IMG/VR virus record: IMGVR_UViG_3300020183_004338
Location: 1 to 35,045 of that record
Direction: 5' to 3' (one strand)
Source: a virus
DNA length: 35,045 nt
Numbering within the stretch: the first letter of the stretch is position 1; every line of letters starts with the position of its first letter. Shown in pieces: positions 1-35,045 of this stretch. Below the pieces are notes generated by a model. That model had not been told where the DNA came from and ran no database searches. It was given only the letters and a program-made list of their open reading frames with translations. Position numbers and translations under genes: made by a program.

Positions 1-540
1 TGTATATCTTTCTGCACCTGTAATAGGATCTTGTCCTATCAACCCTAAAAATATACCCAGTGCTAATGCTAATAATCCACGAAACCAATATTTGTTATTA
101 ACGAAAACTACGCTAGCGAATGCTAATATTAAAAACGCGAGGATTTCAGGTGTTGCTAACTTTAATACCAATGTTGCGTACATAGGTAAAAACAAGAACA
201 CTAGAAATCCCCAAAGTAAGCCGTTAGCCGTTGAAGTGCTTATTGCTGCTCCTAACGCTCTAGCGGCTTCTCCCCTTTTAGTCATGGGGAAACCATCTAC
301 CATGCTAGCAGCACTGCCGCCAGCACCCGGTATGTTCATAACAATACTAGCAAAACTATCACCTATCGCTGCTGCTACGACCATGCTTGTAGTGAATACA
401 ACTAGGAGATATGGGTCTGCTCTAAAATAATCTAGGAAACCAAATATCGTGACTAATCCTACACCCGCGCCCGCTACTGGAATAACACCGAATAAAAATC
501 CGTATAGTGTGCCTAAAATTAGTGAAATGATATATTCCAT
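1..540 (-). CDS. tctA: Tripartite tricarboxylate transporter TctA-family membrane protein (partial, C-terminus outside window)
   Basis: The minus-strand frame is open from an ATG at 538-540 to the window edge, giving 180 residues. TctA is the large membrane subunit of tripartite tricarboxylate transporters, which take up citrate and other carboxylates with a periplasmic TctC binding protein and small TctB. The sequence is strongly hydrophobic. It carries the family's glycine-rich N-terminal stretch and the conserved segment around MNIPGAGGS, then DGFPMTKRGEAARALGAA, close to the TctA signature of NIPG, a DGYPMAKKGEA-like stretch and RALG. TctA proteins are usually about 500 residues, so roughly the first third is visible. 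A late-promoter octamer (GATAAATA) lies about 24 nt upstream, which suggests phage-controlled expression. No tctB or tctC is visible. Family call is firm; function in a phage is inference. Confidence 0.85.
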   Translation of the reverse strand, partial: MEYIISLILGTLYGFLFGVIPVAGAGVGLVTIFGFLDYFRADPYLLVVFTTSMVVAAAIGDSFASIVMNIPGAGGSAASMVDGFPMTKRGEAARALGAAISTSTANGLLWGFLVFLFLPMYATLVLKLATPEILAFLILAFASVVFVNNKYWFRGLLALALGIFLGLIGQDPITGAERYT

Positions 541-563
541 GATAAGTAGTTGTGTTACGCAAA

Positions 564-571
564 TATTTATC
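564..571 (-). promoter_or_regulatory. T4-type late promoter octamer upstream of tctA
   Basis: The minus strand reads GATAAATA, one base from the T4 late consensus TATAAATA, about 24 nt before the tctA start codon. Confidence 0.55.
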
Positions 572-611
572 TGGGTACGCAAAATTTTTAATAAAAAGTG
601 AAATTTTTTAT

Positions 612-1349
612 ATGAATAGCAAAATTTTCCAACTAATAATGAAAAATTTAGAAGAAAGTCTAAATTTACCTAAGTACGATGAAATTCGTAATAATCTAAA
701 TCAGGATACTATAGTACAGGACTTACCCTGGACTCCTGCTAGATATGAAAAGTTTAAAGTTAAAATAGAACAAACACTTGATCTATCCTGTGAATTTATT
801 GGTTCTATTAAAGAAATCACTAATGATTTAGATATACGTTATAGTAACAGATTTTTTGGACAAATTTGGAAGCCTCACACTGAGGATTATAGTTATACAG
901 GTTGGAATCTTGTAGAAGAAGTAAACAAGTTAAATCCAAAAAAAGTGTTAGATGTTGGTTGCGGGTACAATCAGTTTAAAGACCGTATTAAAAACTTGAC
1001 AGGTATTGATCCTTATAATAATTGTGCTGATTATCAAGTTGACATACTTGAGTTTGCTGCAGTTAAGGAAAGTTTTGATGTCATAATAGCATTGGGATCT
1101 ATTAACTTTAACAGCAGAGAAGATATTGAATTACGATTAGCAAATTGTGTTAAATTATTATCACCTAAGGGTAAGATGTTTTTTAGAGTTAATCCAGGAA
1201 TACAACATATTAAAGGACCTTGGGTAGATGTATTTGCGTGGTCATTTGAACTCGTACATGATTTCGCTAAGAAGTTTAATCTAACATTAGAAACTTTTAA
1301 AAAGGAAGCTAACGGTAGACTGTATTTTGTTTATAGTAAATCTACTTAA
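612..1349 (+). CDS. Class I SAM-dependent methyltransferase
   Basis: One of only two plus-strand genes. It encodes 245 residues from ATG 612. The frame is open back to a GTG at 552, but the extra 20 residues would begin in the promoter region of divergent tctA, so 612 is preferred; no strong Shine-Dalgarno is visible for either. Motif I of Rossmann methyltransferases is clear (VLDVGCGYNQF, residues 112-122), followed by an acidic motif II (TGIDPY) and a later FDVIIALGSINF strand typical of motif IV. The N-terminal ~90 residues are helical and unassigned. Related stand-alone methyltransferases are common in T4-like marine phages. The substrate cannot be read from the sequence. The gene diverges from tctA and converges on the minus-strand gene ending at 1459. 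Confidence 0.8.
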   Translation: MNSKIFQLIMKNLEESLNLPKYDEIRNNLNQDTIVQDLPWTPARYEKFKVKIEQTLDLSCEFIGSIKEITNDLDIRYSNRFFGQIWKPHTEDYSYTGWNLVEEVNKLNPKKVLDVGCGYNQFKDRIKNLTGIDPYNNCADYQVDILEFAAVKESFDVIIALGSINFNSREDIELRLANCVKLLSPKGKMFFRVNPGIQHIKGPWVDVFAWSFELVHDFAKKFNLTLETFKKEANGRLYFVYSKST

Positions 1350-1393
1350 TTTTTACATAAAACTTAGTTGGATTAGTTTGCTGAATATACAAA

Positions 1394-1401
1394 TATTTAT
1401 A
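1394..1401 (-). promoter_or_regulatory. Consensus T4 late promoter octamer, antisense to the methyltransferase
   Basis: The minus strand reads TATAAATA, an exact T4 late consensus, between the end of the methyltransferase and the end of the 1459 gene. Transcription from it would run antisense through the methyltransferase towards tctA. Confidence 0.45.
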
Positions 1402-1441
1402 AAGAACTCACTATACAAAGTAGTCAGAGTTATCACGACCT

Positions 1442-1465
1442 AAAAAATTGTAATAATATTACAAT
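1442..1465 (-). terminator. AT-rich hairpin with T-run, possible terminator
   Basis: The 8-bp inverted repeat ATTGTAAT/ATTACAAT (1447-1454 and 1458-1465, 3-nt loop) is followed on the minus strand by six T. It overlaps the stop codon of the 1459..1698 gene. The stem has few G:C pairs, so it is a weak candidate. Confidence 0.4.
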
Positions 1466-1698
1466 CTGCCACTATCCCATGTTCCGGGCTTTACAGGATT
1501 TGTCTGTGATATTTTATTCATAGCCTCAAGCATATCACGAAAGAAAACAGGGCTTATGTCACGTATGCTTGCTGCTACTGCAGTAAGACCCTTTTCACCG
1601 CCGCTGTAATATTGGGCTGTGTCTTGCATAGACAATCTTTTTAGATCAAGAATAATCTTTTTAACTTCTTGATCGTGTATATCATTTGGGTCATACAT
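1459..1698 (-). CDS. Small phage protein of unknown function (79 aa)
   Basis: I do not recognise a family. The 79-residue product is acidic at its N-terminus (MYDPNDIHDQEVKKII) and mostly helical in appearance, with no signal peptide or membrane segment. A clean late-promoter octamer (GATAAATA, 1704..1711) ends 5 nt before the ATG, leaving no room for a Shine-Dalgarno and supporting this start on a leaderless transcript. The stop overlaps an AT-rich hairpin that may terminate this minus-strand unit. Confidence 0.6.
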   Translation of the reverse strand: MYDPNDIHDQEVKKIILDLKRLSMQDTAQYYSGGEKGLTAVAASIRDISPVFFRDMLEAMNKISQTNPVKPGTWDSGRL

Positions 1699-1703
1699 AC
1701 AGT

Positions 1704-1711
1704 TATTTATC
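1704..1711 (-). promoter_or_regulatory. T4-type late promoter octamer, 5 nt before start codon
   Basis: The minus strand reads GATAAATA, then ACTGT, then the ATG of the 79-aa gene. The expected transcription start falls at or next to the start codon. Confidence 0.6.
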
Positions 1712-1802
1712 AGACTATAAACGAAAGTCCTAAAATAAACAATATAACGATTAATACGAATGCTTTAAAACTAACTCTATAGTTCAACAAATATCTAACC
1801 AT
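1710..1802 (-). CDS. Candidate 30-aa single-pass membrane peptide
   Basis: A short frame from ATG 1800-1802 to TGA encodes 30 residues: a short basic N-terminus (MVRYLLNYRVSFK) followed by one hydrophobic segment (AFVLIVILFILGLSFIV) ending at the stop. Its start overlaps the last 8 nt of the upstream 1795..2022 gene, the kind of overlap used for translational coupling in this operon. It fills an otherwise empty ~95-nt gap. Small single-pass membrane peptides are common in phages, but no family is recognised and chance cannot be excluded at this size. Confidence 0.45.
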   Translation of the reverse strand: MVRYLLNYRVSFKAFVLIVILFILGLSFIV

Positions 1803-2022
1803 GTGTAAAAGATGCGACATAATCCTCTACCAACTCTAACTGACCTTCATTGAAAATATGCAGCATACCTGGGAACATTTCAAATTCAAACACATATCGT
1901 ACATCGCCTGTCCTAGTGACAGCAATGCCTACAATATATCCTGTAGCTTGATAACTTCCGCCTACTTTGCGAACCTTGTCGCCGTTTTTAAATTTAAATT
2001 TTGGTATATCGATAGTTGTCAT
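1795..2022 (-). CDS. Small phage protein of unknown function with KFKNGDKV motif (75 aa)
   Basis: A 75-residue product whose N-terminal half (FKNGDKVRKVGGSYQATG) looks like a small SH3-like beta-barrel: a charged turn, then alternating hydrophobic strands through VGIAVTRTGDVRYVFEFE. Similar short 'GDKVRKVGGSYQATG' proteins occur in phages and bacteria without assigned function (from memory, not searched). Its start overlaps the stop of the 2019..2252 gene by ATGA, so the two are probably co-translated. No signal peptide or membrane segment. Confidence 0.6.
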   Translation of the reverse strand: MTTIDIPKFKFKNGDKVRKVGGSYQATGYIVGIAVTRTGDVRYVFEFEMFPGMLHIFNEGQLELVEDYVASFTHG

Positions 2023-2252
2023 ACAAAATCCTTAAGGCCAAAATGTGATCTGATTTTATCTCCAAAAGTTTTGTAAGGATAACTTGTATTTTCGTCTGCT
2101 AGTTTAGCACATTCTTCAATAATATTTTCAGCAAAACTTTGTAAACGTTGACTATTGACTTCAGGGAAAGTGCTGCCACCGGTTTTAAGGGCAATTTCAA
2201 ATACTTTATTAGTCATACCTTTTGGCTTATATCTGCTAAAATCGTATTTCAT
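2019..2252 (-). CDS. Conserved small phage protein of unknown function (77 aa)
   Basis: A 77-residue protein with the pattern FAENIIEECAKLADEN near its middle and IRSHFGL at its end. The same arrangement (LIVRECAxIADxN then IKKHFG) is widespread in small tailed-phage proteins of unknown function. A sigma70-like promoter (TTGATA, 16 nt, TATAAT) ends 6 nt before the ATG, so the transcript is likely leaderless. It leads a small operon with 1795..2022 and probably the 30-aa membrane peptide. Confidence 0.65.
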   Translation of the reverse strand: MKYDFSRYKPKGMTNKVFEIALKTGGSTFPEVNSQRLQSFAENIIEECAKLADENTSYPYKTFGDKIRSHFGLKDFV

Positions 2253-2258
2253 AATACA

Positions 2259-2286
2259 ATTATATCATGTCTAAAAACAATATCAA
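2259..2286 (-). promoter_or_regulatory. Sigma70-type promoter 6 nt before start codon
   Basis: The minus strand has TTGATA (2281-2286), a 16-nt spacer and TATAAT (2259-2264); the ATG at 2252 begins 6 nt later. Confidence 0.5.
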
Positions 2287-2290
2287 TATA

Positions 2291-2737
2291 TCAGTTGCAC
2301 CAACTCTCTTTCTTTTCACCAAAATATGCACGGGCATGACCATTTTTGATAAGCATCTCTGATAGACGCTTACCGTCAATGAATACATCACCTAACACAC
2401 GACCACCAAATTTATCGTGGTCTTTAATCTCAAACTGTATAGTTTTTGCTTTTGCTACAGCCTTTTTGGTAAATTCACTTGCAAGTTTAGCCTTTGCACT
2501 TTCCTCCGGACACTGAGCGCGACTTCCTTTTTCAGGTGTATCAACACCCAATACACGCAATGCTAGTACTGGCTTTAAGCCAAGATGTTGTTGCATGAAA
2601 GGTGCTTCAAATTGTACTGTATCACCGTCACTTACTTTAACAACTTTATAACTATAAAGTGTTTGGGCTAATGCTTCATTTATAAAGAAGCCAAATAAGA
2701 ACCCAAAAATTAATCCTAACTTAGTGCCGTTACTCAT
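2291..2737 (-). CDS. Secreted thermonuclease-like (SNase family) protein
   Basis: A 148-residue protein of the staphylococcal nuclease family, a Ca2+-dependent endonuclease of DNA and RNA. Residues 1-24 form a signal peptide: a hydrophobic stretch GLIFGFLFGFFINEALA and an ALA-Q cleavage site, so the mature enzyme should be periplasmic or exported. The OB-fold core follows: VSDGDTV (residues 36-41) and the catalytic pattern R61 / E69 in RVLGVDTPE, then R113 in GGRVLGDV, matching the Arg-Glu-Arg triad of SNase. Residues that bind Ca2+ (acidic D37, D39, D66) are also present. Length fits a minimal SNase domain. It could degrade DNA outside the cytoplasm, for nucleotide salvage or against superinfecting DNA (inference). 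Confidence 0.85.
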   Translation of the reverse strand: MSNGTKLGLIFGFLFGFFINEALAQTLYSYKVVKVSDGDTVQFEAPFMQQHLGLKPVLALRVLGVDTPEKGSRAQCPEESAKAKLASEFTKKAVAKAKTIQFEIKDHDKFGGRVLGDVFIDGKRLSEMLIKNGHARAYFGEKKESWCN

Positions 2738-2754
2738 TATAATATCCCGTAAAA

Positions 2755-2973
2755 CTATTTATTATAACCAAATGTTTTAAATTCCTCATTAAAAATATTA
2801 AATATTCTTGCTTTTTGTAATTTGGTTAACATTTCAATACTAGATTTTATACGGCTATAATTAAATAGCATTAAATTTTCTCGGGGATTATAAGGGATGT
2901 CTAATATATTTTTTATCTTTTTAAAATCACTTTCAAGATTTTCATAATAAAAAATATGTAGTTTTGCTGACAA
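2755..2973 (-). pseudogene. Sulfotransferase-like protein, C-terminal part (out of frame with N-terminal part)
   Basis: This frame continues the sulfotransferase begun at 3362. Reading in the same frame upstream of its apparent TTG start at 2973, codons remain open and sensible back to 3066, directly behind an A7 run. The 103 residues beyond that point (IKLDQLLDIFEFN..., then LHIFYYENLESDFKKI, typical of the C-terminal helix-strand of sulfotransferase-2-like proteins) are therefore probably not an independent gene. A single added A, a -1 ribosomal shift or transcriptional slippage would join the two parts into a 202-residue enzyme. Confidence 0.6.
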
Positions 2974-3062
2974 CTTATTATTAGTCCAATATAATTGATT
3001 TTTAAGGAATAAATCTGACGCGGATGTATTAAATTCAAATATGTCTAAAAGTTGATCAAGTT

Positions 3063-3074
3063 TTATTTTTTTCC
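3063..3074 (-). other. Possible -1 frameshift or slippage site (A AAA AAA followed by stop)
   Basis: The minus strand reads GGA AAA AAA TAA, containing the heptamer A-AAA-AAA in the zero frame immediately before the stop. A -1 shift gives ATA AAA CTT and joins both sulfotransferase halves. An assembly or sequencing error in the homopolymer is equally possible. Confidence 0.5.
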
Positions 3075-3362
3075 TTGATTATTTAAATGTTGTGTTAAAC
3101 TAATACATCTAGTATAGGGGTTTCTTACAAATACAAACTCAAAAAAGTTTGTAAAATTATAGTTAGTTTTTTTTAAAAATTCTTGATTTATATGTGTTGG
3201 AATTTCTTCATTAGGTAATATAAATTTACTGTTAACTAATTGATTTTTTAATTCAGTAATTAATGATAAGTCTATATGTTTATTCAAACTATTGTGAATT
3301 GATAAACCGGCAGTTTTAGGTATATGAAAGAAAATAAACTTGCGTTTATGACAGCAAATCAT
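3063..3362 (-). CDS. Sulfotransferase-family protein, N-terminal part (frameshifted)
   Basis: Ninety-nine residues are read before a TAA. The N-terminus has the PAPS 5'-phosphosulfate loop of sulfotransferases (FIFFHIPKTAGLSIHNSL, HIPKTAG at 13-19), and residues 76-85 (FEFVFVRNPYTR) match the 3'-phosphate-binding strand with its Arg. These define the sulfotransferase-2 / heparan-type family, which transfers sulfate from PAPS to carbohydrates. The frame ends in GGA AAA AAA TAA, and the missing C-terminal half lies in the -1 frame downstream (2755..3062). Phages may use such enzymes to modify surface glycans (inference). Whether this copy is functional depends on the frameshift. Confidence 0.7.
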   Translation of the reverse strand: MICCHKRKFIFFHIPKTAGLSIHNSLNKHIDLSLITELKNQLVNSKFILPNEEIPTHINQEFLKKTNYNFTNFFEFVFVRNPYTRCISLTQHLNNQGKK

Positions 3363-3375
3363 ATTTTAATATTAA

Positions 3376-3774
3376 TTATTTGTCATCACGATCTCCAGGC
3401 AAGGTTGACATATAACGATTGCCTTTTATAGCCGACTTTACTGGTTCACTACCCTTAAAGTTTAATGCCTTATGAAATCCCTCAATATTAGCTGAAGCTA
3501 TATCTTGCATACGACTTCTATCATCCGGTTTTAATTCAGAATATTTTTTAAGAAATTGCTTTATTTGATCTATCTGCAACTTAGCCTTTTTACCGTCTTT
3601 AAAAGTAATTGAATAATCACCATCTACGTCTAATGCTTTGCGTAGTTGCATTATAATATGGGGTATTTTGTCCATTTCTGGATCTTCTGGTTTATCTTCA
3701 ACATCATCTAAATCGACATGCTTTTTAGTGAGTTTTTTAAGCTTTTTCTCAAGCAGTATTTCATGAATTCTCAT
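3376..3774 (-). CDS. Phage protein with capsid-targeting-like leader (132 aa)
   Basis: The frame is open from 3807, but the start is placed at ATG 3772-3774. This gives the N-terminus MRIHEILLE, shared in pattern with six other proteins in this block, removes overlap with the upstream gene, and sits 5 nt after a GATAAATA late octamer. The rest is charged (KKLKKLTKKHVDLDDVEDK), then a folded-looking segment with ISITFKDGKKAKL-like strands, and a basic tail ending in LPGDRDDK. No known family. By analogy with T4 internal proteins it may be packaged in the head and processed after the Glu at position 9 (inference). Confidence 0.6.
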   Translation of the reverse strand: MRIHEILLEKKLKKLTKKHVDLDDVEDKPEDPEMDKIPHIIMQLRKALDVDGDYSITFKDGKKAKLQIDQIKQFLKKYSELKPDDRSRMQDIASANIEGFHKALNFKGSEPVKSAIKGNRYMSTLPGDRDDK

Positions 3775-3779
3775 AGTAA

Positions 3780-3787
3780 TATTTATC
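3780..3787 (-). promoter_or_regulatory. T4-type late promoter octamer, 5 nt before start codon
   Basis: The minus strand reads GATAAATA, then TTACT, then ATG (3774). It lies inside the end of the upstream 3791 gene's neighbourhood and supports the MRIHEILLE start. Confidence 0.6.
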
Positions 3788-3790
3788 TCA

Positions 3791-4093
3791 TTAAAGATAT
3801 TGGTCATTACCCTTTAAGTAGTTATAAACTAACTCTTTGGCTCTAGGACTGAGTTGTACATTATATCTTAACATAAGATCATTTACAAGTTCTGCTCTGG
3901 GCAAGGTCGCCAATAGTTTTGCAGGAGTATTTTTTATAACAAACCTTAGTTTATTCAATTCTTGCTTAACTTCAGGTATATCAAGAAAGGCACGTAATTC
4001 ATGAGGTGGGCTATGATTTTGCTCATAGGTCATTGCTCTTATACGGTATTGTCCGTTACTATAACCTTCTGAGGTAAATTCACTGTATCTCAT
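3791..4093 (-). CDS. Phage protein with capsid-targeting-like leader (100 aa)
   Basis: A 100-residue protein starting MRYSEFTSEGY, a variant of the MRYREFL(F/I)E leader of its two upstream neighbours. The rest is mostly helical, with a repeated-looking helix-turn pattern around TPAKLLATLPRAELVNDL and a C-terminal helix LSPRAKELVYNYLKG. No family recognised. The stop of the 414-aa gene and this start share one base (TAATG), so translation is coupled. It is probably co-expressed with the GxGTxWCTA proteins upstream. Confidence 0.6.
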   Translation of the reverse strand: MRYSEFTSEGYSNGQYRIRAMTYEQNHSPPHELRAFLDIPEVKQELNKLRFVIKNTPAKLLATLPRAELVNDLMLRYNVQLSPRAKELVYNYLKGNDQYL

Positions 4094-5337
4094 TATAGTT
4101 CTTCTGCTTCTATACGTAGAGGTTGTGGTATAAATTTATTTGTAAAATCATCGAATATTTGAGAATAATCTTTTCTATAATCAGCCATTGTTTTTAAAAA
4201 TAGTTTTTGTACGTTTTTTATTTCAGGTGATAAATCTTTTTCTTTATCCATTGTTCTAAAAGCTATGTCATGTGTATTTACATCCACTTGAATGAATACA
4301 ACATCAGTATAGTCTTTATTAAATACAGCAAACATTAATATAGGTAATTCTCCCTTTGTATCGTTTGGTTCCCAATCATCATTTATATTGCTTTTATTTC
4401 TACGAACAAGAAATTCTGCTAGTTTAATTCTATCTATATCAATGTCTTCGATGTCAGGATGATCATTCATATAAACAATATGGCTTCCGTTCGGCATATC
4501 TACTGTATATTTTTTAAGCTCGTTTATTATTTGATTTAATTCTTTTTTAGTGAATTTCAATACTAAAAAATAACCAGTGTGATGTTTTGCTATTTGACTA
4601 TTAAATATCTCATAAAGCTGTGGATATTTTTGTGCTAGTTCTCTGCCTATCTCATTATCTATAGACCTATCACGTTCATCCATGAACTGTCCATATGGAA
4701 AGCTAAATTGATATTTCTGACCATTGTATGTTGGGTTCTTGGGTATCACTATGTATAATGGTCCAAATCTATTATATCTTTCAAACTGATTTATCCCTAC
4801 TGTAGACGCAGTACACCAACGTGTGCCCTGTCCATAATAACAAGCAGCAGCCTTGTCTTGTGGTACTATAATTCGTAAATCGTTATCTTCATAAAATACT
4901 TTTGCTTGACCCTTATCTCTGTCTTCGGGTTTAACAGGATCAGGATATTCATCTATAACGTTCATAAAGTCTGGAACATTATCGTACCTGTTAATATCAT
5001 TTCTTGGATTTTCAATCATGCGGCGTTGTTTTAGTTTATGAAACTTTGCAAGATATTCAGGTAATTGTCCAATATAATCTTCAAACTTTACGAGGTTTCT
5101 TGGATCTGTATATTTACGTGCCATCCATTGCACATATTCTTTGTTTGGTGTTGGATCTGCGTCTTCAAGTTGCTTGATAAAATCATCAATTAATTGTTGT
5201 CTCCCAACAGGGTCGTCTAATAAATTAAAATTAGCATCTTTTGGGCGTTCTTTTTTTAATGCCATTAAAAGTTTTTCACCAAAGTTTTTCTTGGTAATGT
5301 CACGATTATATTCAAATAGGAATTCACGATATCTCAT
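4093..5337 (-). CDS. Phage protein with capsid-targeting-like leader and GxGTxWCTA domain (414 aa)
   Basis: A 414-residue protein. Residues 1-9 (MRYREFLFE) resemble the T4 capsid-targeting leader. Residues ~145-235 form the domain shared with the next two upstream genes: a strand LRIIVPQDKAAACYYGQG, the signature GQGTRWCTAS (169-178), then QFERYNRFGPLYIVIPK and YQFSFPYGQFMDE. The conserved Cys-x4-6-Gly-Thr-x-Trp-Cys core and the F..YN..GPLY turn suggest one compact fold; its activity is unknown to me. The C-terminal ~180 residues are acidic and unlike the neighbour. Start and stop both overlap adjacent genes by one base (TAATG). Nothing indicates truncation. Confidence 0.7.
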   Translation of the reverse strand: MRYREFLFEYNRDITKKNFGEKLLMALKKERPKDANFNLLDDPVGRQQLIDDFIKQLEDADPTPNKEYVQWMARKYTDPRNLVKFEDYIGQLPEYLAKFHKLKQRRMIENPRNDINRYDNVPDFMNVIDEYPDPVKPEDRDKGQAKVFYEDNDLRIIVPQDKAAACYYGQGTRWCTASTVGINQFERYNRFGPLYIVIPKNPTYNGQKYQFSFPYGQFMDERDRSIDNEIGRELAQKYPQLYEIFNSQIAKHHTGYFLVLKFTKKELNQIINELKKYTVDMPNGSHIVYMNDHPDIEDIDIDRIKLAEFLVRRNKSNINDDWEPNDTKGELPILMFAVFNKDYTDVVFIQVDVNTHDIAFRTMDKEKDLSPEIKNVQKLFLKTMADYRKDYSQIFDDFTNKFIPQPLRIEAEEL

Positions 5338-6653
5338 TAGTTTTGCCTAAATCCTACAATGTAGTTACCAAGTTTTCCTACCCACTTTATCTTTAATCCT
5401 TTATACTTGTTAGCATCAGGGTTCTTGCTCATCTCAAAGTTAGTATGGAATCGTTTCCAATAGTTACCACCGAGAGTGTTGTCTATCCAATCTATATAAT
5501 ATTTTTCAAGCATGGTCGTAGTAGCCCAACCATAGTCAAACTGTTCTTTATCTGCTATATCTGCTAATATCTGTTCACCTTGTATTTTTTCAAGGTCTTT
5601 TATATCACGTAAAGCCTGTCTGACATCATCATTATACATAGCATAATCATTTAGTTGTGGATCTTCATATACACGATCCCAATCTATCTCACCATTCTCA
5701 TCTACATAGCCTTTCTGTATAGCAGCCTCTGCCCTATATTCATACCAACCATCATCTTCAGCTTCCATATCACTGACTGCTTCCCAGACTATATCTCCGA
5801 GGTATTCACTAACTATTTTATTGATATCAGTGATTTCTTTTGGATCTACAAACAATAACAAATCTTCATCGTCTAACTCTTTCTTTAGTAATTTTAAAAA
5901 TCCTGGATAGTCTTTGAGTTTTGTTAGACTTACTGGATCATCTTTTTCATCCATAAACTGTTTTTCGTTTATGTGTAGTTGATATTTCTCACCTTGATAT
6001 TTAGGCTGCTTTGGTATTATGATATATAATGGACCATTTCTATTGTAGTTGTCAAAATAGTTTTCGCCTTTTGTAGCAGCAGTACACCAACGTGTGCCTT
6101 GACCATAATAGCAGGCAGCATCTTGGTCTTTAGGATGTATCACTCTTGCATCTGGACCGTCATAAACAACTTCGGCATCACCTTTGTTCTTGTCTTTTTC
6201 TTTATCTTTAGGTGCTATATAATCATCGATCTTTTCTGCTATACCTTCAATCTGATCGGCACTGAGTTTGCTTATATCATTGAAGCCTACATTATATTTA
6301 AATAGCTCTTTAAAAGCATTTGTATTCTTATATTTGTGAAATAATTCAAGACTATTTTTGATACGGCTTAAATCTTCAAGGCGTCTGATTTTACCTTTGA
6401 TATACTCACGGGCTATCCAAGGCGTATATTGATTGTTAGGTGTAGGATCGTTATTCTCAAAACTTGTTAATATATTGGAAGCGATAGTGTCTAATATCTT
6501 TTCAATAGCATATCCCTTTTCTCCTAAAGATTTGTAATAGGCATTAAATAAATCACTGTCAGGACTATTTTGTAATCTGTCAGCAACCTGTTTACCGAAC
6601 TGGCGTTTAGTGATATCACGATTATACTCTATGAGAAACTCACGGTATCTCAT
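5337..6653 (-). CDS. Phage protein with capsid-targeting-like leader and GxGTxWCTA domain, paralogue (438 aa)
   Basis: Paralogue of the 414-aa neighbour. The first 15 residues are nearly identical (MRYREFLIEYNRDIT versus MRYREFLFEYNRDIT), and the central domain repeats AACYYGQGTRWCTAAT (residues 179-194), YFDNYNRNGPLYIIIPK and KQFMDEKD. The C-terminal ~190 residues differ: very acidic, rich in Asp, Trp and Tyr (EAEDDGWYEYR, DEQFDYGWATTT-like stretches), ending in KIKWVGKLGNYIVGF. The conserved leader and core with divergent C-termini look like an effector family with swapped tails. A one-base TAATG overlap couples it to the downstream copy. Function unknown. Confidence 0.7.
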   Translation of the reverse strand: MRYREFLIEYNRDITKRQFGKQVADRLQNSPDSDLFNAYYKSLGEKGYAIEKILDTIASNILTSFENNDPTPNNQYTPWIAREYIKGKIRRLEDLSRIKNSLELFHKYKNTNAFKELFKYNVGFNDISKLSADQIEGIAEKIDDYIAPKDKEKDKNKGDAEVVYDGPDARVIHPKDQDAACYYGQGTRWCTAATKGENYFDNYNRNGPLYIIIPKQPKYQGEKYQLHINEKQFMDEKDDPVSLTKLKDYPGFLKLLKKELDDEDLLLFVDPKEITDINKIVSEYLGDIVWEAVSDMEAEDDGWYEYRAEAAIQKGYVDENGEIDWDRVYEDPQLNDYAMYNDDVRQALRDIKDLEKIQGEQILADIADKEQFDYGWATTTMLEKYYIDWIDNTLGGNYWKRFHTNFEMSKNPDANKYKGLKIKWVGKLGNYIVGFRQN

Positions 6654-6656
6654 AGC

Positions 6657-7637
6657 TTATGCCTCAGGTTGTTCTAGGTTTTGTTTTATTTGGTCGGGTT
6701 TTAATGTAAAAGCCCTTTGGAATGTATTTTTAAGCACTTGAGTATCTTTATCTACATCATAACCTTTTCTTAATCCAGGTACGATTTTGCTTGCTTGGTT
6801 GATTTCTTCTGCTTTGTTGGTCATGGCTTTTACTATATCGACCATCAAGCCAGGAAATAATTGTCCGAACTGTTCTTCTCCATTATACCTATTAGTCTGT
6901 CTTGCATTGACGATTTGCTTTGTTGGTGCATGTATCTGCCACTTACCATTGATATCATCCATGTTTTGTTTATCGAAAACTGTTATGACCGGGCCTTCAT
7001 CAGCATAACGTTTGAACCAATCAGCGCCATGGCTACCACCTGTGCAGAATGATGCTTGTGTGCCTTGAGCATTATTAAACATATAGCAAGCACCATAATT
7101 CATTGGTATAGCTACGAAAAATCTGTCATTGTCTATCAATGTTACGCTCTTAGCATCACGCTTCATCTTCTCAAGTTTTTCTTGGACTCCTATCTGTTGT
7201 AACATCCCACTATAGGGCATACTTGCCATCTTTGCTTGTATTCTTGCTATGTTTTTAAATCTATTGAAGTCTTGATCTTCTGGCTGCAACATTCCACGCT
7301 TGCTCAATGCCTTCCATTTAGCGAGTGCATCAGCAGCTTCACCGCTAATATCTTCATAGTCTAAGTCACCACTCATGTATTGGCGTAGTATGTAATCATC
7401 AAACTTGCCGTCTTTGCTGATATCACCAAAATCTGTGCTTGAGAATGCTTGATCTATTAAGTCTCCAAGAGCGAGAACTATAGACTTATCATCAGGCTTT
7501 GGTCCAAGCTTTGCCAGGGTGTTAAATGGTATGGTGCGATCCTGCATAAAAGCAATGCCTAATAGTTTGCTAATACGTGGATCTTCGCTTGCTTTTTTAA
7601 AGTTTTGCGGACTTTCAAGTAGTTGTTGTATCTTCAT
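6657..7637 (-). CDS. Phage protein with divergent GxGT...CTG domain (326 aa)
   Basis: Starts MKIQQLLESPQ, again the Met-Lys/Arg ... Leu-Leu-Glu leader. Residues ~165-265 resemble the central domain of the two downstream genes: FFVAIPMNYGACYMF, then QGTQASFCTGG (191-201), DWFKRYADEGPVITVFDK and KWQIHAPTKQIVNARQ. The Trp before the second Cys is replaced by Phe and the Gly-rich turn differs, so this is a distant member. The N-terminal 140 residues are helical and acidic. The gene overlaps the upstream gene by 4 nt (ATGA) and lies 3 nt before the 438-aa copy. Function unknown. Confidence 0.65.
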   Translation of the reverse strand: MKIQQLLESPQNFKKASEDPRISKLLGIAFMQDRTIPFNTLAKLGPKPDDKSIVLALGDLIDQAFSSTDFGDISKDGKFDDYILRQYMSGDLDYEDISGEAADALAKWKALSKRGMLQPEDQDFNRFKNIARIQAKMASMPYSGMLQQIGVQEKLEKMKRDAKSVTLIDNDRFFVAIPMNYGACYMFNNAQGTQASFCTGGSHGADWFKRYADEGPVITVFDKQNMDDINGKWQIHAPTKQIVNARQTNRYNGEEQFGQLFPGLMVDIVKAMTNKAEEINQASKIVPGLRKGYDVDKDTQVLKNTFQRAFTLKPDQIKQNLEQPEA

Positions 7638-8599
7638 AAATCTTTTTTTGCCAATATTGCATTTTTAAAATATGATAATACAGTGCTAAGTTTCTTAGTG
7701 TCACCCTTGCTTATATCATTAATAAGATCATATAAACCCTGCTTGTCACCCAGTCGAACGCTTCCAAATACACGGTCAATACCACCTGTTACTTCAGGAT
7801 AAAAATGTTGTGCTGATATCATCAATGCCTGTTTGATAGGGTGACCAAAAATTTCCATTATCTGTCTGTCAGATAATTTTCCTGCTTCAAGCCTTGCTAT
7901 ATAATCGTCAAGTTTTTGCAAATAACGTATCTTTTCTTCCATCTTTTTATAGCTGCCACCTTTCAACATTATGTTAAGCATACCTTTGTATTCGGCTTCA
8001 GCTTGTTTCAATGTACGCAAAAATGTTGGCTTGAACTTCTTCAATAAAAACTGTTCAGCGTTTTCATATGATAAAGTATCGGTGGCGCTTGGCTGTTTAT
8101 ATCCTTGGCGCTGTGTTTTCTTTCCTTGTAAATCACGTCCTGCACCGGCACCTACGGTATAAAGCTCAACAGTTTTACCTATAGCTTTTTTCATCAATAA
8201 TTTAGCGCCGTTACCGCTGCTTGTAATCAAATCTATGAATTTTTCATCACCCTTATCACCGAGCCATTTATTGCCAAAATCGTGTCCTAAAGGTATATTT
8301 GAGGGTCTTGGTAATATTACTCTATATTGTCTATTATTATTATTATATAATATTGCACCTGCACCTTTCTCGCCGGCTATTATGTACCATCGACCACCGT
8401 CATATGCACCCCTACGACCAAGCACGATGTCAGTTGTAGGTCTAAAGTCGGCATTGTGTGGGATGTCGGCGTTCTTGTGCATATATTTGCCGATCTCTGT
8501 ACCGCCCGGCACTTTTCTGATAGCATCAATAGTAGTGCTTACCTCGTTCATTATGCTTTCGCATAACTTTGCAAATAGATAGTGTCCTTTCTTAGCCAT
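7634..8599 (-). CDS. Phage protein of unknown function (321 aa)
   Basis: The open frame extends upstream to 8743, but that part lies antisense-free inside the Dps-like gene and reads as Arg/Cys-rich out-of-frame sequence. The start is therefore set at ATG 8597-8599 (MAKKGHYLFAKLCESIM), 5 nt after a CGTAAATA late-type box. The product is basic with Gly-rich strands (GAYDGGRWYIIAGEKGAGA) in the first 100 residues and a long helical region (~190-260, YKGMLNIMLKGGSYKKMEEK). The C-terminus is FKNAILAKKDL. No family recognised. Gene order between the Dps-like and leader-bearing genes suggests a virion-associated role, which is only inference. Confidence 0.6.
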   Translation of the reverse strand: MAKKGHYLFAKLCESIMNEVSTTIDAIRKVPGGTEIGKYMHKNADIPHNADFRPTTDIVLGRRGAYDGGRWYIIAGEKGAGAILYNNNNRQYRVILPRPSNIPLGHDFGNKWLGDKGDEKFIDLITSSGNGAKLLMKKAIGKTVELYTVGAGAGRDLQGKKTQRQGYKQPSATDTLSYENAEQFLLKKFKPTFLRTLKQAEAEYKGMLNIMLKGGSYKKMEEKIRYLQKLDDYIARLEAGKLSDRQIMEIFGHPIKQALMISAQHFYPEVTGGIDRVFGSVRLGDKQGLYDLINDISKGDTKKLSTVLSYFKNAILAKKDL

Positions 8600-8604
8600 A
8601 TATG

Positions 8605-8612
8605 TATTTACG
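8605..8612 (-). promoter_or_regulatory. Late-type promoter box 5 nt before start codon
   Basis: The minus strand reads CGTAAATA, then CATAT, then ATG (8599). It keeps TAAATA of the late consensus at the same distance seen for the 1698 and 3774 genes. Confidence 0.4.
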
Positions 8613-9048
8613 CACGTTCCTTTTTCAATATACTTCTTATCATCCAACCATGTTTGGCATGTGCGTCTAATCGTTCTGCGATATAGTTCTCTATACCATA
8701 GTTGCCTTCTTTCTTTGCATGTTGCATACATTCTTGCAAGCAACCTATGACGATATCGTTATCTTGTTGTAACTCAGCAAACATTAGTTCAGCACGTGGT
8801 ATCATAGTCTGACCTTTGATTTGACTTAGTTCTATATAACGTTCCATGCTGCCTGGTGTATAGGCATCAAGTGTACGAATATACTCTGCTGTCAGGTCAA
8901 GTGAATTGTATACTTCGGTATATAATTTACCAAAAAATTTATGGTACTGCGGAAAGTCTGGACCTTCTACGTTCCAATGAAACTGTTGTGCTTTAATTAC
9001 AAAGCTATAACTATTTGCTAATAATTGTTTTAAACTGTCTGCTAACAT
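8608..9048 (-). CDS. dps: Dps-like ferritin (DNA-protection / ferroxidase family)
   Basis: A 146-residue four-helix-bundle protein of the Dps family, which forms dodecamers that oxidise and store iron with H2O2 and protect DNA. Signature residues are all visible: H24 in QQFHWNVEGPDF, H36 in QYHKFF, and D51 and E55 in SLDLTAEYIRTL, corresponding to the inter-subunit ferroxidase centre. Length is near the family minimum; the N-terminus lacks the Lys-rich tail of E. coli Dps, so DNA binding is uncertain. The start shares one base with the stop of the 254-aa gene (TAATG). In a phage it could guard DNA against oxidative damage or be carried in the virion (inference). Confidence 0.88.
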   Translation of the reverse strand: MLADSLKQLLANSYSFVIKAQQFHWNVEGPDFPQYHKFFGKLYTEVYNSLDLTAEYIRTLDAYTPGSMERYIELSQIKGQTMIPRAELMFAELQQDNDIVIGCLQECMQHAKKEGNYGIENYIAERLDAHAKHGWMIRSILKKERA

Positions 9049-9812
9049 TATATGTTCCTACCTATCATTTTTGTATTATCATTGAACATAGTGCTATCAC
9101 TTTCTGGCCAAGCATAAACATATTCACCAAACTCATCACGCACTACGAGCCAGCGTATGCCATTTGCCTTGAATTGATTTACATCAGCGTGATAACCAGG
9201 TATTATCTGCTCAAAATCAAGATCGCCTACCCCCATGTTATGACCTTTATCACGCAGATAGCCTGCTACAGCATTCATCTCACGGCTACTATTAGGTCCC
9301 ATGTTCATTATATTACCTATCATGTATATATTTTCTGTTGGAGTGCGTGTAAACACACGAAACAATTGTTTGCCCATAGTTCTTATATTACGGCTCATGT
9401 TGCCAGGTAAGTTTGCTACTTGATGGAATGTTGGTGCCACTCTGCCTGCTGCTGCTATAGCTTTATTAGCAAGTACAGGCAAGTTTTCTGTATCTACACG
9501 AACATTTAAATTAGTAGCGGGCTCAGGTGGAGGATATCCTGCATCAGTTGGATCAATATCGATATTACGCATACGTGACAATAGATCACGCATTCTCTCG
9601 CTTGGTGTGATACCAGCAGTAGCACGTAATGTATCACCTTGACTTGCTTTCTTTAAATCTGATGTAGTTGGCTCTGACTTAGGTTCTTCTGGCTCAACAG
9701 TTGCGGGCGGTTTATCATCTGGAGTTAATATGTCAGGACCCGCAGGTGTGTCAGTATAAGTCTTTGTTGTGACTTCATCATCTTTCTTTTTTGCTTCACC
9801 AACCTTATTCAT
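9048..9812 (-). CDS. Phage protein with Pro/Thr-rich N-terminus (254 aa)
   Basis: A 254-residue protein with a low-complexity, Pro/Glu/Thr-rich first 100 residues (PAGPDILTPDDKPPATVEPE and PPPEPATN) followed by a folded C-terminal domain. That domain contains RVAPTFHQVANLPGNMSR, TENIYMIGNIMNMGPNS, AGYLRDKGHNMG and RWLVVRDEFGEYVYAWPES. No catalytic motif is recognised. The start (ATG GTAAGT-free, after TGTAAAA) overlaps the 47-aa DUF6356-like ORF by 8 nt, and the stop overlaps the Dps start. It is likely a virion or internal protein given its neighbours, which is inference. Confidence 0.6.
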   Translation of the reverse strand: MNKVGEAKKKDDEVTTKTYTDTPAGPDILTPDDKPPATVEPEEPKSEPTTSDLKKASQGDTLRATAGITPSERMRDLLSRMRNIDIDPTDAGYPPPEPATNLNVRVDTENLPVLANKAIAAAGRVAPTFHQVANLPGNMSRNIRTMGKQLFRVFTRTPTENIYMIGNIMNMGPNSSREMNAVAGYLRDKGHNMGVGDLDFEQIIPGYHADVNQFKANGIRWLVVRDEFGEYVYAWPESDSTMFNDNTKMIGRNI

Positions 9813-9948
9813 TTTTACAAATTTCCCTGCTTACGGTTGTCTTCCATATTTCAGGAAATAGACCGTGTACTAATAATATAAATGCCCAGCGCCATGCTCT
9901 AAATAAATGTTTAAAGTATCCTATATTATTATCGCCTAAATGTGTCAT
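9805..9948 (-). CDS. DUF6356-like small membrane protein (47 aa)
   Basis: A 47-codon frame from ATG 9946-9948 to TAA. It begins MTHLGDNNIGYFKHLFRAWR, then WAFILLVHGLFPEIWKTTVS. The His-Leu-Gly start, YFxH, an Ala-x-x-hydrophobic helix, HGxFP and a terminal T-x-S match my memory of the DUF6356 family of short membrane-associated proteins found in alphaproteobacteria and phages. It overlaps the stop of the upstream 350-aa gene by ATGA and the start of the 254-aa gene by 8 nt, filling what would otherwise be a gap. The tight coupling on both sides supports real translation. Confidence 0.7.
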   Translation of the reverse strand: MTHLGDNNIGYFKHLFRAWRWAFILLVHGLFPEIWKTTVSREICKNE

Positions 9949-10997
9949 TTGTTTACACTATTGCTCTTTGTATGTTTACCGGCTTGTCTTGCTTTTCGTC
10001 CGGCACAGTGTGCTTTTTGACTAAACCCTTTTGGATTACTACAATTAATTGATTTTTTATATTTTTTGCTCCATACTTCATCGATAGTATTTTCTTCGTT
10101 AAGTTTTGGACTACTAGGATTTGTTTTATACCATACATCTTCACTGCCATTGTATGCTACAACAGGATATTTCGTTTTTCTATCATAGACTAGTGAAGGA
10201 CTATCAAGCTCTCTGTTTGCAATTAGTTCAGCAGCATAAATTGCATCATTCAAACTATTAGTATCCATCTCTAACCCTGAATTTTGACTGTATACTAAAT
10301 ATCTTGGCAGATCAGCAACTTTACGTTGTGCTTCTTTACCATAAATTTTTGTAATCATGTCATCAATAGTTTGATCAAAATTTGATTTATAATCTTCTTT
10401 AACTTTTGTTTTTACAAGAATAGGCGCTTGGCCTTTACCACCAGATTGCCTACCGGGTCTGCCTGCTTTGCGTTGTGCTGTTCGTTTACGACTGATGGCA
10501 GACTTTTTTTCTTTGTCTGACATCTGCGATGCCTTTTTTGATGGTACGCACTTTGCGTATCCAGATGTTTTACCTGAAGTACCACACGGTTCATAACCTC
10601 GACCCCCTTTCTTTTTCTTTGCAAGATTAACCCACTTTTGCTTAAACCATTTACGTAGGCCACCTTGATAAGCTTCTTCTAACTGCCCTTGTGTAGCCAA
10701 ATAACTCACATACATGTCAGATGCTAAACTTTCAAGATCAGTAAAATCTACTTCATCAAATTGTTGCTGTAATTTAGGTTGATTATTTTTTAACCAAACA
10801 GTAATATGGTCTATAAATTCTTTATGATTGTTGTTCCCTATAACATTTCTAGCATAGGTTCCCTTATCACTTTTTAAAAATTGTCCTAATAATATTTTTT
10901 CCGCAGCAGATCCTTTCCAATTTCTTGAAAGGATTTTATCTAATTCAAACTTAATGTTTGGATCAATTGCTTCAATTATGAATTCTTTTGCTCTCAT
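9945..10997 (-). CDS. Phage protein with capsid-targeting-like leader and KWF..KWV cysteine motifs (350 aa)
   Basis: Starts MRAKEFIIEAI, the leader pattern of this block. Residues ~112-190 hold the motif GGLRKWFKQKWVNLAKKKKG, then EPCGTSGKTSGYAKCVP and a basic MSDKEKKSAISRKRTAQRK stretch, a combination common in proteins of large T4-like phages. A second motif ends the protein: INCSNPKGFSQKAHCAGRKAR. The paired Cys and dense Lys/Arg suggest metal or nucleic-acid binding. The N-terminal 100 residues are helical. The start overlaps the end of the 2OG-oxygenase gene by 26 nt. Function unknown; a virion DNA-binding protein is a guess. Confidence 0.65.
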   Translation of the reverse strand: MRAKEFIIEAIDPNIKFELDKILSRNWKGSAAEKILLGQFLKSDKGTYARNVIGNNNHKEFIDHITVWLKNNQPKLQQQFDEVDFTDLESLASDMYVSYLATQGQLEEAYQGGLRKWFKQKWVNLAKKKKGGRGYEPCGTSGKTSGYAKCVPSKKASQMSDKEKKSAISRKRTAQRKAGRPGRQSGGKGQAPILVKTKVKEDYKSNFDQTIDDMITKIYGKEAQRKVADLPRYLVYSQNSGLEMDTNSLNDAIYAAELIANRELDSPSLVYDRKTKYPVVAYNGSEDVWYKTNPSSPKLNEENTIDEVWSKKYKKSINCSNPKGFSQKAHCAGRKARQAGKHTKSNSVNK

Positions 10998-11631
10998 CTC
11001 TGTACCAACATCCCCCTACAAATATTCTAGTCACATCTTTATTTAATATTGGAGTCATCCAGTGTGGGTGATCTCTTGTCCATATTATTAAAGTATTTGG
11101 TTTAGGGAAATATTCAACTTGATTTTCGTTTAGTTCTGCAATATCAATATTGCTGCTATCACTTATCTTTATAGAACCTTCCCAACTTTCCTCCCATATA
11201 TTATGTGTAAACAAAATACTTGTAAAACAATCTACAGCTTCATATATTCCTAAACCCCCATCTCTATGCCTATGAAATACACTGTTATAGTCAGTATATT
11301 GAAGCCATAAGTTTTGCAATACTACATCGTTATATCCCTGTTCATAAAAATAATTGTACATTTTTTGTAATGGATTTTCAAATTCACTGCCAAAAAATTT
11401 AACTGTATTACTTTTTATGTTATAATAATAAAAATTTCCATCGTACCTATATCTTTTTACTCTTCTTTCTCCCTTACCCTTTAAGTATCTACCATGTTTA
11501 TCATCTAAATAATTGTCTACTGTATCCCAAACTCCATTATCATCGTTGCTTAAGTTTTTATAACTTATAACTTTTTCTGATAATTTTTTAAATTCTGTCT
11601 CTTCTAAAAAATTCTCTTTATAAAACCACAT
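10972..11631 (-). CDS. 2-oxoglutarate/Fe(II)-dependent oxygenase
   Basis: A 219-residue protein with the jelly-roll oxygenase signature: the iron ligands H122-x-D124 in FHRHRDGG and H190 in DHPHWMTPI, and R202 in TRIFVGGCW that would bind 2-oxoglutarate. These enzymes hydroxylate or oxidise protein, nucleic acid or small-molecule substrates using O2. Many T4-like marine phages carry members of the prolyl-4-hydroxylase-like subfamily. Here the collagen-like fibre at 32596..35045 could be a substrate, but Pro is sparse in its GAT repeats and this is speculative. The start shares one base with the stop of the 566-aa gene (TAATG). Confidence 0.82.
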   Translation of the reverse strand: MWFYKENFLEETEFKKLSEKVISYKNLSNDDNGVWDTVDNYLDDKHGRYLKGKGERRVKRYRYDGNFYYYNIKSNTVKFFGSEFENPLQKMYNYFYEQGYNDVVLQNLWLQYTDYNSVFHRHRDGGLGIYEAVDCFTSILFTHNIWEESWEGSIKISDSSNIDIAELNENQVEYFPKPNTLIIWTRDHPHWMTPILNKDVTRIFVGGCWYRDESKRIHN

Positions 11632-13331
11632 TATGTCTTCCTAATACCTTTCATTATACCGCTTTCTTTTGTTTTCTTCTTACAACTACCAACAGCCCCT
11701 GCAGGTACACCGCGGACTCTTGTATAACCAGGCCAACATTTTAATTCATCTAATTGTTCATCTTCAGGAGTAAACATAGGTGCTTGCTCTTCTGATGTAA
11801 TGTCAGGTGTTTTAGGTTTTTTAGCAAATCTTTCTTTCTTCATTGGTTTGCCGAATTGATATTCTAAGTAAGTAATATGATTTCTAGTTCCTTGACCAAC
11901 AGGGCTATAAACATCATAAACATACAATCCACTAGGATCTTTTTTCAATTTTAATTTAAGTGCCATTTGTTCTAATTCTTTACCTAAGTTTTCTTTATCT
12001 ATCTGAGTATTATAAAACAAATCTCTTGCTGCTCTTCCTCTAGAAATATTATAATATAATTTTTGTGCCAAATATCTATCTGGTTCGCCTATTATATCGA
12101 TTGGTAGTTCACTTGCTCTTAATTCTGGAGCTAAAGCAGACACCGATCCAAGACCTCCGCTTCTTCTAGCCCATACATTAACTGGGTTAGCTTCCGCTAC
12201 ATCGTATCTTTGATCTTGCGGCTTAAGAGTTGCAGATTTCATTGTATTAACGATCCTCTGACCGCTTGGGCTTACTAAATAATCGTAAAAAATTTTGTTT
12301 GCGACCATAGGATCGCTGCCATCTAATTTTGTAGGCAAATCTGGCAATATTTTACCGCCCATACTACCATAAAATTCTCCAAACAATTTGCTAAATGTGA
12401 ATTGACCAATTAATTTACCATTATTATAAATTGGATATTCATATACTATGTCTTTTGGATCATCAATTTCTTCTTTTCTAGGTTTGCCTAATCTAATATT
12501 ATGTGTTGGTACTTCAGTATCTTCGTTAGTAGGTGCTAAGCCAGTTAAATGGACTGTGGCCTTTTTATTATATCTTCTTTCAATTGTTCTAGCAGCTTTT
12601 TCAGCCTGCTCTTTGCTAGGAAATACTTTCCAATGTTTATCATTAATCTTTACTTGATAGTTATTTTTTGGTTCGTTGCGTAATTCGTACTCCATTTCAC
12701 TGCGTTTGAAGTCTCTGCGTTCTTTATCCATGGCGTCTTGTTCTTTGCGCTCATCGTCCATAGGATTATAGTACCGACTGTATCGTCCTTCTTCAACATC
12801 TTTTTCATCTTCATTTAAGTTATCATAATGACCCATTTCAAGTCCTGCTATCACACTACGTAGATTTATTTTGTTTTCATTTATATTTTCATTTATAGCG
12901 GTAAAGATTTGATTAAAATCAAACTTAACTAAAATATCTGATCGATTTTCTTTTAAATAATTTAAAATCCTTGCATAGCTTTCACCCATGCGCCAACCGC
13001 CGCCCATCTTTTTATATTCTTTACTTGCATAAGCGTTAGCATATGCACTTGGATATACATCAAACTTACTACGGGCTTTTGCTTTTGCTCTTGCCCATTT
13101 ATCAGGACTTGTTGGTTTAGGTTTTTTCTTTTTCTCAGCTATTAAATTTATAGAGCTATTATCTACATCCACAGGCTTTTTATCTTGTTCAGGTTTTTGT
13201 TTTTTTGCACTAGGGTCATATACGTTTTGTTTAGGTTCAGTTTTTACATTTTGTCTAACTACAACCGGAGGCACAGGATTTACTCTGCGTATATTTGTTT
13301 CTTTTGTTAAGCCCTTAATTATATTACTCAT
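11631..13331 (-). CDS. Phage protein with VYPSAYAN motif and cysteine tail (566 aa)
   Basis: A 566-residue basic protein. Residues ~72-115 carry a motif frequent in T4-like phage proteins: KPTSPDKWARAKAKARSKFD then VYPSAYANAYASKEYKKMGG. The middle contains NYQVKINDKHWKVFPSKEQAE, a compact alpha/beta motif that looks like a small nucleic-acid or peptide-binding repeat, and HLTGLAPTNEDTEVPTHNIR. The C-terminus has ELKCWPGYTRVRGVPAGAVG followed by SCKKK, again a paired-Cys basic tail. Low-complexity Pro/Lys runs separate the parts. Start overlaps the upstream gene by 8 nt (ATGAGTAA) after AAGGAAAAC. Probably a virion-associated protein (inference); no enzyme signature. Confidence 0.6.
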   Translation of the reverse strand: MSNIIKGLTKETNIRRVNPVPPVVVRQNVKTEPKQNVYDPSAKKQKPEQDKKPVDVDNSSINLIAEKKKKPKPTSPDKWARAKAKARSKFDVYPSAYANAYASKEYKKMGGGWRMGESYARILNYLKENRSDILVKFDFNQIFTAINENINENKINLRSVIAGLEMGHYDNLNEDEKDVEEGRYSRYYNPMDDERKEQDAMDKERRDFKRSEMEYELRNEPKNNYQVKINDKHWKVFPSKEQAEKAARTIERRYNKKATVHLTGLAPTNEDTEVPTHNIRLGKPRKEEIDDPKDIVYEYPIYNNGKLIGQFTFSKLFGEFYGSMGGKILPDLPTKLDGSDPMVANKIFYDYLVSPSGQRIVNTMKSATLKPQDQRYDVAEANPVNVWARRSGGLGSVSALAPELRASELPIDIIGEPDRYLAQKLYYNISRGRAARDLFYNTQIDKENLGKELEQMALKLKLKKDPSGLYVYDVYSPVGQGTRNHITYLEYQFGKPMKKERFAKKPKTPDITSEEQAPMFTPEDEQLDELKCWPGYTRVRGVPAGAVGSCKKKTKESGIMKGIRKT

Positions 13332-14232
13332 AACTGTTTTCCTTAGTTTTTTTCTTCATAGAATTAATAAATTTTCTATAAACTCCTGCTGCTTCGCTTT
13401 TACCTGCTGCTTTTGCTCGTTGTTCCATAGCAACTGCAGCCTGTATTTTGTGAGCATGACTGCGGCCGCTGTTTCTAATTTTACTAACACTTGCTCTAGC
13501 ATCATCTGCTGTAGCAAATTTTAATCCAGTAATAGTACCCTTAGGATTTTCATCTGTATATAAATCGCTATGCTTCTTGCTATTAGCAGGCTGTCCTGGC
13601 TTTCTTGCTATACGCTTGCCTTCCGCCACAGGTTGCATATCACCTGCTTTAACTTTGGCATATTTGTCCATGACGCTATCTGGTGATGCTACTTTACCGG
13701 CAGCCACTTTCCAACTTGGAACGTTTTTTAATTTTTTATCCTCTCTGCCACCTCTAGCTGCTGCTGATGATGTAGATATGTATCTTTGTAAAGTATCTTT
13801 ACTTAATTCATTTAATGATGGTTCTGCCAAACTATCTGCTACACTGTTTAGGTAATCGCTGGCTAATGTGATGTAACTTTGCTGCCAACCCATCAATCCT
13901 TCATCTTCGCTACGATTTTGTATTTGTTTCATTATACGCATAGCATTTTTTGTAGCAGCATATAGGTCCTTGCGTGCCATTTCTACTTCGTGATCTCTGC
14001 GGTCCTTAGCATGCGGAATAAAACTAGTATCTTTACTACGACGCATGCCTGGAACAATAATTAAGTCTTGTTCTACAATTTCGTCTTCATAAAAAGGCTT
14101 TTTTGTTTTTTTGCCTTTAAATAAACTACCAGCTCTTTTCTGAATTTTACCTAAAGAACCTGCTACACTGCTAATACTTCCACTAGCTGTAGCACCCGCT
14201 GTAGTTTCATTAATAATTTGAGAGATTTTCAT
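13324..14232 (-). CDS. Phage protein with capsid-targeting-like leader and AHKIQAAVAMEQRA motif (302 aa)
   Basis: First gene of the block. It starts MKISQIINETTAGATASGSI, combining the leader pattern with an Ala/Gly/Ser-rich stretch often seen at the start of myovirus head-associated proteins. Residues 60-150 are helical and charged. The C-terminal ~70 residues match a motif seen in phage and alphaproteobacterial proteins: GLKFATADDARASVSKIR, then HAHKIQAAVAMEQRAKAAGK and YRKFINSMKK. A late octamer (14256..14263) lies 24 nt upstream with GGATAG as a weak Shine-Dalgarno. Predicted virion component or packaged protein, function unknown. Confidence 0.6.
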   Translation of the reverse strand: MKISQIINETTAGATASGSISSVAGSLGKIQKRAGSLFKGKKTKKPFYEDEIVEQDLIIVPGMRRSKDTSFIPHAKDRRDHEVEMARKDLYAATKNAMRIMKQIQNRSEDEGLMGWQQSYITLASDYLNSVADSLAEPSLNELSKDTLQRYISTSSAAARGGREDKKLKNVPSWKVAAGKVASPDSVMDKYAKVKAGDMQPVAEGKRIARKPGQPANSKKHSDLYTDENPKGTITGLKFATADDARASVSKIRNSGRSHAHKIQAAVAMEQRAKAAGKSEAAGVYRKFINSMKKKTKENSYE

Positions 14233-14255
14233 ACTAGCTATCCGATAATTATATG

Positions 14256-14263
14256 TATTTATC
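14256..14263 (-). promoter_or_regulatory. T4-type late promoter octamer at head of the leader-protein block
   Basis: The minus strand reads GATAAATA 24 nt upstream of the 302-aa gene, just downstream of a terminator, so it probably starts the 14232-to-3376 operon. Confidence 0.6.
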
Positions 14264-14279
14264 AGAATATTAGCGTTTA

Positions 14280-14309
14280 TTAAAAGAGAAAAGCCCCTTT
14301 AGGGGCTTT
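14280..14309 (-). terminator. Rho-independent terminator after cytochrome c gene
   Basis: The inverted repeat AAAGCCCC/GGGGCTTT (14290-14297 and 14302-14309, 4-nt loop) is followed on the minus strand by TTCTCTTTTAA. It lies about 20 nt after the cytochrome c stop and before the late octamer of the next operon. Confidence 0.85.
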
Positions 14310-14327
14310 GCTATTTTGCGTTTATCT

Positions 14328-14840
14328 TTATGACGATTTATCTACCATATAATCTACAGCAGCCTTAACAAGATCATCCGATAAGTCAGATCGACCTCCC
14401 CTAGCAGGCATAACTCCCTGCTGTCCCTGATAGCCTTCTATAGCATGTTTATATAGTGTTTCTTTACCTTGCGCTATCCTGACTGCCCATGCAGCTTTGT
14501 CATCCGATCTAGGGGCACCCGCAAGACCATTAAGATGACAAGCGGCGCATACTTGTTCATATACACCTATACCATCTGATGGTATTTCTAAAGCGACTAT
14601 TACTGCGCCCTCTGCTGCTTCTATTGCTAGTAATGAGTTATCCTGACCTGAAACTGCTACACGGGCTATAGCAAGATTGCTTTCGACCTGTTTAATATAC
14701 TCTTGGTCGCTAAATTTGTAAGTTGATTGTGTGTTTTTTCCTACTTGCCATGCTACTGTAAACAATAAAATGGCAACTACAAAAAGTATGCTTATTACAT
14801 AACTAAAAGTATTGAAAAATTTTACGTCTTGACTTTCCAC
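14328..14840 (-). CDS. Membrane-anchored cytochrome c5-like protein
   Basis: A 170-residue c-type cytochrome. Residues ~12-32 (SYVISILFVVAILLFTVAWQ) form an N-terminal membrane anchor. The haem-attachment motif is C98-A-A-C-H102 in YEQVCAACHLNGLAGAP, and M144 in GVMPARGG is the probable sixth iron ligand. The stretch KETLYKHAIEGYQGQQGVM and the helix SDDLVKAAVDYMVD fit class I cytochromes of the c5 group. It would shuttle electrons on the periplasmic face near terminal oxidases. The start is GTG after AAGGGAT. A strong terminator follows it. Its presence in a phage operon suggests a host-derived auxiliary metabolic gene (inference). Confidence 0.9.
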   Translation of the reverse strand: MESQDVKFFNTFSYVISILFVVAILLFTVAWQVGKNTQSTYKFSDQEYIKQVESNLAIARVAVSGQDNSLLAIEAAEGAVIVALEIPSDGIGVYEQVCAACHLNGLAGAPRSDDKAAWAVRIAQGKETLYKHAIEGYQGQQGVMPARGGRSDLSDDLVKAAVDYMVDKSS

Positions 14841-14858
14841 GATAATAATCCCTTGTTA

Positions 14859-15764
14859 TTATCGTGCGTCATTGCCGTCTTTATCTTTAAATGTAAATCC
14901 TTGTTGTTTTTTGCCATCAACATATAAAGGTCCTATATTATCATTTAAATATTGTTGATTTTCCATACAAAAAACATATGCTCCACTATGACGTAATAGT
15001 ACGCGCTTATCTACCCAAATACGTCCGCCCAGATCACGCCAGTTTTCACAGAAAGTCCAATCTTCACTATAATAACGGTTCTGACGTACTGCTGTATCGA
15101 AATAAGTTTTAAGATGTTTGTCATACTTAGGATCAAGTCCTATATCATTCTTATACTGCTTCACAGCAGGATGTGCATTCAATTTTCCAAATACATGTTT
15201 CTTCATCAATAAGAAACCTGTGCCAGCTTTGCTAACTTCTTGTAAACCGTCTGGGCCTTCTTCTGCGCCTTCAAATCCATTAACTACCCACTTAATAGGC
15301 ATAGTCTTCATTGGGTACAGTCCACCGATAACGTCTACATTTCTGTTTATTAAAACTAGTAAGTGCCATGGTTCCCAACCAATGTCAGCGTCAACAAAGA
15401 ATAAGTGAGTAGCGTCTGGCATATCTAAAAACTTTGCTGTTAGTGTATTACGGGCACGACTAATTAAACTTTCATTGACCATCGTTTCTAATGTCCAATC
15501 GATGCCTAATTGACGAGCCGTGTTTGCCCACTTAATAAAACTCATAAATGTAGACTCGGTAAGCATACCACCGTAACATGGCATTGCTATATGAACCCTG
15601 GTAGTCTTAAGGAAGTCTACATTTACTTGAACTTGATTTTGTCCTGCTGGAGGCGGTTCGGATGGTTGAGGTGGTGGGGGAGCGCCTTGTTGTTCTGCTA
15701 CTTCCTGCACTTTTTCTACTGGTACAGTATTTTCGGTTTGTGCCTTAGATTTATTTTTTGCCAT
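14859..15764 (-). CDS. GT-A type glycosyltransferase (phage family)
   Basis: A 301-residue protein. The first ~48 residues are a Pro/Gln-rich tail (QQGAPPPPQPSEPPPAGQNQ). The catalytic domain follows: RVHIAMPCYGGMLTE, SLISRARNTLTAKF, and the metal-binding DxD in LFFVDADIGWEPW (D125, D127), then DVIGGLYPMK and an aromatic SEDWTFCENWRDLGG segment. This architecture is common in glycosyltransferases of T4-like phages with unknown acceptors; DNA, virion protein or host glycan are possible. Shine-Dalgarno AGAGGATAAC precedes the ATG. It lies 18 nt upstream of the cytochrome c gene, so the two are probably co-transcribed. Confidence 0.8.
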   Translation of the reverse strand: MAKNKSKAQTENTVPVEKVQEVAEQQGAPPPPQPSEPPPAGQNQVQVNVDFLKTTRVHIAMPCYGGMLTESTFMSFIKWANTARQLGIDWTLETMVNESLISRARNTLTAKFLDMPDATHLFFVDADIGWEPWHLLVLINRNVDVIGGLYPMKTMPIKWVVNGFEGAEEGPDGLQEVSKAGTGFLLMKKHVFGKLNAHPAVKQYKNDIGLDPKYDKHLKTYFDTAVRQNRYYSEDWTFCENWRDLGGRIWVDKRVLLRHSGAYVFCMENQQYLNDNIGPLYVDGKKQQGFTFKDKDGNDAR

Positions 15765-15815
15765 GTTATCCTCTTGAAAATGTACAGATATTTACATTCT
15801 GAGGAATATAGTAAA

Positions 15816-16469
15816 TTATTTTTCTGGAAGATAATCTATGTTTTCAGAAACTTTTGGCACTTTTGGTTTATCATCTTTAGTGCTATTATCATACATACCT
15901 GCATCTAATAATTTTACTGCAACATTTAATAACTTTTTATTTTCTTTAGTGGCAGGATATAAACTCAAAACCATTGCTTGTTTTCTTCTGTCATTTAATT
16001 TTGGCCAAATATTACGTATCTCAGTGGCGCTTTTTAAGCCAGGACCGAATTCTACAGTGGGGAGATAATCTATATAAGCATGTTTACCGAACGGTTGTAA
16101 ATCTTTATCTGAATAAGGTTGGAAGTAACTAGGACTGCCGTCTTTCTTAGTACCTCCAGGTTTAGGGTATTCATTACGATCTTTTTCACTACGGACGAAA
16201 ATCAATACATCATTTTCTGGATCATAGTTTTGTGTTATTTCTTTTGGTATGAACGGGCTTTTTACCTGAATAAAGCTGTCGGCATCGACTCCTGCAAGTT
16301 TCGCTAGTTTTTCTTTCAACGCAAAGGGAAAAGGTCTTTCACTTGTATCATTACTAGCAGCGACATACACATCAGCATTAGGAAAGGCTTTTTTAGCACT
16401 TTGGTATAACGCAAAATGACCTGCGTGGAAAGGATGAAATCCACCTGGCATGATGACTATTTCTTTCAT
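15816..16469 (-). CDS. Nucleotidyltransferase of the HxGH (cytidylyltransferase-like) superfamily
   Basis: A 217-residue protein. The signature MPGGFHPFHAGHFALYQSAK carries the HxGH nucleotide-binding motif (H15-A-G-H18), and LKSATEIRNIWPKL (SATEIR 147-152) corresponds to the C-terminal ISSTxxR-type motif that binds triphosphate. These enzymes join nucleotides to phosphorylated small molecules, as in NMN adenylyltransferase or phosphopantetheine adenylyltransferase; the phage family's substrate is unknown to me. Segment DVYVAASNDTSERPFPF has the expected strand after the motif. The gene follows the 118-aa virion-like gene with 1-nt spacing between stop and start codons. A charged tail (KDDKPKVPKVSEN) ends the protein. 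Confidence 0.8.
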   Translation of the reverse strand: MKEIVIMPGGFHPFHAGHFALYQSAKKAFPNADVYVAASNDTSERPFPFALKEKLAKLAGVDADSFIQVKSPFIPKEITQNYDPENDVLIFVRSEKDRNEYPKPGGTKKDGSPSYFQPYSDKDLQPFGKHAYIDYLPTVEFGPGLKSATEIRNIWPKLNDRRKQAMVLSLYPATKENKKLLNVAVKLLDAGMYDNSTKDDKPKVPKVSENIDYLPEK

Positions 16470-16470
16470 A

Positions 16471-16827
16471 TTAATAACTCAATTTAGCAAAATTTAACAC
16501 ACCACCTGCAAAATCTTCAATTTTTGCTCTCATGTATACAAAGTTACCTTCGATATTTGTATACATGCTTAAATTAGCGTTAGCATTATTACTTGATTTG
16601 TATACTTCAAAATACTCATTAGTTGAACTATTTGCACTAAGCGTAGCTTCGATGACTATATTGCCGGTAAAATCTGTAGTTTTAATATTAATAGTTTGTA
16701 GGTCTTGATTACCTAAATAGTAGGCTGCTGCAGGTTGAGCATTACTTGTAAGATTATAAACATTAGCAGTACCGCCGCCGTCATAGGTGGTTGCTGGAAA
16801 TAGAATTAGTGTTGTTTGCTGGCTCAT
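16471..16827 (-). CDS. Small beta-rich phage protein, probably structural (118 aa)
   Basis: A 118-residue Asn/Thr/Ser-rich protein (TTYDGGGTANVYNLTSNAQP and SANSSTNEYFEVYKSSNNA) with alternating hydrophobic strands and no charged catalytic cluster. The composition and repeated strand pattern resemble small virion or fibre-associated proteins of T4-like phages. The start is set by AAGGTAA four nt upstream and an ATGA overlap with the 56-aa gene. No specific family recognised. Confidence 0.6.
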   Translation of the reverse strand: MSQQTTLILFPATTYDGGGTANVYNLTSNAQPAAAYYLGNQDLQTINIKTTDFTGNIVIEATLSANSSTNEYFEVYKSSNNANANLSMYTNIEGNFVYMRAKIEDFAGGVLNFAKLSY

Positions 16828-16994
16828 TTACCTTTTACAACCTCAACGACTATGCCGTCGCCTACTAGTTCTTGAGCTACCTGTTCTAAAGCTTGTTGAA
16901 TATCAGGGCCAGCTATCCCTTCACTTTCTTTTTCATTGTCTTTAACGATTTTGCTGAATTTTATAAGGACTACGTCCTCTACAATCTTAGCCAT
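16824..16994 (-). CDS. Small phage protein of unknown function (56 aa)
   Basis: A short gene with good signals: ATG at 16992-16994 preceded by GGAG at 5-nt spacing, and a stop (TGA) that overlaps the next start as ATGA. The product is 56 residues, MAKIVEDVVLIKFSKIVKDN at the start and a C-terminal strand GDGIVVEVVKGK. It looks like a compact alpha/beta protein; no family recognised. A late octamer lies 21 nt upstream of the start and probably drives this gene, the 118-aa gene, the nucleotidyltransferase and perhaps the genes beyond. Confidence 0.7.
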   Translation of the reverse strand: MAKIVEDVVLIKFSKIVKDNEKESEGIAGPDIQQALEQVAQELVGDGIVVEVVKGK

Positions 16995-17015
16995 ACATAC
17001 TCCATATTTACAGAG

Positions 17016-17023
17016 TATTTATC
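17016..17023 (-). promoter_or_regulatory. T4-type late promoter octamer
   Basis: The minus strand reads GATAAATA 21 nt upstream of the 56-aa gene, whose GGAG lies between, so here the transcript would carry an ordinary short leader. Confidence 0.6.
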
Positions 17024-17027
17024 ACTT

Positions 17028-17726
17028 TTATGGCTCTTTTTCAAGGTAATACGTTTTACCCAACATTTCTCCAAAAAACATATAAACTAATGACTTTACA
17101 CTTTCATTATTGTAATCTATAAAGTAGCTACCATGTAAATAAGTATATCGGTTAATATTACGTTCTTTTATAAATTTTACTATAGATGAGCTTAACTTAA
17201 TCTCAGTACTTGTATTATATCTTTTAGCAAAATCTAAGATATTTTGTCCAAATTCTGTAGTTATACGTTTACTTTTAAAAAAAGTCCTATACTTAAATTT
17301 AGGAGTTTTTTTAAAGTATAATGTATCAGTTTTTAATGCTATAGCCTTAGTATACGTAACTTGCGGATTAATAGTTTCTAAAGTAGTAAGTAAATTTAAA
17401 TCACAACAAAATACACTAATCTTATCTCCCTCTACCCTAATAGTAACGTAATCGGCATTATTTTCTCGCCATTTAAAATACTCTTTAATTTTTAAGTAAT
17501 TAATATTGTCAAGAAACTTTACCCAATATTCATGACGATCTTTAATATGATAATTCTGTGACTTGTTAATATCATTTTTATGTCTTTGCATACGTGCGCA
17601 AAAGTCATCATAGTTTTTACTATAATAGGTATAAGCAGATCCTACTACCTTAAGGGTAGCTCTATATGGATATTTTCCATAATATAATTTATTTCTTTTT
17701 TCAATTTTCAACTTGAATAATTCCAT
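17028..17726 (-). CDS. Phage protein of unknown function (232 aa)
   Basis: A lysine- and tyrosine-rich 232-residue protein. The frame is open from 17762, but ATG 17724-17726 (MELFKLKIEKRNKLYYGKYP) is preferred because it shortens overlap with the Clp gene from 62 to 26 nt. The NKLYYGKYPYRATLKV opening and a later RVEGDKISVFCCDLNLL strand recur, as far as I remember, in phage proteins without assigned function. C-terminal residues contain NINRYTYLHGSYFIDYNN. No catalytic or membrane signature. It is the downstream partner of the ClpA-type gene. Confidence 0.6.
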   Translation of the reverse strand: MELFKLKIEKRNKLYYGKYPYRATLKVVGSAYTYYSKNYDDFCARMQRHKNDINKSQNYHIKDRHEYWVKFLDNINYLKIKEYFKWRENNADYVTIRVEGDKISVFCCDLNLLTTLETINPQVTYTKAIALKTDTLYFKKTPKFKYRTFFKSKRITTEFGQNILDFAKRYNTSTEIKLSSSIVKFIKERNINRYTYLHGSYFIDYNNESVKSLVYMFFGEMLGKTYYLEKEP

Positions 17727-19968
17727 CTTCGCCAATAACAGCACTAACTTTATTGGTAACATTAAAATGTATTTCGCCGTCTACAAGATTTGCCATAATG
17801 TTAGCATTATTAATTCTCTCAAACAAAATCTTTTTAGACAAAGGTACACGAATTAATTCATCAATTTTACGTGCAAGAGGACGTGCGCCCATCTTAGTAT
17901 CGTAACCCTTTTCAGCAAGATATTCAATTACATTTTCAGTTAGATTTAATGTGATGTTATGCTTTTCGAGCAATAACCTCTTGGCATCATCAAGAAACTT
18001 AATAACAATCTTTTTAATAGAAAGCATATCAAGTTTTTGAAATTTGCAGACCATATCAAGACGGTTTCTAAACTCGGGTTTGAAAAAATCTTTAAATGCC
18101 TTATCATCTTCTCCTGTCTTTTGCAGATCGCCGAACCCAATATTATTGCGTTCTCCATCAGCACTTCCAAGATTACTTGTTAAAATGATAATACTGTTTT
18201 TGCAACTTACTTCCTTGCCATTGCTTCCAGTTACACGACCTTCATCAAGGATTTGCAAGAAGATATTAAAGATATCTGGATGTGCCTTTTCAACCTCATC
18301 AAATAGCATTACGCTGTGTGGGTTTTTACTAAGGTCGCTAATTAACCTACCACCTTGTACCTGACTATCACTAAAGCCAACATAACCAGGAGGAGGACCA
18401 ATTAATGAACTTACAGTATACTTTTCACTATACTCACTCATGTCGTATTTGAGAAGAGGCATGTCAAGGTTTTTACTTAACAACTTAGCCATTTCAGTTT
18501 TACCAGTTCCTGTTGGACCTAAGAACAAGAAACTTGCAATAGGTTTTGTTTCAGTATTAATACCAGCAAAACTTACGTAAACACGTTCAAGTACTTTGTC
18601 TACAGCTTCATCTTGTCCATACAACTTAGCCTTAATATTAGTATCTAGACTATTAATTTTAGCATAGTTATCACCGCTTAGTTTATCTGCTGGTACACCT
18701 GTATATTTTTCTACTTGATCAAAAATCATTTGTTTATTAATCACAACATCTTTATTGCCTAATACCCTTTGTTTTGCACAGGCTGCGTCAAGTAAATCAA
18801 TACTCTTATCAGGATTTTTACGATCATGGATATAACGTGTAGCACTTTCTACTGCTGAATTAATAGCCTCAATGCTAATGTTAACTTCATGGAAGTCGTT
18901 AAGGCGCGCGGCCAATCCACTTAAAATTCTAACTGTGCTTTCTTCGCTAGGCTCATCTACAGTTATCTTAAAGAAACGGCGCATTAATGCACGATCCTTT
19001 TCAAAACTTTCGTAGAAATCTTCCCAAGTTGTACTAGCAATAACTTTTAAATTACCCTTGGTAATTGCAGGTTTGATCATGTTACTAAAATCAACACTGC
19101 CGTTGCCGCTGTTACCTGCACTCTTCATTGTATGTGCTTCGTCAATAAACAAAATAACCTTCTTTTTAGTAGTCAAGGCTTGGATAACTTGCTTGACCTT
19201 TTCTTCAAAGTCACCTCGATAACGACTTCCTGCTAATAAGCCTGCTACTTCAAGACTATAAAGTTCATGTCCATTAAGAAATTCGGGAACTTCTTTATTA
19301 ACTATGGCACGTGCGATACCTTCGGCAATTGCAGTTTTGCCAACACCGGGGTCACCGACCATCAACACATTAGATTTAAAACGCTTTGCTAATACATTAA
19401 CAATGTCATCAATTTCTTGTGTGCGTCCGATAACTGGCTCAAGCTTGTCCTGTCTTGCAAGTGCAGTTAAATTGGTTGTAAATTCTTCCAAAATTTCATC
19501 AGCTTGAGTGTCAGTTAAGTTTTGTACAAACTCACCGCCCTTATAGTGCTTTTGCCAGTGTACTAAAAACTCCTGCTTGTTTACACCATATTTTAACAAA
19601 AAGTAATGAGCATGACTATTTCCCTCTGCACACATGCTAAGAAAAATATCAATAGTTGTAACTTGACGGCGACCAGTAAACAACACTTGTGTTACCGAAC
19701 GGTTCATTACACGTTCTAAATTATTGGTCTTTTTAGGGTTAACATCACTATTTTGGCTTTTAATAGCATTAAGTGAGGCAACATATCCAGATACCTCATC
19801 AATCATTAATTCTGTGTCTACACCAAAACTGCTCAAGCACCTTTTAAACGGTTGGAAACTAATCAATGATAATAGTAGATGTTCAACTGTTACATATTGA
19901 TGATTGTGTTTTTTGGCAATCGTAATAGATTGCTCAATAATATTTTCAATTTCCGGTGATGTGTTCAT
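17701..19968 (-). CDS. clpA: ClpA-type AAA+ unfoldase
   Basis: A 755-residue Hsp100 ATPase with the ClpA layout. An N-terminal Clp-N domain (1-145, HNHQYVTVEHLLLSLISF) is followed by AAA+ module 1 with Walker A GDPGVGKTA (205-213) and Walker B VILFIDEAHT (271-280), then module 2 with Walker A GPTGTGKTE (484-492), pore loop GYVG (528-531) and Walker B VMLFDEVEKAHP. There is no long ClpB-type middle coiled coil. Residues NIGFGD (609-614) align with the ClpP-binding IGL/IGF loop of ClpA and ClpX, so it may dock on host ClpP. No clpP is visible here. Start has AAGGAAAC. It lies downstream of the DnaJ-like gene. Confidence 0.93.
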   Translation of the reverse strand: MNTSPEIENIIEQSITIAKKHNHQYVTVEHLLLSLISFQPFKRCLSSFGVDTELMIDEVSGYVASLNAIKSQNSDVNPKKTNNLERVMNRSVTQVLFTGRRQVTTIDIFLSMCAEGNSHAHYFLLKYGVNKQEFLVHWQKHYKGGEFVQNLTDTQADEILEEFTTNLTALARQDKLEPVIGRTQEIDDIVNVLAKRFKSNVLMVGDPGVGKTAIAEGIARAIVNKEVPEFLNGHELYSLEVAGLLAGSRYRGDFEEKVKQVIQALTTKKKVILFIDEAHTMKSAGNSGNGSVDFSNMIKPAITKGNLKVIASTTWEDFYESFEKDRALMRRFFKITVDEPSEESTVRILSGLAARLNDFHEVNISIEAINSAVESATRYIHDRKNPDKSIDLLDAACAKQRVLGNKDVVINKQMIFDQVEKYTGVPADKLSGDNYAKINSLDTNIKAKLYGQDEAVDKVLERVYVSFAGINTETKPIASFLFLGPTGTGKTEMAKLLSKNLDMPLLKYDMSEYSEKYTVSSLIGPPPGYVGFSDSQVQGGRLISDLSKNPHSVMLFDEVEKAHPDIFNIFLQILDEGRVTGSNGKEVSCKNSIIILTSNLGSADGERNNIGFGDLQKTGEDDKAFKDFFKPEFRNRLDMVCKFQKLDMLSIKKIVIKFLDDAKRLLLEKHNITLNLTENVIEYLAEKGYDTKMGARPLARKIDELIRVPLSKKILFERINNANIMANLVDGEIHFNVTNKVSAVIGEDGIIQVEN

Positions 19969-20038
19969 ATGTTTCCTTTTGTATATATATCAAATATTGT
20001 ATCACAAAGTATATCACTATACTTCGCAAATTGTTACC

Positions 20039-20845
20039 TTAATGGACATTTTTATATTGGTCAATTGTGTTTAAAATTTCAGGGTGTATATTATCTGGTA
20101 TATAGGGTTTAAGCAATACTAGAAGGTCACCGTAAAAAGTCGTGTTAGGAATAGGCATTCCAAATCCTGCTAACTTTAATTGCATATAAGGTTGTGTTTT
20201 TGGTGGCACTGTTACTTGTATTGTTTTACCATTTATAGTTGTAAATTCAAAATTACATCCAACTATCAAATCAAGAACCGAAATAGTATGTGACGCATAT
20301 AAATCTTGATTTTTTCTATCAAATCTTAAATCAGGTAAAACTTTAAATTCTACCAATAGAGTTGCATTATCAATTATATTGTCATATTTTACTTGATCCC
20401 CTGATAGTACCCCAGGAGGTATCTCTATATTAATTACCTTAGCACCGTTATTAGTGCTTAGCCTTAAAACCTGACTATTACCAGTGTATGCCTGCTGTAA
20501 AGATAATTGGACTTGTGTTCTTAAAATTTGTCTATGTTGTCTTTGCCCTGAGCCAAAAGGTCCTCTTCGCCCTTCAAATATTTGATTAAAAATATCATTT
20601 ATATCACCGCCCATTTGGAAAGAAAATCCATTTGGGCCCATATGTATACCCTGCGTTTGTGGGTTATCATGTTGGGCTTTCTTTTCAGGATCGCTTAGAA
20701 TTGCATATGCTTCTTGAATTTTTTGAAATTTAGCAGTATCTCCGCCCTTATCTGGATGGTGCTGACTTGCTAGCTTACGATATGCTTTTTTTATTTCATC
20801 AGCATTTGCAGATTTTGATATGCCTAATACAGAGTAGAGATCCAT
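20039..20845 (-). CDS. DnaJ/CbpA-type J-domain co-chaperone
   Basis: A 268-residue class B Hsp40. The J domain is residues 1-65 with the DnaK-stimulating HPD at 30-32 (SQHHPDKGGDTAKFQKIQEA). A Gly/Phe-rich linker follows (GPNGFSFQMGGDINDIFNQI), then the two beta-barrel C-terminal domains (LSLQQAYTGNSQVLRLS, IEIPPGVLSGDQVKY). There is no Cys-rich zinc domain, so it resembles CbpA rather than DnaJ proper. It would recruit host DnaK, perhaps for phage assembly or for handing substrates to the neighbouring Clp unfoldase. A sigma70-type promoter ends 5 nt before the ATG, suggesting a leaderless mRNA. Confidence 0.92.
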   Translation of the reverse strand: MDLYSVLGISKSANADEIKKAYRKLASQHHPDKGGDTAKFQKIQEAYAILSDPEKKAQHDNPQTQGIHMGPNGFSFQMGGDINDIFNQIFEGRRGPFGSGQRQHRQILRTQVQLSLQQAYTGNSQVLRLSTNNGAKVINIEIPPGVLSGDQVKYDNIIDNATLLVEFKVLPDLRFDRKNQDLYASHTISVLDLIVGCNFEFTTINGKTIQVTVPPKTQPYMQLKLAGFGMPIPNTTFYGDLLVLLKPYIPDNIHPEILNTIDQYKNVH

Positions 20846-20850
20846 GCTCT

Positions 20851-20878
20851 ATTATACTATAATTTTTTTCTCATGCAA
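20851..20878 (-). promoter_or_regulatory. Sigma70-type promoter 5 nt before the dnaJ-like start
   Basis: The minus strand has TTGCAT (20873-20878), a 16-nt spacer and a perfect TATAAT (20851-20856), then AGAGC and the ATG. Confidence 0.55.
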
Positions 20879-20885
20879 AGAAAAA

Positions 20886-21170
20886 TTACTTCTTTGGAGC
20901 AAACTTCTCGAAACCAGTGAAACCCATTCCAGCTATTGCTACCCACATCATGCTACTATAGATTTCTGATGATATTTCTAAATTAGTAAACAAATCTACG
21001 AAAAAACCAACCATACAGCAAAAGAAAGCAAGAATTGATACTACGCGCTTAGTTGATAGTGCTGATATATCATCACTGTCAGCTAGCATAGTTTTAAGAT
21101 TATGAAAAAATCCCTTTCCTTCTACTGTTGGTTCTGTGGTTATAGAAGCTGCTTGTCGTAATGTTTGCAT
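20886..21170 (-). CDS. Two-span membrane protein, possible holin (94 aa)
   Basis: A 94-residue protein with a soluble N-terminus (~1-42), two hydrophobic segments (RVVSILAFFCCMVGFFVDLF, about 43-62, and SSMMWVAIAGMGFTGFEKF, about 71-89) and a short basic tail APKK. Small size, two spans and a charged C-terminus fit class II holins, but no lysis enzyme is adjacent and other small phage membrane proteins look alike. It follows the 179-aa gene after a 1-nt gap. Confidence 0.6.
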   Translation of the reverse strand: MQTLRQAASITTEPTVEGKGFFHNLKTMLADSDDISALSTKRVVSILAFFCCMVGFFVDLFTNLEISSEIYSSMMWVAIAGMGFTGFEKFAPKK

Positions 21171-21171
21171 A

Positions 21172-21711
21172 TTAAATACCTGCTATTGATTTCACATATT
21201 TAGTATATTGGTCATCTTCAAATACATTTTTAGTGGGTAGGTTAGCCAAAGTTCGAATTTCATTTAATTCTTCTTGTTTTTCTTCTTGGACTCTGTAGTC
21301 ATGTGGGCTTAATGTTATATTGTTTTTTATAACCTCTTCACTTGGATCATATATTTTATCTTTAATTTTAATTTTCCAATCTTCTAAATCTAATTCTGTT
21401 AATGTGTTTAAATCGTCAAGCATAGAAATTATTTTCTTTGGAGCATGACTTCTTCTATTCATTTCCACAAATACCAAATACTTACCCGGTACTATCTCGC
21501 CGTCGCTTATCTGTGCATCTAAAACAAAATCATATCCTTTTTCGAACCAACTTGTTAAATCGTCACCGGCCATTTTGCTATTAACAGTAAATGCTAAGGT
21601 AATTAATTCACTATCTTTGCCCATTTTAGCACTATATTCGTCAATGCTTACAGTTGGTTCTACTTGACCAACCATATCATGATAATCTAAACCTTCATTA
21701 ATTTGTTTCAT
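21172..21711 (-). CDS. Conserved phage protein of unknown function (179 aa)
   Basis: A 179-residue acidic protein. Its core (SWFEKGYDFVLDAQISDGEI, then GKYLVFVEMNRRSHAPKKI) is a pattern I associate with conserved proteins of T4-like marine phages whose role is not known. The C-terminal 60 residues are helical and charged (EEKQEELNEIRTLANLPTK). AGGATTATAAA precedes the ATG. It forms a pair with the 205-aa gene upstream, 1 nt apart. Confidence 0.65.
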   Translation of the reverse strand: MKQINEGLDYHDMVGQVEPTVSIDEYSAKMGKDSELITLAFTVNSKMAGDDLTSWFEKGYDFVLDAQISDGEIVPGKYLVFVEMNRRSHAPKKIISMLDDLNTLTELDLEDWKIKIKDKIYDPSEEVIKNNITLSPHDYRVQEEKQEELNEIRTLANLPTKNVFEDDQYTKYVKSIAGI

Positions 21712-21712
21712 T

Positions 21713-22330
21713 TTATAATCCTGGAAGAGGCGCTAAAGGAGCTGGTCCCGGTAAAGGTGGTAAAGGATTATTAATATTCATCTTTTTATCCATATCTGTA
21801 TTTTGTTGGGCATCTTCTTTATCTAAGTCATCATTGTAAGCGTCTTCTATTTCACTCAAATCAACAGTTTTATCAGCCAGATCAATACTACCTTCTTTAA
21901 TATCATCCATTAATTCTAATGGGATTTCTATTTTTACAAACCAAACTTTACGCATTATTCCTTTAGGGTAGTTTGTTCCTTGAACAAAATCATCATATCC
22001 TGTTACTTCAATGGGCACTTCAATTTCTTGTTTACTATAGAAAACCTTACAACCTAAAGTTAGTAATCTTTTTGCTGCTCGTGGATCAGGCATTAATTTA
22101 AAAGGCCACATAAAAGTACAAGTTACGCTGTAACGTCCAGTATCTGGGCCCTGAACCAACTCTCCTAACTTCCAATTTTTAAATGCATAAACGTCCGCAT
22201 CATCTAATACACGCTCATAATCTAATAAAATACTCATGGATCCGTCGCTAGTCATGATACCTTTTATAGTATTGATTATACTAACAAAATCTATATCATT
22301 AAAAAAGTCATTTGCGGGCATGCGGTTCAT
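21713..22330 (-). CDS. Conserved phage protein of unknown function (205 aa)
   Basis: A 205-residue protein. The segment SILLDYERVLDDADVYAFKN, WKLGELVQGP, then YSVTCTFMWPFKLMPDPRAA and LGCKVFYSKQE is, from memory, typical of a family conserved in T4-like cyanophages and related phages; no function is assigned. The C-terminus is acidic and then Pro/Leu-rich (NPLPPLPGPAPLAPLPGL). A GATAAATA octamer ends 4 nt before the ATG, so this gene heads a late operon (21713 through at least 20886) with a likely leaderless start. A second Met at residue 4 is an alternative start. Confidence 0.65.
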   Translation of the reverse strand: MNRMPANDFFNDIDFVSIINTIKGIMTSDGSMSILLDYERVLDDADVYAFKNWKLGELVQGPDTGRYSVTCTFMWPFKLMPDPRAAKRLLTLGCKVFYSKQEIEVPIEVTGYDDFVQGTNYPKGIMRKVWFVKIEIPLELMDDIKEGSIDLADKTVDLSEIEDAYNDDLDKEDAQQNTDMDKKMNINNPLPPLPGPAPLAPLPGL

Positions 22331-22334
22331 ATTG

Positions 22335-22342
22335 TATTTATC
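22335..22342 (-). promoter_or_regulatory. T4-type late promoter octamer, 4 nt before start codon
   Basis: The minus strand reads GATAAATA, then CAAT, then the ATG at 22330. Confidence 0.6.
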
Positions 22343-22387
22343 AAAAACTATATCTAACAGGATTATATAAAAAAGGACAGGGTAGTA

Positions 22388-22395
22388 TATTTATC
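22388..22395 (-). promoter_or_regulatory. Second T4-type late octamer in the divergent intergenic region
   Basis: The minus strand reads GATAAATA 57 nt upstream of the 205-aa gene, in the spacer separating it from phoH. It may be an extra late start. Confidence 0.4.
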
Positions 22396-22458
22396 ATATT
22401 TTACCGTGTAAAGTATCTACTATATTAGGATATTACATAAGGTAAATACTTAAATCAC

Positions 22459-22465
22459 AAAGGAG
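22459..22465 (+). promoter_or_regulatory. Shine-Dalgarno deciding the phoH TTG start
   Basis: AAAGGAG lies 7 nt before a TTG at 22473-22475, the first in-frame start candidate; the next ATG is 16 codons downstream and has no comparable site. Confidence 0.75.
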
Positions 22466-22472
22466 ATTTGAC

Positions 22473-23237
22473 TTGAGTAAGAGAAAAACTGGTGCTTTAA
22501 GAAAAGAACAACAACGTAAAATGAACAATAATTCACATAAATTTTATATCCATGAAAATAAAACAATCGATTTTAATCAAGACAATCGAAAAAATAAGAA
22601 AAAGATAGAACTGCTACCGCAGTCAATCAATCAAGAAAAATACATCCTATCACTCATCGACAGAGACTTAGACATCGTAGTTGTATCCGGTCCAGCTGGC
22701 ACCGGTAAGACGTACTTAGCGATGCTAGCCGCGATTAAGTCCCTAAGAAACGGAGACTGCGATAAGATCATATTGACTAGACCTGCGGTAGCGGTTGATG
22801 ACGAAAAACATGGTTTCTTACCTGGCGATCTAAACAGTAAGATGGAACCTTGGGTACGACCTTTAGTAGATGTGCTTAATGAATTTTACTCACTACGTGA
22901 AATAACTTATATGCTTGAAGAACAAATTATTGAAATCGTTCCACTAGCATTTTGTCGTGGTCGTAATTTTAAAAAAGCATTTGTAATATTAGACGAAGCA
23001 CAAAATGCTACACCAACGCAATTAAAAATGTTGTTGACTAGAATTGGGATAGGTAGTAAAATAGTTATTACAGGTGATATTGAACAAACAGATAGACGCA
23101 TGGTAGATAATGGTATCTACGATCTAACAAATAGATTGTTAAAGAAACCTACAGCAGGGATAGGTGTTTGTAAATTTGAAATAAGAGATATTAGAAGACA
23201 TAAGATTATTGAGGATGTTTTAGAACTATATAGTTAA
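22473..23237 (+). CDS. phoH: PhoH-family ATPase
   Basis: A 254-residue P-loop ATPase of the PhoH family, frequent in marine and freshwater phages. The first ~50 residues are basic and Asn/Lys-rich (SKRKTGALRKEQQRKMNNN). Walker A is GPAGTGKT (73-80) in VVVSGPAGTGKTYLAMLA; Walker B is AFVILDEAQNAT (169-180); LTRPAVAVDDEKHGFLPGDL and KIVITGDIEQTD are further family blocks. The role in phages is unsettled; RNA-related helicase or phosphate-stress links have been proposed for the family. It is one of two plus-strand genes and diverges from the late operon, so it is probably an early or middle gene. Confidence 0.93.
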   Translation: MSKRKTGALRKEQQRKMNNNSHKFYIHENKTIDFNQDNRKNKKKIELLPQSINQEKYILSLIDRDLDIVVVSGPAGTGKTYLAMLAAIKSLRNGDCDKIILTRPAVAVDDEKHGFLPGDLNSKMEPWVRPLVDVLNEFYSLREITYMLEEQIIEIVPLAFCRGRNFKKAFVILDEAQNATPTQLKMLLTRIGIGSKIVITGDIEQTDRRMVDNGIYDLTNRLLKKPTAGIGVCKFEIRDIRRHKIIEDVLELYS

Positions 23238-23254
23238 TTATTTTTTAACTTTTT
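23232..23254 (+). terminator. Weak hairpin at phoH end between convergent genes
   Basis: AGTTAA/TTAACT (23232-23237 and 23245-23250) with a T-rich loop, followed by TTTT. It overlaps the phoH stop and the end of the convergent gene. AT-only stem, so weak. Confidence 0.3.
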
Positions 23255-23513
23255 GTTTAAGAGATAAAGGAGCATCCTTGATTAGCTGCTCAATTAGTGA
23301 AGGATAAATCTTCCTATAGTATTCATTTAACCTATTAAAATCCTTATCAATGGCTTTGCCTTCAATTACACATTTTTCAACATTTTGAATAGCATAGTCC
23401 ATGATTACATTGCATGTACTATAATCTGCAGGCTTAACTTTTTTACATACCTTTACCATTTCGTCTATTTGACCGCCGGCCTTTCTAAAAAATGTTATTA
23501 ATAAGTATCTCAT
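23238..23513 (-). CDS. Conserved phage protein next to clamp loader (91 aa)
   Basis: A 91-residue protein beginning MRYLLITFFRKAGGQIDEMV, with a strand-strand-helix look, then CNVIMDYAIQNVEKCVIEG. I recall homologues starting MRYLLITYY...GQIDE in T4-like marine phages, with no assigned role. It overlaps the clamp-loader gene by ATGA. Its position is where T4 has gp62, the small clamp-loader subunit, but it is about half the length and I see no gp62 resemblance, so I leave it unnamed. Confidence 0.65.
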   Translation of the reverse strand: MRYLLITFFRKAGGQIDEMVKVCKKVKPADYSTCNVIMDYAIQNVEKCVIEGKAIDKDFNRLNEYYRKIYPSLIEQLIKDAPLSLKQKVKK

Positions 23514-24433
23514 GTTGTTAACTCAACTAAAGTCGCGGCTAAGCTAATTTCTGGAACACCAACTAGTGACAAATTAGCTAAGCCATTACGAATGATAACA
23601 ATTGATGCATCTTTCTTTTCGTTGCTGTTACCCCAAAGATCAAGATTGTCATACATCCATCTATAAGTATCTTCAATACGAGTAGGATATAAACTAATAT
23701 ATTGCATCAACTGTTGTCGTCCCTCAAGTATTTTCCCAGATTTAAATAAATGTATAGCTGTAACTAACAACTCATCTTCTCCACCTGATCCAATTATTGG
23801 TGCAACAAGTTTTCCACTTACACTGTTTACTTGTAGTTGATTTAGACACTTTCTTAGATCAGGATATGTAGCGCGAACATATGTATCTAATACTTCTAGA
23901 TCAAATTCTATATTTTCGTTTACAAGTACCGTCGCTGCTCTTGCAGTAAATTCAGTCATATCAGTCTTAGAAATATGAAATTCATGACAGCGTGACTTGA
24001 GTGCAGGAATGATCTTGTGTTGATAATTGCAAGTTAGGATATAGCGCACTGTCATGTGATACGCTTCCATATCATTTCTCAAGGCTGCTTGCGCATTATG
24101 ACTTAGATAGTCAGCTTCGTCTAATAGCACCACCTTGAACTTGCCAAAAGGCATAGTCTGCACGAAATAATTAATTTTTTCTCTTACATCGTCAACGCTA
24201 TTAGTTCTAGATGCATTGATTTGAAGAACATCAAAATCTTCAACGTGTAATTCATTAATAAGAACCTTAGCAAGTGTGGTCTTGCCAGTACCCGGTTCAC
24301 CACTTAATAGCAAATGTGGAATAGTTTCTTCTTTAATCCAATTGTTTACTTGGTCACGTTGCTGTGTATTGACGAAAACGTATTCATCGACGGACTTAGG
24401 TCTGTATGCCTCTACCCATAATTTATTTTTCAT
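23510..24433 (-). CDS. 44: Sliding clamp loader large subunit (T4 gp44-like)
   Basis: A 307-residue AAA+ ATPase of the RFC/gp44 group, which loads the sliding clamp on primed DNA. Family boxes are visible: WVEAYRPKSVDEYV (RFC box II), Walker A GEPGTGKTTLA (45-55), Walker B VVLLDEADYLS (101-111), NYQHKIIPALKSRCHEF with the SRC arginine finger motif (147-149). Length matches T4 gp44 (about 319). A sigma70-type promoter (TTGACA, 17 nt, TAGCAT) ends 6 nt before the ATG. Partner genes for the small subunit and clamp are not recognised in this window. The 91-aa gene is translationally coupled. Confidence 0.92.
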   Translation of the reverse strand: MKNKLWVEAYRPKSVDEYVFVNTQQRDQVNNWIKEETIPHLLLSGEPGTGKTTLAKVLINELHVEDFDVLQINASRTNSVDDVREKINYFVQTMPFGKFKVVLLDEADYLSHNAQAALRNDMEAYHMTVRYILTCNYQHKIIPALKSRCHEFHISKTDMTEFTARAATVLVNENIEFDLEVLDTYVRATYPDLRKCLNQLQVNSVSGKLVAPIIGSGGEDELLVTAIHLFKSGKILEGRQQLMQYISLYPTRIEDTYRWMYDNLDLWGNSNEKKDASIVIIRNGLANLSLVGVPEISLAATLVELTT

Positions 24434-24439
24434 AACTAT

Positions 24440-24468
24440 ATGCTAACAATAAATTTGGCACATGTCAA
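24440..24468 (-). promoter_or_regulatory. Sigma70-type promoter before gp44
   Basis: The minus strand has a perfect TTGACA (24463-24468), a 17-nt spacer and TAGCAT (24440-24445), 6 nt before the gp44 ATG. It overlaps the very end of the GroES-like operon's spacer. Confidence 0.55.
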
Positions 24469-24472
24469 GAAT

Positions 24473-24832
24473 TTAGATATCCTTATCGCTAAGGGTTTCA
24501 TCAAATACAGGGTCATCACTAACACACAATATATCATTGTTATCAACTTTTCTAATTGTATAATTTCCGTTGTCTGTTTCTATTTTGATGCCTCGAGTCC
24601 AACGTCCATGTGCAATTAAAACATACTGACCCACTTTAATTTCCTTTTGTTCTGGGCCAATCTTAAAAACTTGTGCCCAGCGCGGCCTAATTCCATGACT
24701 TTTCATATCGTCATTTCTTAAAACTATGCCGCCTGATGTAATACGTTCATCGAAAATCATATCGGTTACAATAACATTGTCGTGTATAGCACGTATATCT
24801 TTTACATTATAAGGTTTTATATTTAAGCTCAT
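24473..24832 (-). CDS. GroES-like co-chaperonin
   Basis: A 119-residue protein of the Cpn10/GroES fold. RAIHDNVIVTDMIFDERITS and GGIVLRND correspond to the first strand and the mobile loop of GroES (the 'R-P-L-x-D-R-V' and 'S-x-G-G-I' region). VGQYVLIAHGRWTRGIKI and DILCVSD match the later barrel strands. T4 uses gp31 in the same role to fold its capsid protein with host GroEL; marine T4-like phages carry this GroES-like version. The mobile loop GGIVL supports GroEL binding. Downstream of the 105-aa gene with a 1-nt gap. Confidence 0.85.
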   Translation of the reverse strand: MSLNIKPYNVKDIRAIHDNVIVTDMIFDERITSGGIVLRNDDMKSHGIRPRWAQVFKIGPEQKEIKVGQYVLIAHGRWTRGIKIETDNGNYTIRKVDNNDILCVSDDPVFDETLSDKDI

Positions 24833-24833
24833 A

Positions 24834-25151
24834 TTATTTACTAGTTTTTTTGATTTGTTCTACTTCAAAATCAGCTTCTAACTGTTGTTCTAACTCAATT
24901 TCTTCCTTAGTTAGTTCACGTTTTACTGATGGTCGTTTATAATTTGTTACTTGTGCAGATTTATGTCCTACAGTCTTACTATAGCCTTTAGCAACCTTTT
25001 CAGTAACAGGAGTAATAACGTTCCCATTGCTATCAATATGATCGCCTCTAGCATTTACCTTCATGTTGCCAACTGCTCTGACGTTTTCATTTTTGGCAAT
25101 CAAAGCACCCATATCAATCATTTTTCCCTGCGCGGTTCTACGTTTTGGCAT
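24834..25151 (-). CDS. Conserved phage protein of unknown function (105 aa)
   Basis: A 105-residue basic protein. GKMIDMGALIAKNENVRAVG and NMKVNARGDHIDSNGN form a motif I associate with a small conserved protein of T4-like marine phages. The C-terminal 35 residues are a charged helix (ELTKEEIELEQQLEADFEVE). No catalytic residues stand out. AGGAGTGGGAT provides a strong Shine-Dalgarno. Probably co-transcribed with the GroES-like gene. Confidence 0.65.
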   Translation of the reverse strand: MPKRRTAQGKMIDMGALIAKNENVRAVGNMKVNARGDHIDSNGNVITPVTEKVAKGYSKTVGHKSAQVTNYKRPSVKRELTKEEIELEQQLEADFEVEQIKKTSK

Positions 25152-25160
25152 ATCCCACTC

Positions 25161-25661
25161 CTATTTTAAAAATTCTTCTATATCCAAGTCGTAATACAAG
25201 CTATTTATACGATGTACTCCTATAATATATAAAACAAAGCTTGATACGCTGGAACCTCTTCCTACGCCATACACAATATTATTAGCTTTCATTGTGTCTA
25301 CCAAATATTTTAAATATTGCAATAATGTAAACATATTGCGTTCTTGAAACATCAATAATTCTTTACCGGCTCGTTGTAACTCTTCTTCTGTTGTACAATT
25401 TTCCAAAACAAATTTAGCAATGTCCATTTCTTTATATAGATCAGGCATGTGCCAATTAGATTGATTTATACTGTCAAACTCACTTATAGAAATATCTAAA
25501 TTATTATAAGGTTTAAGTTTGGGCACTACTACATCTAACTCACCATTAAAAGTTATTTCTATATCTGTCAAGGCTTCTAATTGTTTATTTGGGTTTTTAT
25601 AATAGATATCAAGTATGTCACTTTCTGACAATACTATTTGACCAAACTTGTCTTTGAACAT
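25161..25661 (-). CDS. DNA polymerase III alpha-like fragment protein (166 aa)
   Basis: A 166-residue protein whose C-terminal ~65 residues resemble a short slice of bacterial DNA polymerase III alpha (DnaE): FTLLQYLKYLVDTMKANNIV, then YGVGRGSSVSSFVLYIIGVH and RINSLYYDLDIEEFLK, matching the DnaE motif G-P-G-R-G-S-A-x-G-S-L-V-A-Y, I-T-x-V-D-P-L-x-Y and L-x-F-E-R-F-L. The catalytic aspartates of the palm lie further on in DnaE and are absent here, so polymerase activity is not expected. The N-terminal half (LSESDILDIYYKNPNKQLEA) is unassigned. It may be a repurposed nucleotide-binding remnant. Complete-looking gene; next to conserved T4-like genes. Confidence 0.65.
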   Translation of the reverse strand: MFKDKFGQIVLSESDILDIYYKNPNKQLEALTDIEITFNGELDVVVPKLKPYNNLDISISEFDSINQSNWHMPDLYKEMDIAKFVLENCTTEEELQRAGKELLMFQERNMFTLLQYLKYLVDTMKANNIVYGVGRGSSVSSFVLYIIGVHRINSLYYDLDIEEFLK

Positions 25662-25675
25662 TAAGTTAGTTTAAA

Positions 25676-26209
25676 TTAACTTGCCTTCCATGTCAAGCCC
25701 ACATCTTTCCAATCGTTAGTATCAAAAAGTTTTACTACTTTATCCTTTTTAGTGGTAGTAATTACACAACTGTTATTATTCCACCAGTTATTACCTGCAT
25801 ATGTAGCCTCAGCCTCTTCAAAAAGTGTATGGAACTTTATGTTACTAGTTAATTTACTTCCAAATACTATCTCATCTACAGCTACTCTACCTTCCATAAT
25901 AGCATCAAATTTTAACATTAAAACTATACCAATTATTTGATCGAAGGGCTCTTCAGGTAATTCTATAACTTTTAAGCCTGCTTTTCTATACTTGTCTATA
26001 GCTTTTTTATCCTTATTGTGTACAAATATGTTATGCTCTAAATTTTCAAGAAGATAAAAATTAATTCGTTCAATAGCTATTTTTTGTTCCCATTGATCTT
26101 CTGTAAGCACAGTCATCAACAAGTTCATATCATAGGTGTTTACCATAAATGTGCCTTCAAAATGAATAGCAGCCTGAAACACAAAACTTTTTTCTATTCT
26201 AACATTCAT
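25676..26209 (-). CDS. Conserved phage protein of unknown function (177 aa)
   Basis: A 177-residue protein: FVFQAAIHFEGTFMVNTYDM, then IAIERINFYLLENLEHNIFV, and GLKVIELPEEPFDQIIGIVL, a pattern I recall from conserved proteins of T4-like cyanophages. No function is assigned. It overlaps the 75-aa gene upstream by ATGA and lies before the DnaE-like gene, with 14 nt between. Confidence 0.65.
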   Translation of the reverse strand: MNVRIEKSFVFQAAIHFEGTFMVNTYDMNLLMTVLTEDQWEQKIAIERINFYLLENLEHNIFVHNKDKKAIDKYRKAGLKVIELPEEPFDQIIGIVLMLKFDAIMEGRVAVDEIVFGSKLTSNIKFHTLFEEAEATYAGNNWWNNNSCVITTTKKDKVVKLFDTNDWKDVGLTWKAS

Positions 26210-26433
26210 TTTTTGACATCGATTTTAATATTTAGATTTTGCTTCTTAATTAAATCGTCCATCTTTTTATTATATGCAGTTCTATGACTATCTATAGCCA
26301 TATGTAGTTGATGTATCAAAGGCTGATTGCCAGTTCTATAGGCAAAAGTTAATTTTTTATTTAAATCTGAAATTATATTTTGCAAATCTTCTAAACTTTT
26401 TTCATCAAGATTATGTATAAACGGATGTTCCAT
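26206..26433 (-). CDS. Conserved small phage protein (75 aa)
   Basis: A 75-residue helical protein, MEHPFIHNLDEKSLEDLQNI and KLTFAYRTGNQPLIHQLHMA, ending in a basic helix. Its opening and 'FAYRTGN..LIHQL' stretch recall a small conserved T4-like phage protein near structural genes. It could form a coiled-coil (SLEDLQNIISDLNKKL). Function unknown. The next gene downstream overlaps by ATGA; the upstream structural gene ends 3 nt away. Confidence 0.65.
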   Translation of the reverse strand: MEHPFIHNLDEKSLEDLQNIISDLNKKLTFAYRTGNQPLIHQLHMAIDSHRTAYNKKMDDLIKKQNLNIKIDVKK

Positions 26434-26436
26434 TTA

Positions 26437-27759
26437 TTAAAAAGGATTAAAAGGTATCCTTCTCCAAATATCTAAACCGTCATAATTTGTTATATCTACA
26501 TCTACATTTGTTAATGTAGTTGTTTCTATACCTTGAAATTCAACGCCTGCTACACCATTAGTTCTAAACAAGCTTACAGTTAAATTTCCAGTACCACTGC
26601 TCCATGACTTTACATAATATGGCGTATTTGCAGTCACGCCTATGTTACTTAAACCACTGACGCCCGTAAATATAACAGGTTGATTTACATCTAAGTAAAT
26701 AATGTTTGCTCCAGTTACATTAATTATATTAGGCGCCGAGGTTGTGTCAATATTAATACTGTATGAATTCGAACTATAATTTGCTGCAGCAACATACATG
26801 TAACTGACAGGGTTCATATTCATATAGGCAACGTTTCCTGCTAAATCGACGTTACCAGATATATTAGCATTCGCAGAAACTTTAAATGCTGTTGAGTTAG
26901 CAACATTGCTTACATAATAAGTTGTACCTAGATTTAAGTTGGCTTCAGTACTAACTGCAGCATTACTTGCTGTGAATACTACAGGTAAACCATTATATAA
27001 ACTTGATGTATTGCTTGTGATAATAAAATCATTTGCTAAGGTACTAACACTTAGTTGCGTTGACGTTGTATTATCAACGCAAACAGTACCTACTTTGTCG
27101 CCTTGTTGTCCTGTACTTGGCGGAGTTCTTTTAACTAACTGAGTTGACTGATAGTTTCTATTGATAGGTTCAATGTAGATAGAATTTCCGCAATCAATCG
27201 TTGTAATTCTAAAGTTAAGTTGTGTGATGCCATAAGGAAATGATATTTGAGAGACGTTACTTACATTAGCAAAATTCTCAAGCATAGTTGCGCCATAGTT
27301 ATTTGATGTTGCAATTATGTTAGCAGGAAAACTTATAGTATAATTCGCATCAGCATTGCTCGTAGATAATTGAATTTCTATTGATTGTTGTGTATTGACA
27401 GGAGCCCAACTGCTTGTATTTAATGTTATATTGTTTGCTATTTGTCCATAATGAACGTCGGCTATACTTGCGTTAATTAAAACAGTACCGGTTAAGGCGT
27501 TACCTAAATTGTAAGTTGTTGATCTAAATGCAAGAGTACTGGCATTCGCAATAAGAGTGTTAGCCATGTCGTTGTTTAATGTTGAATTGGCTAATGCTGC
27601 TTTCAATACAACATTCTGCTGCAGGTTTGTGATCTCAGTTCCTGCAGTGTCTAAGTTAGTTTTTATTGCTGTAAAGTTACTTCTAAATCCCTGCGTACTG
27701 TTGTTCACGCCAGGGATCGGATAATTTACATCTATACCGTTAGTGTCAATATTACTCAT
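26437..27759 (-). CDS. Structural protein, tail or fibre-associated (440 aa)
   Basis: A 440-residue Asn/Thr/Ser-rich protein. It opens NGIDVNYPIPGVNNSTQGFR and FTAIKTNLDTAGTEITNLQQ, an N-terminus frequent in tail or baseplate-associated proteins of this phage group. The rest is beta-rich, with repeated strand pairs such as LNLGTTYYVSNVANSTAFKV and VTANTPYYVKSWSSGTGNL, which are the same small domain twice (a 'TPYYV' type repeat that also appears in the 875-aa neighbour as TAGSTFYVKEI). The C-terminus IWRRIPFNPF is aromatic. Upstream leader has AGGA and a TATAAATT directly before ATG. Likely a virion component. Confidence 0.75.
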   Translation of the reverse strand: MSNIDTNGIDVNYPIPGVNNSTQGFRSNFTAIKTNLDTAGTEITNLQQNVVLKAALANSTLNNDMANTLIANASTLAFRSTTYNLGNALTGTVLINASIADVHYGQIANNITLNTSSWAPVNTQQSIEIQLSTSNADANYTISFPANIIATSNNYGATMLENFANVSNVSQISFPYGITQLNFRITTIDCGNSIYIEPINRNYQSTQLVKRTPPSTGQQGDKVGTVCVDNTTSTQLSVSTLANDFIITSNTSSLYNGLPVVFTASNAAVSTEANLNLGTTYYVSNVANSTAFKVSANANISGNVDLAGNVAYMNMNPVSYMYVAAANYSSNSYSINIDTTSAPNIINVTGANIIYLDVNQPVIFTGVSGLSNIGVTANTPYYVKSWSSGTGNLTVSLFRTNGVAGVEFQGIETTTLTNVDVDITNYDGLDIWRRIPFNPF

Positions 27760-27783
27760 AATTTATAAAATCCTACATTGTAT

Positions 27784-30411
27784 TTAGTAAACCTGAGGAT
27801 CATTAGGTAAAATTGTCTTGTGCGGGAATAAAACGTAAAAATCTTTACTATCAACAGGGTCAGGTGTTGGGTATGCACTTGGCAGCCCAGTCCAAGCAGG
27901 TGGTATAAATGAATTTTCATAATTATAAGTCATACTTTTATCAACAGTGAACCTGTCTATTCTAAAGTTAATGTTGTTTAGTTTATAACTATTATTAATA
28001 GGATCTACCCATTCAGTTTCAATGTTGCGTTTAATAGTTTGTGAAAATCCAGGTTTGGTATAACAAATCACCCAAGCAGGAGTAAATCCTAATGTATTGC
28101 CGTCAATCTGTTGACTAGTCATCCATAATGGTAAAATATTTGCGTCATAATTTTGCCCTAAAACATCTCCAACTTGCTTTCTCATATTCGGCAAGCTATT
28201 AGGATATAAATTTAAAACATAGCCTGGTGTTAAACTTGTATAAAATAATGGTGCACCCTGCTCTACTAATATGTCATTTTCAGATTGCGTTGCTGTATCA
28301 TATCCATATTGAGTATATAAAATTGAAGGTTGATTATCAATATAGCTAGTATAAATTGTTGTACTACTTGTATACCAAGGCCCCAATGCTAAATCGATTG
28401 GGAATGGCCAACGAACTTCTTTGCTTATACTTAGATAATCTTTGGCGAATCCATCTTGTTCCGGACTATATCTTACTAAGTTATCAATAATTCTACTATA
28501 AACTACTTCATAAACTACTTCGTTATTTTCATCCTTAGCAACTGCAGTTTCAATCGATCCTAAAGTTAAATACTTCCAATAATGATTTTTAGTGATAGCA
28601 GCTATATATTGATCTAAGTTACTAGCAAAAATACCATAGGCGTGAACATAACTTACATAGGTTGATTTACCAAAATTAACATCTTCTGGCCTATACAAAT
28701 ATTCACTCGGTATTAAAGTGTCATCTGTTAACAAACTATCAATAATTAATCTATCTTCAATACTTGGTGTGCATTTAACATAAAGTGTATCTAGAGGTTG
28801 AAAATTTTCCTGCAATACATTTATTGTAAAAGTTTTTGTATTTGTAAGTAATGGGTATTCATTACTATAAGCTTCTACTGTAAAAGTAAATGTGTTAATA
28901 TCATTTAATGTTGTAATATAATTTTCAGGCTGAAACGCGACCCTGCCTGTAATTTCACCGTTTGATAATAATGTTAGATTAGGTGGTAAGTCCCCACTGT
29001 CGTTTGTTAGTCTATAAAAAAGTTCAACATCTGAAACTGCAGTGACACGTTTTAAACTAAGTTGATTATTACTTAATGTACCTAAATCAGATGGACTTTC
29101 CCAAACTATTACTCCATCAATACCATTACTAAGTCTAAATTCAAAATTATAGAATTGACTTTGAATAAGCGGGAACTCGCTTTTGAAAACTGCAACACTA
29201 AAATTAAATTGACTTATACTATTGTCAGCAATCACAGGTGTTCCTGTAATCCATCCTGTAGTACTATCTCCTGAGAGTCCTAATGGCAGTCCAGCAAAAG
29301 AATATGATAATGTATTATTATCAAAATCGTTTCCTAAAATTTTAAAAGCAAAATAATTGTCACTATAGAATTTTCCAATATAGGCATATTGATTAGGATT
29401 ATATGTAGCTCCTGTAATTAAACCATATTCAGGTAAAATAAAGTATCTATAATTTACACTATCTTCAATTTTATATGTTGGAGGTCTTGTATTAAATATT
29501 ACCGGTTCTCTGGTATTTTGAGGTTTACCCTCTCCGCCTTGTGTCACTGGAGTGTTTTGATTTTTAATAGTTATAAAATAAGTTTGTATATCACTACCTA
29601 ACGCACTATCAAGTTTTAAAGTAAAACTAAATGTCCTTATTGTAGGTTCACCTACACTAACGTTTGGAAGAGTTACAGTCATTATGCCGTCGTCTTCATT
29701 TAAAATATATACAGGTCCGTTTATAGTAGTGCTTACAGAAAATTGAGTTAAATTTATAATTTCTTTTACGTAAAATGTTGAACCTGCAGTAAGTCCACCT
29801 ATTACCCCGCCGCTAAATATTACTGGTCTTCCTATCTCAAAGCCTTCAGTCGATAAACAAGTAATTAAATTAGTTGTCATCAAGGTAGCTGTTGCAGTAG
29901 TATTAATTAAACCTAAGTTAGTTGTAACAATAGGTGGTTGTGCGTAACCTCTTATTAAACCAAATTCATTAATTTCTAATCCTGGAGGTAAGGTTCCTTG
30001 TAAAACTCTTATTTCAACTTCGTTTTCAGGCACAGGGTTACTATATTGAACTTGAAATTCTTTCCAAATACTATCATTAACTGTAAACAAAGATCCTGAA
30101 GGAGTTGTAAACTCTGGCGCTACCACACCTAATATTTGTATGGTGAAAGTTCTATCAAGTACATTTCCTAAATTATCAGTAGCTCTTATTACAAATTGAT
30201 ATAATTTATCAGTAAATATTATAGTAGGTATGCCGGATAATAAACCAAACACATCAAGAGATAGGCCATTAGGTAATATACCACTTAATAATTTATAGGT
30301 TATAGAGGTAGAAGGTAATACAGCAACAGCTTCAAATTGATAATTAATTTCAATACTTGCAGGATAAACACCTATTGATCCTGCTGAGGTTATCCATCTA
30401 GGCTGTGCCAT
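27784..30411 (-). CDS. Tail or fibre protein with Ig-like repeats (875 aa)
   Basis: An 875-residue protein built of putative Ig (He_PIG-like) modules: YKLLSGILPNGLSLDVFGLL then SGIPT, VLQGTLPPGLEINEFGLIRG, YSFAGLPLGLSGDSTTGWIT and DLPPNLTLLSNGEITGR. Each has the family pattern of L-P-x-G-L-x-L ... G-x-I-x-G-T-P, giving at least four copies in residues 30-510. The C-terminal ~350 residues are aromatic and non-repetitive (GPWYTSSTTIYTSYIDNQPS) and may contact a partner or baseplate. Ig-like repeats on tailed-phage virions commonly aid weak binding to surface carbohydrate. It follows the protease gene with 1 nt between (stop to start), AAGGAAAT serving as Shine-Dalgarno. Confidence 0.78.
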   Translation of the reverse strand: MAQPRWITSAGSIGVYPASIEINYQFEAVAVLPSTSITYKLLSGILPNGLSLDVFGLLSGIPTIIFTDKLYQFVIRATDNLGNVLDRTFTIQILGVVAPEFTTPSGSLFTVNDSIWKEFQVQYSNPVPENEVEIRVLQGTLPPGLEINEFGLIRGYAQPPIVTTNLGLINTTATATLMTTNLITCLSTEGFEIGRPVIFSGGVIGGLTAGSTFYVKEIINLTQFSVSTTINGPVYILNEDDGIMTVTLPNVSVGEPTIRTFSFTLKLDSALGSDIQTYFITIKNQNTPVTQGGEGKPQNTREPVIFNTRPPTYKIEDSVNYRYFILPEYGLITGATYNPNQYAYIGKFYSDNYFAFKILGNDFDNNTLSYSFAGLPLGLSGDSTTGWITGTPVIADNSISQFNFSVAVFKSEFPLIQSQFYNFEFRLSNGIDGVIVWESPSDLGTLSNNQLSLKRVTAVSDVELFYRLTNDSGDLPPNLTLLSNGEITGRVAFQPENYITTLNDINTFTFTVEAYSNEYPLLTNTKTFTINVLQENFQPLDTLYVKCTPSIEDRLIIDSLLTDDTLIPSEYLYRPEDVNFGKSTYVSYVHAYGIFASNLDQYIAAITKNHYWKYLTLGSIETAVAKDENNEVVYEVVYSRIIDNLVRYSPEQDGFAKDYLSISKEVRWPFPIDLALGPWYTSSTTIYTSYIDNQPSILYTQYGYDTATQSENDILVEQGAPLFYTSLTPGYVLNLYPNSLPNMRKQVGDVLGQNYDANILPLWMTSQQIDGNTLGFTPAWVICYTKPGFSQTIKRNIETEWVDPINNSYKLNNINFRIDRFTVDKSMTYNYENSFIPPAWTGLPSAYPTPDPVDSKDFYVLFPHKTILPNDPQVY

Positions 30412-30412
30412 A

Positions 30413-31999
30413 TTATAATTTCCTTGCCCAAATTTCTACGTCACTATTAGGTAAAATTACTGTGGGAAATGATCCTGTAGCCCATGGATTATATAGATAT
30501 CTGTTTGGTCCGCCCTGCAGACTTTGAAAATCTGTATAGCCACCACCACTATTAGCTAATCTGTTTATTGAAGCATTATCATTAATCCAATTATAAATCC
30601 TCCCCATGTCATACCAAGGTCGTGCCTGTAATAATAAACAAACTAAACCTGCTACATTCGGACTTGCCATACTGGTGCCACTTACCTTAACACTTTTAAA
30701 ATTTGAATTATAAGGATATGTTGCGACAGGATAAACCCCCCTGGCCTCAAATGCATTTACATTACTGCATGGACCTACAACATAATCTCCTGCAGTATAA
30801 ATACAAACACCGGGTCCTGTACAACTAAAGTTAGTTTTTCTTTCAGGTACAGGTTGTAATGCAACAGCACCAACCCTGATTGATCTAGGATCTATATTAG
30901 GAGTGCTTCCTCGCATATAATAATACTGTGTAGGGTCACCCGCAAACCTTACTGTATTGTTGTAATCTAATCCTCCAGGTACATCTATTTTATAGCTACT
31001 ATTGCCTGCAGCAGCTATTAAAATGACACCCGCATCTAAACAATCTGAAACATCTGCATTGACGCTTTCAACACTTATATTAACACCTCCATTTCCATTT
31101 ACTAAGCCATATTGATTTTGAGCGCCACTACCTGTCCAACTTGTGCCCCTATAAACCCCACCGGCAATCTGTGATGTACTTCCTCTAAAACCCCAACTCA
31201 TATTTACAATAGTTGGTCTTTTCGTAGTCCAAAAACCATTAGTTTGAGCAGGCTTTTGGGTATGCCATGTTCTTAGCAAATTAAAAGATTGACTAATCGG
31301 CATTCTAGAATCCGCATTACTTCCTAATATATTCATTACATAAATTGCGGCCCCTTTAGCCAATCCATATGTTTTTCCTGCTGTTATTCCACATACATTT
31401 GTGCCGTGACCATTAGTATCAGTATAAAAATTCACTGGCATAGTGCCAGGTATACTGGTGGCTTGAAACCAATTAATAACATTTACTCTGCTTACGTTAT
31501 TATAAGTATTGGTAAACTCAGGATGATTAATTTGTAATCCGGTATCTTGTATCACAAAATCAACACCAATGCCCATACTTGTATAAATTTGTTGATATTC
31601 TACGACCCTGACCTCAGGATCCGGATATTGATTTGTTCTTGAATTTGTCTGAGGCATACCCCAACTTTGATCTATATTTCCTGTATGAAAATTCTGAGTT
31701 CTATAATAACTTCTACTAATATCAACTGTGTCTAGTTCAGGATATATTCCATTTTCTGCTTTACTACCAAATCTTGCATGTATTACTCTTGGATCCTTTC
31801 TTAATTCATGACACTCAGCTCTTGTCATTATAAAATCTACATTACGTAGACTATCTTCTTTTAAATTATGAATTTCTACCTGGCGAGATGGCACAAAAGG
31901 ACTACTACTGCCTTTACTAATCATCTCATCTATAAAGGCATCTACATCTACACCTTTCTGTAGAGTAACAACAACTTTGTTAGTATCTTCACTACTCAT
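30413..31999 (-). CDS. Subtilisin-like serine protease (S8 family)
   Basis: A 528-residue protein with an intact subtilase triad: D152 in VIQDTGLQINHPEF, H198 in NGHGTNVCGI and S443 in SGTSMASPNVAG, plus the oxyanion Asn N333 in AAAGNSS. Residues 1-130 could be a propeptide-like region (VVVTLQKGVDVDAFIDEMIS, resembling an inhibitor_I9-type fold). No signal peptide is seen. It lies within the fibre operon between the 66-aa gene (ATGA overlap) and the Ig-repeat gene, so the protease may be virion-bound, processing fibre proteins or degrading host surface protein. No obvious inactivating change. Confidence 0.9.
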   Translation of the reverse strand: MSSEDTNKVVVTLQKGVDVDAFIDEMISKGSSSPFVPSRQVEIHNLKEDSLRNVDFIMTRAECHELRKDPRVIHARFGSKAENGIYPELDTVDISRSYYRTQNFHTGNIDQSWGMPQTNSRTNQYPDPEVRVVEYQQIYTSMGIGVDFVIQDTGLQINHPEFTNTYNNVSRVNVINWFQATSIPGTMPVNFYTDTNGHGTNVCGITAGKTYGLAKGAAIYVMNILGSNADSRMPISQSFNLLRTWHTQKPAQTNGFWTTKRPTIVNMSWGFRGSTSQIAGGVYRGTSWTGSGAQNQYGLVNGNGGVNISVESVNADVSDCLDAGVILIAAAGNSSYKIDVPGGLDYNNTVRFAGDPTQYYYMRGSTPNIDPRSIRVGAVALQPVPERKTNFSCTGPGVCIYTAGDYVVGPCSNVNAFEARGVYPVATYPYNSNFKSVKVSGTSMASPNVAGLVCLLLQARPWYDMGRIYNWINDNASINRLANSGGGYTDFQSLQGGPNRYLYNPWATGSFPTVILPNSDVEIWARKL

Positions 32000-32196
32000 A
32001 ATTCTTTAGGTGTATTAAGTATTAATATTGTAGCCTTAACTACAGTTTGTAATAGAGTTTTTGATACAGTATCTTCTACTATATTATTCCAATCTATACT
32101 TTGTAATTGTGTCTTTGCAGCAGTCTCAGATATTTTTTGTTTCTTATAATCTGACTTTATTTTACCTATTACTAAACTTAATTCTGATGTATTCAT
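31996..32196 (-). CDS. Small phage protein of unknown function (66 aa)
   Basis: A 66-residue helical protein (MNTSELSLVIGKIKSDYKKQ, then KTLLQTVVKATILILN) without membrane span or motif. It overlaps the protease start by ATGA and has AGGATAAG before its own ATG, so it is likely translated with the protease. Role unknown; a small chaperone for its neighbour is a guess. Confidence 0.55.
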   Translation of the reverse strand: MNTSELSLVIGKIKSDYKKQKISETAAKTQLQSIDWNNIVEDTVSKTLLQTVVKATILILNTPKEL

Positions 32197-32213
32197 AATC
32201 TTATCCTAATAAC

Positions 32214-32594
32214 TTAGTCAGGCTTTGATGGCCAAATGATGTCTGTAATATTTTTATACTTTTGAGGTATATCTCTTAACTTTTGTCTATAATTAGCCCA
32301 TTCTGATTTTTTATCTGTAGGATAATCAGGAAGTTGTGTGTAATCACATTCTGCTAATAATTTTTTTCTTTTGGATCTGACATGATTCCAATTGTTTTCA
32401 ATAATACGATCTTGTTTTTCTACTAGCGTTATATTTCCATTGACTACACTAATTTCTTTGTTGTTATTATGTAACTCATTAACTATTTTTTTATGAGTTG
32501 ATACATCAACCTCAATTAAATCAGTAGGCATAGATTTATAGGATAAGTTACTATCTAAAAAACTTTTTTTACTTGGGCTATAAAAAATTGTCAT
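32214..32594 (-). CDS. Tail-fibre-assembly-like protein (126 aa)
   Basis: A 126-residue protein whose C-terminal half reads RSKRKKLLAECDYTQLPDYP then KKSEWANYRQKLRDIPQKY. This is the well-known phage tail assembly chaperone motif R-x-x-L-L-A-x-x-D-W-T-Q-L-P-D ... W-x-x-Y-R-Q-x-L-R-D-I-P, normally found directly beside fibre genes. Here it follows the collagen-like fibre gene by 1 nt, as expected. AGGATTCT precedes the ATG. N-terminal half (FYSPSKKSFLDSNLSYKSMP) probably binds the fibre tip. Confidence 0.82.
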   Translation of the reverse strand: MTIFYSPSKKSFLDSNLSYKSMPTDLIEVDVSTHKKIVNELHNNNKEISVVNGNITLVEKQDRIIENNWNHVRSKRKKLLAECDYTQLPDYPTDKKSEWANYRQKLRDIPQKYKNITDIIWPSKPD

Positions 32595-32595
32595 T

Positions 32596-35045
<2,450 letters not shown>

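Follow-up and report, generated by a model that had tools for sequence, protein, structure and literature searches.

Phages carry single parts of uptake systems, for example PstS, and the product of pstS is generally taken to cooperate with a permease of the host. The locus described here resembles phage pstS and similar uptake genes (PHROG 5385) in that a secreted binding protein of the kind raising nutrient uptake is phage-carried, but tctA-tctC phages bring permease and binding protein together. Another likeness is to the phage glnK-amtB-ompL cassettes, where a phage-borne inner-membrane transporter adjoins an outer-membrane porin; the viral pair of amtB and a porin gene (amtB-ompL) is the closest precedent for the barrel gene discussed below, although these cassettes combine an ammonium channel with a regulator and contain no periplasmic binding protein (PMC8115048). 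TctA-type genes have likewise appeared on viral contigs, as a tctA domain match of unknown role on SUP05 viral contigs (PMC4164917) and as 'tricarboxylate transport' genes on a viral norB/nirK scaffold (PMC8115048). These are passing mentions that leave the role open, and the passages concerned give no operon structure, clade or barrel (PMC4164917, PMC8115048). Across the open-access literature searched, phage TctA/TctC operons are also met in passing mentions only, with the tctA-tctC operon, the viral clade and the barrel variant undescribed.

The cellular counterparts are the tripartite tricarboxylate transporters, or TTT systems (TctABC, Bug systems), with which the phage system shares a TctA permease carrying the TM7 motif and a secreted TctC/Bug-fold protein encoded in one operon. 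It differs from them by the lack of any TctB that we could find, by its gene order (tctA-tctC, not tctCBA), by a TM1 motif reading P-x-A-G, by a binding protein of ~350 aa, by being phage-borne and, in one clade, by an inserted barrel gene. We conclude that the DNA analyzed here probably contains the beginning of a phage operon for solute uptake (tctA, barrel gene, tctC-like gene) serving late import of a carboxylate-type solute. What the computations show is that the gene lies in phage DNA, how the genes are ordered, which families and folds the parts belong to, that selection is purifying and that a promoter-like octamer is present.

The window, i.e., the whole stretch of DNA that was analyzed, is an entire IMG/VR record of 35,045 bp; the record is classed as linear, so the window is probably a fragment. 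The features around its first gene are:

Positions 1 to 540, minus strand: tctA, the N-terminal 180 of ~483 codons, with a PF01970 match and viral homology.
Positions 564 to 571, minus strand: GATAAATA, a T4-type late-promoter-like octamer, enriched upstream of ORFs and kept before tctA in relatives.
Positions 612 to 1349, plus strand: a SAM-methyltransferase-like gene (Methyltransf_23, E = 1.6e-4, under the Pfam cut-off), divergent from tctA.

The original prediction of a TctA-family gene beginning at 540 was confirmed on the minus strand: the ATG occupies positions 540-538, the frame is open to base 1, the end of the record, and the encoded 180-aa fragment matches positions 2-175 of the 423-position PF01970 profile (E = 7e-34). 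Truncated as it is, the gene is cut by the contig end and for that reason only, since the relatives are full length. Nine viral contigs encode TctA proteins with 59-84% identity, all of 482-497 aa, and the syntenic full-length relatives are 66-84% identical to the window fragment; full-length viral relatives scored 264-311 bits against PF01970, the family of the TTT permease. Exact 34-35-mers from the window, sought for an overlapping longer contig, found no match, and neither did a PDB sequence search with TctA. In TTT permeases, the motif G-x3-G-x3-G-x2-P-G-x-G is duplicated in TM1 and TM7 (PMC5812351). The TM7 copy is normal in most viral relatives; the TM1 copy reads P-x-A-G in nearly all viral TctA proteins, including that of the window (GTLYGFLFGVIPVAG, with PVAG), versus P-G-x in the first motif of the sampled bacterial TctA proteins outside the viral clade. 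Owing to this replacement of P-G-x-G by P-x-A-G in TM1, mechanism or substrate may have changed.

A late octamer had been predicted 24 nt upstream of tctA; it is indeed present, as GATAAATA, with a spacing to the ATG of 23 nt. The contigs L002 and L003 are like the window in having GATAAATA 23 nt before tctA, and L006 and L007 have TATAAATA 50-53 nt before it. In the set comprising the window and these four contigs, [TG]ATAAATA lies 10-65 nt upstream of an ORF start in 15 of 25 cases, compared with ~1.3 expected if evenly spread, and within the window's phage group GATAAATA/TATAAATA is about tenfold enriched upstream of genes. GATAAATA occurs seven times on the minus strand of the window, which carries most genes, and not at all on the plus strand, while TATAAATA is rarer in the window than predicted by a first-order Markov model (3 versus 8). 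The octamer is gene-proximal and TATAAATA-like, as in T4-type late promoters, with G for T as its first base. In the wider tctA family, any such octamer was found within 90 nt of tctA at 8 of 96 loci, so late control would be a trait of the window's clade rather than of the whole family. Our best reading of the sequence pattern is that tctA is under phage late control, with the octamer as a putative promoter element.

Other features of the window were noted in passing. Six proteins encoded within 3376-6653, 9945-10997 and 13324-14232 start with MRYREFLFE-like sequences that resemble the capsid-targeting sequences of T4, which the prohead protease cleaves; the pattern recurs at none of 169 internal Met positions, and the six may be internal head proteins. 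Three adjacent ORFs at 4093-7637 align with distinct or overlapping stretches of a single 1,529-aa ORF of L006 (1458-6047), pointing to split or fused genes or to repeats. By eye, a subtilisin-like protease is encoded in the structural region (30413-31999), and a collagen-like protein with G-A-T/G-P-T repeats (32596-35043) continues past the right end.

The gene next after tctA in relatives encodes a ~351-aa protein with a secretion signal; this position falls beyond the window's end, and by analogy the window's phage probably has a tctC-like gene downstream of tctA too. Profile searches over 169 loci found tctA in 166 and the tctC-like gene in 165; as the loci had been fetched by one or the other gene, it is the pairing and not the raw count that constitutes the evidence. 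At 111 of 114 distinct loci having both, tctA precedes the tctC-like gene on the same strand; the median gap is -7 nt, and the gene ends usually overlap. TctA and TctC distances correlate with r = 0.65, a value reached in 0 of 1000 permutations, which is what a pair inherited together should show. The Pfam TctC profile matches the tctC-like protein weakly, and an alignment of 49 sequences matched BugD (E = 3.8e-5) and other TctC/Bug proteins in a PDB sequence search, similarity to known members being weak beyond ~90 N-terminal residues. An AlphaFold2 model (pLDDT 94.4) has Bug/TctC proteins as all of its best 11 PDB structures (Z 18.0-22.1; next family 13.8), with BugD at Z 22.1 and 3.2 Å over 273 residues, and an AxA-type secretion signal is present in 53 of 66 tctC-like proteins. 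Judged by its modeled fold, the ~351-aa protein is a TctC/Bug-type periplasmic binding protein, the second component expected of a TTT operon. A lone TctA relying on host partners is ruled out for the relatives, which encode the tctC-like protein themselves. Of the partners originally envisaged for TctA, TctB and TctC, the relatives thus carry a TctC-type protein but no recognizable TctB.

Between tctA and the tctC-like gene, the members of the clade to which the window belongs, its closest relatives L002, L003, L004/L006, L007, L098 and L112, have a gene of 185-196 aa whose product bears a signal peptide and a C-terminal phenylalanine; the L002 protein matches Porin_4 and OMP_b-brl at 1e-9. 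A model built from five sequences (pLDDT 84.5) has 10 strands, with OpcA (Z 18.2) and a Legionella porin (Z 17.0) as the best structural matches and KdgM lower (Z 10.8). The interposed gene is therefore predicted to encode a ten-stranded outer-membrane barrel, although having this fold in common with porins is no proof of a pore. Going by its relatives, the window's phage is likely to carry the barrel gene downstream of tctA as well.

TctB (PF07331) was not found in 10 records, which are fragments, and a simple hydropathy rule applied to 53 loci from -4 to +6 kb yielded no ORF of 80-230 aa with 3-6 TM segments. Small ORFs with 2-3 TM segments are present at some loci (L009, 12751-13154) and a DUF6552-type 75-aa protein at 11 loci; neither is general. 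TctB is described as poorly conserved, without a known function and missing from archaea (PMC5812351). Since TctB is so little conserved and archaeal TctA does without it, absence by sequence is no proof, and we speak of a TTT-like system, not of a full TTT; it is best read as a TTT-like solute importer without recognizable TctB.

IMG/VR scans returned at least 147 tctA and at least 357 tctC relatives, of which 80 each were fetched. No tctC relative was found in 50,697 phage records, and among isolate phages tctA matched only three, distant and faecal, at ~30%. In a few phages a second tctA was seen (G008:C1:70477-71712, the record of L009; L043), and L122 has one more copy of tctA or tctC. 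Scanning 84,980 species of bacteria and archaea with a pattern gave three tctC relatives, L170, L171 and L172, two of which (L170, L172) are the convincing cellular copies among those scanned. L172 is an Omnitrophota contig; L170 is a contig of marine bacterium B5-7 with cellular genes, where a phage-type P-loop gene adjoins the cassette. The viral-type tctA-tctC of L170 (6536-9695) is a possible case of phage-to-cell transfer or a provirus remnant. L171, a phage contig in the bin of a Pelagibacter MAG, is weak evidence on the host. Searched with profiles, 299 genomes of Pseudomonadota, 385 of Alphaproteobacteria and 285 of Omnitrophota returned no other near-viral match, the best other scores being 282 and 323 bits versus 554-560 for viral-type proteins. 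The TctA tree unites 54 viral sequences, L170 and L172 in a single group with full support and a long stem, and the nearest sampled bacterial TctA proteins are of 650-680 aa; given a long-branch warning and a bacterial sample of Pseudomonadota only, any sister group of viral TctA is tentative. No close cellular donor emerged within this limited bacterial sampling.

Around the cassette, three neighbors recur over 75 distinct loci: a methyltransferase (67), a P-loop protein (55) and a protein labeled oxygenase-like by eye (40). The latter two have no Pfam or PHROG match and are exemplified by:

L036, 10508 to 11125: conserved P-loop neighbor.
L002, 13736 to 14398: conserved oxygenase-like neighbor.

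Some phages have genes of known uptake systems at this place. On the 213-kb viral contig L066, AmtB and a PstS-like phosphate-binding protein are encoded just downstream of tctA-tctC (12447-14698), a stretch that we regard as a nutrient-uptake island; L161 has PstS near the cassette, and on the 98.6-kb viral contig L010 the genes immediately upstream of tctA (7881-9765) encode homologues of ProX and ProW, which belong to ABC-type uptake of glycine betaine. Few as these examples are, they favor a role in nutrient uptake.

With tctA at a contig end and its family common in bacteria, host contamination or a chimeric contig end had to be considered. Yet the methyltransferase-like gene has counterparts of 66-77% identity, equally divergent from tctA, in L002, L003, L004, L006 and L007, the divergent pair is conserved at 66-84% identity across both genes in independently assembled viral contigs, and homologues of further genes of the window lie upstream of tctA in the same five contigs. 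A T4-type DNA polymerase gene lies a few kb downstream of tctA in L002 and L006 (nearest isolates of the L002 enzyme: the jumbo phages Sinorhizobium phage Phosso and Agrobacterium phage Atu_ph07, <50% identity), and genes for phage polymerase, clamp loader, PhoH and endolysin occur near tctA in relatives. Homologues of the window's phage genes or of the L002/L006-type polymerase are present at 58 of 168 loci, each of at most ~20 kb; isolate phages gave no DNA match to window positions 1-12000. TctA proteins of the 299 Pseudomonadota genomes reached at most 282 bits versus 554 for the viral-type anchor. The conserved divergent order across independent assemblies rules out contamination or chimerism but for a very small residual chance, and, together with the octamer enrichment, bears out the original prediction that tctA is integrated in phage transcription. 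Phages do carry transient cargo, and tctA might be a recent passenger not kept for function, but the full gene has a dN/dS of ~0.04-0.05 (L002 versus L003; window fragment versus L002, ~0.08-0.14), the viral clade is deep and the pairing with tctC is conserved. For the clade this idea is refuted, and we consider it very improbable overall. Conserved pair, nearby phage genes and low dN/dS in concert make chimerism, contamination and decay unlikely.

The main rival to uptake is a changed role, to which altered motif, missing TctB and late-type promoter all point: TctA/TctC and the barrel might be repurposed parts serving export, ion leak, envelope conditioning before lysis or a superinfection block. 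The TM1 change common to nearly the whole viral clade and the long stem separating viral from sampled bacterial TctA would be in line with such a shift, as would the conserved neighbors, which are modification-type or unnamed enzymes and not catabolic genes. On the other hand, the Bug/TctC fold of the binding protein is complete and its secretion signal retained, as expected mainly for solute capture, the TM7 motif is intact in most relatives, and other uptake genes adjoin the cassette in some phages. We therefore regard repurposing as unlikely, though far from negligible, and retain solute uptake as the preferred reading.

For uptake, we envisage that the barrel would admit the solute across the outer membrane, and that the TctC-like protein would capture it in the periplasm and pass it to TctA, which would move it inward on an ion gradient in a TTT-like manner, albeit with no recognizable TctB. 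Driven by a late-type promoter, the importer would be made late, as host precursor supply fails. In the analogous TRAP systems, binding proteins and membrane parts are mutually specific (PMC5812351); similar specificity here would explain why the phage carries both permease and binding protein. Transport as such, its direction, the substrate (a carboxylate or similar small anion), the timing of expression and the originally suggested effect on host carbon uptake are what we infer from these parts; 'tricarboxylate' is a family name, and the substrate is not readable from sequence.

More broadly, there is in our estimation an even chance that a large and almost wholly viral lineage of TctA-TctC secondary transporters, dependent on the binding protein but not on TctB, with an altered first gate motif and sometimes with a phage outer-membrane pore, lets many large uncultivated phages import a specific solute across the entire envelope of the host late in infection. 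If so, such phages would take up a chosen solute with their own permease and binding protein and, in places, their own barrel, and the lineage would offer a natural TctB-less system for probing the role of TctB in the poorly understood TTT family.
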